From Aldrovandia affinis (Eukaryota > Chordata > Actinopteri > Notacanthiformes > Halosauridae): DNA of 64,000 bases. A model generated the notes under the pieces. That model was not told the origin of the DNA and did not search any database. It saw nothing but the letters and a program-made list of their open reading frames with translations. Below, in pieces: positions 1-64,000 of this stretch. The position numbers and the translations under genes are program-made. Each line of letters starts with the position of its first letter. Position 1 is the first letter of the stretch. The stretch lies in contig JAINUG010000150.1 in NCBI GenBank assembly GCA_029706075.1, positions 79,501-143,500 of the forward strand, read 5' to 3'.

Positions 1-660
1 TGAAAGGATCAATATTTATTCCAGTGTTTTGAAAAAAGAATGTATGCACGAGAGCTTACTACAGCCGAAGCTTGTTAAACATTTATGCCGTTTCAAGATG
101 GATCCCTCTGATTTGTGTTACGCAAAGGGGGGGAGAAAATAAATAAGCGAACGGCAGTGTGCTGAAAAATGTTGTTCGATGTTGCGCCCCCCCCCCCTCC
201 CCCTAAGTGAAAACGAACGTCAGACACCGTATAGAATCCATTGTGATTGTTTCAGCGAGCGTTCTGCCCCTGTGTGTGCGTGTGTGTGCAGTGACGTTTC
301 CTCCTCCCTCCTTCCCCTCTTCTCACAGCCTCCCTCCACTTCTCCTCCCTCCTTCCTCTCTTCTCACAAGGCAGACGCAGAAGCAGCACGAGCCGCCGTT
401 GGCACGCTGGGAAAATTGTTTCTTTTGAGAATGGAGCCGTGTGCATCCCCCCTACCCCCCTACCCCCACATTTTTGAGGACTTACCGCTGAAGAGGGTTT
501 TACCCTCAGGGGGGTTACAGCAGCATGGTTTTCCAGCGCCAGGTTTTCTGTAGGGATAAAGGTGGTTAAAGCGAGGGGGATTGTGGCCCGTGGGGTTTGG
601 AAGAGTTGTTGTCCCAGCTGACTGCTTCCGGACCTGCTGTTCTCCTGCTGCCGAACGTCT
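1..660. other. no gene recognised
   Basis: I see no convincing exon or repeat here. There are pyrimidine-rich stretches around 290-365 and short C runs near 187-200. The open frames are short and do not resemble a known protein. Confidence 0.5.
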
Positions 661-882
661 GGCAGTTTAGTGTAACGGTTAGGGAGCTGGGCTCGTGACA
701 CAAAGTTTGCAGGTTGCGGGTTCAATACCCATGTGCGGCACTGCACCTTGAGCAAAGGTACTTTACCTGAATTTTAATATGAAAAGGTAAATATCCTGCT
801 ATATAAATGGATTTTATGTGAAGAAATGTAAGCTGCGCAGGTCGCTCTGGATAAGAGCATCTGCTAAATGCCTGTAATGAGT
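661..882 (+). repeat. V-SINE, tRNA-derived retroposon
   Basis: A tRNA-like head (GTGTAACGGTTAGGGAGCTG, then box B GGTTCAATACC) is followed by the body shared with other copies in this window. The conserved core, GTCGCTCTGGATAAGAGC followed by ATCTGCTAAATG, closes the element. This head-core layout is the known V-SINE design. The copy is diverged from those at 3631 and 8451. Confidence 0.85.
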
Positions 883-2019
883 AATGTCTGCCACCGCACG
901 TGTCCCAGAAGCAGTCCTGCTGGCTTTGAGGACACCACTGGCACAGGGTGCACTCTTGGCTTATGCAGAGAGGCACCGGCCTCTACAGCTTTCCTGTCTA
1001 GGTCAAAAGTGAAAGGATTTATGGTCTCTCGGTCCAATTAGCCAGGCAGACCCAGGTAAAATGATTCCCCCAGACACAGAAATCCCTCCCCCTGAGTGCT
1101 TGAGTACCCCCAGTTCCAGTCTGTAAAGTGGGCCAGGATCCAGCACCAAACAAACTACTGGCCGCTACTTATTTAAAGGGGTCATCCGTCCCGTCTGGAG
1201 CGAGATCTGCTTTGGATGACTATGAATCCATTCAGCCTTCATCTCTCGCAGGGACATGGAGAGCTCGGGTCTGTCACTGGGCCCGTAACACAGCTAAGAA
1301 GAACTCCATTAACAAACAGCGACAGTATTGCCAACTGTTCCTCTGAAAAGAAGCGCTCGGTCGAGTCTTTAGGAAGGGGATTGTTCGGCTTTCAGAGCAG
1401 AAGAAACATTAAAACAATGCAATCGCTAGTAGAGGAGGCCAAGCTCGGTGCTGTGTGATGGGGTTATGAAATGTGCAATGTTGCCAAAGGTTAGATATGC
1501 GAAATTCAACAAAGATTGCAGTGAAGTCTAGACAAGGTGAGTCCTAAGGACACTCAAAGCAGCATTTGTAAAAATATGTGGGTTTTGGGGGGGAGGGGGT
1601 TTCTTCTGAAACGAGTATACCAATAAAACAATATTTAAACGGTGCTCTTCAAACTTCCTGTAGCCCTCCTGCAGATTATACTTGCACCAGTAGCAAGGCA
1701 GGAGATTGTAGTACCTGTTTGAAGTTTGGACTGTTGCTTTACAGGGCTGTTACACCCTTTACAGAGGGTGTAACAGGGGTGCAGTAACGTATAAACTAGC
1801 TCAGGACATCTGTTAGCAATCCAGCATTATGCTATGTTTCTTTCTTAACTTTTCTTTTCAGTTTTTTTTCTTTCCTTTGAGCTCCCCACAGCAGTATATA
1901 CGCTTCATCGATGTGCTTTTCCCTGCACTTACGAATATCGCCGTTACGCTTGAGATCGATAATCGCAAAACACCAGTGGACCAGAACCAGCAGAACTGTG
2001 TTGTACTTGTATTTTGTTG
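883..2019. other. no gene recognised
   Basis: Unique-looking sequence without a recognisable exon or repeat. A short T-rich run lies at about 1860-1880. Confidence 0.4.
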
Positions 2020-2365
2020 AGGGGGAGAGAAGACGAAGGGATCGAGGAGGAAGTGGTGTTTGTTTATGTCTCTATGCGGTTTGTTCCCGTGGCTCGGACT
2101 GCTCTCTCAAACAGAGCAGGAGGAGCAATTGCCGCGGCTTGCAGGGGACCTCGTACTCGGACGCTGGGCCATATTGCGCTGGGCCATATTGCGCCGGTCA
2201 CGTGTCACTGCGCATTTCGGCGGACGGCCCCAGACGCCGTGTCCGCTTGTTTACCGCGGCAGATGGCGCGGCGTTTTCGTGAGCCTGTTTTGAAGGCGGC
2301 GGCTCGCAGTGGTCCCCCAGAGGGCCCCAGTGGCACAGCGACGGCGATCTGGACACCCCGTCATA
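2020..2365. promoter_or_regulatory. CpG-rich patch, possible promoter
   Basis: CpG dinucleotides are dense here (for example ATTTCGGCGGACGG and ACCGCGGCAG), while the surrounding tens of kilobases are CpG-poor. A 15-bp unit, CTGGGCCATATTGCG, occurs twice in tandem at about 2161-2192; its GCCATATT and the later AGATGGCGCGG resemble YY1 sites. A CACGTG E-box lies at about 2199. It could be the promoter of the large gene starting at 16511 or of an unseen transcript. I could not identify a first coding exon, so the link is inference. Confidence 0.4.
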
Positions 2366-3120
2366 ATGTCTGCCACACAATTTGAATCACCCACACACCG
2401 CCTGGGGTGGGAGCATTTTGTTTCATTGTTGCGTCACTCTGACCACCCACCCCATCAGCGAAATACCTCTGCCTGCCCCCGTCTCCACGCCTCTCTGCAT
2501 CTGCCAAGGATCCACAGGGCACCTTGTCCCTCTCGCGGCTCACCCCTGTCTTTCCGAAGAGCTCTGGGAGGGGCCTGTTCCGCCTTGGCCACCATGTTCC
2601 TCTGTGCAGAAGCCCTGTGCATTAGCCCGGAGCTAGATCTTTTCCCAGATTTCCACGCCCGTGACCCATGAGCGAATACGTTTTCTGTGACCGACCACAC
2701 CGACGTGTGCTAAAATATGGAATTATTATTATGTTAAAAGTCAGAACAACCTGCATGCACCCTGTGGCTAGTGCAGTGTCATCTCACGATCAACCTCATC
2801 TCCCTCCCGACCCAGCGGGATTTTTTTCTTTTCTTAACATATCGAACAGCTCTGTGTAAATGCAACACCCATGCTCGTGGTGTTATATTTATTCTGTGTA
2901 ATAATATCTGTTATGTCCACTGCATAATTTGTACATTATTCACGAAGCCCAGTGGGAAATATGTGTCATGCTAACACATGAATATTGTCATCAATTTTTC
3001 ATGATGCTGTATGCAGAGCAGCCTCATACTCCTCCAGCGCACGTGGCCAGCTGAAGAGTAAATGGAACCCAAACCATAAAGCAACAGCGTTTGGTTACGA
3101 TGCTTCCTTTGGGTTCGCGT
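2366..3120. other. no gene recognised
   Basis: No convincing exon or repeat. Sequence becomes AT-rich after about 2700. Confidence 0.4.
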
Positions 3121-3490
3121 TCGTATAAAAAAAAAAAAAAAAAATTTTTTTTCCAGTTTTTCTCAGAGTTTAGTGGCCAATTATACCCTCTATTTATTTC
3201 GATTTGCCCTCCCCACACAAACTCGCCGCCCGTCACTACGAGGCAAGCTAATTCTCAGAGGGCAGTGAACTCCGCTTCCTTCGTGATGGAATTCGCCCAT
3301 CCACGCTCTGGAGACACACCCTTAATGAGACCCTCCCCCTCCCCTGGGGCGGACAGTCAAACGCCGCCCCCGATTGGGGGCCCCCTTCAGGGCTGGTCTG
3401 GCACAGTCGGGTTTTGAACCATGACTGTGATAGGCAGCTCACTCATAAACTAGTGCGTTAGACCATTACGCTCTCGGAGGCCCCTCACGT
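3121..3490 (-). repeat. tRNA-headed SINE, minus strand
   Basis: Read on the minus strand it begins with a tRNA-like head (GCGTAATGGTCTAACGCAC, then GGTTCAAAACCCG), has a body of about 300 bp and ends in an A-rich tail (the T/A runs at 3126-3152 on +). The same body occurs in opposite orientation at 27990-28312 and more distantly at 21480-21770. It lacks the V-SINE core, so it is a different SINE family. Confidence 0.65.
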
Positions 3491-3517
3491 GCTCTCATTT
3501 GACCCTTTTGTCCAGTT

Positions 3518-3620
3518 GGGCTGGCATTGTAGTGTAATGGTTAGGGAGCTGGGTTTGTAACTCAGAGGTTGCAGGTTCAAATCCCAGGTGGGGCACTGCT
3601 GTAATGTAATATAATGTTAT
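3518..3620 (+). repeat. V-SINE head only, tandem to a full copy
   Basis: About 90 bp nearly identical to the tRNA-derived head of the next element, ending just after GGGGCACTGCTG. It is separated by roughly 20 bp of AT-rich sequence from the full copy. It looks like a partial tandem duplication of the SINE head. Confidence 0.75.
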
Positions 3621-3630
3621 CATTTGGGCT

Positions 3631-3855
3631 GGCAGTGTAGTGTAATGGTTAGGGTGCTGGGCTTGGAACTCAGAGGTTGCAGGTTCAAATCCCAGGTGGG
3701 GCACTGCTGTTGTACCCTTGAGCAAGGTACTTAACCTGAATTGCTTCAGTAAAATATCCAGCTGTATAAATGGATTGTATGTAAAGAAATGTAAACTGTG
3801 TAAGTCGCTCTGGATAAGAGCGTCTGCTAAATGCCTAAAAAAAAATGTAAAATGT
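3631..3855 (+). repeat. V-SINE, full copy
   Basis: The copy runs from the tRNA-like head (TAGTGTAATGGTTAGGGTGC, box B GGTTCAAATCC) through the body to the core GTCGCTCTGGATAAGAGCG and an A-rich/AAATGT tail. It is the best preserved V-SINE in the window. Confidence 0.9.
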
Positions 3856-4025
3856 AGTTGAGTGTGGCCAAGCCGAGCATCGATGTGTTTCCTGGCTGCG
3901 TGTAGTTCTCCCTCGCTGATCGTTGTGCCAAGGACAGAAATGCACTGAGGAAAACACAGGAATTTCCTAACCTGAATGGTACCAACTGGTATAGCAACAG
4001 TAAACAGCACAGAATCAAACGTATG

Positions 4026-4300
4026 CAGCAAATGGAAAGGATACTAACGTACAAACGTCTCATTTGTGGACACGTGTAAGTAGCATTGTAACCATAATGT
4101 TGTGCCAGTGTCCGTACTTGGATAATAACTCCCAGCATGTTTATGGACCAGGCTCATGTTTACTGACAGGACGTGCATTGACTGACTGACAGGCTCACAT
4201 TGGCTTTGCAGTGGCGTGAGGAATCAGGGTGCTAGCTTAGACCGACACCTCAAAATGTCCTCAGTTCACCTTAGTGACTTTTCGTCCAGGGTGTTAAAAA
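4026..4300 (+). repeat. direct duplicate, copy 1 (with 7056-7318)
   Basis: This stretch is clearly similar to 7056-7318 in the same orientation. Shared blocks include GGCTCACATTGGCTTTGCAG and AATCAGGGTGCTAGCTTAGA. The copies differ by small indels and many substitutions. It may be a local duplication or two copies of an unnamed repeat. Confidence 0.7.
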
Positions 4301-5326
4301 ATGTACATTAAGCACAAACTATGTAGTCAGTTCCCAGAACAGATGTGGCCACGTTAATGATGTTTTTTACTTAGTCCCTGGCTTAACAGAAGGAATTGGC
4401 CGAGGAAACAGCGGTCGGTATCAGGGCTCACCAGTGGAGTAGAAAACAGAGGCAGGGCCTTCTGGGCCTCTTGTGTTACAGGCCTTTTCCTTCCTGTCTT
4501 TCGAAGAAATCTGGGCTGGGGGTGAAGTATCAGGATTGGGGAACTTGAGCAATCTCCTGCGAATTACACAACAGTGGAGCAATGGAAAAACCAGGCTCTG
4601 GGGACCCCCCACTCAGCACCAGGGCACAGTTCTGGTTGCCTCCTTTGAGTGGAGTGCGTCTGTTTCTCCTCCCCCCGCCCCCCCCTCTCTCTCTCTCTGT
4701 TTTCATATAGCCCTCTCCCTCTGGTAAAACCACAAGGAATCAATGAATATTTGATCGAGCTGCAGACATGACCCAAGTCTGACCCGCCCGCAAGTTCTAC
4801 AGCGGGGCTGTCCCGGGAGCTTGTTTTGGCCGGGCCACTATCGAAACTCTGTAAGGGCTGCGCTACGTGGTCTTAATCGGACCGTGGCTCGTCCTTTATG
4901 AGTAATGGTTGTTTCCCAGCCGTCCTGTCTGCCGATCTCTCGTGACAGTGATGTCCATCAACGGTGATTTAATTCACCTTCAGGCCCGCACCGCGCTGCT
5001 TCCACGGGAAGCCCTGAGGACGTCCTCTGTCCGGCCCAAAACAGGAGGGGGTTTGCAATCGGTCACTCATGCGGTCTGTCATTTCATAGTAGCACTGATA
5101 TAGGACCAGTTTTCACCTTTCAGCTCACAATGGACATGGCTAGGGTATGGACAGGTAAAACCTGATCCTAGATCAGCGCCCTGCTCTGAGATGCTGTATA
5201 CACACGGCCACACCTGAGCTGTAAGTCTGCTCTGAGCGTTAGTTATTGTTAGCATTGTGATTTAGGTGCTCGGCACTGGCTTGTGTGTTGTAGTAGAAGT
5301 GCTCTCAGAACAAAAGCCTTTTGCGT
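4301..5326. other. no gene recognised
   Basis: A short CT/C-rich microsatellite lies at 4670-4700. Otherwise I see no exon or repeat. Confidence 0.4.
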
Positions 5327-6419
5327 TTAACCCTTTGAGGAGTACTGTCGTACTATGAACATTTTAGTTGATTATAATTGATGACATCATAAAGGGCTGT
5401 TAATGGCATCCCCAAGAACTGCGCTGATGTACAGCTGTACAGCTGTACAACTGTACAACGTCTCCTCTGAAACTGAACTTGCCATGCCGTCGACCGTAAC
5501 TCTGGCACACACAGAGACGCTTGTATGGCCAGCGGTAAGCGCTTGACCACTGAAAGTAACCGCCAGGCTACTTATGGACGAGGAAGTACTGAGTACTGCA
5601 GAATCCGGGGTACAACTTTTCCCGAAAATCCAGACCCAGTGCAAGCCCCAGTTCCATATTATTATTTTTTTGCTGGGTTATTGGCTTTGGCAGGTGGCAT
5701 TCAAATGATATGGTAATAGCTGTAAAGGCCTCTGGAAAGTGGCCATAAACTTCATAATTCATCATAAGAGCCCACAAGGCATCAGGAAAACACTTTTTTA
5801 CTCTGTGTTTCCTGTTGTTGTGGAAGCTACATTAGCAGTGTTCCATAAGCTTTTACTTATTTAGCTAAACCATTTTCAATTCAGATTAAAAGTAATCACT
5901 CACAACCACCCAGAGTGCACACTGCACAGCCTATACTGGCCCCAGTGGTGTGAACAAACCAAGTAGTGATATAGTTGCATATACAGTATTTAACCCCACT
6001 CCATCCCCAAAAATATTTGACCTCTTCACATCCCAAAGTTTAGACGAGTTAAAACATTAACAATCAGCTACTATTAATGTCGTTTTTTTTCTTCTTCAAA
6101 TGAGATGAGTACGATTGAGTTTGAACAGGTTCCATGTACCAAATCATTAATGAGGCTAGCTGTCTGCTTTGCAAATCATAAATCTGGAGGAAAAAATACA
6201 GCTGGTAAAAACAACGGAACCTTTCCCCCATTAACCCTTCAATGAGTACGTTTCTGAGAGTGCTAGTTCTAATTCACAGTGTTCTGTTCTGGAATCTTAA
6301 CAGTCATTTGAGGACACCATTAGCAGCCCTTTATGATATCACCAATTAGAATCAACTGGAATGTTACGGCATGTTCTAGACTAGACATCGTAGTGCGACA
6401 GTACTCCTCAAGGGGTTAA
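5327..6419. mobile_element. piggyBac-type non-autonomous DNA element(s)
   Basis: The left edge reads TTAACCCTTTGAGGAGTACTG and the right edge is its near inverted complement, CAGTACTCCTCAAGGGGTTAA. TTAA target duplications with CCC-starting termini are the hallmark of piggyBac elements. Inside, at 6231-6419, a shorter unit also starts TTAACCC and ends GGGTTAA, so it can be read as a complete MITE of about 189 bp. The left edge at 5327-5425 would then be an inverted partial relative, since homology runs at least to AAAGGGCTGTTAATGG. No transposase is visible. Confidence 0.7.
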
Positions 6420-7055
6420 GAGTCTCAGAGACAAAGCGCGAGCGAGCACGCCCGTGTCCTGACTGTGAGACTGAGAGAGAAGCCGAGGCCAGTTCCCTGA
6501 CGACGCAGTCACGGAACGGCTGGGCTCAAAGCAGAACCATGTGTGGGCTCCACATTTAGCCTCCTTAATGCCAAAGACCCTTTCTTCTCTCTTTCTCTCT
6601 CTCTCTCTCTCTCTTTTTTTAAATTACACTATTATGCGAGAGTTTGGCTACGAGGAGCCTGGCAGGGTAAGGAAGTGATGTCATCACTGGGGCCCTGTAA
6701 TCGGTATCTCTCTGCTGCCTGGTGGGCAGAGAGAGAGAGACAGCTGCTGCTCAGAAAAGGCATGTAATCCGACCCTGGTAATGAGGGCTCGGCTGTTTCT
6801 TTTAAACTGCTCCGTATGCTGGTACTAGGCAGCGCGGCGGGATTTGGGGTTTCCATCATTTCCTGTCTTTGTCATCACCTCCTCTGCTCTTGGCTCGGCC
6901 GGTGCCTCCATCCCCCTCCCAAAACCGCTCAGGGTACTTCTGCTAATGGCAGCCCGGCTGCTCTGTGGGTTAGGCCGCCCCAGCTCTAGGTTTTGGGCAG
7001 GAGCTAGAACTGTATCCACACAGACGTCGATGTTTTATGATAGTTGTATGGAGCA
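6420..7055. other. no gene recognised
   Basis: A CT microsatellite lies at about 6589-6620. I see nothing else I can name. Confidence 0.4.
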
Positions 7056-7318
7056 AACGGAAAGAATATTAAAATGCACACAATACTGTACATTTGTGTA
7101 CGCATGTAAGTAGCATTGTAGCCATAATGTGGTGCCAGTACTGTACTCAGGTAATAATTCACATGATGTTAATGGACCGGGCTCCTGTTTACTGACATGC
7201 TCACATCGAGCGACAGGCTCACATTGGCTTTGCAGTGTGAGGAATCAGGGTGCTAGCTTAGACCGACACTACAAAATGTCCTCAGTCCACCTTCGTGTAG
7301 TGCCATTTTATCCAGGGC
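7056..7318 (+). repeat. direct duplicate, copy 2 (with 4026-4300)
   Basis: Same-orientation relative of 4026-4300, about 3 kb downstream. Similarity ends near 7318, where the small open frame described in the next entry continues into unrelated sequence. Confidence 0.7.
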
Positions 7319-7497
7319 AGAAGTGGCTCCACAAACAAAGCCCCGCTGAAATGTCACGGCGTGCGAGGAAGGCTTCCTCTTCCGCCACCGCAAAGAAATG
7401 GAAGAAGATTTTATGCAATCAACAAATTGTCTTTAAGAAGGAATATGTGTCCCAAGTCCCACAGCTTTCTGATGAAGCTCTGCGGACTAAAATGTGA
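7129..7497 (+). CDS. uncharacterised small open frame with poly(A) signal
   Basis: An ATG at 7129 opens 122 codons ending in TGA at 7495-7497. An AATAAA lies 27 bases further on at 7524-7529, followed by a T-rich run as at a cleavage site. The first half overlaps the duplicated segment, which speaks against it being an old gene. The second half is basic and Lys/Arg-rich. I recognise no domain. It may be chance, the tail of a retroposed transcript, or a lineage-specific exon. Confidence 0.2.
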   Translation: MVPVLYSGNNSHDVNGPGSCLLTCSHRATGSHWLCSVRNQGASLDRHYKMSSVHLRVVPFYPGQKWLHKQSPAEMSRRARKASSSATAKKWKKILCNQQIVFKKEYVSQVPQLSDEALRTKM

Positions 7498-7529
7498 TCT
7501 TTTTTGTTTTAAGCTATTGCTCTAATAAA

Positions 7530-8450
7530 GATTTTTATTTTATTTTGCAAGAGGCACAGTGTGCCTGAGTATTCTTCAACATATGCAATCAATTTAAAAA
7601 ACTTTTTGCAGGCTTTCAGTGTTCAAACATGGCAGACTAATACTGGTAGTAAGGCCCATGGGGTAAGTGCTCCACTTCATTACCAAAACCTATGAAATAA
7701 AAATGATATGCTTCTTGTGATGAATATGAGATATGGCGAAACAGGGCCACTGGTGCTCGAAGCACACTGTGAGATTTCCTGGAAGCACCGCTGGGCCCGC
7801 AGTAATGATCCGGGGCGTTAAGGTGTCTGAAAGGTTCTGATTGAATGAAGCGGATCAGAGATACCGCGTCTGCAGACAGGTTTCGATCCGGTTAGTTCCA
7901 AAGCGGGAATTGCTCTGCGATCGAGGCAGGAGTAAATTCGATTTGGGGGTGTTTGAATGATTTATGTGGGTTTGATTCTCATCGGTGCCCCTTGGGTTTT
8001 TTTTTTTCTCAAATATGAAATATTAAAAGGCCCTGTCTGTGAAAACCTGGATCCGCAGGGAACGACACAGTTCTGCTAGCCTGAATAGTGTGCCGCCGCT
8101 CACATTGACCGGTGTCTTCATGACTGACAGGGACAGAATTAACAAGCTCATGAAGTAAAAAGGCTGGAGTCAGTTCTGGCACGTGGCCTGCTTCTTTGGA
8201 GCCGGTGACCGGAACGCGCAGCTCTTCAGGACAGGGCCGTGCCCATTAGGGGACATTTTTAGTTCCTGAATGTTCAACTGAGCAGCTCAGACGGTCTATT
8301 ATTCCCGGGATATTAGGGACATGCCTGATTGACCGTTTTGTAATCTTCTATTATGTACTTGGGCCTGGTGTGTCACATGCTCGCTGCTCTTTTGGTTATA
8401 ACGGTGTGGAGACGGATGTCTGATGTTGGTGACAGTGTGAATATACATTA
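7530..8450. other. no gene recognised
   Basis: No exon or repeat recognised; only a short T run near 8001-8010. Confidence 0.4.
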
Positions 8451-8672
8451 CATTACATTTACATTTTAGGCATTTAGCAGACGCTCTTATTCAGAGCGAC
8501 TTACAGTTTACATTTCTTTACCATCCATTCATACAGCTGGATATTAACTGAAGCAATTCAGGTTAAGTACCTTGCTCAAGGGTACAACGGCAGTGTCCCA
8601 CCTGGGGATTGAACCTGCAACCTTAACGTTACAAGCCCAGCTCCCTAACCATTATACCACACTGCCTGCCTA
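8451..8672 (-). repeat. V-SINE, minus strand
   Basis: On + it starts with the reversed core (GCATTTAGCAGACGCTC, then a variant of the TCCAGAGCGACTTAC tail) and ends in the reversed tRNA-like head (CCCAGCTCCCTAACCATTAT). This is the same family as the copy at 3631. Confidence 0.85.
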
Positions 8673-8802
8673 TGTATACCACTATACCACACTGCCTGCC
8701 TATATACCCCTCCTCCTAGACTGGGCCAAGCCAGATATGAGGATGACCGTGTTAAACAGTGAGAGGAACACAAGTTTGAGATTTTCTAAATCGTAGTCCT
8801 GT

Positions 8803-8872
8803 AGCTCAGTTGGTAGAGGATGGCACTGGCAATGCCAAGGTTGTGGGTTCAATCCCACGGGACTACATGTCT
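8803..8872 (+). tRNA. tRNA-Ala(GGC)-like sequence, probably a SINE head or pseudogene
   Basis: A cloverleaf can be drawn. Acceptor arms GTAGTCC and GGACTAC pair fully. The anticodon stem TGGCA/TGCCA pairs fully around the loop CTGGCAA (anticodon GGC), and the T arm GTGGG/CCCAC encloses TTCAATC. The D stem (GCTC against GAGG) has a mismatch. The same head occurs in the SINEs at 9308 and 55832, so this is probably a SINE head without its tail rather than a working gene. Confidence 0.4.
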
Positions 8873-9307
8873 GTCATTCGGATTGGTCTTCCTCTGACTG
8901 TGTTTTCTGATTGTCTGTGTCTGAGGTCTGGTCAAGATGGCCCAGGCAGGTATAACATGCACCCCTGATGGTCGTGTTTCACGTGTGGGTCGGGTCGGTT
9001 GTCCGGGTGCAGAGTGTCACAGATCACCTGCTGGAGGAACGTCCGTGTGCCTCTGTTTCCGAGGGGGTCTGGTGTCGGGCCTCCTAACCTTCTTGCGTGC
9101 CTGGCTGCAAACCGTAGGGCCGCTGGTGTGTTGGCTCCTCCTGTGAGGCGTGTTTTATGGATGTCACTGATGTCTCTCCTCCATACCGTGACGCAGTCAG
9201 CGAGGAGCATGTACAGGCAGTGAACAAAAGATGGAAACTCCCGGGTAAATGAGGGACAGTGAAAAACAGAGGCTAGCACACAGGTCATCCATTCATTCTG
9301 TGTGCTG

Positions 9308-9452
9308 GTGGTTCTGTAGGTCAGTAGGTAGAGCATGGCACTGACAACGCTTTGGATGTGGGTTCGATTCCAGTTGGGACCACATATACAAAAATTTTAT
9401 GCATTCACTGCTGTAAGTTGCTTTGGATAAAAGCGTCTGCTAAAGGGCATAT
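9308..9452 (+). repeat. V-SINE with tRNA-Ala-like head
   Basis: A tRNA-like head (GTAGGTCAGTAGGTAGAGC, GGGTTCGATTCC) is followed by a short linker and the core GCTTTGGATAAAAGCGTCTG. This is a second V-SINE subfamily, with a shorter body than the copy at 3631. Confidence 0.8.
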
Positions 9453-9464
9453 ATAATTAAGAAA

Positions 9465-9560
9465 AAACGTCCCAGCATGCCTTGGGTCGCGTATAAAAAT
9501 GCTGGACAGGCCTGGTTGCCTGTAATTATGGTTATCATCAACAAAGGGCAACAGCCCACA
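9465..9560. repeat. possible Tc1-like fragment
   Basis: CCCAGCATGCCTTGGGTCG followed by GTATAAAAATGCTGG resembles the internal leader of some fish Tc1 elements. It is short and diverged, so this is a weak call. Confidence 0.25.
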
Positions 9561-9847
9561 ATCTGGTGACAAATCCAGACCATGCCACTGTGGACTGGCC
9601 AGCAGCCCCGCGGGGAGACGCATAATTGTCATCACCACTGCCTACTTGCTCAACACTTCTTGTATATGTATCCCTGCTTACTCCTCATTAAAAAAAATGG
9701 TTTTTTTATCAATAAAAAAATGCCAACATTTTCCTCCCCTTTGTTACAGGTATGGTATGCAGCTGCCTGCAACGATGTCTATCGCTGTATTACTGCACTG
9801 ATCTCTTGCATGACCTATGATTGTTCCTACCATGTATTAATGCACAT

Positions 9848-9905
9848 CTTGTAAGTCGCTCTGGATAAGAGCATCTGCTAAATGCTTAAAATGTAAAAAA
9901 TGTAA
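9848..9905 (+). repeat. V-SINE tail fragment
   Basis: Only the core (GTCGCTCTGGATAAGAGC) and the following TAAATGC/AAATGT tail are present. The head is missing. Confidence 0.75.
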
Positions 9906-9949
9906 AAAATTGGCTTTAGTCATAAAAGGGATTTAGTCAGCAAAGTTGT

Positions 9950-10215
9950 CTCATCACACACCCCACTGCTCAATCGGGTGCCCATGGTCTGCCGGTATAA
10001 AGCTGCACATAAGGTGTCTTACTCTTAACTTGTGGACTGCGGTGTGACAAGAGGCGGCGGCTGACGTAATGTGTTTCGGAGGAGAGCGCGTGCTTGTCCA
10101 CCCTCTCCCAAGTTGACAGTGGGGGTTGCAGCGGCCGTGGCTGAGAATACGATTTGGTACTCCAAAGTGGTAGAAAAAATGGGAAAAGCATACCTTTACA
10201 TAAAACAGAATGCAC
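9950..10215. repeat. possible diverged SINE body
   Basis: CGGAGGAGAGCGCGTGCTTG and the GGGAAAAG-type end resemble the body family also seen at 21480 and 27990. The match is partial and uncertain. Confidence 0.3.
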
Positions 10216-10285
10216 TGCCCTGTTAGAAGCTCACTGTGGGGTGAACACAGTGAGCACACTTCACATTTGAACCTATTTTGATGCA

Positions 10286-10320
10286 CTGTGTGTGTGTGTG
10301 TGTGTGTGTGTGTCTGTGTG
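10286..10320 (+). repeat. (TG)n microsatellite
   Basis: About 14 TG units, with one interruption near the end. Confidence 0.95.
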
Positions 10321-13300
10321 GGTGTCCATTTTGGAGCAGAGCACTGGGCTTGTTTCCTTTTTGGTACTGTGTTTTAAAGGCAGGTCATAGTTTTAGGATT
10401 CAGGGGCATGCACAAACCAGGAAGGTTAATACTGGTAGCAAATTAAATTGAAGGCAATGCCATGAAGGGGAAATATGTTTTGTTGCTGGTAAAATGTGCA
10501 CTGTGTGCAAATAAGATGTCAAACCTCCGTGTTGACAGGGGTGAAGTTCATCACCTGAATAATTTGCATGATGGTGTATTAATTAATTAGAACCTTCCAC
10601 TTTAATTATAAGATCATTTCTGTAAATTGAATGCCTGGCAATAGCCTGGACGATCTTGAGACCTTCTGCTAGACATGCTAGACCTTCTGCTAAATGCCTA
10701 AAATGTCAAATGTAAATGTAAAATGGAATGCTGTTCTTCATCAGGCTAAGAAACTATGAAAACCTTTTGAAAAATATATTCTGCTGTATAATATTGTCCT
10801 ACAAATTCAGATTATTTTAACTACTCTGATTTATTATGAGATAATAGAATTTTGTCATTTCATTGTTTTACAATAGGTATAAATGATTCAAATTTTAGAA
10901 GAAGAAATGAAAAGCATGGAAAGACTCAGATGTCTTTTTGTCACTTTGAGACAGGAACAGGTCATTTAAGGGCTAATGATGATTTAATTTGAATATAGAA
11001 TTCACAGAATTATGATATGCTGTAAGTAATACAGGTTATTATAATGCCTTATAATTGTAAACAAAAATCTTATCTATAAATATTGGTCCGTTCTGAAGTG
11101 TTCCACATAACTGTTCAAGAGTCAGTGGGCTGGGCCCACCTGCTACCTGGGTTCCAGATGCTCACCTGGTTATCTGATATTCGGAGGTGTCGTCCCAAGG
11201 GGGTGTCCGTGCCCGTTCACCTGCTAGGCCCAACAATGCAGGCCTGCCGATGCGTGGCGTGGCCGCGTGTGAGGAACAGGTGGCAGTTCGGGGAAATGCC
11301 TCCTCCTCTTTGTCCGCTCCTGCCTACTGTAATGTCAGCCGGAGAGACTCTGCTCTGGACCCAGGCTGTCGCGCCGATGTCCCTTTTGTCCTCACCCTAA
11401 GTCAGCCACCTTACATCCAGACCCCCCTCGCAATGAATTATTCACCGCTTTCTGACAGACGATACCTATAATTGTGTTGAACTTTTCCCATTTAAAAATG
11501 TTTGTAGTGTTGTTCATTGGACTGCAGGTGAAAATAAGCCTCTGAGCTAATTTTAGTGCAGTGTAGTGAATGCACTGACATCTGTGACAACTTTTATTTG
11601 TACTTTATTATATGGTCCCAGTCAAATAAATAACTCAATAAATATATTTCCAAATATATGTTCTGGGATAGGTTAGTATTTGTGTGCCCTGCCTTTCTCG
11701 TTTTAAGGCCCTAGCTCTGGCCGTATGTTTAATGCACAAACCAGTGAGGGCAGCAGTGCTAATACGCGCTAATGCAACATGTGAACACACGCCCTGCAGT
11801 GCCTTCCCAGCATGCCTCATTCTCTGCCAACCAATCCCATCCAATGTGGCTGCGAGCCCTGAGACAAGGTCATTGGGCTCACTGACTCTGATCGAAGGTC
11901 TGTAACGTGAGTTGCAGACAGTTACTCCTGTGAGTCTCTCTCACTAATGGAGACGTGCTTTGGGGGGGTCGCCACCCCCTTAGCTTGCCACTGCCGACAT
12001 TGGCCATTGTGCGTGAACTTCGCTTCGATTAGCGACCCACCAGGTGGTGTGACTGTGGTCATTTGTGTCTCACCGCAGTCGGCAGGCAATCTGCCTGTTG
12101 TTAATTTCCCTAATTGTGACAGTTAATGCGTTTCACTGGCGTTGCACATGAAACTAAAGATGTTTTTATTTTTCTGACGCGGTTGGCCCCACGGTCTTTG
12201 GAGACACCAATGTCTGGCCCGTGCATTCCCATTCAAGGACTAAACATCTTTATTTTGGCTTATTTTGGCAGTGTTGGAATGTGTGCGATTACAGCGTCGC
12301 GTTCCTTCCCGGTCGAAGAGCAGCCGCTTTGGGGATGTTTTAACATTAATTAGGGCTGTGACTAATTACGGCCTTTGTTTAATCAGGAATGAGTTTGGCC
12401 TGAAATGTCTGTCTCAACATGGTGAGGTGGGGTGGAGGAGAGGGAGGGGTTTTGGAGGGGTGCTGTGGGGTGGGGTGGGAGGGATTTGAGGGAAGCGATG
12501 TGGGTTGGGGGGTTCTGTTTAATAAAAAAATTCGAATCACTTCATAAAACGATTTAAAAAACCTAAAGCTCCTCATCAGCGCAACATGCCGTCGATCACG
12601 GTGCATTCAGGGAGGGAACGACGGTTTCGCAGCCCGTCACGGTAAGGAGAAGGGCGTCTCTGCCTCGTTGCCGTGGGAACTAGTCCTCCAAATGCCTCGG
12701 TTAACAAGTCCAGTCACACAGGAAGAGAGATGGCCCGGGCGATGGAGGTGTCAATCATCAGGGGATCAGGGGATCAGGCACTGCACTCATGCAGCCTAAT
12801 TCAGTTTATTTTCTAATTCACCGTGTGTTTTGCTCCCCCCTCTAATGAGGGGGGGCAGGGGGTCTCCAGCTGAAGCTCTGGCTCTCGCCATGGCGACGAC
12901 ATTGAGTCGTGACCTTTGACTGGCTGCGTGTGTTTTCGGGGGTGCCTTGGTCTTCACCCTCCTGAATTACTGGAGGATGTTGCAGCAATAGGAGTAGGCC
13001 TGCAATTCAGACCAGGCGTACCAAAATAAATAAATACGTGAGTAAAGTGTGACCCAGATTTCTGCTGTTCGGACGCTTGGCCTAGCCTGCCCCGCGTGGT
13101 CGTGAGCAGACGGTCTGAAATGAGCACGGTGGAGGATCGCTGGTTTAGTTTCGGAGAGGCCCGAAGGCAGCGCACCTTGTCTTGATTAAGGTGTCACAGG
13201 ACACAGCCGCGCTTGTTTTTCTCTTTCTGCATGTCCAGCAGCAGTGCAGGCCCACCGCGCTGACAGAAGAATGAGCGCTGTTTTCCCTCTCTTTCTCCTT

Positions 13301-16300
13301 TCACCACATGGTCATTACAGTTTTGGTCCTGAGGCTCTGAGAGTCTGGAGGAGGCCTGGATGGAATTAAAGGGCCGGGCCTGTTATGGGTCTCTTCAGTG
13401 GTCAGTGTTCTGTTCTGTAGATTTGGTCCATGCCCTCCAGTGTGCAAATGCTCAGGTCTGTTTCTGAGTGTGGTACTGGAACTGGTTCTCTCGGTTGGAC
13501 CTTCGACTCTGTGTGGGAGAACTCTTCCAGAAACAGAGAGGTGGTGGCTGGTTTCTGAGTCACCACATGCCAAAGGCGGAGCCTATGCATGGATCATGCA
13601 GCCAGCAATGCCTCCCCCCACACTATTGTCGCCCCGGAAACTCGGTAGAAAATCCACTTGTGTCTGAGCGTGCCAGAGAACCTCTGCTTAGGATATATCA
13701 TTCAACTAAACGTGTCAGGTGCACACCCCCCATGTCTCATAAAATCCATTTAAGGTCTTTGCATAAATACCTATATTTTCAGGAGTTCCATATTCAATTA
13801 GGAGCTCAAGAGACCTCAAGATGATGTCATTGCGGTGGGTAAAATCTTGACGAGTTTGAACAGGAGTAATTTACCTGCTCCCCCTAATGTTTAGACTGGT
13901 ATGGCACACTGCTCGCGTAGACTTGTTACCGCTGTATTTGTTCAGTGAAGCTGGTTCCTGGAGGAATGCCTGGAGGCGAATCGAGCGGGAATCCCGTCTC
14001 CTGCTGTTCCTCTGACTGATACTGCCATTGCTCAGCAGTGAAGGAGTTCAATGCAGCCATTCCCATAAGGGGTACAGTGGTTTGTGTGTATAAGAGGTGC
14101 TGATTGGCCGCCAGCTCAGATCCTCACATCATTTCTCAGAAGCCGCTTTGTCTCCTCTCACAAAATTGTAGTCCAATTGTTTGCCCGAACATAGTCAGGC
14201 CTTTGTCAAATGTCTCCTGTTCTCATTGAAATCTCATCCTTTCAAAGTTTCAGTGCCAAGCTGCTGCCTCCATGTGGATCCGGGTTGCAATGCTAATGTA
14301 AAATGTATAAAACACGCTTCGCAGCATAAAGAAGTAGAACAGATATCGCTGTTTGGAGCTCTTTGACTCACAGTGAATTATTTAAATGTTGTATTGTCCT
14401 ACACCTGGCTTACCGTCAGCTCACATATGCAAGATTGTGACTCATGTAATCAAGCTAGTTAACTACGAAATTGTGCGTGACGGAATTATACAATGGCAAA
14501 TTACAGAGAAAGGCCTCTAGCATTTCAGTGTGGCAACTGTGTCAGAATCCACATTGTGTTTTTCAACTAGAGTGTTGTCGTTATTTTTTGTGTTGGCTAA
14601 AATAATTAGCTAAATCCGGTCTTTGCTGTACACCCTACAAGAGGTTGAGGAAGGTTCTTGATTGCTTTTTCAATAAGGAGATATGGCCACATCCCTCACA
14701 CCAAGGTCAATCAGTGGATTTGTTTGGCTCTTCATCCCAACATGTCCCAGTAAGTTACCCATAATTCCCCTGGGAGGCTGTGGTTCACCCTCACCACCAG
14801 AGGCATCATCGGCATAGAGTTGAGTGGTTAAACATTGCCAGTAGAGGAAATGAAAGCAGAGGAGGGGACAGGGTGGAAAGTGTGGAAGCAGTGAAGACCA
14901 CTGGAACTAGCACTTAAACATGGTCACTTAAACCCTACATGTGGGATATTATAGTGCAGGTCACTTAGTTTCCAGCGTGAGATTGCTTGTCACACATAAA
15001 ATAGTGTGTCACAGAGTAAATTTGATTTGCGAGAACATTTACCATTTGAATGTTGTGATTTTAATTTGAACTAAAAGTATCAGAAGAAATTTGGAATTTG
15101 AAAGACTTAAATTGGTACTTTATGGGCTAATGCTGGCAGTTTTATTTGAATAGAGTTGACAAGTGTATACTAGTTATCATAGTAGTCATAATAGTTCAGA
15201 AGGAACACTTTTCATTGATGGAGACTAAGGAGCTTTGGAAGAGTGAATGATATTCCTAGAGGGGGAAGATAGAGGGGGATTTTTTTTCTTCATGTCTGCT
15301 GTTCATTGTCTGTATTTGCCTGTAGCCACTGTCACACCATATATCACTTGTTCAGAATAGATTTTTCAATTTTAGAGCTGCTAAGTGAAATAGTGCGTTA
15401 GGACAGATAACGCCACTAACACTGACTAATTAAGAGTTGACAAACTCATACAGATGACAAACATCCTGGTTTAAAAACAGGCAGCTGTATAACAGTAGCT
15501 CAGTGTACATTCAGAGGGCTGAGGGTTTTTGTGTCTGATCACTTTGTGCTGTGCCACACTGCAGTGAAAAACATTTATAAGTGTCTTCTAGCATATGCAT
15601 TTTTCTGGCTATGTACATTTGTACTTTGGTTATTTTCTGGCCTCACTCATTGGGTTAAAGGTAGACAAGGGGAGTGATGGAAGGTGGTACATTTTGACAT
15701 GCATTGAACATATTTATTCTGTGGTGGGTGCTGCAGGAAGGCCCGTACGATCCAGTAGTTGCTCCTCTCTCAATATCAAAGTCAAAAGGCAGTGAAATCT
15801 TTAAGCGCGGGTCATTTGACTTATCCGCTGTATCAATTACAGTTGTCTGGTTATCGGAGAAATAACGGAACAAGTTTTTAGTAAAGCTGCATACCCATTG
15901 ACCTGTAAACCTAAGCTTAACATCCTCCAATTACCATCATCCATCTCATTGTAAATCCATAAGATTAAAAATGATGATGCTGAGGGGGGGGGTCTTCCTT
16001 ACCATTGACTTATTTTCACACACTGAGGTCCTGGCTTTGGGCAAGCCTTTTCCCTGGTCAGCGTGGTCAGTGACACGTGGGTGGGTGTGGCAGAATGAAG
16101 AGCCTCTGCTGGTGAGGGGAGAGGCTTGGCTTGCGTCCCCAGAATCCCAAAGCATTCATGTTGTGCTGATTAAATGCTTGTTTGATGCCGGGCTCCTGTC
16201 ACAACGTCTTTGATGGCACTCAGTTCTCCACTGGGTGATTAATGGCATACTAGCGGCTCCCTTTATTTGTTTTTTACTATGCCGATTTTGCCAGAGAATA

Positions 16301-16510
16301 GAGCCGGATAAATAACGTTGAAGGGTGTTGCTACTGGCAGTTGTTGAAGAGCCTGAGGTGGCTATATTTGTTGGTTGGGGAGGAGATTCCCAGACTGGTT
16401 GTTGCTGATCCATGGATGTTTATTTGCTTAAATAATTTAATGTGATGTTCGGTCTTTCATCCAGCTTCAGTTTTTGGTAATAAATGTTTTTTTTTATTAT
16501 CCTTCCCCAG
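10321..16510. other. no gene recognised; probably intergenic or intron 1 of the large gene
   Basis: No exon with a recognisable product. A V-SINE tail remnant lies at about 10675-10720. AT-rich clusters of ATTA-type motifs occur at 10560-10610 and 12340-12390. I found no signal-peptide exon for the gene that follows, although its first exon should lie upstream. Confidence 0.4.
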
Positions 16511-18637
16511 ATGGGCCTCTGTGGGCTTCAAACGTGTCAAAGGGAATTGTCAGTGAGGCACAAAGGACAGAATCACCCTCTGCCTTATCTCACCCTGAAG
16601 CCTCAGGGAACCCAGGTCTCCCACTGCGAACAGGCCTCAAAACTCCTCCACTCGAAACTGCAGGAAACCGTGGAAACAGTACCGGCAATCCCACACTTAG
16701 CGGGCGGGGCCTCTCTCCATCTCGGCACACTAAAGCATCGACCTCCAGGGACAGCTCATTGACCTCCACCACAGACCATGACTCCACCCCTCCTCTGGGT
16801 TCCTCAGGCCCCACAGGTTGGTCCGAGGCTCTGCCCAAATCCCCCATCAAACGCTCCCAGGTTCTGGCTTTAGCGAGGTCCAGCACTCTTTCCACTGCAG
16901 TGTGGCCACCAGACCTAAACCGGAGGTCGCCTGTCCTCCAGGCCGCTCTGTCCTCCTCCCTGGATTCCGTGGGGAAGTCAAACCACACCACTGTCTCGCT
17001 CCACCCGTTCAGCGGCCACGCCTCCCGGGTTCACTGTTCCGAAATCTCTCTCGGGGACTTCAGAAGGTTCCTCCTCTGCACTGACCCCCAGCGCCCAGCA
17101 CAGTGAAACGCCAGGGTCAAACATGACGGGTGTTGTGACGTCAGCGCCTCGGGGACCTGACGCTGCTGCCCTGGCCCCTAACAGAGGCCCAGCGGAGGGC
17201 CCTACACACCAGGCAAACTCTGGCCCGTGGTTTCTGGAAAGGCAGGAGGGTCCTCTCCAAGTGCAAGTCTTCCTGTTGACCCCACCGGCAGGTCAGAAGG
17301 TTGGGGCCGTCTGCAGGCTAGCAGAGACTCCACCCACAGCGACGCCGCTCAAGGTATTCACCTGCTACTGAACCCCCCTGAGATGCTGGCCCCGAGCTAC
17401 GTGCCTTTCGTCAGACCCCACACCACTTCGGCCTCACCCGAGCCCACCATAGCCCCCCCTGAGGAGTTCTACCCGACCCACACCATGGAGGAGGACTGGG
17501 GGTCCGGGGACTACCTGGAGACGATGTCCTTCATGGGACCCGATGGAGAGGAGTTTTCGCTGATCACCAGCCTGCCAACAGACATGTACGACCTGGAGGA
17601 CTCCAGCACCGAAGTGTATGACAACTCCTTCCCCTCGAGGGTGGTCCCGGCTCTCTCCTCCATGCACATCTCCAGCTCTCCCACCTTCACCACGGCCTAC
17701 AGCACCAGCCTCCACTCCGCCGACCCCACGTCATACGCCGGTCACCCCTCGCCGGAGTCGCCGGTCACCTCCAAAAACGGTTTAGCCGATGAGGGGTCAG
17801 ACCTGGACTGGACGGACATCTTCACCATTGAGCCGACAGAGATCCTGCTACCGGACATGAACAGCTTGGAGTATTACACCACCCTGCTGGCTAAGGAGAA
17901 CGCCAGCGCGGCCGGGGGCAGAGGCAACCTCACCTCCGTGGGGTTAGCCCCCCACGCATCCCTTGTAACCGCTCACATCTCGCCCACCCGCTCCTTCGCC
18001 GCAGATGCGGAACATGGGCTAACTGCCTTGGCCAACGGCTCTGGGGCCGAGGAGTCGTCCGCAGATGCGTCAGGCTCGGGTTTCCTCAACACCACCGCCG
18101 TCGATTCCGAGGGCGCCATAAGGCCCTATCCGGGAAACGGTTCGGAGCTGGAGCCCTCGGTGGCGCCCACCCCCTCCATGATGCCGTCCACCTCTCTGTG
18201 GGGGGGTCGGGTCTCCTCCACCGCCCGAGCGGGCGCAGTGCCGACGCCGTTGCCCGGAGCAACTAGCAGCTCAGCCTCTCTGGCTGCTTCCCAGCAACTG
18301 GGTGCAGGCAGCCAGTGGTTGATCTCCGCAACCTCCACGGAGACCGTCCTCCGCCCTACCGCTGTGCTGACCACCACCAGCTCTCCTGTGACGGGCATGG
18401 CCGACCAAGGCACCGGCACAGAGGCTACGACGTTACAGCCCCATGTGACAACGGTCGCCAAAATTACGACGGTCAGAAACCCGGCAACTTCTTCCACCAC
18501 GTCTCCCGGTAAAACCACCGCGTTGTCCACCACGACCAGCAGGCCGTTAGTGGTTACCTCCAGAACACCCCTGTCAACATCGTCCCGCCAGTACCTCTGC
18601 AACATCACCAAACCTGAAATGTACTTAGTCAGAGTCA
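16511..18637 (+). CDS. kiaa1549l: KIAA1549L large ectodomain exon
   Basis: The acceptor CCTTCCCCAG ends at 16510 and a perfect donor, GTAAGT, starts at 18638 (phase 1 in, phase 1 out). The exon encodes a Ser/Thr/Pro-rich, mucin-like segment with many potential O-glycosylation and N-X-S/T sites. It then runs into the family's conserved end: [13 protein letters not shown], before the next exon. The frame is open from 17227 to the donor and from the acceptor to about 17.02 kb. Between 17.02 and 17.22 kb the natural-looking Ser/Thr-rich reading is in another frame (+1, then back). This suggests two compensating indels in the sequence or the locus. In mammals the equivalent exon is also the largest of the gene. 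Confidence 0.88.
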
Positions 18638-21600
18638 GTAAGTCATATTCATCCCCGTCTACCTCTTTCATGGAGCTCACATATATTCCAGTGTACACTC
18701 CAGCTTTACAGAAGCATTATTTCAACATATTTGGTTTATATCACAGGGCTTAAAACAATCGACATGAAATAGAATATATCATTCACATGAAGATTTATTG
18801 GGCAATTGACTATGTTTGTAGCTTATCTTTTTATACAGCATCATGTTCTGTGCGTGCTGTGTGTCGCTATACATTACAGGCATTTAGCAGACGCTCTTAT
18901 CCAGGGCAACTTACACAGTTTACATTTCTTTACATACAATCCATTTATACAGCTAGATATTTACTGAAACAATTCAGGTTAAGTACCTTTTTCAAGGGTA
19001 CAACGGCAGTGCCCCACATGGGAATCGAACCTGCAACATCTGTGTTATTGCCCCAGTTCCCTAACCATTATACTACACTGCTGCTTAATGAGATGCTTTC
19101 TAAACATTGTGTTTATGTTAATCGCACGCTCTCTCCCCTGCTGCATGGAATCCTCCTCAGGTCTTCCCACGGGGTCCACCATTGGTTATGCCAAGTCCCA
19201 CATCCGGGAGATCCTGAAGGGCGAATTCAACCGCTCCGTCGAGCTGCAGGTACGACAAGGGGTAGCCTAGTTATTTAGTCAGCAATCACCAAAATTGTTG
19301 AAAAAAATAAAACGCTAGCATTTCCTTGCCGTCGTTAAAAATAGGTGCCATCTCCAAAAAGACAACTTTTCAGGAAATGAGAAAAAAAATATATATATAT
19401 TAGTCACATGACACTTTCAATAAATTGTATTAGTCACAGAGTCATGTAATATTGACAGTACACAATGGCTGGCAAGCTTTCTATTCATGTATCAAACTCA
19501 AAAATTGAGATAAAATTAGATTAAAAAACGTTTACAAAAAATTTTTTTGTAGATGTTTATTACCTTACCTAAGGTTTGCTGCAGATTGCTTAGTTACTGC
19601 ATATAACCATGTAATCATTCAGATATACTAAGTTGGGCAAAAGCTAATCTTTCTCACAAATAGCCAGATCAAATTTGTTCCAAGTACCCAGTTTCTTCAT
19701 TGCTCAAAATTGAATTGAATTGATTTTCTGACGGACCTGATATTGAATAATACTGGGTTGCTTTCTTTGAGCCAGTTTACACCCCAAGATTACAGGATGT
19801 GTGTAGAGCTCGCAAATTTGCTCTCTGAAGGAGGGAAAAGAAAAGATAGCTATGCTGTTTCAAAGGCTAAGCGTACCTTACGTTCAACATACTCACTCTT
19901 GGCAAATGGACTATGTCCAGGGTCTTTGCAAACTTGAGCCTGGATGCCCATACATTTGCACTTCGGTTACAGCACGAAACAAAACGGGTTGGATGTGAGA
20001 TATCCAGTCATCACTGAGAGGAAAGAAAAGCCTTTAATGCGACCGCTAATTGCCCTGGAAACCTAAGATCGGATTGTGCAGTAGGTGTTTCTGGAAACAG
20101 ATCTTTTTTTTTCTTCTTTTTTTGTGGTCTCTGGGCAGAGCTGACGTAGGCTGATGGGTGTGATTACACTGTAGCGGACGTGTGTAGGTCTGGGTGAAGC
20201 AGAGGGACAGAGATGGATTGGGATGGCTGTCTCCCAGCCTGGTCAGCATTGACACAAGTGGTGCTTCATCATCCATCTCTTCAGATGAGGGATTCTCTTT
20301 TAACTCGGAGGAGAAATGGCACTCTTTTCTGTGTATTTCGATCTTTGTGACCGGCCTCTCAGACTGAAGGGGGGAGGGTGGGGGGCTGTTCTTTTATCAC
20401 CGTCATGGCGCATTTAGCGGTTACCTTTGAGTCATTTTTTCTGCTTATCGATTTAGTTGGAATCTATTTAGTTGACTGCTGAACTAAATTATTATTTTTT
20501 ATATATCTGTGGTAAGATTGAATGCTCCCTTCAATTCAAGCAGTGCTGTCGGGACTGAGGTAATTAATTTATTGGGATATACTTAAACACTTAACACTTA
20601 AAGGCACATTTTTGCTGTTCTGTTGTATGTTTTCATTTGTCCTTATTGTAGTACGAATGCTATGGAATATACATATTTGTATGCAGATATAATGATATTT
20701 AAGCTAAAATGAACACAAATACATTTTCTTCCCGTTCAGCTTACTGAAACTACAATCTCCCATAATGCATCACTTTCCCTCCAGCCTGCAAGAGTGCAAA
20801 AAACATGCATTGCAGTCTGGGAAAATGAGTCTATGAAGAATAATTGATTACTATCTGTCCTGTGTACTTGCATTTTGTGAGACCCTGCATTGCATTTAGG
20901 GTCTCTGAAATTGCTGCAGAGAAGGTAAAATTTGAATGCCTATTCAAATCTGCATATCTGTGTTGGTGTGAAACAGTTCTAGTTATGCAAAACCTTTTTA
21001 AATCGGAAACTAATACACGATATTGAGAAAAGATGGTGTATTAAAAAAAATGTCTTCTGCATATATACATTGTGGGCTGAGGGGAAAAACAGAAAATTGT
21101 CAACTTTGGTAAACTTACCCTTTAAAGCCACCGTTAAATTGTCTTCACTGCGCATAGCAATATAAAATGTTTCTGTTAGGGTACGGCGTCTCTCCTGAGT
21201 GGATAACGATGTTGTCACTCAATGTGATGACCTTGGTGAGGAGCCAGCGTTGTGTAATGGGGTGGTCTCTGCAGGTCTGGACCTTCTGTTGTCTCCCGCG
21301 GTGGCCGGCAGCCATGTTGATTTATGTGTTGAGCTGTGGTGCAGGCTTGCTGGCTCACAGCTCCTACACTGTGGGGAGTCTGGGAGTGACGGTCACTCAG
21401 GCCAGCATGCTGAAGTTTCCACTCAAATCAATGTGTTTTTTCAGGTTCAATTTATTGTTCTTTGGGAGAATTTAAACTTTTTTTTTTTTTTTTAATCCCA
21501 TTTTTCTCCCAATTTGGTAGCCAATTAGACCCGCTATTTCTATGTCAATCCCCCCTAGTCATGTGATTTCGCTGCCGTAGTCCTGCGACCGGTAGTGACG

Positions 21601-24600
21601 AAGGCGACCTGACGCCTCTTGTCGGCTTCCTTCCCCCCTCCCTGGGGTGGACAGCCAATCGCCGCCCCTGGTAGCGCTCCCGGCCAGAGCCGACTCTGGC
21701 GAGACGGGGAATTGAGCCCCGGCCTCCGTGGCCAGCGTCGAACGTTGTAAGGAGGCCGAATTTAAACTTATTTAGATTTGATCATAAATAGTTTAATTCA
21801 GTTGAAACTGTTTATCGTCAGTTGTGCAGCTTCCTCTGAGTTTATCAAACACCGCTTGACCCGGTGGCTTGTTACGCAAGGCTTTGGGCCAGGCTGTGCG
21901 GGACGGTTTACAGATGCACAAAGGACAGCCGTCTTCCATCTTCCTGTCTGCCGTTATCTCCGTCTGTCCTGTAGATAAATCAGAGCAGGAAGTCACTGTC
22001 ACCCTGCAGCCTGCACGGAAGCCATGACCTTTGACCCTTGTGCTGATTCCTTTGGTCCTTTCATCAGAATTCCTCTGATGGCAAAAGACAAGATGGCCAA
22101 CAAATTTGCCTGGGAGAGAAACATGCAGAGAGCGATAGAGAGAGAGTGTGTTTGTGGTGTGTGTGTGTCATTCTGTGATGTCATTTCCTTCCTTCCTCTG
22201 TGAAGATTCTGAAATCCCCGCCGGACTTCATCTTCCGCGTGGTGTCGGGGCCAGTGGTTTACACGGCGATCGCGGTCATCAACGCCCTTCGCCAGGCCAG
22301 CCGAAGTTCCTCTGTAATCCTGGCAGTACTGCCTGACGGCGCTGTGCCTGACTACAAATTCCAGGTTCACTCAGGTAGGTTCTCCCCAGTCAGTCGCTCT
22401 CCTCTCCGGGCTGCGTATTCCACGTCTCTGTACCTGACATGGGCGAACAGGACCATTAACTACTGTCATTTGGTACTGCGACCCTAGGGGTGAAGAAATA
22501 ACAGATTTGTCGCCGTCGTTAACTGGTATAGCAGCCATGTTGGGGTCATAACTTGTTATAGCTGCAGTGCTGTGGTCATAAGTTCTGGGATCATAAGCGG
22601 GCATAGCTGCAGGGGCGGGGGACAGTGCAGGGCATGGAAGGAGCAACTGTTTGTTGTGACAGTGTGTTGTGGACAGTGGTCCTCTGTAACATGTTTCTTT
22701 GTGTTTCCATCGCACAGTGCTGCAGTTTGTGCCCAGCCACGTGGACGTGCGCGTCTGCAATTTCAGCGAGCGCATGGAGAGAGGCCTGACCATGGCCTAC
22801 GCAGAAGTGCGCCGACGCTCCCACGAGTCCACCAACTTCACTGTGCGCGTAAGAGAGGGAGAGGGAGAGGGAGGGGCAGGCCCCAGAACGAGGAAAAGAG
22901 AGACGTCGTATGCAAATGTGCTCCATTCATTATCACTCAGAGCGGGAGGGTGGAGTGTATGAGGAGCAGAGGGAGGAGAGAAATGGAGGGAGGGAGTGAG
23001 GGAGTGAGGGAGGAGATTGATGGAAATAGAGAGGGAGAGTGTGAGTGAGAGAGAGAGCACAAAAGAGGAGCAGGAGAGAGAGAATGAGAGAAACACGTTC
23101 ATTGTTCACACTGAAGCATTTGCTGTTCCAGCCCTTTAGAGTTAAACAGCTGGATTTGTTTTATAAAAAAAAAAGAAACTTGCCTTGTTCATTTTAACGT
23201 TTTAATCCATCCAACGATGCCAAGATAGAATCAGAATATTGACTGGTTTATATTGTGGTTGAATGCAATTGTTTCTTTTCCCCCATTGCAATTTCCCCTG
23301 CCCAGTTGTGTCCTGGTTGCCACAGTACACATTCTGTTTCCTCCCAATTCTCCGAATGGCAAAGACAGCCGCTGGCGTTCAAATCTCAGCGCTCGTTTTG
23401 ATTGCATTTGGAGAAAGACTTGATCCTCTTAAAGGGGAAGTCTGGTCTAAAAAATGAAAATTTTTATGTGATAAGTACGTACATTTTGATGAAGGCTTCT
23501 GAAGTGCGTCCTGTAAGCCTAGAATCCAAAGCTACCTTTACGGCCGAAGACACAAGCGGTCAGGGTTTTTTACAGAAGAGAGAAAAACGAAATCCACTCA
23601 ATACAGCAAAACAGCGATGAATAAAACAGAACAAAACACAAGTAACTGTAAATTGTCCAATGAGACTAGCTATCATTACTTCTGTAGATACTTATGTGTA
23701 CATTTGTTGTCCGTACACTTTACTAAAAGAAGCTCTCAAGGCTGTCCAGTGGACACAAATAAAGGATGAAATGTTACTTTGGAGTGACTGGGAGTCTCTG
23801 GCCTCAGCAGCTGGTCTGACAGTCTCACTGAATACATTGAAGGCGCACAATAATGAATGATGTTTTCATGTGTTAGATTCTGTACTTGACGGTGCCGTAG
23901 GCATGACAGCCCGTCCTGTTCTGGTCTCCATCAGGGCTAAGCTCAATTCCATTTCAATTCAGTCCATTCACAAAATGAATTTTAATTGAATTCATGATCG
24001 AAAAAAATGCCCATAATATCCTATGATGATTTCTCAATGGATGAATCGGAATTTCAGTTTCATTTTCCTGAATTGGCCCCCAGCCCTGGTCTCCATTGCC
24101 TGTTCAGTGACCGATGGCAGGGTGTTTTTGTGTTGTAGATCGTGAACATCACTACAAACGCCCCCAAGACCCAGCGCCAGCAGAGGGCGCCGGTGGACGT
24201 CACCTTTGCCGTGCGCGATGCCGGCGGCTACCTGCGGGGGTCTGACGTCAGCAGCCATCTGAGGCTGCTAAACATGGTGGAGTTCAGTTTCTACCTGGGC
24301 TTCCCTGTACTGCAGATCGCAGAGCGTGAGTTAAACACATTTGCATTGGGGGGCAGATATATAAACCCACCCCCCCCCATTCAAATGTCCATTCAAACAT
24401 CCGTGCTCATTAGGTTTGATATTACATGTTAGGTTGTGTTTTCCTGCAGCGTTTCACTACCCAGAGCTGAATGTGTCCCAGCTGCTCCGGGACTCCTGGG
24501 TCAGGACAGGTAGGTAGATTCATACTATTCTGCTGGTACAGTATTTAGCTCTACCAGCCCCAGGTAGTGAAAGTACCTGTAAGGACAAGCCAGTGTAAGT

Positions 24601-27600
24601 GGGGACAGGAATGTTTATTGTTGTTGCTGACTGTGTTGTGTGTTCTATGACACTCTGGGCCAGATTTACTAAGATAGTAGCAGCGCAAAGACGGTCGCTA
24701 TTTTGTTGCGGCTATCTTGCGGTCGCAAATAGCGACTCATTAACAACCAATTTCCTAAGACTGGTTCTAATTAGGCAATCAAAGAAGGGAAACACCCTCA
24801 TTCGCAATTTGTGGTAGGATACACCCATAAAAAGGGTCTGAAGCAATATGGCACGCAGCAACCAGGCACAAGTAGCGAGGGAACAACAAGAAAAAGAAAA
24901 CTTACATTTATAGATCAGGAAATGGAGGTATTGGTCAACGAGGTACAGCATCACAATAGACTGCATTACAGCATAGGAAAACAACACCAATGGAGAAGAA
25001 AAAAGAAATGAATTCATTAGGCATAACAAAACGAACAGTAGATGTAAAGAACACAAACAACCGATGATGTAAAGAAAATATGACATGACGTCCAAAAGAA
25101 AACCTTTCCCACAACATAATGCGGGAAAAAGACACCGGCAGTGGTCCAACCGAGGAAAGAATATTAGAATAAGAATAAAGAATAGAAACGACTAAACTTG
25201 TGATGGCACAAGGCCACAGTGTCTTAAAGTAAAACTGTATTCACAATTCATTCTATACCCTCCTGTCCGCATAGGCACAATGAGATAATTGTTCAAATTC
25301 AGAACTGCGTTTATATACTGACTGCTAGCTGATGACAAATTGGTCAATAGAACTTCTGCATCCTTTCATATTATTTTTATTTCAAGTTCTAGTAAATAAT
25401 ATGTATGCTATATAGAATATATATTTTAAATTCTGACTTAGCTGTCTGTAGATACAGGTATTCCTGAAAATAAAACTCTTGTGACATGAATTGGGGTACT
25501 TTGCATCAACATGTATTGTGATTATTTGTTTTGCATCGCTAGGACAGCGACTAGCACCTCGGAAAGTGCAATCCAAAACGGGAATTGTGAAATACCTAGG
25601 TGATATCAGTGCTCATAAAATACCGCCTAGTTTCAAGGGACCTTAAAATTCTCACGCAAAGAGGACTGTCATAATTAAGGCCTGCTGTAGTAAATCAGCC
25701 AGGATACTTCATTGACCTAATTTACAAAATCTCCACCCTTTTATAGTGCATTCACCCCAGGTATAGATATGCATGAACAGATTTAACTGTTCATCTAAAG
25801 GAAAGTCATAAAGTGACTTAACCCCCGCAAATTACATCCTGATAGTGATTTTACCCCTTGCAACCGCTTAGTAAATACGACGTAGATATTGCAACCTTTT
25901 AGCGACTGCTTCTGTGTTCGAAAAGCAGTCGCAATCCTTTAGTAAATCTGTCCCTCTGTGTTGTGTGTTTTATGACTCTGTGTGTCGTGTGTTCTGTGAC
26001 TCTGTGCGCTGTGTTCTGTGACTCTGTGCGATGTGTTCTGTGACTCTGTGCTGTGTGTGTTCTGTGACTGTGCTGTGTTCTGTGACTGTGCTGTGTTCTG
26101 TGACTCTGTGCGATGTGTTCTGTGACTCTGTGTGCTGTGTTCTGTGACTGTGCTGTGTTCTGTGACTGTGCTGTGTTCTGTGACTGTGCTGTGTTCTGTG
26201 ACTGTGCGATGTGTTCTGTGACTCTGTGCTGTGTTCTGTGACTGTGCTGTGTTCTGTGACTCTCTGCGCTGTGTTCTGTGACTGTGCTGTGTTCTGTGAC
26301 TCTCTGCGCTGTGTTCTGTGACTGTGCTGTGTTCTGTGACTCTCTGTGCTGTGTTCTGTGACTCTGTGTGTGACTCTGCTGTGTTCTGTGACTGTGCTGT
26401 GTTCTGTGACTCTGTGCGCTGTGTTCCGTGACTGTGTGCTGTGTTCTGTGACTCTGTGTGCTGTGTTCTGTGACTCTCTGCGCTGTGTTCTGTGACTGTG
26501 CTGTGTTCCGTGACTCTGCTGTGTTCTGTGACTCTGTGCGCTGTGTTCTGTGACTCTGTGCGATGTGTTCTGTGACTCTCTGTGCTGTGTGCTGCAGTGT
26601 TGCTGGGTGTGCTGGACCAGCGGGTGAACGAGCGCACCTTCCAGGCTAAGATGGAGCGCCGTCTGGCCCTGCTGCTGGGGGAGGTTCTAGGGTCGGCACG
26701 GCGCTGGAGGAGGGCCACCAGTGTGGGCAACAACAGTGTGCAGGTACAGAGCCACACCTTTACCACACACACACCAGTGTGCAGGTACAGAGCCACACAG
26801 ACACCAGTGTGCAGGTACAGAGCCACACCTTTACTACACACACACCAGTGTGCAGGTACAGAGCCACACCTTTACCACACAGACACCAGTGTGCAGGTAC
26901 AGAGCCACACCATTACCACACAGACACCAGTGTGCAGGTACAGAGCCACACCTTTACCACACAGACACCAGTGTGCAGGTACAGAGCCACACCGTTACCA
27001 CACACACACCAGTGTGCAGGTACAGATCTACACCATTACCACACAGACACCAGTGTGCAGGTACAGAGCCACACCTTTACCACACACACACCAGTGTGCA
27101 GGTACAGATCTACACCATTACCACATAGACACCAGTGTGCAGGTACAGAGCCACACCTTTACCACACACACACCAGTGTGCAGGCACAGAGCCACACCTT
27201 TACCACACAGACACCAGTGTGCAGGTACAGAGCCACACACCACACAGACACCAGTGTGCAGGTACAGAGCTACACACCTGTGCAGGTACAGAGCCACACC
27301 TTTACCACACACACACCAGTGTGCAGGCACAGAGCCACACCTTTACCACACAGACACCAGTGTGCAGGTACAGAGCCACACCTTTACCACACACACACCA
27401 GTGTGCAGGTACAGAGCTACACCGTTACCACACAGACACCAGTGTGCAGGTACAGAGCCACACCTTTACCACACAGACACCAGTGTGCAGGTACAGAGCC
27501 ACACCAGTGTGCACATGAGCGAGGCAGTCCCACTTCTTAGAGGAAATTTGTTTGTTGATTTTCTTTTTGCTACACTGGAAGTCAAACTCACAAAGTCTGG

Positions 27601-29119
27601 GTCATAAGGTGTTGTTAGACTTTGTGGCTGGCAGTTCAGTGAAGGAAACTGTAACTCACTTAGACTTACAGCACTAACTCTAAACCAATGTCACAAAATT
27701 TGTATTTATACAGGATGTGTCCACAGAACATAATAGTTGGAAACAGTTTTTTGATTCGCAGCATTAATATTAACTTGAAAATGAAAGTATGTCTTGCCAA
27801 ACCTACCAAAAACACCAAATGGGGCAAAACTGCCACCTGGGCAGTCTGAAAGTGTATCCGGAAGGGTGTGTCGGGGTGTGTCAAGCAAAAGGAAGAAGCC
27901 ATAGAAAGAGGAGCACAAGGGCTAGTAGTAGTAGACGCATGTAATGCCGTTGTTGTGGTGGCATCATCGGTAGTTGTAGAAATGATGGTTGGTCGGTTCG
28001 GAACCCGACTGTGTCAGATCGACCCTGGCCATTAGTCTGGGGCGGTGTTTGGCTGTCTGCCCCAAGGGGAAGGGGGGAGTGTGAGCCAGCTTGAGTTCGC
28101 TGCGAAGTGCGTAAGGGTGTCTCCAGAAAGTGGATGGGTGAATTCCGTCTCGAAGGAAGCAGAGTTCGCTGCACTCTGAGAATTAGCTTGCTCGTAGAGA
28201 AGACGAGTGGCGGACTTGTGTGGGGAGGGCAAATCGAAATAAATAGAGGCTGTAATTGGCCACTAAATTGGGAGAAAACTGGAAAAAATTTGAAAAAAAA
28301 AAAAAGAAAGAAATGATAGTTGGTTGTTTTACTGGCGCTAGTTGAGTTGTGGCATCCATAGCTGCAGTAGAACGGAGAGTAGCCTGTGTGTCAGTGTAGC
28401 AGGCAGTGGCTCTATTGTTCGCAGGTTTAATCAGCTTGGAGGCCAGTGACAGGGCCTCTTTGTGCTCCGCATTAGCTTTCCAGGAAAGACGGGGATCGGA
28501 GCGCTGAGAGTCATCGCAGGCGCGGGCCGCCTTCACATCCTGCCGCCTCGTTGGCTCGCTAAGCCGGCGCTCCCTCCGTGGCTTCCTACCGCACCTGCTC
28601 TCTCCCGACATCGTCCAAGGACAGGAGAGGGTAGCCATGGCAACGCGGCCCGTGCAGCCCCGTGCAAGCCATTCTAAAGCCCAATCCCCCAATTCCCCCC
28701 AAATCGCACAACAGGCCTAATAGCAGATCAATTATTAAAAGCTATTCACTGGCAGCCAAAGTCATTATGGAATAAACACTGTGTGCGGACAGATGGATTT
28801 TCATCGGAGCAGGTCCACAGCCGACAGTGGGAGCTGTCACTCAGACTGCGCTTGAGCTTTCCCCCTCTCCCCCTGGGCACGCGGTCCGCAGGCTCACCAC
28901 GCACAAAAGCATCACTGTGCCTGGGGACCACCGTCTTCCAGGGGACGAGCCTTGAGATCACGCACTTAGGCGAAGAACGGGGCCGGTCCTTAGAGCTCTG
29001 CAGTGCTGAAGCACTTCTCTCTCAGACAAGGCACTTATATGTGGTGAAAAGCAGAGTCTTTCAGAGGTTCTGCCTTTTTATTTCTCGCCTTGCTTTGAGA
29101 GAGAGGTGGGGGCGAGAAA

Positions 29120-29158
<39 letters not shown>

Positions 29159-29398
29159 GGATTCTACTGTCAGTGGTGGACAGAGCTGGTGATTGGCTGA
29201 GTGGAGCGCATGTGACCTGTGCAGTCCTATGGGCTGTTAAAGTACAGCGTCTGACGGGGAAGAATATGGGAGCAGTTCAGGTGGGCTCATCTGCTGGCCA
29301 AAAGCTGCTACTGCACAGAGCTGCTCTCAGCCTACAGAGGTCACCGTGCACAGAGCTGCTCTCAGCCTACAGAGGTCACCGTGCACACTGTGTGTGTG

Positions 29399-29432
<34 letters not shown>

Positions 29433-30961
29433 AGTATCTAAGTTGTGTGTGTGAGAGTATGTGAGTGTGTATGTAAGGGGTGTGTGTGTGTATATAAGTC
29501 TGTAGGTTGTGTGTGTGAGAGCCTGTGTGTATAAGTACAGTCAGGTCCATAAGTATTTGGACAGTGACACAATGTTCATCATTTTGCCTCTGTACGCCTG
29601 CACAATGGATTTTAAATGAAACAATCAAGATGTGCTTTAAGTGTAGACTTTCAGCTTTAATTTAAAGTTTTTTCAAAAATAGGAATTACAACCATTTTTA
29701 TCCATAGCCCCCCCAATTTTAGGGTCTCAAAAGTAATTGGACAAACTAACATAATCATAAATTAAATTGTAATGTTTAACACTGCCTGAAGTCTGGAACC
29801 CATAGACATCACCAGATGCTGGGTTTCTTCCCTGGTGATGCTCTGCCAGACCTTTACTGCCGCTGTCTTCAGTTCCTGCTTGTTCTTGGGCCGTTCAGCA
29901 AGTGAATTGCATGCTCAATTGGATTCAGGTCAGGTGATTGACTTGGCCATTGCAGAACATTCAACTTCTTTGCCTTAAAAAAAGTATTGGGTTGCTTTCT
30001 TAGTATGCTTTGGGTCATTGTCCATCTGCACTGTGAAGTGCTGTCCAATGAGTTTTTAAGCATTTGGCTGAATCTGAGCAGATAATATAGCCCTATACAC
30101 TTCAGAATTCATCCTGCTGCTTTTGTCAGCAGTCACATCATCAGTAAATACAAGGGAACCAGTTCCATTGGCAGCCATACATGCTTCACAGATGAGGTGG
30201 TATGCTTCGGATCATGAGCAGTTCCTTCCCTTCTCCATACTCTTCTCTTCCCATCATTCTGGTATAAGTTGATCTTTGTCTCATCTGTCCATAGGATGTT
30301 GTTCCAGAACTGTACAGGCTTTTTTATATGTTTTTTGGCAAACTCTAACCTGGTCTTCCTGTTTTTGAGGCTTACCAATGGTTTACATCTTGCGGTAAAC
30401 CCTCTGTACTTACTCTGGTGAAGTCTTCTCTTGATTGTTGACTTTGACACAGATACGCCTACCTCCTGGAGGGTGTTCTTGGTCTGGCCAACTCTTGACT
30501 GGCAGTGACAGCTCTTTGGACTTCATATTGAGAGTTAACAGCAACAGATTCCAAATGTAAATGCCACACTTGAAATCAACTCTATTCAACTCTAGACCTT
30601 TTATCTGCTTACTTGTAAATTAAACAATGAGGGAATAACACACACCTGGCCATGGAACAGCTGAGCAGCCAAATGTCCAATTACTTTTGGTCCCTTAAAA
30701 AGGGGGGAACCACATATAAAAAGTGTTGTAATTCCTACACCGTTCACCCGATTTGGATGTAAATGCCCTTAAATTAAAGCTGAAAGTGCACTTTGAGCTC
30801 ATATTCATTATTTAATTTCACTTCCAATATGATGTGGTAGACAGCTAAAATAACAATAGCTTTGTCAATGTCCAAATATTTATGGACCTGACTGTAAGTA
30901 AGTTGCATGTGTGAGTGTGTTTGTGTGTGTGTGTAAGTGTGTGTGTGAGTGTGTGTGTGTT

Positions 30962-31029
<68 letters not shown>

Positions 31030-34000
31030 TGTGCAAGTGTGTAAGTTGTGTGTGTGAGTGTGTGTGTAAGTGTGTAAGTTGTGTGTGTGAGTGTGTATGA
31101 GGCCATGTCTCAGTGTTGTCTCTGGTGCTCAGATGGTGCGCACCTCGCGGCTGGAGGGGGCCGACCACCCTCTGGAGATGGTGTACTTTGTGGAGGGGCC
31201 CAGCGGGGACAGGGTGGCGGCCATCACCACCTCCAGCCTGCTCAACCGCCTGGACGTGCAGAGAGCCGCCATTGTCTTAGGATACCGCGTGCAGGGCACA
31301 CTCGCCCAGCGTGAGTACCCCCCATAACCGCACATCGACACGGGAACACCACGACAACCTGCACACCAGCACCCTGACAGCCCCCTACAGCCATTTCCCA
31401 ACACAGGATGGGCCCGCATTGTTATGACACCGCAACATCTTGCAGTAAAATTTTACAGCAGCTTTTTTTAACATTGATTGCTTTCCCACACAGTGCTCAA
31501 AACCTCCTTATTATGTATCCCAATTCCAGAGTAAAGAGCCCTGAGGAGGTAGGCCTTAGGGGGCCGGGGGGGGCAGTGAAATGATTTTACAGCATGTGAC
31601 AGTCCCCCAAACACAGAATGAGCTTAATTAAGGCCACACTTCCCCTGTTGAGAGGGCAGGGTGGAAGGGCTCATTGTTAGATGAGGTGGGGGTTTGGTGT
31701 CAGTGCCAGTGTTAAGAGAGGGCGTGGTCTCTCACCCTTGCAGCTGTGGAGAAGCTGGCGGCTCCCCCCTCGGAGACGCAGAGCAACAACATGTGGATCA
31801 TCGTGGGCGTGGTCATCCCCGTGCTGGTGGTGGTCATCATCATCATCATCCTGTACTGGAAGCTCTGCCGCACCGACAAGCTGGAGTTTCAGCCCGACGC
31901 CATGGCCACCGTCCAGCAGAGGCAGAAGGTGAGGGGGGGGTAAGAGGGATAGGGATGGGGAGGTTAGGCATGGGGATGCAGTCCCTCCTGTGCTCATTAT
32001 CTTTGTGCAGGTGTATCACTGTATCCGTTCTTTGAGTGAATGAGCACACAGCGTAGACTCTCACCAGCCAATGGGCTCCTCTGCTTCTCTCACACACCAG
32101 CTCTCCGTAGGTACGTGCAGGGGCGACGGGGTGTGGGTAGGCGTGTGTGTGAGAGCGCGGGGCATCCCGCTGACAGCGTGCTGGTCATGGCGTCCCCCCC
32201 TGTGGCCCTGATCCGGCCTCACACTGGAGAGGATCACACCTGTGACAGCAGCAGTGCTGTGAGGCCCCCTGACCCCCACAGTGTGCCTGCATAATGCACA
32301 CTCTCTCCTCGCAGAATATCACACGCTGATCCTGGCCTATCTCCAGGCCTTCTGAGTGTGCCTGCCTCCCCTCCCTTTGGGGCAGACACCCCCTCCCCTC
32401 CCTTTGGGGCAGACACCCCCTCCCTCCCTTTGGGGCAGACACCACCTCCCCATTTGGGGCAGACACCCCCCTCAGACACCCCCCCTTTGGGGCAGACACC
32501 CCCTCCTCTCCCTTTGGGGCAGACACCCCCTCTCCCCCTCCCTTTGGGGCAGACACCCCCCTCCCTTTAGGGCAGACACCCCCTTCTCTCCCTTTGGGGC
32601 AGACACCCCCTTTATCTCCCTTTTGGGGCAGACACCACCTTCTCCTTTGGGGCTCCCTTTGGGGGCAGACACCCCCTCCCCTCCCTTTGGGGCTGACACC
32701 CCTCCTCTCCCCTTTGGGGCAGACACCCCCCTCCCTCCACCCCCCCTTTGGGGCAGACACCCCCTCCCTCCCTTTGGGGCAGACACCCCCTCCCCTCCCT
32801 TGGGGCAGATACCACCTTCTCTCCCTTTGGGGCAGACACCCCCTTCTCTCCCTTTGGGGCAGACACCCCCTCCTCTCCCTTTGGGGCAGACTCTCCCTTT
32901 GGGGCAGACACCCCCTCCCCTCCCTTTGGGGCAGACACCCCCTTGGGGCAGACACCCCCTCCCCTCCCTTTGGGGCAGACACCCCCTTCTCTCCCTTTGG
33001 GGCAGACACCCCCTCCTCTCCCTTTGGGGCAGACACCCCCTCCCCTCCCTTTGGGGCAGACACCTCCCCTTTGGGGCAGACTCCTCCCACCCCCTTTGGG
33101 GCAGACACCCCCTCCCCTCCCTTTGGGGCAGACACCCCCCCTTTGGGGCAGACACCCCCTCCCCTCCCTTTGGGGCAGACACCCCCTCCCCTCCCTTTGG
33201 GGCAGACACCCCCTCCTCTCCCTTTGGGGCAGACACCCCCTCCTCTCCCTTCGGGGCAGACACCCCCTTCTCTCCCTTCGGGGCAGACATCATTACTCTG
33301 TTTTTGTTGCTCCCTCCCTGATCCCTGCATCTTGAATCCTCGAATGAACACATCTCAAACCCCCATGCACCCCCATTCAGTCCAGCATGACCCTCCTGGA
33401 GTCACTGCCTCCTGCTCTGGGCAGCAAGAGCCCCGAACAGCTGAAGGAGGAGGGAGAGGAAGAGGAGGGAGGGGAAGAGGAGGAGGAGGAGGAGGAAGAG
33501 GTGTTGGAGGTACAGCGTAGAGTAGATGACCCCAGGACTCTCGTTCAGCCAGCACATACCGCCGTGTGAACGTTTAGATGGAGGATCCTCTCTAGACGAT
33601 GTAGTCTGTAGCTTGTGCTCAGAGATTCTGATTTCAGGATTAATCGCATTAAAACTGCACTAGGGAAGGCAGACATCTGCATTTCTAAATCCATATTTGG
33701 TTATGATTTTCATTCATTGTGTTTCTGCAGAAAATCCTTGCCAGCTTAGCATGCATAAACAATTCCAACTGCAATTGTGCCCAATTGTAAATTATAAATT
33801 GTACATTTAAATGTGACTAGTTTGCAGAATGTAAATGAGTAAAAATGCATGTATTGGGGCGCACCAGTACAAACACAGTGTGTTCCTGCACCCAGGTCCG
33901 CCTCCGAAAGACAATGTAAAGCCTGAAATCAGAATGTGGAGAAAATGTCTTTAGCTGTGCTCAGATGGTTGAGTGTGGATAGAAGTGCGCTCAGATGTGA

Positions 34001-35292
34001 GACCCTCTCCCTCGGCCGGCGTGGGGGAGCCGTGTGTCTCTGCCCCGTCCCGCTTCATGCACAGTCCCCTCAGTGCCTTTCACTTTACAGTTTACCTTCT
34101 GGTTATTCAGCAGACGCTTTTATCCAAAGCAGCTCACAAGAGTGTGTTCGTATGGTTAGAGATCACCAGCAAGTCACAGTCTGATCGTTGACGTCGCCCA
34201 CGTTCGTGCCACAAAACCTGTCGTACAAAGGGAAGAGAAAGGTTATATAACTTTTGTTATTATGAATCGAGGTGACGTCTGAAAAGGTGACTTGTCAGGC
34301 TTTTTCGGAAGATGGCTCAAGATTCTGCCGTCCTGGCCGACTGGGGAAGGTCGTTCCACCGTCTCGGGACGAGGGCAGAGGAGAGGCGGGGCCGTGAGGA
34401 GCGACCGGGTGTTTTCGGACGGTGAGCCCTCTCAGCACGGGCCAGAGAGGAGGAGGTGCAGACGGGACAACAGTGTGGGCAGAGCGCCCCTGGAGCCTCA
34501 CTGGGATAACTGCCATTTCCCCAAATAAACCTCTCTCAGCACCATACGGCTGAGTTTCCACTCACACTAGCGAACGGGAAGGAGCAGAACTCACGGTGAG
34601 GCCGCGTGATCTCCAGGGAGAGGCTCGGTGATCTTCCGTGTGCCTGGATTACTCCCTCAGAATCTCCTCAACAAAGGGCCCAGAATATCTGATTTTCGGT
34701 CCCCTAATCCTCAGTCCTACAGTGCGCAACACCTGCGGCACATTAGGCACTGGCCCTGTCAATCATGCTAATGAATCAAATTAAGCAGGTAATGTGATGG
34801 TTTGTTCCTTTCATACAGCTCATTGCAGCCCAAAGTGCTTCACAAAAAACATTCAACAATAATAATAATAAAATGTGTGGAATGTAGTTATTATTAAATA
34901 ATTAATCACACTGCATTTCCCCATGCCCCTTTGCCTCTCCTCCCCCCTCCTCTCTCTTCTCCCATACGCCACTGCTCCTCTCTCCTCTTTCCTCCCTTCT
35001 TTCCTCCTTCCTTCCTCTCTCCTCTGTCCCCTCCTCTCTCATCCCCTCCTCTCTCTCCCCTCCTCTCTTCCCCCTCCTCTCCCCTCCCATCCTCCCCTCT
35101 CTCTCTCTCTCTCTCCCCCCCTCCTCTCCCCTCCTCTCCACCCCTCTCTCTCTCCCTCTCTCTCTCTCTCTCTCCCTCTCTCTCTCCCTCTCCCTCTCTC
35201 TCTCTCTCTCCCTCCCCTCCTCTCTCTCTCTCTCTCTCCCTCCTCCTCTCTCTCTCCTCTCTCTCTCTCTCCCTCCCTCTCTCTCTCTCTCT

Positions 35293-35332
<40 letters not shown>

Positions 35333-36835
35333 CTCTCTCCTCTCTCTCTCTCTCTCTCTCTCCCCTCCTCTCTCTCTCTCCCCTCCTCTCCTCTCTCTCC
35401 TCCCCTCCTCCCCCTCTCTCTCTCTCTCTCTCTCTCTCCCCTCTCTCCCCTCCCTCTCTCTCTCTCTCTCCTCCCCCTCCCCAGCTCCAGGCTCCCAGCG
35501 TAAAAGGCTTTGACTTTGCGAAGCTGCACCTGGGGCAGCACAGTAAGGATGACATCATGGTGATCCAGGAGCCCGGCCCTCTCCCGGTGCCTGTCAAAGA
35601 GGTGACCCCGTCGGAGAACGGGGACGTGCCCACCCCCAAATCCAAGACCTCCTCCACCAAGGCGTCCCGGGCCGCCCGTCGCAGAGGGAGGTCAGTCACC
35701 CCAAACGTTCTCACAGGTGGAAGCAGCTTTTCAAATCTGACGCTGGCACAAAGCCTCGTACAGCATATTCAAACCAGTACATCAGACACCAGACCACCGT
35801 TACAGATAGATGAACCCGTTCCGTGGTTTTTGCCCATATTACTATTAGAGCTTGAGATCGGTAAAGCTGCAGTCCACTTATTGCCATCGTCCAAATTCAT
35901 GCTGCACGGTTAGCTATTTCTCTTTTTTTTTTTTATAATGATTATATTTCAGTGAGGTGTAGTCCGAAAAGGTGAGTTTTCCTGGCCCAGTGTGTGCATT
36001 TGGAGAGAAATATGGAGCTGGACTTTTGAAAACGTGTCACAGCTCACTATGGCAACGGCGTTACTGAAGACTTCTACTGTATCACCCACTGCACTGGGCC
36101 TGTTCTCATTGGGTTGGCATTAAATCTGCGTGCAGGCCTTTAAACGCGGACCTGGGGTGGGGCGCGGTGTGCGTTCGATCAGCCCGCTCCCTCACCGTTA
36201 GCCCTGTGCGTGGCTCCCTGGCACGTTTGATTAATCATTGATTCTCTGGAACTCCATTATAAAGCTACAATAAAAAAAAGCCTGACTCAGTGTGTAAAGC
36301 TACTGTAAACTCTCTGGGACTGGAAGTTCATTAGACAGACCCCCCTCGCACCGTCGCCACCGCTCCCCCTCCTCCACCGCTAAGTTAAATCATGTTCCTC
36401 AACGCGTAATAACGATCATCAAGTTTGTTAGACTTGTGAGGCCTGGGACGCTGTGATTGGCTGGCTGCTGAGAGGCGCGGGGGGGCGACCCCTCCCCCCT
36501 GGTCGTGCTTTGCCCCAGGCGGAGAGAAAGATGAATTATGAAGCTGGAATATCAATAACCAGTCAGTGTGAGCCGGCTGAGCTGACTCCTGCCAGATCTT
36601 TATTGCATCGCTGGCCAGTTCATTAAGGGGCTGATGTGCGATGGAATTAATAGTATTTATTCGATCATATTTCTGAGCTATTAAACAGGCATATGTGCTG
36701 ACTTAGTACAATGAACCAGGAACTATAGATAGTGATTTAATTCCTCTCTTTTCTTTGCACCTTTTTCCAGTAAACCTTACTGGGCAGTTAAATGTATATA
36801 ATCCTGTCCTGTGTAATTGGGTGGGTGATGCATCT

Positions 36836-36868
<33 letters not shown>

Positions 36869-39800
36869 TCACTGAGCTGTGAAAATGAATATCATCGTGT
36901 GAGGACAATAAATGAAATCTGAAATCTATTTCAAAGTTAGCAGAGCCCCTGACTAAACGCTCGATACACACAGTAGAGCCTCTGAGGCATGAACACATCG
37001 GGAAAGGAGGTCGTTCGGAGATTTGAAAGGTTTGTATCTTTGAAAGTGAAGTCAAAATACAATACAAAATGTCAAAAACCTTTATTGATTGTAATCGTAG
37101 CTTGCATTCCTGTTGCCTTATGTTTTAAATAGGCTGCTCCCATTTTGTGGTTAATAACCACAGCAGCTGTAATCAGTAATATCATTACTTTTAGTTGTTG
37201 GCTTTCTGAACGTTACATCACCTCTTTATTGAGTTGCTATCTTTGGCTTCGCTTCTTTTGTAAACTGTTTAATTTTGTTCTGCCTCTTCTTTACACCAAA
37301 CACTGTAGATCCACTGTAGATCAAACGTTCTTCTGTGTTCTTTATCAATACTGCTGACACTTTTCATTTTGCCCTTTTCTCTCATTTTGCTATTTTTATT
37401 TTATTTTTTTCAACGGAAAGCCTGATTCTTTTCAGTTTAATGCTTGCCTTTGTGCACCAGGGCTTGATAATTGCGTATGCTTCTTCCGGTTCCGTACCAC
37501 GTTGTGTTGAGTTGGGTCAGTCTGTATCTCTGAGGTCCTGCTGTTTTATGCACATTTATGTAGTGTTGTTCTGGCCACTGGGAGCCCTGTGATGTGTGCA
37601 CTGGGCCTGTTCCCTGGGTAATGCTGTCGCTCTGTGATTGGTCAGGATATCCCCTTCGGATGCAGACTCTGTGGGCAGCGACCCGTCCAGCGGGAGGGAG
37701 TCGACTGAGGAGAACCTGAGACCCCCCGTCACGCCTGGTGACGGGAAGCAGCCCCGCAAAACAACCAAAAATGGCAAGCACGTCGCCCGTGACTACACTG
37801 CGCCCAGAACCACACCTTAAACCTGAGAGAGGGAGCCTACAACCACACCTTAAACTGCACCCAGAACCACACCTTAAACCTGAGAGAGGGAGCCTACAAC
37901 CACACCTTAAACCACACCCAGAACCACACTTTAAACCTGAGAGAGGGAGCCTACAACCACACCTTAAACCGCACCCAGAACCACACCTTAAACCTGAGAG
38001 AGGGAGCCTACAACACCTTAAACCACACCTTAAAACCCAGAACACACCTTAAACCTGAGAGAGGGAGCTACAGAACCACACCTTAAACCTGAGAGAGGGA
38101 GCCTACATCCACACCTTAAACCGCCTACAACAGAACCACACTTTAAACTTTTAAACCTGAGAGAGGGAGCCTACATCCACACCTTAAACCGCACACAGAA
38201 CCACACTTTTAAACCTGAGAGAGGGAGCCTACATCCACACCTTAAACCGCACACAGAACCACACTTTAAACCTGAGAGAGGGAGCCTACATCCACACCTT
38301 AAACCGCACACAGAACCACACTTTAAACCTGAGAGAGGGAGCCTACAACCACACCTTAAACCGCACACAGAACCACACTTTTAAACCTGAGAGAGGGAGC
38401 CTACAACACAGAACCACACTTTAAACCTGAGAGAGGGAGCCTACATCCACACTGCACACAAAACCACACATAACACCACACCCGTAACTACAACCAAAAC
38501 CATGCTCAAATCCACACAGAGAGCAGAGCGAGAGACAGAGAGATACAAACATTGAAAAATACAGACAATGTACAGTAGATAGAATATAGAGTGGCAGAGA
38601 AACCGAGAGAGAAAGACAAGAGAGGTTTTTAATGGTATAACAGTGGCATCCCAAGCGCAGCAACAGTGTAAGGTCTATTGGGCCAGAGTGTCTGAGCTGT
38701 GCCCAGCCGGGCCGACTCAGCATTGAGGAATGGGATGGGCCTGACCCCACGGCACGCTGGAGCGCCGCCCCATTCAGCCGCCTCTATTTAACACCCGGTC
38801 CGCAGGCCAGATCAGCCCACGCAGGAGCCGGGGGAGCGAGTCTTATCAGCCCTGGAATTCCTGTTTCCCGTCTGTCACTGTCCTCTGCCTCCTCCCACAA
38901 TTCACTGTTTGTCTTCTACTTTCAACAAGCAAGAGTCTGGCGCTCGCTCAAAAGCAGCTGCCAGAGCAGAGCTCACTGAAACGGAGACACGCGGCTGATT
39001 GCAGCGCGCGGTGAAAAGCCTCTCAGTTTGAGCTTTGGGTCGATTCGGACAGAACCCTGTCAGTACCTAAAGGGTTGATTGAATGGTGTGTTGGATTTGT
39101 CTTGAACAATAGCTTGCGTGGTCAGAACACGTGACGTTCCTGGATGGAATCCACACAGAATTCTTTGTCTTTTTTCCCCAACGTTGAAAGCGTTTTCTTC
39201 TGTCTGCTTGACTTTTTCTCCCTCTGTCTTCTTTCATTGTGGCCTTCAGGGAAGAATAAAATTGGTAAGAGTTATTTTGTTTTTGTCATCATTTTAAAAC
39301 TGCTATGCGCTATGTAAACATTCTAAATCTTTTGTCAGTCTGCCCCTTCTGTAGAGTGTAGCTGTTCCTCTAGTTTACTTTTGATTAATACTGAGTAGGA
39401 ACAGTCTGGATTCAGTCACCATTTGTCCTTAATTTTGAATTTTGCAAGCAATTGTTTCCTTCTCAGACATAGTTTGGCGAGTACCACCAAAAATATAACC
39501 AAATTAATTCACCAAACAGGAAAAAAGTAGCACATGAATTAATTAAATAAAAAGTTAATCAAAATTAAACCCAGGCCCTCGTCTTGCTAAAATGTGCAGA
39601 ATGCCACTGCTCAACTTTGCCACCTGGTGGTCAGGAGGTGGTAAGACAGGTGCCAAGGACATTTGGTGAATGACTGTGTCCAAACAGCCTCTCGGGCAGC
39701 ATGTGTTCACGTCTGAACACATTTTAGCTGCACGCTTTTTTGGTGTTGCTGTAGGTAGAGTTCATCTGCGCGCGATCCATTCAGAAATGCCCGTCGTTAG

Positions 39801-42137
39801 TCATTCATACTCGCTGAGTCACTGCTGCACCTGAGGCTCAGAATGAGCTGAGATGAAGTCAAGGACCCAGAAATGTGCCAACCCCCTCTCTCCCCATGCT
39901 GTGCCCCCAGGCCCCCCACCGGTGAACGGGGGGGACGAGCAGCTCTCCTCCGCCTCCATCTTTGAGCACGTGGACAGGATGTCGCGCTCCTCGGACGGGA
40001 CGCGCCGCGTGGCCAATAAGATCCAGCTCATCGCCATGCAGCCCATGCCGGCCCCGCCCCAGCACAGCCCCGCCGTCACAGAGAGGGTGTCCGAGAGCGC
40101 CAAGATCAACAAGGAGGTGAGGGCCCTCGCACCCCCCAGGCCCCTGTGCCCCCCCCCCCTGAGACTGAACCCCCTCCCCTCACCCCTATCCTTCAGTTCT
40201 GCTCACTAAAGATGTTATTTTGAATTCCATCGAGTGGAATCCCAGGAATCGTTGTGGGAAACAGCCGTAAAGGGTGTCCGGTATAATGTCTCCTTAAATC
40301 CTCCCCGTTCTCCCTTTGTGCGTCTCTGGCTTTGGCGGACTGACTGACCCTCAAGCCCCTCCCACTCCCTCCCAAGCCCTCCCACAATCCCCCTCCCAAG
40401 CCTTCCCACAACCCCCCTTTCCTCTTTCAAGCCCCTCCCACTCCCTCCCAGAGAGCTGGTTCACCTCCTAACAACAGTGAATAATAAGCAAAAGGTCTTC
40501 GACCCTCCCCCTCACGGGTTCCGGACTAAAACAACTAACCAAAGTAACAAACTAAATCAAAGAATTGCCGTTTCGGCAAAACACGACAACCCGTTACATG
40601 TTACACTTTTCAGTCGGTTTTCAGCAGAGCAGTTTTAAGCACACGGGTACGATTAGATAATTCTGCACAGCTGTGTGCCCTAGCTGCCCAGCCGGTAGGT
40701 GTGGCCGTTAATCACCCCGATTCCCCCGCGCCTAGGCCGACGCCTTCCACACCCCCCCTTGCTCCTCTCGCCCCTTCCACTCCCCAGCCCTGCCGCTGTT
40801 TGTCTTATTGCAGTAATGTGTGTCTGCCCAAGATCCAGGTGGCCCTGAGGCACAAGTCTGAGATCGAGCACCACCGCAACAAGATCCGCCTGAGGGCCAA
40901 GAGGCGGGGCCACTACGACTTCCCCGCCATGGACGACATCATGGACAGCTTCGGCGACCTGAAGGACCAGGACCACATCTACCAGAAAGCGCAGATGCAG
41001 ATCGACAAGATCCTGGACCCAGAGGCCCACGTGCCCTCCATTTTCATGGACCCCAAGAAGAGGTCAGGGGTCGTGCTTTCACCAGCGTCCTTTAACGCAC
41101 CGTGGCGTGGCCTACAAGTTCTGTCCGATGTTCTGTTTCCTTCTACACTTTGCAAATGCATACTCTTTGCCGCCCTGTTTTGAAATCATCCAATTATTCC
41201 TGTTTAACATTTAAGGAGGGCTTCCATTAGAATAAATAGTAGTAGTAGTAGTAGTAAATGGTAGTCTCTCAGGGTGCGTGCGTTCTCTCCCAATTTGACT
41301 ATTTACCCAATGCTTAATGACTCTTAATGTCAGTTTGTCTTCCTTTAAAAGGGTTCTAGGAGTCTGAGTTTGCTCTAGATTCAGTTCTGAGCCGTGAGGC
41401 GCGATCTCCCTCTGCTTCACAAGTTATAGTAGTTTGACAGAAATATTGTCCACTGATTTTTACACACTGTTTTCATGGGACCTTCACGTCAGTATGTGGT
41501 ACTGCAAACGATAAAGCCAAGGCAGCTCCAATGTTCAGGCGAGAGAGACGTGGTGACAGTGTCACTCTTACAGTCAGAATACGGGACAGTGTTGTGATGT
41601 GTGGTTTGATACGGGTTCCCCCAGCGCCAGGGGGAAGCGCTCCCCCAAGCAGAGGAAGAAGCCGCAGGTGAACGGCAGGATGGTGGACGATAAGGACAGA
41701 CTCATCACCACCGACAGCGACGGCACATACAGGAAGTACCCCGGAGTCAACAACGTGGCCTATGTGGTGAGCGGAGCTGTTCGCTGTGTCACTGTCACAC
41801 ACACGCCCCCGTGCACACATATACACACACACACATATACACACACATACACACATGCACACATACACCCACATACACACACGCCCCGTGCACACATATA
41901 CACACACATACACACACACACACCCCCATGTACACATATGCACACCACATATACACACACATACACACCCACATACACACACACGCCCATGCACACACCA
42001 CACATACACACACACACACCCATGCACACATATAAACACACACACATGCCCACACACACACGCCCATGCACACATATACACCCACATACACACACACGCC
42101 CATGCACACATATACACACACATACACCCATGCACAC

Positions 42138-42176
<39 letters not shown>

Positions 42177-45100
42177 CATATCTACACCCACACACATGCA
42201 CAAATATATACACACACACATGCACATGCACATGCACACACACATTTACAGCCCAGGGCGCAGATGGAGAACAGTATGAAATGTGTAACGGTCTCCTCCT
42301 GTGTCTCACAGTCGGACCCTGACCAGCTCCCCGACGCCCGTAGCCCCTCCCCGAACGACGACGTGTTCCTGGGCCCCGGCTCGCCCCCTCCGGGCCCCGC
42401 CCCGGGCCGGCCCCCCTACGTGCCCCCCCAGCCCTCCATCGAGGAGGCCCGGCAGCAGATGCATTCCCTGCTGGACGACGCCTTCGCCCTGGTGTCCCCC
42501 TCCTCGCAGGGCAGCACCCCTGGCATCGCTCTCCCGGGCAACAGCCCCCGCCCCGCACCCCCCGCGGCCCGCCCCCCGGCCAGTGGGGCTCCGCCCACCC
42601 CTCTGCCCCCGCCCTCAGCCCCTTCTCAGCGGTGAGTGTGATGGAACATGCACCCACACTGAGGGGTGCGCTCTGGGCTTGGACCATAAGCGGGTGTTCA
42701 TGTCCTGACTGCTCTGACTGTGTCAGTATGTGTAATCACTAGTCTAACTGTCAGTGTGTGCACTGACTCATCTAGTTGTGTCAGTGTATGTACTGACTGA
42801 TCTGAGCAGGTCAGTGTATGTACTGACTGATCTAGATGTGTCAGTGTATGTATACACTCATTGGTCTGACGGTATCAATGTATGTTCTGACTGCTCTGAT
42901 TGAGTGTCAGTATGTACTGACTGCTCTGACTGTAGAATATGTGTTCTGACTGCTCTGATTGTGTCAGTATGTACTGACTGCTCTGACTGTAGAATATGTG
43001 TTCTGACTGCTCTGATTGTGTCAGTATGTACTGACTGCTCTGACTGTAGAATATGTGTTCTGACTGCTCTGATTGTGTCAGTATGTACTGACTGCTCTGA
43101 CTGTAGAATATGTGTTCTGACTGCTCTGATTGTGTCAGTATGTACTGACTGCTCTGACTGTAGAATGTACTGTATGTTCTGGCTGCTCTGACTGTGTCAG
43201 TGATGTACTGGGTGAAGGGCTGGTTTGTGCATGTTTTAGATAGAGATCAGTATAGCCCATACAGGGTTAATATGAGCATTGCAAGTGCAAGTGAGTGTGC
43301 AGTTAAATTGGTTCACCGATTATTGCCAGCATTTTAATGCAGGTCTGCTGCATTGAAACCAGCTGAACTCAGCTCAGAATCAGATCACATAAATCCACCA
43401 ATGTGGCCTTCTGCTATTCCTCCCCACCCCCTCACCCCTGACCTCCAGCAGATTAGTGTGTGTAGCTCACATCTCCTGGTGTCAAATCCTCTTTGGCTGT
43501 TTTTCACAAGCTGTTTAGTAGTGAGCTTATCTGCTGTCCAGTGCCTCGTGGCAGAATGTACAGCACTTTCATACTGCTCTCATGTGTCTGTTTGTAAAAG
43601 GCCTTTGGCTCAGTGTTTGGGTGCCATTTGACACAGGAGATAGCATTGTGCTAACAAGAGGGGAAGATAATGATATTCCTGTTTTTTGGGCTGACAGTTC
43701 AGTTCAGTTCAGTATCTCACTGATATTTTGTGCTAACTGTTCAGAGTACACCTTGTACAAAACACACTAGGGGTTACAGACCAATCATAGAGCAGGATTT
43801 CTAAGCAGCTAATCTGTTGTCCACCCCTTCATATAGTGCCTGCGGCCTCTGTGACGTTTCTGTGTTGCTTGCGGGTCCGCTCACGCGCTCTCTCTGTCTC
43901 TGTGTCTGTTTCTCCAGAGATACGCAGAGTTGGGAATGTCCCCGCCCTCAGTTCAAAGCTTATTACAAAGGTAAGCACTTTTACCAGGTATTTTACACAT
44001 CATTTTGTGTTGCGGTTAAGGTCTTCTTTTTCCTTTTGTTTTTGTTTTGCATATTTACAATGATCCAATCTGGAGGCTACCATCACTGACATTAGACAAA
44101 ATAAATATATATAAATATACTTTATATGTATAGATTTTTTTAATTGGACATTCTTATTTAATAACAGGACAGTGATGGCAGCCTCCATATACACTACCAG
44201 TCAAAAGTTTTAGAACACCCCCATTTTCCAGTCAAATTTAAGCAGTTTTAGAACACCCCCATTTTCCTGTGTGTTATTTAAAAAAAAAAGTTTTCATTGT
44301 GTTAACGGTCAGTGATGGTCAGTGCTGTGTTTGACAGTGTGTCACACACTGTGCCTGTGATTTAGATTTTGTGTTTGATAGGCAGGGCCTGCCATCTTAG
44401 CAATGGCTTTCTTACTGCCACTCGACCTGTCAAACCTGTATCCTCCTCCAGTTGAAACTGGACTTCCTTACTTCGACCAGTGTTAAGCTGTGCTTGGACC
44501 AGCTGCAGCCTGAGGCCTGCTCTTCCTGTCAGAGTTTCCTCCAGTTCCCAAGTGCCTTTTGCGCCAAAAATTGTACATTATTTTTCAGTTTTTGGTAACC
44601 TAAACTTTTTTTTTTTTACCTCTGACAGTTTATGTACCATTTCAGGTTATTCCTGGAGGCCCCGGAAAATGGGGGGTTCTAAAATGTTTGACCCGTATAT
44701 TATTATTATTTTGTAATTACTTCTGTATTGGTTTTGTTCAGTCCTCTGTAATTCCAGATCAGCGATGTGGTCAGTGCTGTGTGTGTATTGCAGGTCAGTG
44801 ATGGTCAGTGCTGTGTGTGTGTGTTTTGTGTTTGATAGGCAGGGCCTGCCCTGCCCGTGTGGACCAGCTGCAGCCTGAGGCCCTGTACTGACACCCTGCC
44901 AGGCCCCGGCCCGTACGCCGTCCTCCGCCCAGCATCCTGCCAGCCGGCTCTGCAGGGCTTCAGTTCTCAGGCCTGCGGGTTGTTCCCTGGGGGACTTACA
45001 CAGGTTGACTTCATGGGAAAGAGCCAGAGAGATGGGGCGAGAGAATGCACTTGCATTTGCATTTGCATTTTAGGCATTTAGCAGACGCTCTTATCCAGAG

Positions 45101-46091
45101 CGACTTACACAATTGACATTTCATTACATACAATCCATTTATACAGCTGGATATTTTTACTGAAGCATTTCAGGTTAAGTAACCTTGCTCAAGGGTACAA
45201 CGGCAGTGCCCCCACCTGGGAATTGAACCGGCAACCTCTGAGTTACAAGCCCAGCTCCCTAACCATTACACTACTCAGCCGCCTATTATTTATTATTTAT
45301 TCCCACTTCACATGTGGGAATAAAATAAAAGTGAAAAAAAAGGTGCTATTCCAGGCCTTGTGAGTGTCTCCTGCTAATGGAAAACCTGTGTGTGTGTACG
45401 TGCACGTGTGTGTGTGTGTGTGTGTACAAATGCGTGCACGTGTATGTACATGTGTGTGTGTGTGTGTGTGTGCAGGTGCCCAGCTTCATCACCTGACGCA
45501 GGTGGGTCTGTCGAGTCGGATCGGTGCGTACCCCGGGGCGGGCAGGCCCCGTCCGCACAGACGGCCGCCTCCATTTGGGGACCCTATCGGGCCGAAGAGG
45601 AGTACAGCAGGCCTGCGCCCATCAGAGACACTGTGAGTCCATCTGTGCACACTGTTTACTTCACTATAAAATAAGATGTGATCCAGTACCTTTTCATCGT
45701 TTTATTACTTCAATATTATTTCAATTACTTTGCCAGTGAAAAGCAGAATCAGAAGACTCTCTCTCTCTGCCCTCTTTTCTTCACCCTCTCCCACTCTCCC
45801 CCCCTTCCCCCACTCCCTCCCTCCTTCCCTCCCTCCTTCCCTCTCTCTCTCTTCAGGTGCTGGGGTCCCCGGACAGCTCGGCTCCCTCTCTGTTCCAGAT
45901 GCCCCGCACTGCTCTGAGGGAGCCCTCTGCCCCCAGCCCACCTGGACACGCCCGGGACAGGGTACCCCTCCATGCCCCCCGAGGAGAACTCCCCCCCCGG
46001 CCACTCCTCTGCTTCCCTCATCAAGGCTATTCGAGAGGAGCTGATGCGCCTCTCCCAAAAACAGTCTGCCATGCCCAACTACCACGGCTGA
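16511..46091 (+). CDS. kiaa1549l: KIAA1549/KIAA1549L-family transmembrane protein (all exons)
   Basis: A spliced gene for a large single-pass membrane protein of the KIAA1549 family. Layout: a Ser/Thr/Pro-rich mucin-like ectodomain, a conserved membrane-proximal ectodomain, one transmembrane helix (31791-31859) followed by [10 protein letters not shown], and a long cytoplasmic tail. The tail contains family stretches such as [56 protein letters not shown] and [20 protein letters not shown], and ends [18 protein letters not shown]. Phases agree across all introns from 16511 to 42312. Wording such as NNVAYV and the DDIMDSF region fits KIAA1549L better than KIAA1549 as I remember them, but the paralogue call is tentative. 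The biochemical function of the family is poorly known; human KIAA1549 is known from fusions with BRAF in pilocytic astrocytoma. Exon 1 was not found. Frame breaks occur near 17.02, 17.22, 42.5, 45.52 and 45.93 kb. Confidence 0.9.
18871..19083 (-). repeat. V-SINE in intron, minus strand
   Basis: Reversed core (GCATTTAGCAGACGCTCTTA) and reversed head ending near TACTACACTG. It lies 78 bases upstream of the next exon's acceptor. Confidence 0.88.
19161..19249 (+). CDS. kiaa1549l: KIAA1549L exon, ectodomain
   Basis: Acceptor TCCTCCTCAG, donor GTACGA. It encodes [20 protein letters not shown] and ends EFNRSVELQ, which corresponds to the start of the conserved membrane-proximal ectodomain. It starts in phase 1 (AGT across the junction) and ends in phase 0. 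Confidence 0.92.
19250..22205 (+). other. intron with SINE body and an inverted ZNF143-like motif pair
   Basis: AT-rich intron. A diverged SINE body in minus orientation lies at about 21480-21770, with a T run at its left end and a tRNA-like head at its right end. At 20748-20815 two motifs resembling ZNF143 sites face each other (see findings). No additional exon seen. Confidence 0.5.
21480..21770 (-). repeat. tRNA-headed SINE, minus strand, diverged
   Basis: A T run at 21480-21493 (an A tail on the minus strand), then CCCATTTTTCTCCCAATTTG and a GC-rich body. It ends near GGAATTGAGCCCC, which is a reversed box B. Related to the copies at 3121 and 27990. Confidence 0.6.
22206..22374 (+). CDS. 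kiaa1549l: KIAA1549L exon, ectodomain
   Basis: Acceptor CTGTGAAG, donor GTAGGT. It encodes a stretch beginning [20 protein letters not shown] and ending YKFQVHS, with the family's hydrophobic [12 protein letters not shown] segment. Phase 0 in, phase 1 out. Confidence 0.93.
22718..22848 (+). CDS. kiaa1549l: KIAA1549L exon, ectodomain
   Basis: Acceptor CCATCGCACAG, donor GTAAGA. The product reads [20 protein letters not shown], then a Arg-rich stretch ending NFTVR, with N-X-S/T sequons NFS and NFT. The donor opens directly into a GA-rich run. Confidence 0.94.
22849..23095 (+). repeat. purine-rich (GA) tract at a splice donor
   Basis: Imperfect GAGA/GGGA runs start immediately at the donor of the preceding exon and continue for about 240 bp with one non-repetitive interval. 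This is simple sequence in the intron. Confidence 0.85.
23932..24088. mobile_element. hAT-type MITE with 8-bp target duplication
   Basis: The element begins CAGGGCT and ends AGCCCTG. It is flanked on both sides by the same 8 bp, GTCTCCAT (23924-23931 and 24089-24096). An 8-bp duplication with CAGGG termini is the hAT signature. It is 157 bp long, AT-rich inside, and carries inverted GAATT-type repeats. It sits 50 bp upstream of an exon acceptor. Confidence 0.85.
24139..24325 (+). CDS. kiaa1549l: KIAA1549L exon, ectodomain
   Basis: Acceptor TTTGTGTTGTAG, donor GTGAGT. It encodes IVNITTNAP, then [20 protein letters not shown] and [16 protein letters not shown], one of the best conserved blocks of the family. 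Phase 0 in, phase 1 out. Confidence 0.95.
24450..24509 (+). CDS. kiaa1549l: KIAA1549L exon, ectodomain (60 nt)
   Basis: Acceptor TTTTCCTGCAG, donor GTAGGT. It encodes [20 protein letters not shown], matching the family in register with the exons on both sides. Too short to stand out without that context. Confidence 0.94.
24657..25954 (+). mobile_element. Harbinger-like DNA transposon, internally decayed
   Basis: The termini are GGGCCAGATTTACTAA (left) and the inverted match TTAGTAAATCTGTCCC (right), flanked by TCT on both sides (24654-24656 and 25955-25957). A 3-bp duplication fits PIF/Harbinger, although TWA is more usual there. Inside, 24811-25011 encodes a short peptide with [19 protein letters not shown], like the start of the Myb/SANT-type DNA-binding protein of Harbinger elements. 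No DDE nuclease is visible. The element inserted into the edge of the minisatellite that continues after it, because similar TGTGTTGTGTGTTCTATGAC sequence flanks both ends. Confidence 0.65.
25955..26596 (+). repeat. minisatellite ending at a splice acceptor
   Basis: About 30 imperfect copies of a roughly 18-24 bp unit based on GTGCTGTGTTCTGTGACTCT. The last copies run into GTGTGCTGCAG, the acceptor of the next exon, so the pyrimidine tract normally expected there is replaced by alternating TG/CT sequence. Confidence 0.93.
26598..26743 (+). CDS. kiaa1549l: KIAA1549L exon between two minisatellites
   Basis: Acceptor GTGTGCTGCAG, donor CAG|GTACAG. It encodes [20 protein letters not shown] and ends SVGNNSVQ, in register with the family (phase 1 in, phase 0 out). 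The last ten exon bases, CAGTGTGCAG, belong to the repeat unit that fills the start of the following intron. Confidence 0.94.
26734..27515 (+). repeat. 41-bp minisatellite carrying 20 copies of a splice donor
   Basis: The array starts inside the exon end and repeats with a period of 41 bp in almost every unit (a few are 24-37 bp). I count 18 copies of CAGGTACAG (donor consensus CAG|GTACAG) and two variants with CAGGCACAG, at 27183 and 27326. Exon-side ends fall at 26743, 26784, 26814, 26855 and so on to 27490. All three forward frames stay open across the array, so reading into it does not meet a stop for long distances. Confidence 0.96.
27990..28312 (+). repeat. SINE, same family as 3121-3490
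   Basis: The body reads in the forward direction and ends GGCCACTAAATTGGGAGAAA followed by an A-rich tail at 28290-28312. The tRNA head on the left is diverged (GGTTCGGAACCCG). Confidence 0.65.
29385..29530 (+). repeat. TG-rich microsatellite, left part
   Basis: Imperfect (TG)n with GAGAG and AAG interruptions. It continues on the other side of the Tc1 element at 30900, so the transposon entered a TG array. Confidence 0.9.
29538..30894 (-). mobile_element. Tc1-like transposon, 1357 bp, decayed transposase
   Basis: The left end CAGTCAGGTCCATAAGTATT mirrors the right end AATATTTATGGACCTGACTG. A TA flanks each side (29536-29537 and 30895-30896). The transposase lies on the minus strand. 30133-30450 holds the region of the second catalytic Asp ([10 protein letters not shown]), and 29869-30063 holds SPDLNPIEH, the motif with the catalytic Glu of DD34E transposases. 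The two lie in different frames with stops between, so the gene is dead. Confidence 0.93.
30898..31110 (+). repeat. TG-rich microsatellite, right part
   Basis: Imperfect (TG)n with AAG and GAG interruptions. It runs to within about 25 bp of the next exon's acceptor. Confidence 0.93.
31133..31310 (+). CDS. kiaa1549l: KIAA1549L exon, juxtamembrane ectodomain
   Basis: Acceptor TCTGGTGCTCAG, donor GTGAGT. It encodes [20 protein letters not shown] and later [20 protein letters not shown], the last extracellular block before the transmembrane exon. Phase 0 in, phase 1 out. Confidence 0.95.
31744..31928 (+). CDS. kiaa1549l: KIAA1549L transmembrane exon
   Basis: Acceptor CACCCTTGCAG, donor GTGAGG. 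After a short stalk ([16 protein letters not shown]) comes a helix of about 23 hydrophobic residues ([14 protein letters not shown], a run of Ile, then LYW) and the basic stop [23 protein letters not shown] then begins the cytoplasmic tail. This is the single membrane span of the protein. Confidence 0.96.
32365..33292 (+). repeat. GGGGCAGACA minisatellite in intron
   Basis: About 35 copies of a 20-27 bp unit built on CTCCCTTTGGGGCAGACACC. Units differ mainly in the length of the C/CT run. It lies inside the intron after the transmembrane exon. The open frames on both strands across it are a product of the repeat, not genes. Confidence 0.96.
33293..34919 (+). other. intron, little recognisable
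   Basis: A purine-rich GAGGAG run at 33445-33505 encodes an acidic stretch if read, but I see no family similarity. A V-SINE tail remnant lies at about 34085-34140. Confidence 0.4.
34920..35484 (+). repeat. 565-bp polypyrimidine tract ending at a splice acceptor
   Basis: Almost pure C/T (mainly CT and CCCCT runs) from about 34920 to the acceptor CCTCCCCAG at 35484. It includes long mirror-symmetric CT stretches. It serves as an enormous pyrimidine tract for the next exon. Confidence 0.96.
35485..35690 (+). CDS. kiaa1549l: KIAA1549L exon, cytoplasmic tail
   Basis: Acceptor at the end of the CT tract, donor GTCAGT. It encodes [20 protein letters not shown], then [20 protein letters not shown] and a basic end, RAARRRG. 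Strongly conserved family block. Phase 0 in, phase 2 out. Confidence 0.95.
35691..37645 (+). other. intron, no exon recognised
   Basis: A (TG)n run lies at 36837-36868. The stretch 36530-36700 is AT-rich with many ATTA/TTAAT motifs and could be a conserved non-coding element, but I cannot test that. Confidence 0.4.
37646..37773 (+). CDS. kiaa1549l: KIAA1549L exon with probable GC donor
   Basis: Acceptor TGATTGGTCAG. It encodes [20 protein letters not shown] and ends KTTKN. No GT donor fits the end. AATG|GCAAGC gives a GC-AG intron in phase 1 that joins exactly to the microexon at 39250. An alternative is a weak GTGACT further on, at about 37790. Confidence 0.8.
37795..38460 (+). repeat. 55-57 bp minisatellite just after an exon
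   Basis: About 12 imperfect units built on CCTGAGAGAGGGAGCCTAC and ACACCTTAAACC/CACTTTAAAC. The array starts some 25 bp after the proposed GC donor and lies inside the intron. Confidence 0.94.
38461..39249 (+). other. intron, no exon recognised
   Basis: No feature identified in this intronic stretch before the microexon acceptor, GGCCTTCAG. Confidence 0.4.
39250..39264 (+). CDS. kiaa1549l: KIAA1549L 15-nt microexon
   Basis: Acceptor GTGGCCTTCAG, donor GTAAGA. The exon is GGAAGAATAAAATTG. It joins in phase 1 on both sides, giving [15 protein letters not shown] across three exons. Evidence is the clean phase fit and good splice sites. Confidence 0.65.
39265..39910 (+). other. intron, nothing recognised
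   Basis: AT-rich intron without a feature I can name. Confidence 0.4.
39911..40116 (+). CDS. kiaa1549l: KIAA1549L exon, cytoplasmic tail
   Basis: Acceptor GTGCCCCCAG, donor GTGAGG. It encodes [20 protein letters not shown], then [17 protein letters not shown] and ends SAKINKE. Strongly conserved family block. Phase 1 in, phase 0 out. Confidence 0.96.
40117..40832 (+). other. intron, nothing recognised
   Basis: Several CCTCCCACTCCCTCCCA-type repeats at 40350-40450. No exon seen. Confidence 0.4.
40833..41062 (+). CDS. kiaa1549l: KIAA1549L exon, cytoplasmic tail
   Basis: Acceptor GTCTGCCCAAG, donor GTCAGG. It encodes [20 protein letters not shown], then [15 protein letters not shown] and [19 protein letters not shown]. 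The basic, charged [12 protein letters not shown] part is almost invariant in the family. Phase 0 in, phase 2 out. Confidence 0.96.
41625..41766 (+). CDS. kiaa1549l: KIAA1549L exon, cytoplasmic tail
   Basis: Acceptor GTTCCCCCAG, donor GTGAGC. It encodes [18 protein letters not shown], then [19 protein letters not shown] and NNVAYV. Phase 2 in, phase 0 out. Confidence 0.95.
41767..42311 (+). repeat. CA-rich intron
   Basis: About 440 of the 545 bases (41800-42245) are an imperfect array of CACA, CATACA and CCCATGCACACA units. The intron is little more than this array and its two splice sites (GTGAGC and GTGTCTCACAG). Confidence 0.95.
42312..42631 (+). CDS. kiaa1549l: KIAA1549L exon, Pro-rich tail, with a frame break
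   Basis: Acceptor GTGTCTCACAG, donor GTGAGT. It encodes [20 protein letters not shown], then [20 protein letters not shown] and FALVSPSS. It then becomes Pro-rich. The frame that continues the family is different near the end: GQWGSAHPS is read in the next frame from about 42577, matching the family's QWGS block, and reaches the donor in phase 0 as the next exon requires. A base seems to be missing in the C-rich run between 42540 and 42575. Confidence 0.9.
42720..43200 (+). repeat. roughly 58-bp minisatellite downstream of a donor
   Basis: About four near-perfect units at 42903-43165 alternate GTACTGACTGCTCTGACTGT and TGTTCTGACTGCTCTGATTG. They are preceded by older, more diverged copies from 42720. 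It begins about 90 bp after the exon at 42631. Confidence 0.93.
43201..43915 (+). other. intron, nothing recognised
   Basis: A short GTTCA repeat lies near 43697. I see no exon in this stretch. Confidence 0.4.
43919..43971 (+). CDS. kiaa1549l: KIAA1549L small exon, cytoplasmic tail
   Basis: Acceptor CTGTTTCTCCAG, donor GTAAGC. Read in phase 0 it gives [17 protein letters not shown], matching the family's RYEDYGMTPP-like block. Phase 0 is reached only if the frame break in the preceding exon is taken into account. Exon ends in phase 2. Confidence 0.75.
44190..44700 (+). mobile_element. Tc1/mariner-type MITE
   Basis: The left end ACTACCAGTCAAAAGTTTTA and the right end AAAATGTTTGACCCGTAT are inverted relatives, each followed inward by the AGAACMCCCCATTTTCC block. 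TA dinucleotides sit at both edges. The internal CTTCCTGTCAGAGTTTCCTC resembles the leader of fish Tc1 elements. About 510 bp, no open transposase. Confidence 0.75.
44843..44935 (+). pseudogene. kiaa1549l: candidate KIAA1549L exon with in-frame stop
   Basis: The acceptor GATAGGCAG ends at 44842. Read in phase 2 it gives [16 protein letters not shown], a TGA stop at 44889-44891, then [19 protein letters not shown] resembles the family's block that precedes the HLTQVG exon. I could not fix the donor. Either this is the exon with a damaged codon, or the true exon lies elsewhere and this is chance. Part of it is also similar to sequence inside the MITE at 44190-44700. Confidence 0.3.
45051..45283 (-). 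repeat. V-SINE in intron, minus strand
   Basis: TTTGCATTT repeats are followed by the reversed core (GCATTTAGCAGACGCTCTTA) and the reversed head (CCCAGCTCCCTAACCATTAC). It is similar to the copies at 8451 and 18871. Confidence 0.9.
45388..45475 (+). repeat. TG-rich tract ending at a splice acceptor
   Basis: Imperfect (TG)n with CACG and TACA interruptions. It runs directly into the acceptor TGTGTGTGCAG at 45475. Confidence 0.93.
45476..45632 (+). CDS. kiaa1549l: KIAA1549L exon, cytoplasmic tail, with a frame break
   Basis: The acceptor is at the end of the TG tract; the donor is GTGAGT. It starts [20 protein letters not shown], matching the family block. The continuation that fits the next exon is in another frame: [19 protein letters not shown]. 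The shift falls at about 45527-45535, in a run of Cs followed by Gs, and one missing base would repair the register and give phase 0 at the donor. Confidence 0.88.
45770..45850 (+). repeat. pyrimidine-rich tract upstream of the last exon
   Basis: CT, CCCT and CCTT runs that lead into the acceptor TCTCTCTTCAG at 45856. Confidence 0.9.
45857..46091 (+). CDS. kiaa1549l: KIAA1549L last coding exon, with a frame break
   Basis: Starts [20 protein letters not shown] and REPSAPS in one frame. The conserved C-terminus ([20 protein letters not shown], then [16 protein letters not shown] and PNYHG) is in the next frame, ending in TGA at 46089-46091. The shift lies between about 45930 and 45965. The C-terminal block is the family's most conserved end, so this is the true stop of the ancestral protein. 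Confidence 0.9.
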
Positions 46092-46597
46092 GCCCCCTCT
46101 ACGCCCACCCCCACCCCTACACACCAGTACTTCCTGGACCCCCCACCCCCCCCCATTCTGCAGATAGACTCTCCCGTTCTTAGCCCTGCCCCCCCAATGT
46201 GTGTGTGACTCCTGATTCTCCAGATGAGGCGGGGGCACTCTGGACTCAAACAAGGAGCTCGTCATTTCAGGTGTACGGAAAAACACACCTGTCGTGAGGA
46301 AAAGAGTGCGTGGTGGCATCATGGGAAACCAGAACTGAGGCTGCTGATGGGACTGTGGTGAGGGGAGGGGGGCCGAGCCCTGGCCAGCATGCGTTCCTGT
46401 GGACTTCCTTATTTGGGGCGTCTGGTGCCCCCTAAAACAGCCGCAGCCCATACTGTCTCCTCTCGAATGCGGGGTGTATTTTGTTTTGCTGTTTTGCCTT
46501 TACAACAGAGTTATTCTTTTGCAGTTCAAGTCATAGAGTGTGTACGTTGCACTACAGGTTTTAACAGTATTCCTCATAAATGTATTTTTCCTTTAAA

Positions 46598-46628
<31 letters not shown>

Positions 46629-46629
<1 letters not shown>

Positions 46630-46848
46630 ATACAAGTCACTGTCAAAATGAAGGCAACACTTGAGTAAAGGAGGGATCCTTTAAACAGGTGCAGTACCGC
46701 GAGTGTCCGTCAGAGGGTGCCACAGTCGCATTGGCCCAGCCCTCCCCTTTCCAACGAGACCCCCCTCCCTGCCCAGCTGGGACTCTCCTAGCCCAGGCCG
46801 TTTGAGTGTGCACCCCCAAAAAGTATTTTGACAGTTACCTGTATATAA
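46629..46848 (+). mobile_element. short Tc1/mariner-type MITE in the 3' UTR region
   Basis: The left end TATACAAGTCACTGTCAAAA is mirrored by TTTTGACAGTTACCTGTATA on the right. Left of centre, ACACTTGAGTAAAGGAGGGA resembles the start of a fish Tc1 family. About 220 bp, no coding. Confidence 0.7.
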
Positions 46849-46849
46849 C

Positions 46850-46908
<59 letters not shown>

Positions 46909-46937
46909 ATAGTGTGATATATATATATCACACTATA
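46850..46937 (+). repeat. TA/CA microsatellite and 30-bp perfect palindrome
   Basis: (TA)n at about 46850-46868 and (CA)n to 46903, then a perfect palindrome at 46908-46937 centred on ATATATATAT with arms TATAGTGTGA. Confidence 0.93.
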
Positions 46938-47704
46938 CAGGTTCAGCACTGGAGTTTTGCGACTTTGTGGAAGTGCTTCCTGGAGAGGCATATTTTCTCC
47001 TAAATTCTTCTGGTGCTAAGTTCCAGCTTCACACGTCCCACCATGAACCACTTTGCCTTCGATTGTGACTGAAGCGTTGCCGTTTTAATTGGCCAGTGAA
47101 GGACACAGGATGTGACATGCAGGCAGGGCGAGAGACTGTGAGATTTCCTGCAGTTGGCCACTGTCAGTCTTAACAGCTGAACATGTAGGACACTAGATCA
47201 GCCCATCTGGGCGTTTATCTCCAGAGTTTACAGCACAATTGGCAAGTTTTAGTCTTCATGGAGGTTACAGCGGGTGTTCAAACGAGACCTGGTCAGAACA
47301 AGTCTTTAAATGCAAGCTACCAGTATGAAACTGCTAACTGTCTTACGTATTAAGTTGCAGATGGAATACGAGCCTCAAGGACATGTCGCAAGGAATTTGA
47401 TAGAAAGCTAAACTTAATAGACTGTACAGTTGCAACAAAATCATACCCCCCCCCCCCCCCCTCGGCCCATTTAGAAGCAGTTCTGAGTTCAGAGACCTCT
47501 TTTGAATCTTATGGTCAGAAACTTGCCATCTTAATATCATATTCTTCCGAAATGAGTCCTAACTGTCCAACATCCCCTGCCCAGGTGTGCTACATATCCC
47601 TTACTGTCTTGCCTCAGTTTTAACATTGGTGACAAGTCACAACAATCTTTAAAAATGGTTTTGCAAAGAAGTGTTAATCATGGAGATGGACTCTCCTTGT
47701 ATTT

Positions 47705-47822
47705 TTAGAAAAAATAAAGTATATATATTTTGGATATTGCTTTAAATGTTTTTTTGATTCATCAAATGGCAAAAGAATAAAAAATATTCAATAACCACAA
47801 TCTATATACTTTATTTTTCTAA
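47705..47822. repeat. inverted repeat around poly(A) signals
   Basis: The arm ending AAAAAATAAAGTATATATA (from 47705) is matched inverted by TATATACTTTATTTTTCTAA (47803-47822). Between them lie about 75 bp with an AATAAA at 47776. As RNA it can fold into a long hairpin; as DNA it offers AATAAA-type signals on both strands. Confidence 0.8.
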
Positions 47823-49900
47823 GAATGTGCCTGCATAAATCGAGAGATCATATTTATTTTGATGCGCAGTATACTACAAAATGATGCTCTTACTTTGGGG
47901 GTCAAACCTCCCTCAGCATTAAAGACCTGAGTTACTCAGTCTTGCCCTGTGCCCAGTTCTGCAGAATTTACAGTTCATGTCATTTCAATTTTGTTCTTGT
48001 TTTGTGGTCTTCAAAAATAACCTTCTGAAGCCAGGTTGACCTGTTGAAAGAGACCACTACAGCACTGCTCTCTGAAAGGGGTGGAGCCGTACATGACCTC
48101 TGAACCAATTATGTATTGTAGATAAGGTTTTGACTAGTTCTTGTGGGTGATTGACAGCATATGCTCCTTGCTCTCCCTCACTACACTACAGGCCACGCCC
48201 ACTTTAAGAACGTATTGATTGCAGCCTTGAAGCCTTGAAGCACTGTGGAAGGAGCAGAATCCTATTGGCTCATGTTCTTAAGAAAGTTTATGACTTTAAT
48301 TGTAATTAGTACAAAATAGTTATTCAAAGATGAAACAGGGTAGACTAATGTTGAAGTGCACGCATGCCCTATTCTTAATTTTCTAATTCCAAAACATTTT
48401 CATGAAGCGTTTTTCTCTTTTTTTATCATTAATGAAGAAAAAACGACCAAAATACTGTATGTCCTGTTCTCCTGGCTATCCTCTGTTCATTGAGAATGCT
48501 TATTGACTTGAAACTTGAGGGAGGGGGGGGGTTGCCTTGAAAAATTCGCTTAGTCTGGAAGCTTGGTTCATGTTTTTGTCCTGTCATGTTTCCTTTCCTG
48601 ACTGTTTCTCCAGAGGAACCTCGCGCGGTTTGCGAATACGGTCGAGTGAAGATGAAAAATAGATCTCAAATTTCAAAGAACTCTAAACACATAACAGGGA
48701 GCGATGACGCAACATAAATACAAATAACCACTACAAAGGTATTGATGTTGAACTGTAGACTGTTGTGTGTGTTTAATAAATTCACAAGATCCCATACGTC
48801 GATGACCTCAAGCTGTAACTGACTTCGCTTGTATTTTTGTCGGATGTGACGTGCCATCCACAAGTTTGGTAAACATCGTTGTTGTTCGTTGTCGTGAACT
48901 GTGGTTGGAACGATCCGTCGGAAATCTGGATAGCATAGGAAATATTTTTGCACTGAAATACAGGCACAAACAATGGGGAAAATAAAGAATACGTCAGGCA
49001 GGCTGAGAGGTTGTGTCGTAAAATAACAGCACAAGCTTTTAAAAGACACGGTTTTCTGATCTCCCTTTGCCCCATACGTGCCTTACCATTTTACCCACCG
49101 TTCTGCAGGCTCGCGCTCTCCGCCGTTCAGTCTCGTGTCAATGGCGGTACTTTCTGCCCTCTTTCTGTCTGGTTGAGGCAGGAACCTTTCTGTAAGACTC
49201 AATTCTGCGTCGACGTAAACCTGGTACAACTAACACAGTCAAAAAGGTAATTAGTTGAAATAATGGTTTGATTAATGTTGGCTCTTTTCTCTCACCTGTA
49301 CTGTATGTTTCCACTGATCATGCCATTATCTGTATGATTATTATTTTCTGTCTTTTTATTTTGTTTTGTCTTGTTTTTGGTATTTTCCCTTAATTTGTAA
49401 TGTCGATTTGTTTCTTGTTTCGTGGAAGAAGAAAAAAGTTGGCAGGTCCAACGAATGGTTTGTTTAACAAACTGCATGTTGAATGAATATTAAGTTTGAA
49501 TTATTTAGAATGTGTGTCGTTGTGCATGCTAGTTATAAGTAGTAAAGGACATTAAAAAAGACATGGAAACCAAGTTTTACAGAGCTGTGTAGCAAATGAT
49601 TGAATTTCGTCTTGGGTAAAGACTCAACTGAAAGCTCAGCCGTCAGTTGAGTCCAATATCTCACAGAGGATTTTGCCTCGTCATTTTGGAAACCAAAAAT
49701 GACAAAAAAAGGTTTCATACATGTGTGTTTGTCTTTGTTTTGTTTGTATCCCTGCAATTATGTTAGTGGTGTCTAAATGGGTTGAGTTATTCTTTAGATA
49801 TTTAGATAGAGGTATTAACAATGTTAACGAAAGCATTAAGCGGTTTTCACACTGAACACTCCTTTGGAAGAAACAACCTCGCGGGCTCTAATTGGTCAGA
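47823..49900. other. intergenic, one candidate exon on the minus strand
   Basis: No recognised gene. On the minus strand, 48952 down to about 48740 is a possible exon: a strong pyrimidine tract and TGTATTTCAG precede it and two frames stay open across it. I recognise no product. T-rich and A-rich runs lie around 48415-48450. Confidence 0.35.
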
Positions 49901-50800
49901 GTTGTTGTGGATCCTGATTGGACATCCAACCTGCCACGGCGGTGTCAGGTGTATACGGTCAAGTTTCCCCTTGCGCATCGTCACAGCCAGCAGAAACTGG
50001 AGGACTAACGTGCAAGAAAAACACTCATCCAAACCAGTAATGAGCTTTCAATGACTTAATTCTGTCGCGTGAATGAAATTTCACCAAACCTGGTGGTTAG
50101 TTGTGAAGTACCTGTTCGGGTGAGTAAACTGTATGTCTCTTGAAGACAACGGATTTCAGCCGTTGCCGATCTGGATAATCTAAAGTTATCAATAAACATT
50201 TGTGCTTGTAAAAAATATATATATTTTGTTATCTTCATCAGCAGTCAGTATCTCATGAAATGTTCACTATAGGGTGCTTTCAATAATACAATAACATTTT
50301 GTGTGTTGCCAACAATGTATTAACGTGTACATGGTATTAACTCACAGATGGAATAAGCGTAAGAAGAAAATACTGTATGTATGCTTGTTCCGTCATCACT
50401 GTAACTGCCTATCAAATGTACTGTATGTTTAAACAAAGTACGTTTAAACAGAGTTTTTCGAGAGTTATCCTGCGAAGGGATTGTCGGTGTGCCTGTGGAA
50501 CAATGGCAGGTGCCGAACTACAAAGGACCCGTGTGAAATATACACAACCGTGGAACGACGCTTGCGCACCGACGCATCCCGACCTCTTCTGTCCAACGCG
50601 GTGCTCGCACTTGCGCCGCTCCTGGACTCTGGTATCGCCTCGTTCGGAGAGCAAAACCACCTTGGCCCAGCTAGAAATGCTTTCGGGCAGAATGACACTG
50701 TTCCACCCCCACCCTCCTTCTCTGCCCCTCAGAACTCTGACCGGTTTAATGTAGATCGATACGTGTTATGTAAATGAAACCATGTAAATAAATGTGTGAT
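49900..50800 (+). other. candidate two-exon transcript, unrecognised
   Basis: The CpG count rises at 49870-50000 and 50550-50660. A good donor, CGG|GTGAGTA, lies at 50119-50126. Downstream, 50481-50777 is open (98 codons from an ATG at 50481, TGA at 50775), followed by AATAAA at 50787-50792. I recognise no domain; the peptide is Pro-rich near its end. The two parts may belong to one short transcript, coding or not. Confidence 0.25.
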
Positions 50801-52069
50801 CAATACATACGTATTTATTTTTGTTCGCTTCGTTTGTCTGGGCGTTATGTTCTCAGGCTTAGAAAGAAACACCCCCTGTCATATATATAAATGAAACTAC
50901 TCATAACACATATCTACTATATGTTGTTGAATGAATACGAGGTTTAAAACCAGTCTGAGATGAAGGTGTGGGTGTAGATTATATTGAATATTGCTGAATA
51001 GTTTCACAGCTGAATATACAGAATAGAGTGCTTTTAAATGGGCTCTTCAGAATAGCCTACTTGTTATGGGGGACCACTGTATGTGCTTGTTTTAGCTCTG
51101 AAAACAGTTAAAACGGGTTTTATTGAACTTGTGTCTAAATACTTATCTGGAACCTTGATCATAAGGTGTCTCAGAATGAGAGTGCTGATCTAGGATCAGT
51201 TTTGCATTTTACCTCCGTACACTAGCCTACAGTACAGGTCGGACAGTTGCCCTTAGTATACGTTATTTCCTTATCTATCACTAGAGGGAGCATTTTTTTT
51301 AAGTAGAGCGTGTTCACGTGTCATTGAAAATGGTAGTAAACTTCCAAAACCACTATTGTTGGTGTTTACAAATAAATGGTATAGCGTGTCATTATCGACC
51401 ACACTACTACATAATTTTCATGGACTTTTCCCAGAAGTCCATGTGTTATATTTACTTTTTTTTATGATTCCCTATCCAGTTATTGCTCGTCATTTCAAAA
51501 CGGTTTAATGGTTTTAATTGTGCAAAAATAGCTATTTACTTTATTGCAGGTTTGCACCATTTTTTCCACGTGCAAAGTAAACCAGTTTTCATACCGCCAA
51601 TTTTTGTAAATACATTTTTAGTTATGATATATAATATTTACCTAAATCCATAAAATGGCACCACAAGCGCACATTTTTTACGTTTCTTTTTTACGTATTA
51701 GTAAGTATTTATATTAGTTAGAATTAGATCTTTTACGCTAATTCAGCCGTACTTAAATACATAATTTATATTAATGAGAAAATCAATATCACCGCTGATC
51801 CCCGTCTCGTGTAATTTTTGTCTCGTTTAAAAGTGCCTTGAATAAATACAAGGCAGAATATCAACCACTTCCAGACCCGAATCCACCAGGGCGAGACCAC
51901 AATCGTTAATACATTACAATTACTGTTACAGGTACACTTTGTGTAAAACTAAAAATAATGCCCTTTAGTTTAGAACAATTGAGAGAATTCCTTCTTGTAA
52001 ACTCAAGGCTCGTGGTGCATTGTTGCTATCTGCTGTACACATATTAATATATAGAGCTTTAGCAGCTTT
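50801..52069. other. no gene recognised
   Basis: AT-rich sequence without an exon or repeat that I can name. Confidence 0.4.
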
Positions 52070-52182
52070 TATCCAAAGCGACTTACAGTAGTGAATGCAT
52101 ACATTTTCAATATGTGGCCCCAGTGGGGATTGTACCCACCTAAGCGTTTATGCTCTACCAACTGAGCCACAGAGAGCCACAT
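52070..52182 (-). repeat. V-SINE with tRNA-Ala-like head, minus strand, truncated core
   Basis: Reversed core remnant (TTTATCCAAAGCGACTTACA) on the left and reversed head (CTCTACCAACTGAGCCACAG) on the right. Same subfamily as 55832. Confidence 0.82.
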
Positions 52183-53969
52183 TATGTACAGTGCAGGGAC
52201 ATGTGCCCCTCCCCTTTTTATGAAACGTCATTCATTGCCGTTTTTGAGTGATGAAGCCATCGAACGCTCGCCTCTCTCCCAATACCAAGCAACAATGTCC
52301 CATACATTTTGAAATTAGACGTATGCTACTGTCTTGGAGTTTAGCATATTGTGTTAAATCAAAGTTGAGTGGTATAAGGAAGGAATTTAAGCACGTTAGT
52401 ATTAACGTAGCTAAACTGTAGTGTCTATTACAACTGCTATTTAAAAACAATGCCACGAGGTGTCGCCTCCTTATTTAATTTGTAACGTGGAGAGGCGTGA
52501 AAGCGACTCATTTGCCAGTTCCGTATTTACATAAGGAAGTGATGTTATATTGGATGCAGCACAGGTGATCAAAATAAATTCAGGTTTTTTGTGACCATAT
52601 GCGTGAGCAGCAGTGGGAATTAATTTACCAGACACGTGAATACGCACATTTCTCTTCAATATTCTGTACTCGTGGTGCTCGTTGCAAAGGGAAATTATGT
52701 GACTGCAGCATGTATTGATAAATGAGTTTATATAATGTAGCCCTGGCCATCGTTATAGCACGTCACTCTGATGCACAAGGTTTGAGGGAGCTCGTGGCTT
52801 TATGAAAACACTAGGTCACGCAGTATTTCCAGCGATGACGTCACGGAACTGATTGCTTGTGATGTGTTTGATCCCGGTCTCTTCCTTTATGGACGACAAA
52901 TAGCTAATGTTTGGAATTACATTTGATTCCTATGAAGCCATTTATTCTAAAATATGAATTTGAGTGGCCCATATTGAAACTAATCATTTAAAGTGATATA
53001 GTCGAATTTAAGTTGCAGATTTTACAAGCCTTTGTCAATATACTGTATTGTCAGAGAGTGGAGGCCTTCCTCAACTGCTGATGCTTGCTGCGTGGCATAC
53101 ACATCTGTGAGACACAAAGAGTAGTTTAATGAGTAGTTCAAAATTGTCCTGTTTATTATCGAATCAAGTGGATGACGAAGTGTACGTCAAATCTTGCTAC
53201 AAAATGCTGCCATGCATTACATCAAGTGTACTACATGAATGTTTTCTCAAGACTGCTTAATATCAAATTAATTTTGTGCCATCTGTTCGTGGAAAGGTCT
53301 GGTGCTTCCGAATCTCCAGGCCCCGCTAGATCACTGGGTTAGTCATTGGGTCTGTTCTCAAACCAATGATTGAGCCAATTATGTAGACCCTAATTAAGAG
53401 ATTGGAGGAGAAAACATATAGAGGGTACTTTGACTCTCCAAGATTGAGTCAGCGGATGACTCCTGTTGCGTTGTTGTTGCATGTCCGGGTGCAAATAATG
53501 TGTTTTACGTATTATACGGCAATATTAAAATTGATCATCTGGGTTTTTAACGTCATTTAGAAAGAGCAGAACACAATTTGAAGAGGCACGAGGAAGCATT
53601 CAGTCACTTGGCAACACCATAATGTTAGTGGCCTATTTCAATCACATCCTTCTGCACTTTTGTCAATTTGGTAATGTGCAAATTCAAAATAATCTAAAAT
53701 TGACAAATTGCAACAGAGATTGGTCTTGTAATAAATATGACCACTTATATTTGAAATCTGGAGATCTGAACAATGACCAGAAGACATTCGCATTTGAGAA
53801 TATTTCGGAATGGGCAAAGGTTTTGATAAGGACCCGCTGGGACTCCTCGGTTTATCGTCTGAGAGAAGGTTTAAATTGGATCAGTAGTATTACCTCATGT
53901 ACGAGAAAAGTGGAGTGGAGATTATGGAGTCTGTTAAATATGTAAGGTACGTATTGCAAGGGATCTTCT
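52183..53969. other. no gene recognised; CRE-like site at 52836
   Basis: AT-rich. A perfect CRE palindrome, TGACGTCA, occurs at 52836-52843 in a small CpG-containing stretch. No exon seen. Confidence 0.4.
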
Positions 53970-54002
53970 GTGAACTATATAAATTGGTATTCGCATTTCA
54001 TC

Positions 54003-54170
54003 AGGCCTTCTTTATCCCCTGTTGGTGCCGGATTTTTCTTTGTGGCCAAGAAAGACAAGTCCCTTCGTCCCTGCATCGATTACCGTGGCCTCAATAACAT
54101 CACCATTAAAAACAAATACCCCCTTCCGCTCATCAGCTCGGCATTCGAGCCACTTCAAGGTGCTCATCCT
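54003..54170 (+). mobile_element. Ty3/gypsy reverse transcriptase fragment
   Basis: The + strand encodes [20 protein letters not shown] and [16 protein letters not shown], the start of the Ty3/gypsy reverse transcriptase domain. Only about 50 codons remain. It stops at 54170, where sequence from a LINE in the opposite orientation begins. A dead scrap of an LTR retrotransposon. Confidence 0.9.
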
Positions 54171-54174
54171 TAAC

Positions 54175-55760
54175 TTTCCTTTTTCTACTACAATATTGAA
54201 AAAACGTCTTAGGATTACTTTTTGCATCTTGGGAAATTTTTATTTCAAACCGCCTTTTAGCTGATCTTATTTCCTTTTTAGCCTTAGCCCGCATATTACA
54301 ATAATCTAAATTGTTTCTCTCTGAATTATCCTTTTTATATATTCTGTACAGTCTCCCCTAAAAATTTAAAGATTTAGTCATCACTGCGGAGACTGTTTTT
54401 TCATCCTATTTTTCCTTCCTTTGGGATGAATTTACACTGTATATCTACAATAACCCTTTTAAATATAGTCCATTTTCCATTCACAGTTCTGCAATCTAGA
54501 AGTTTTACCCAATCTATATTACTTAAATTCTCTCATTTTATTAAAGTCAGCTCATCTAAAATAAAGAATTCTAGAGTTAGAGGAGGCTGTCTTAACTTGC
54601 CAAAAAATATCAAAATTAACTGCACTGTGGTCACTTGCCCCTAGTGGTTTTCCTTCCTCTGTGTTGCAAATTCTATCAGGATTGTTATACAAAACCAGAT
54701 CCAGTATTTATTTCCCTCTCGTAGACTGAGTAACAGACTGTACCAAAAATCAGTCATTGACCATATCTAAAAATTCCTCTTCACATTTGCCCTGACCTGT
54801 CACTATCTCCCAATTTATATAGAGGGGTAATTGAAGTCGCCCATTATTATCGTCTCTCCTTCAGCACAGGTTTGTTTTATGTTACCAAAGAGCATGCTAT
54901 TTATGTTACTGTCTGAAGCTGGAGGTCTATAGCATACTCCTATATTAAGGCCCTTCTCATGATCTCCCAATAATCTAATCCAGATGTCCTCACAAGAAAC
55001 TAATGAGTTTATACCTGGAATTTCCTGCACATTAAGATTGTCTTTCACATAAAGGGCCACTCCCCCTCCTCTTTTATTATTTCTATCCTTCCTAAATAAT
55101 TTGTACCCCTCTACATTATATTCATCCCCATCTGCTGCGCCAAGCCATGTCTCAGTAATCCCAACAATGTCATAACCCTTTCAACATGACAGCCTCCAGT
55201 TCCAACATTTTTTAATTTTTATGCTTCTCGCATTTAAACACATGAACATCAGAGACTTACTCACACTTATGTTGTCCTTCCCCTCCACACATAACTGTGC
55301 CGAACCAGCTCTATTCACATTATGATCCAAAAAATCTTTATTAATTATATCTAAAATGTATTATACTCTGCCCTGGTATCTTCATCTGGGCAGTCTGTAC
55401 CTCCCTATCCATAATACTACTACTACTACTAATTTCCCTCCCTGCCCCCCCAGTCCCTAGTTTAAATATTCCTCCGCTACCCTGAGCATACGCTGGGCCA
55501 ATGCATCTGTACCCCTCCGGTTCAAGTGTAGCCCGTCCCACTTGTACAGGTCACCCCTGTTCCAAAAGGAGTCCCAGTGCCCCATAAACCTGTACCCCTC
55601 TTTCCTGCACCAGGTTTGTAGCCACGTGTTAAATCTCCATATAAAATTCTGCTTGCCTTTGCTAGCACGTGGTACTGGCAGAATTCCAGAGAAGACCACC
55701 GTGGAGGTTCTGCCCCTTAACCTTGATCCTAATTCTGTAAATTTGTCCTGCAGAACCTCA
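54175..55760 (-). mobile_element. CR1/L2-type LINE, 5' part only, decayed
   Basis: Read on the minus strand, an esterase-like domain comes first (55699-55457: VFSGILPVPR, YKWDGLHLNRRGTDALAQRM). It is followed by an AP endonuclease domain (55060-54815 and on: GVCYRPPASD, GDFNYPSI, and SDHSAVNFDI near 54600). This order is that of CR1/L2-like elements with an esterase. Stops interrupt it repeatedly, and no reverse transcriptase follows. Confidence 0.85.
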
Positions 55761-55831
55761 AACCTACCCTAACCTATGTCATTGGTTCCAACATGGACCA
55801 TGACATAGTGGTTCATGACATAGTGGACATA

Positions 55832-55985
55832 GTGGTTCTCTGTGGCTCAGTTGGTAGAGCACAGCGTTGGCAACGCTTAGGTTGTGGGTTCAATCCCACT
55901 GGGGCCACATATACTGAAAATGTATGCATTCACTACTGTAAGTCACTTTGGATAAAAGCGTCTGCTAAATGGCATATATTATATA
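55832..55985 (+). repeat. V-SINE with tRNA-Ala-like head
   Basis: The head has GTGGCTCAGTTGGTAGAGC, an anticodon-loop-like GTTGGCAACG and box B GGTTCAATCC. The core GTCACTTTGGATAAAAGCGT follows. Complete and well preserved; ends in an AT-rich tail. Confidence 0.9.
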
Positions 55986-56246
55986 TTATTATATTATGAC
56001 CACTGGATCCACGCTTTTCTACGCTGCTCTCCCTGCACTGAGACACCAAGTCGATAAAAATACTATACACCGAGGTGGTTCTGAACAGTGAGGTGCAGAA
56101 ATTTCTAAATGGAAACAACACAAAGCAAATTAGAAAACTTTCGGTCCGGTTGTCTGTAGCAAGAGAGCTAGTAGCATTAACCGAAACAGCTATACGATTG
56201 AAATATAACAATTACATTTAAGCCAACAAAACCTAGTTAGCAATAG

Positions 56247-56716
56247 TAGGGGAGAGCGGGGTATGTTGTCACACTTTTCATTCTGTCTTACCTGTACTGG
56301 GCGCAATACATCGCAGTGGTATAAATGTCATGCCAAATGAAAGGTGGAAGTCTTGGGCACATATTTTGTATTCATTACATATTCATATCTTATTTCAGTA
56401 TGGAGTTGTAGACAGTTAAATAGAGGGTGTGCACTTGTGACAACTTACCCCATCAGGGCAATTTTGAACATTTATACCTAACACAGTTTTATTACATAAA
56501 ATGTAAGGTGCCATTTACTTACTTTTGAAGGAGACAAACACAAAACTTGTGCTCACATGTAATTAAAGTGATCTTTGACCACCTGTGAAAAGGAATTTGA
56601 ATCTGACCCTAGTTGCAACAAAGTAGCTATTTGATTTTTGAGATAGTGCCCCTGTGGTTGGAGGTATGAACAGTGTGACAACTTACCCATGTGACAACTT
56701 ACCCCGCTCTCCCCTA
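56247..56716. mobile_element. TA-flanked MITE with long terminal repeats
   Basis: The left end GGGGAGAGCGGGGTATGTTG and the right end CAACTTACCCCGCTCTCCCC are inverted relatives, flanked by TA on each side (56247-56248, 56715-56716). GTGACAACTTACCCC also occurs inside, near 56440. About 470 bp with no transposase. Confidence 0.88.
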
Positions 56717-57249
56717 TATTTCCCTGCTCTTGGATTTGCTCCTGAGAGGGCGAAAAACCACAAAAAAACTTGCGTCAGCTGGGTGTAATGCCAAATCGGT
56801 AACTTTTTAACAAGCTTTCCGAAGCTAGACGGGGAAAAAATGGAAAATTCCCTCTCTGTCCCATAACGGCGAGAAACATTTACCTTAAGAGCAAATCTTT
56901 GATCCTTTTACCCTTTCTAATGACAAAACGCCGAACCCTAAGCAACAATACAAAACACAATCCCAATAATATCATGACAGCAACAAACAATCCGCTCAAA
57001 CTCTCCGCACGTATGACACAGCAATCCCGTCAGGGAAAGCGATTTCCCGTCAAGCAAAGCGATCAATTTTATGACCACTAAGGCTTAGAATAGACAGATG
57101 TAAAACCATGGGTCAAGAGAACATTCAAACCATAAAAATGTGTTTTGCATCACACATTTGCATCTCTTGTACTCCGGCTTTTTCTGTCACATCATGTTTT
57201 GTGTCTGTCATTTCATTAAGGTTGCCGAGGTAGCCTCGAGTCAATTATA

Positions 57250-57480
57250 TGTGTGTCACCTCTGTATCTAGGGCGAGTGAGTAACGAGAGCACAAGAATA
57301 CGTTATGATGAGACTAGGCCGTTCAGCCCGTTTAGGCTTGTAAGTTACCTACAGTCTATAGCAGGGGTGGCTAACACAGCTGATTCGACTAAGCCACTAC
57401 TCACAGTCTTCAATCAAGACTTCCACAATCTGGTGTGTTACTGCTTGGTTGGAACAAAAGCCTGCACCCTGAACCCTGAG
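57250..57480. repeat. possible SINE-like repeats
   Basis: GATGAGACTAGGCCGTTCAG and the following GCAGGGGTGGCTAACACAG resemble phrases common in fish interspersed repeats. Weak call. Confidence 0.3.
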
Positions 57481-57518
57481 ATTGCAGACCGCTCCAGCAT
57501 CGACCCTCTCCTGGTTCC

Positions 57519-59300
57519 TGCCAGGGGTGTACTGGGAAAGAAATTCAGCCCTGGACTTATCCACTGTCCACTGGTACTGGCCCGGGGGGGGGGTAGGGGG
57601 TGCTCGGGTCAGGTCGGTGAGGGTTGATTACATATGTACAGTATACGACAGTCAGTTACGGTTGGGGGGGTAATGTAATTGCATATGTATTTATTGCAAC
57701 CCTAACCTACACAAAAAATATGCAAATGTTTATCACATTTTGTGTCAGGTTTTAAGGTAAATAACACTCCAAAAAGTGTTATTGTTTCTTCTTTTATTAT
57801 CTTTCATAGAAAATAAAACAGCACAAATCTTTAATTCTTACAAATTCTTACTTACTGAAAACAAATGAAAAGATAAAAATCAATGAAAAGATAAAAATAA
57901 ATACAATGATGATGTTCTAAAATAAAAACATAACATTGCCTACATATGAACTAATGTATTTTACTCAGGTACTAAGGTAATTTATGTATTTTCAAACAAG
58001 CCAAATAAGATAAGCAAATGTTTATCATCTTTCAACAGGACAGAATATAATGAAAGAAAATGAAGCAAACAGCTTTTGTTTGTTCTTATTATTTATTTGT
58101 TGCTTTTTGATTAGCCAGCCAAAAAGGTCTGACCTGACTTTCGATGCCTATAATAGAACCTTTCTAAGGAGATCACTTTTCTCTGCAACTTTGTCAATGA
58201 TCACATCAGCATCCAGAGTGAGCAGGATGTCCCTCTCTGTTGCCATCAGCATGAAAGCCTCCAAATGATCTTGTGAGTTTGCTTCTGAGCCTGTTTTTAA
58301 TGAACTTGAACGTTGAAAATGTACATTCACAGGCGACCTGAGTGATAGACAGGGTAAGCAGAAATTTGTATGCTAGACCAAGGAGGTGGTAGGCATCTGT
58401 CAGCACATTGTACCACCTGAGAATTTGGTAGCAACACTGTGGGCACTCATTGGTCTCATACTCTTGTAATGGTGACATTTTCAGTCTTTCCCACTGTAGA
58501 GCAAAACTGCTTAATTCACATTGCAAATTCTCTGCAGTTGCATTTGTGTTAAACTTCAACAGACACTTGCTGAGCTCTTGAAAGGCTGACTGTGGAAGTG
58601 GGGAGGTTTCTAGGGTCCAAAAACCCAGGTCAGAATAGAGTGTGCCATGACTCAGAAATCTTCTGTACATTGTCTCAATGGCTGTGTCCATGATGGGATT
58701 ATGCACAGTGATCTCGAAAGTCTTCTCTGGACAGTCTCAACATGAGCCATCTCTCCAGGCCTGATCAGCTTCTTATTTTTCCTCTTTGGTGGCAATATGG
58801 CTTCCACTTCCAATTCCATTTCTTTATCCTGCTCCTGCAATTTCTCATTTGCCCACTGGACAAATCTGTCCGCTGCTGCCTTGATGGAGACAAAGTCTCT
58901 TGCCATGCTTCTCAGACATTCATGTGTAGTCCTAACCATTCTGTGGGCAGACAGAATGTCCATCCCTTCTGTTTGCAGATACTTGGACAGTGGTGATGTC
59001 TGTTCAAATATCCTGAGGAAGATTGCACTCTCATCATTACCACAAAATGCTAATTCCAGTTTGACTAGGAAGCAGGTTGCATTAATATGGTCTTTTAAAA
59101 TCTCATGGTTTTCCTTTACCTTAGCATTGTGGATGCTGATATTTAACCAGATCTATCCTTGAAGTTCCAAAAGTTTTTAAAGCGATTTGGCTTTGAATGT
59201 GAGTTGTCGATCTTTCATGTTTGTTGAGGCTCCTTGGTAGATTTTTCAAGTCACAAAATCCCGCCTTAGTCCAAACTTTGTCGGTAGTGGAGAACAAAAG
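57519..59300 (-). mobile_element. hAT transposon relic
   Basis: The + strand left edge CAGGGGTGTACTGGG resembles a hAT terminus. On the minus strand, decayed coding sequence runs from about 59280 to 58140. One part (about 58963-58750) has a long charged stretch (AADRFVQWANEKLQEQDKEM). The last part has CECTFSTFKFIKNRLRSKL, the C-terminal dimerisation block of hAT transposases related to ZMYM-type proteins. Frameshifts separate the parts. The right edge was not found. Confidence 0.75.
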
Positions 59301-60957
59301 GCAGGGAAAGCAGTAAAGGCGATTCTTCGTAGCACAGCCACACAGCCTGTCTTTTCGTTGGTACTACTCTATTTGAAACGACCGTGTGATTTTCTGTCCA
59401 TTTGTTTGAAGTAGGTCCTTAAGCTCAGGCATTGGTCTTCCATTGTTTATCACTCCCTGTGATTTTGGATTGAAAGTCCAATTTTGAGAAATGTTTAAGG
59501 TTAGATATATATAATGAGTTTAATGGGCCATTTTGACAATCCTGCAGAGATTTTAGGATCATTGCATTATTTTTATTTATTCATGTATTTATTCGTTTTT
59601 AAATGCATGAAGGGTTCTTTACAGTCTCTTAAAGGACATAGCCCACTAGCCATTTATCACCCTTTAGTTACTCATCCAGCAATTTTTTTGTTGTAATGGT
59701 TATATAGTCTTTAAAATGATGTTGACCCCTAGGTGATTCTGAATGTATTCAAATTGTTGACAGGCTTTCTGCAATGGAAATGGAAAGTAGCATATGTCTA
59801 TTCCAGGACATATTTCACTAGGCACAGACTTCTACTGTAACACGCCATTAGCATGGATTCAATTGTAACAAGTAGCCTATCAGTGGAGTCGTTTTCTAAC
59901 CACAAGTAACAGCATTTCGTTGTGAGCTAGCATTTCGGTGGCTAGCTCGAGCTAGCATTTCGGCGTGAGCTAGCATTCCGGTTGCTAGCTGGAAGAAATC
60001 ATCAGGTACGTATGATTTAGTAATGTTAAGTGGGTTATATCTGTTTCAGGCTTCCTGAGTTATTTATTTATTGGTTTTATCTGTCAGGGACAGAGCAAAA
60101 GCATTGTTACAATGTAAAAAAACAAGCATTAGATGCATTGCATTACGTGTTTTTACCAAAAGGCTATTTTCCTACACCTGTCCCCAATAAAAAAATAAAA
60201 AAATAAGAAAAAAGTATTTAAAAACACATAACAAAATACATGCACGAACACATTAGGAAAAGTACATCCACTCAATACAACAAACTAGTCATAAAAACAA
60301 AACAAAACACAAGCAACTGTAATTACATAATAAGAGCAACCATATAGGATTACATTATAATATAGTAAAAACTATAAACTTTTTATAAACAGTGCAAAAG
60401 TTCTTAATCATTCCAAAAACATTTTGTCTGAAAGGTCTGTTGAATATATATTAATTACTAAATTAATTTATTAATAAACCCCATCCTATTATTCAAACCT
60501 GGGATGTAGTTTATCAAATATAATTTCAATAGTTGCTCATTTGTAACCATTATAATTATAGCACTGATTATTAAACACAAATTGTTAAAATTAGTGTCAT
60601 AAATTACTTTAGATGTTATTATAGCATTATTAAGCTGCTATCGATGTGATTAGTATTTGCTATAATATTTATTCATTTTTATAACTAATAATCCTTATGC
60701 ATCTGTCTATTTAGTACACTTTTGTGAGCTCTGTTGCATGCATTAATAAATCCCATCTTTCCATAATTCAAACCTGGGATGTATGACTCGGTCATTATAG
60801 CATTATTAAGCTGCTGCAAAATGATTAAATAATTTATTGAAGAATAGGCCTATTAAGTCTTATTACAATGTCTAAATGCTAATTAAATGTAAGCTTCATG
60901 CTATCAGCTCTGATGTGAATATCATGTGAATACATGTGTTCCATGTGTTCTGTTCAG
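59301..60957. other. AT-rich, repeats, no gene recognised
   Basis: At 59925-59990 the unit GCTAGCATTTCGG occurs three times with variations. Two similar blocks lie at 60480-60650 and 60740-60815 (shared TTCAAACCTGGGATGTA, and ATAGCATTATTAAGCTGCT). No exon seen before the acceptor at 60957. Confidence 0.5.
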
Positions 60958-61086
60958 CTTTGGAGAGTCAAGAGGACGTTTTGAGGATGAGAGGTCCAGA
61001 GCAGAAGAGCAGCAGGACCTGTGGGGATTCTCTGAACTTGGACTTCTCCAGCTCCAAGGGAAAACCCTACGATTGCCATCGGAAAG
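60958..61086 (+). pseudogene. PIM-like kinase locus, candidate 5' exon
   Basis: Acceptor TGTTCTGTTCAG, donor GTGAGG, phase 1 at the end. It encodes a short peptide with EDVLRMRGPEQKSS and a Ser-rich stretch, with no domain. Its donor fits in phase with the next candidate exon at 61627. I place it with the kinase only by position and phase. Confidence 0.45.
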
Positions 61087-61626
61087 GTGAGGATAACAGG
61101 CAAATTAATTACCTGGAGTAAGTTACTGCACAGCTACTGCACAGCTGTACTGCTCTCGTTCTCATGGGCAGGCTAATCTTAGGGCCTGGTTTAATCAAAT
61201 TGCATAAAAGATGTAAATTAGCCAGATATGGCACGCTTTGAAACTTATTCCTTACTTTTTTCAGCAACACTGGCCTCTGATCAGTCCTCAGAATGTTATT
61301 AAATGGTGTGAAAACACTACAGCACTGATCTGAGATCAGTGTGATGTTAGTGATGCAGGATGCAGCAAACTGTGATTAATGGTCATTTCCACACTTCCGT
61401 ATACTAATGATGAATGAGAATTTACAGAATTTTTACTGGAGGTTTTTATACACATAATTCTGTATTAACTGATTTACGCCTGTTTTTCAATCCACAACAT
61501 ACAATTTTACCAGGTTTTTCTTTTTTATTAAGTACCATCCTGATAGACATTTCTGTATTGCAGCTCTAAATTTTTTTTTATATGTAATAATTACTCCAGA
61601 CATGCGGTGGTATGTGTCATTTACAG

Positions 61627-61735
61627 TCATAGAGAAGAGAGCTGGGGAAACAAATCCAGAGATGTGCATGAATGTAGGGCAGAAGAGTTCAGTGCCACTC
61701 TGTGTGGAGGAACCAGTCTGTAAGAGAGAGCTAGA
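61627..61735 (+). pseudogene. PIM-like kinase locus, second candidate exon
   Basis: Acceptor GTCATTTACAG, donor GTAAGA, phase 1 in and phase 2 out. It encodes a hydrophilic linker of about 36 residues (IEKRAGETNPEM...). No domain recognised. Confidence 0.4.
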
Positions 61736-62093
61736 GTAAGAGCCCCCAGACCGGTGGGGACAAATCCTCCAGCTTGAAGGTCAGACACATCAAATGCACA
61801 CGGAAAGGTCAGCACTGCATTCTTATGGACAGTTAGGCAGATATATCTCATTGCTTTATTGTACTTATGACGTAAAATATATTAATAAGTCATAAATGAG
61901 GCACTGAAACTGAAATACTCTGTTTAGAGCCCCATTAATACTGGCTATATGATACAACATAATAACAATTGTATTAGGTGAGACAACAGCGCTAGGCATG
62001 GCACAACACGTGAGTACTGCTCCAAACAGATGGACAGCCAACAAACAATCAATGGCAATCTACCTGTCTACCTGTATTCTGTGTGGTATGCAG

Positions 62094-62162
62094 CAATGTG
62101 TTTTGACTGGTGATCTTCTTCAGGAAGCAATCCAAGAAGATCATATCAGTCAAAACACATTG
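62094..62162 (+). ncRNA. 69-nt near-perfect hairpin, pre-miRNA-like
   Basis: The arm CAATGTGTTTTGACTG pairs fully with CAGTCAAAACACATTG. After a 1-by-3 internal loop, TGATCTTCTT pairs with AAGAAGATCA, closing a 13-nt loop. It lies in an intron of the kinase locus. It could be a microRNA-type precursor, a remnant of a small inverted-repeat transposon, or chance; no expression evidence is possible here. Confidence 0.35.
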
Positions 62163-62212
62163 TTTCGAAACACATGCTCTCAATAACTTTGTCTGCCTGC
62201 TCTGTGTTTTAG

Positions 62213-63939
62213 CACGTGTAGAGAAATTCTAGAAAAAAGGAGAGTTGCTCGGGCGAGGAGGCTTCGGCTCTGTCTATGCGGGGATCCGTAAGTCAGACGG
62301 ACTGTCGGTAAGACATCACCTTCTCTATTATCTGCACTCATAACAGTCAGTCTCTGAAACACATCCTCCACTCTTCTAGTCAGAAGCAACATCTTGGCCT
62401 CTCTGCTCTACTGTCAGTTTGTGTCATTTTATTATTTCATTTTGCCTAGAGTCTGTCCAAAGTTGTCTACTTACTCTTACTAAGTATTTTGGTTGTTTTA
62501 TTCTACCCTATTTTATATAATTGACATCTCATGTTTTACTACTTTTTATCATACCATAATAGGCATTTGTCCTTGGTTTTTTACCCTTGGTTTTTAAGGA
62601 TTGTGCATTTCTCAATATCACACAGTACCTCTCTCACATACACCATGTTTTCCTTAGGTGGCCCTCAAATATGTGAGGAAATGTGAAGATGAAATGGAGC
62701 TGGTAAGAAGTACCTCTTTATAATTTATGGAGGCCAACATTAGTGGTGTATTTAATGCAGAAAGTCAGAACCTCAGACAGTGATAACTATTACCATTAAA
62801 AGGGAACTAGGAACCAAAAGGTGTTGGTGGTTTTAGAGGTGATTATTTCCTTCCACCCGCTGCCAGACTCAAATAACAGGCCAGATATGTCTCTAAAATA
62901 GCTTGTTTGGACTTTGACCCACCACATATGTGTGAGTCTGAGTGAAGGAGACATGCCTAACACATATAAGTGAGGCTAGATGTGAGTGAGGGATCAGTCA
63001 ATAAAATGAATGACAATAAAAAATGTAATTACTTGAATTGAATTGAATGAAGACGGTCACATCACAATGATAAATGAGATTTAAAAATAGGACAAAAACT
63101 TTTTCAAATGTCCACTTTAGCTAGATAGCAGTTCACTATGCTATATGCTAGCTCGGCTAGTTGGCATGTCACAGCGTGGGGATGGCTGCAATGAATGCTT
63201 GGCTATAGTACGGAGCACATGTCAGCTCTCACCACACCTACCTTCTTCTCTCCATAGCCTGGACTGGAAGGGCCTCTGCCCAGGGAGGTGGGACTGATAA
63301 CGATGGTGAACAAACCATCATCCCACCCCAACATTCTGGAGCTCTACGACTGGTTCGACAGGCCATCGTCCTATGTCATGGCAATGGAGTGCCCATACCC
63401 CTGCCAGGACCTGTTCACATACTGCCAGGAACAGGGAGGTGTCCTGAACGAGGACAAGGCACGCAATGTCACACGGCAGCTGCTGGGGGCACTGCAGCAC
63501 TGCCACGACCACAGAGTCATGCAACGCGACGTGAAGCCAGAGAACATCCTGATCCAGACCAAGACACAAGAGATCAAGCTGATTGACTTTGGGTGTGGGG
63601 ACCCATTGAAGGGGGCAGTTCATGAATCTTAATAGTGTTTGGGAACTCTGGAGTAAGCACAGATACTGTGATGCCTTTTATATAAAAGCTTATATTCGTT
63701 TCTCTTTACACTTATGTTAAGTCCATGTGAAATGTAGCAGCATTTGTCTGTCTTTCTATCAGGGACCGAGTGCTACCAGCCACTGGAGTGGTTTCAGGAA
63801 CAGAAGTTCCTGGCGGGCCCTGGGACCGTGTCGTCAGTCGGCGTGACGCTGCATGAGATTGTTTGTGGAAATCTTCCCTTCACCATCTTCAGCAGCAAGA
63901 GGATGCAGCAGGTGCAGTTCCCTGAGGGGCTGTCACCAG
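62213..63939 (+). pseudogene. PIM-like serine/threonine kinase, damaged, runs off the window
   Basis: Kinase exons at 62213-62307 (glycine loop GRGGFGSVYAG), 62658-62702 (VALKYVRKCEDEMEL, with the ATP-binding Lys), 63258-63632 and 63763-63939. The third carries REVGLITMVNKPSSHPNILE, the catalytic loop QRDVKPENIL and LIDFGCGD. The fourth carries GVTLHEIVCGNLPF and KRMQQVQFPEG. This is the layout of fish PIM-like kinases. Damage: the frame before the glycine loop is interrupted at an A6 run (62233-62238) or meets TAG. HRD has become QRD. The third exon runs into TAA at 63630 with no good donor. The expected PPEW block reads QPLEW, and WSVG reads SSVG. The remaining exon or exons lie beyond 64000. 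Confidence 0.8.
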
Positions 63940-64000
63940 GTGAGCAGCTAGCAGAAGAGGGAGGAGCTGCGTTTGAATGCTCCCCTTTTGCCTTTCTTGT

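Follow-up and report, generated by a model that had tools for sequence, protein, structure and literature searches.

The end of a KIAA1549-family coding exon and its splice donor have been copied by a 41-bp minisatellite, and the intron that follows opens with a row of 20 tandem copies of the exon's own donor motif. The array occupies positions 26734 to about 27513 (plus strand) of the window, i.e. the whole 64-kb stretch of Aldrovandia affinis DNA analysed here, as delimited by TRF (calls at 26730-27275 and 27272-27505) and by motif counts. We consider it likely that a duplication straddling the exon-intron junction grew to these 20 units, that the array is close to neutral, and that the first donor takes most or all of the splicing. 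In addition, donor-anchored minisatellites are recurrent in this genome.

The copied junction and the origin of the array

The gene lies on the plus strand of contig C558 of a 1.22-Gb genome, which holds three loci of the family, including paralogs on contigs C779 and C2244. Its consecutive exons match PF12877, the Pfam profile that spans the whole KIAA1549 family, and are thereby assigned to it. Family matches, splice signals and the reading frame were used to map 14 acceptors and 14 donors, and joining 12 consecutive exons, from 22718 to 42631, gives one open frame; an upstream exon at 19161-19249, whose position is unsure, gives no family-like frame when joined. The exon at the array (26598-26743, plus strand) is 146 nt long, ends on a codon boundary and lies in an open reading frame that matches PF12877 (E=4.9e-18). 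Its last base is 26743, and the intron begins at 26744 with the first copy of GTACAG (26744-26749, plus strand), recognised as the authentic donor from the sequence and from the same exon end in the two paralogs. The next exon (31133-31310, plus strand; PF12877, E=9.2e-23) has the acceptor CAG^ATG, where ^ marks the junction, and is in frame, with 26743 joining 31133 in phase 0; the two exons joined together match the family at E=3.5e-46.

The last 10 nt of the upstream exon, CAGTGTGCAG, are part of the repeat unit, and the first of the 20 copies of the array motif, TGTGCAG^G(T/C)ACAG, is the end and donor of the exon itself. A direct count over the 64-kb window reproduced exactly the figures of the initial annotation, 18 plus-strand copies of CAGGTACAG and two of CAGGCACAG, every one of them inside the array; the minus strand has a single CAGGTACAG, at 22436. 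Because 64 kb contain no other plus-strand copy of the 9-mer, the array is far beyond chance. The "about 20 equivalent donors" of that annotation are 18 GT donors with identical 9-mers, shared by 17 of the 19 downstream copies, for which the description stands, and two GC donors, for which it does not. Unit spacing is 41 nt in 16 of the 19 intervals, with 30, 37 and 24 nt occurring once each. Among the 41-nt units mean identity is 95% and 7 of 41 columns are variable, 2 of 19 in the junction core versus 5 of 22 in the rest (Fisher one-sided p=0.27), which gives no evidence of selection on the core. The two GC donors lie 143 nt apart and TRF reports a higher-order period of 143 bp; thus, a single GC change was probably copied through block duplication. 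A search for relatives of the unit elsewhere returned weak matches only.

The same intron also contains a Tc1/Tc3-like transposase fragment (30136-30522, minus strand; PF01498, 3.1e-16). Other elements in the window are an endonuclease domain of a retroelement (PF03372; 54818-55180, minus strand), a weak hAT dimerisation match just under the cut-off (PF05699; 58209-58736, minus strand) and, at the 3' end, a protein kinase fragment (PF00069, 6.9e-27; 63258-63629, plus strand).

On C779 and C2244 the homologous exon ends at the same place (...TVQ^GTAGGA), and there is no tandem repeat at the junction. Because both paralogs end the exon there without an array, the donor predates the array, the exon end is its source, and the array arose in this gene copy. 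The comparison supports the initial annotation, which was right that a 41-bp minisatellite had copied the exon end and donor. The route that we infer is a tandem duplication straddling the junction, which would have copied the last 10 exon nt, the donor and about 31 nt of the intron; slippage and unequal exchange could then have expanded the array to 20 units. Since the array terminates in a partial unit, GTACAGAGCCACACCAGTGTGCA, the first duplication may have started from a 9-nt direct repeat, CAGTGTGCA. The array would be close to neutral because every extra donor sits downstream of the real one.

Arrays at splice sites in the gene and in the genome

Arrays cluster around the splice sites of this gene. 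In a proximity test that was devised post hoc (an earlier version used 22 sites), with array bounds merged by hand from TRF and one CA array counted for two sites, 8 of 28 splice sites lie within 75 nt of an array of at least 150 bp, compared with 1.01 on average over 10,000 random placements; the count of 8 was reached by none of them. At thresholds of 20, 50 and 120 nt, respectively 8, 0 and 0 of the 10,000 placements were as extreme, and seven of the eight long arrays in the gene span are near splice sites. On the acceptor side, a 22/40-bp array (25947-26594, plus strand) lies 4 nt before exon 26598; its sense strand has no AG (648 nt) and carries TGTGAC 28 times, and the array may force the branch point to lie a long way upstream. 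Of the AG-free runs on the sense strand, the longest two (653 and 595 nt) stop precisely at the acceptors of exons 26598 and 35485, and the third longest, of 473 nt, stops 62 nt before the acceptor at 42312; contrary to this pattern, the TG array ahead of 31133 contains 10 AGs. A CT array (34934-35473) lies directly before the acceptor at 35485 and a CA array (41814-42244) fills most of the intron 41766-42312, both with a sense strand lacking AG. On the donor side, the contrasting case is a 57-bp array (37797-38517, plus strand) 9 nt after the donor of exon 37646-37788, with one GT in 721 nt; among the four donor-side long arrays, matches to GTAAG, GTGAG or AGGT number 17 in the array at 26743 versus 0, 0 and 1 in the others. 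A 27/54-bp array of CCTCCCTTTGGGGCAGACACC (32365-33289) lies 437 nt past a donor, inside a 940-nt GT-free run.

Donor-anchored arrays are not confined to this gene copy. The paralog on C2244 has a 47-bp array (8789282-8790397; L035 2990-4019) that starts at the end of a different exon (PF12877 positions 566-611, E=7.7e-7) and repeats TATGA(T/C)^GT(G/A)AGT 21 times, the first copy being the exon's own donor. Each 47-bp unit there also carries CCCCACAG, and the units therefore look like an acceptor, about 10 nt and a donor. The 5' edge was examined in 18 further donor-motif arrays from pattern searches of the genome, namely the 10 distinct CAGGTRAG arrays that head the list, five picked non-randomly from nine others, and the first three CAGGTACAG arrays in list order. 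Five of the 18 (3 of 13 taken in list order, 2 of 5 picked) adjoin an exon with a protein match: peptidase M41 (1.2e-25), astrotactin (1.8e-25), a DNase I-like domain matched in the PDB and without a Pfam match (3.7e-18), an EGF/teneurin-like exon (3.1e-14) and a PAS exon just under the Pfam cut-off (1.1e-5), where the array proper starts about 86 nt after the donor, beyond a copy of the exon tail. On contig C113, a sixth array closes an open frame that looks like a coiled coil and has no accepted family match. At the other 12 of the 18 no recognisable exon was found, a count in which exons without a known domain would be missed.

Searching the whole genome for three copies of a motif spaced 24-54 nt apart gave 4263 places for CAGGTRAG, against 295 for the reversed control, 26 for GATGCRAG and 675 for CTGGARAG. 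GATGCRAG is a poor control, with one single copy in about 119 kb, and CTGGARAG a good one, with 9, equal to the 9 of CAGGTRAG. With each array counted once, on the contigs of the listing as far as C136, the excess is about twofold (19 for CAGGTRAG versus 9 for CTGGARAG). We do not claim a donor hot spot, because real donors among the seeds could yield a twofold excess, and neutral seeding suffices to explain the recurrence. A broader proposal, which we offer tentatively, is that in this genome exon-intron junctions are a recurrent birthplace of minisatellites, with donor arrays at the exon ends of many genes, acceptor-side arrays kept free of AG, and a standing, length-variable layer of decoy splice signals formed by both; if it is true, position-based donor choice becomes testable over many natural arrays.

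Donor choice

The frame that continues from the exon is open across the array up to its first stop at 27605, and to this extent the initial annotation, which had all forward frames open, was correct; one of the other forward frames is closed within the array by a TAG at 27126-27128. The rule in that annotation of a restored frame at every third unit breaks down over the 30-, 37- and 24-nt units: only 5 of the 19 downstream donors are in frame (+153, +276, +399, +624 and +747 nt), 8 lead to a stop in the next exon, and 6 traverse that exon out of frame without a stop. Among the 11 of 14 mapped donors scored with a human frequency table, the array donor is the lowest (4.6, the next being 4.67); its U1 duplex energy of -7.2 (-14.0 for the consensus) falls within the -4.6 to -11.0 of the other donors, so that on this measure others are weaker. 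Sites with at least the frequency-table score of the array donor are not rare, with 18 in the array, another 32 in the remainder of its intron and a density of 5.3 per kb elsewhere in the window; the array therefore packs weak donors densely, not strong ones.

Two findings from human genes bear on which donor is used. In intron 7 of the factor VII gene (F7), 37-bp repeats include the donor in the first unit, and only that first donor is normally used (PMC6627357); weakening of that donor leads to exon skipping or to splicing from sites further downstream (PMC6627357, citing Borensztajn 2006). More generally, passages of PMC8964760 describe negligible depletion of intronic decoy donors, except for the most competitive, those of about equal strength, and decoys of equal strength are depleted within 150 nt. 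The F7 precedent and the negligible depletion of decoys lead us to expect that 26743 dominates, with donors 2-20 mostly silent and some leakage. As the upstream donor and the sole giver of an exon of normal length, it would take most or all of the splicing, and low-level use of the downstream donors would be expected because the motif CAG^GTACAG is weak. Against this expectation, the array copies are identical to a low-scoring real donor and so belong to the very class of decoy that is depleted in human genes.

It is unlikely, though worth weighing, that donors 2-20 are often used, producing a ladder of extended exons, of which five would keep the frame, in a mix that would shift with copy-number alleles. 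At its longest the exon would grow from 146 to 893 nt, a lengthening that is unfavourable for exon definition; moreover, 14 of the 19 downstream donors would shift the frame, and F7 speaks for the first donor. The crowding of 18 identical donors into 750 nt, the open continuing frame and the in-frame donors within it nevertheless suit such a ladder, and the polyubiquitin gene UBC is described as making one from an AGGT array (PMC10809524).

The unit could also be read as a dual-specific site, donor and acceptor in one, with the array removed stepwise or by recursive splicing. CAG^GT is present in every GT unit, and such sites are reported to be enriched in tandem repeats (PMC10809524), but the copies would make poor acceptors: at the 9 of 20 junctions measured, the pyrimidine fraction is 0.35-0.50 with one or two AGs in the 20 nt upstream, whereas ten real acceptors have 0.60-1.00 and at most one AG over the same distance. 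The unit length is not a multiple of three either, and we regard this reading as very improbable. Nor do we give much credence to a platform role, in which U1 sites and CA-rich stretches binding hnRNP L would strengthen the first donor or guard the intron from early polyadenylation. CACA does occur 68 times in 772 nt (88 per kb, against 5.5 per kb over the remainder of the intron), and hnRNP L is known to bind CA elements close to splice sites (PMC3940906), but the paralogs splice the homologous exon without an array and the CA richness may be mere unit composition.

Pairing between the two arrays flanking the exon was considered as an explanation and rejected, as composition accounts for most of the predicted pairing. 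In the predicted sense RNA (25947-26597 plus 26744-27515), 486 inter-array pairs would bury the donors (mean unpaired 0.01-0.31). Shuffles of both arrays with dinucleotides kept (n=30) gave a mean energy of -651.9 versus -627.0 observed, and 370-457 inter-array pairs (at most 470 in all 60 shuffles).

Finally, tandem arrays are hard to assemble and the copy number could be wrong, but an assembly artefact is scarcely credible given that the units carry private variants and indels and that exon-anchored arrays also occur in a paralog and in several unrelated genes.

Comparison with known arrays at exon ends

Minisatellites that carry a donor at an exon end are already known, and this array is a well-formed case of the kind. 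As in F7 intron 7, where the number of repeats varies (PMC6627357), the unit at the exon-intron border, the first of the array, contains the authentic donor and downstream units carry near-identical donors; the array differs in having 20 copies of a 41-bp unit, in another gene of another vertebrate. Internal tandem repeats at exon-intron boundaries are also described in genes of human segmental duplications, where they are said to create alternative splicing (PMC2812944). These share the position of the minisatellite, but according to the passages cited they gave rise to new introns in human paralogs of recent origin, with 27 intron modifications, whereas the old intron boundaries are kept here. 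The UBC array shares an AGGT core in regular tandem, with CAGGT in 18 of 20 copies here, but its units, as described in PMC10809524, are coding and 228 nt long, a multiple of three with coding boundaries, whereas those of our array are mostly intronic, 41 nt in 16 of 19 cases, and would probably make poor acceptors. Among fish, the GH genes of Sparus aurata have polymorphic intronic minisatellites with length alleles, and donor copying is not stated in the cited passages (PMC3045353). In a literature drawn mostly from open papers, we came across no account of donor-anchored minisatellites forming a recurrent class in a fish genome, which is weak evidence of absence.

Arrays of this kind show a straightforward way for minisatellites to fill introns with decoy splice signals, and they are a potential source of length polymorphism that can be scored directly by long-read RNA. 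In particular, identical neighbouring donors allow exon-definition models to be tested cleanly against the rule that the first donor wins. Two things go beyond the F7 precedent: within one genome such arrays recur in genes that are unrelated, and in this gene arrays crowd the splice sites. F7 is one natural case, whereas this genome gives several, in unrelated genes and with different unit lengths and copy numbers.
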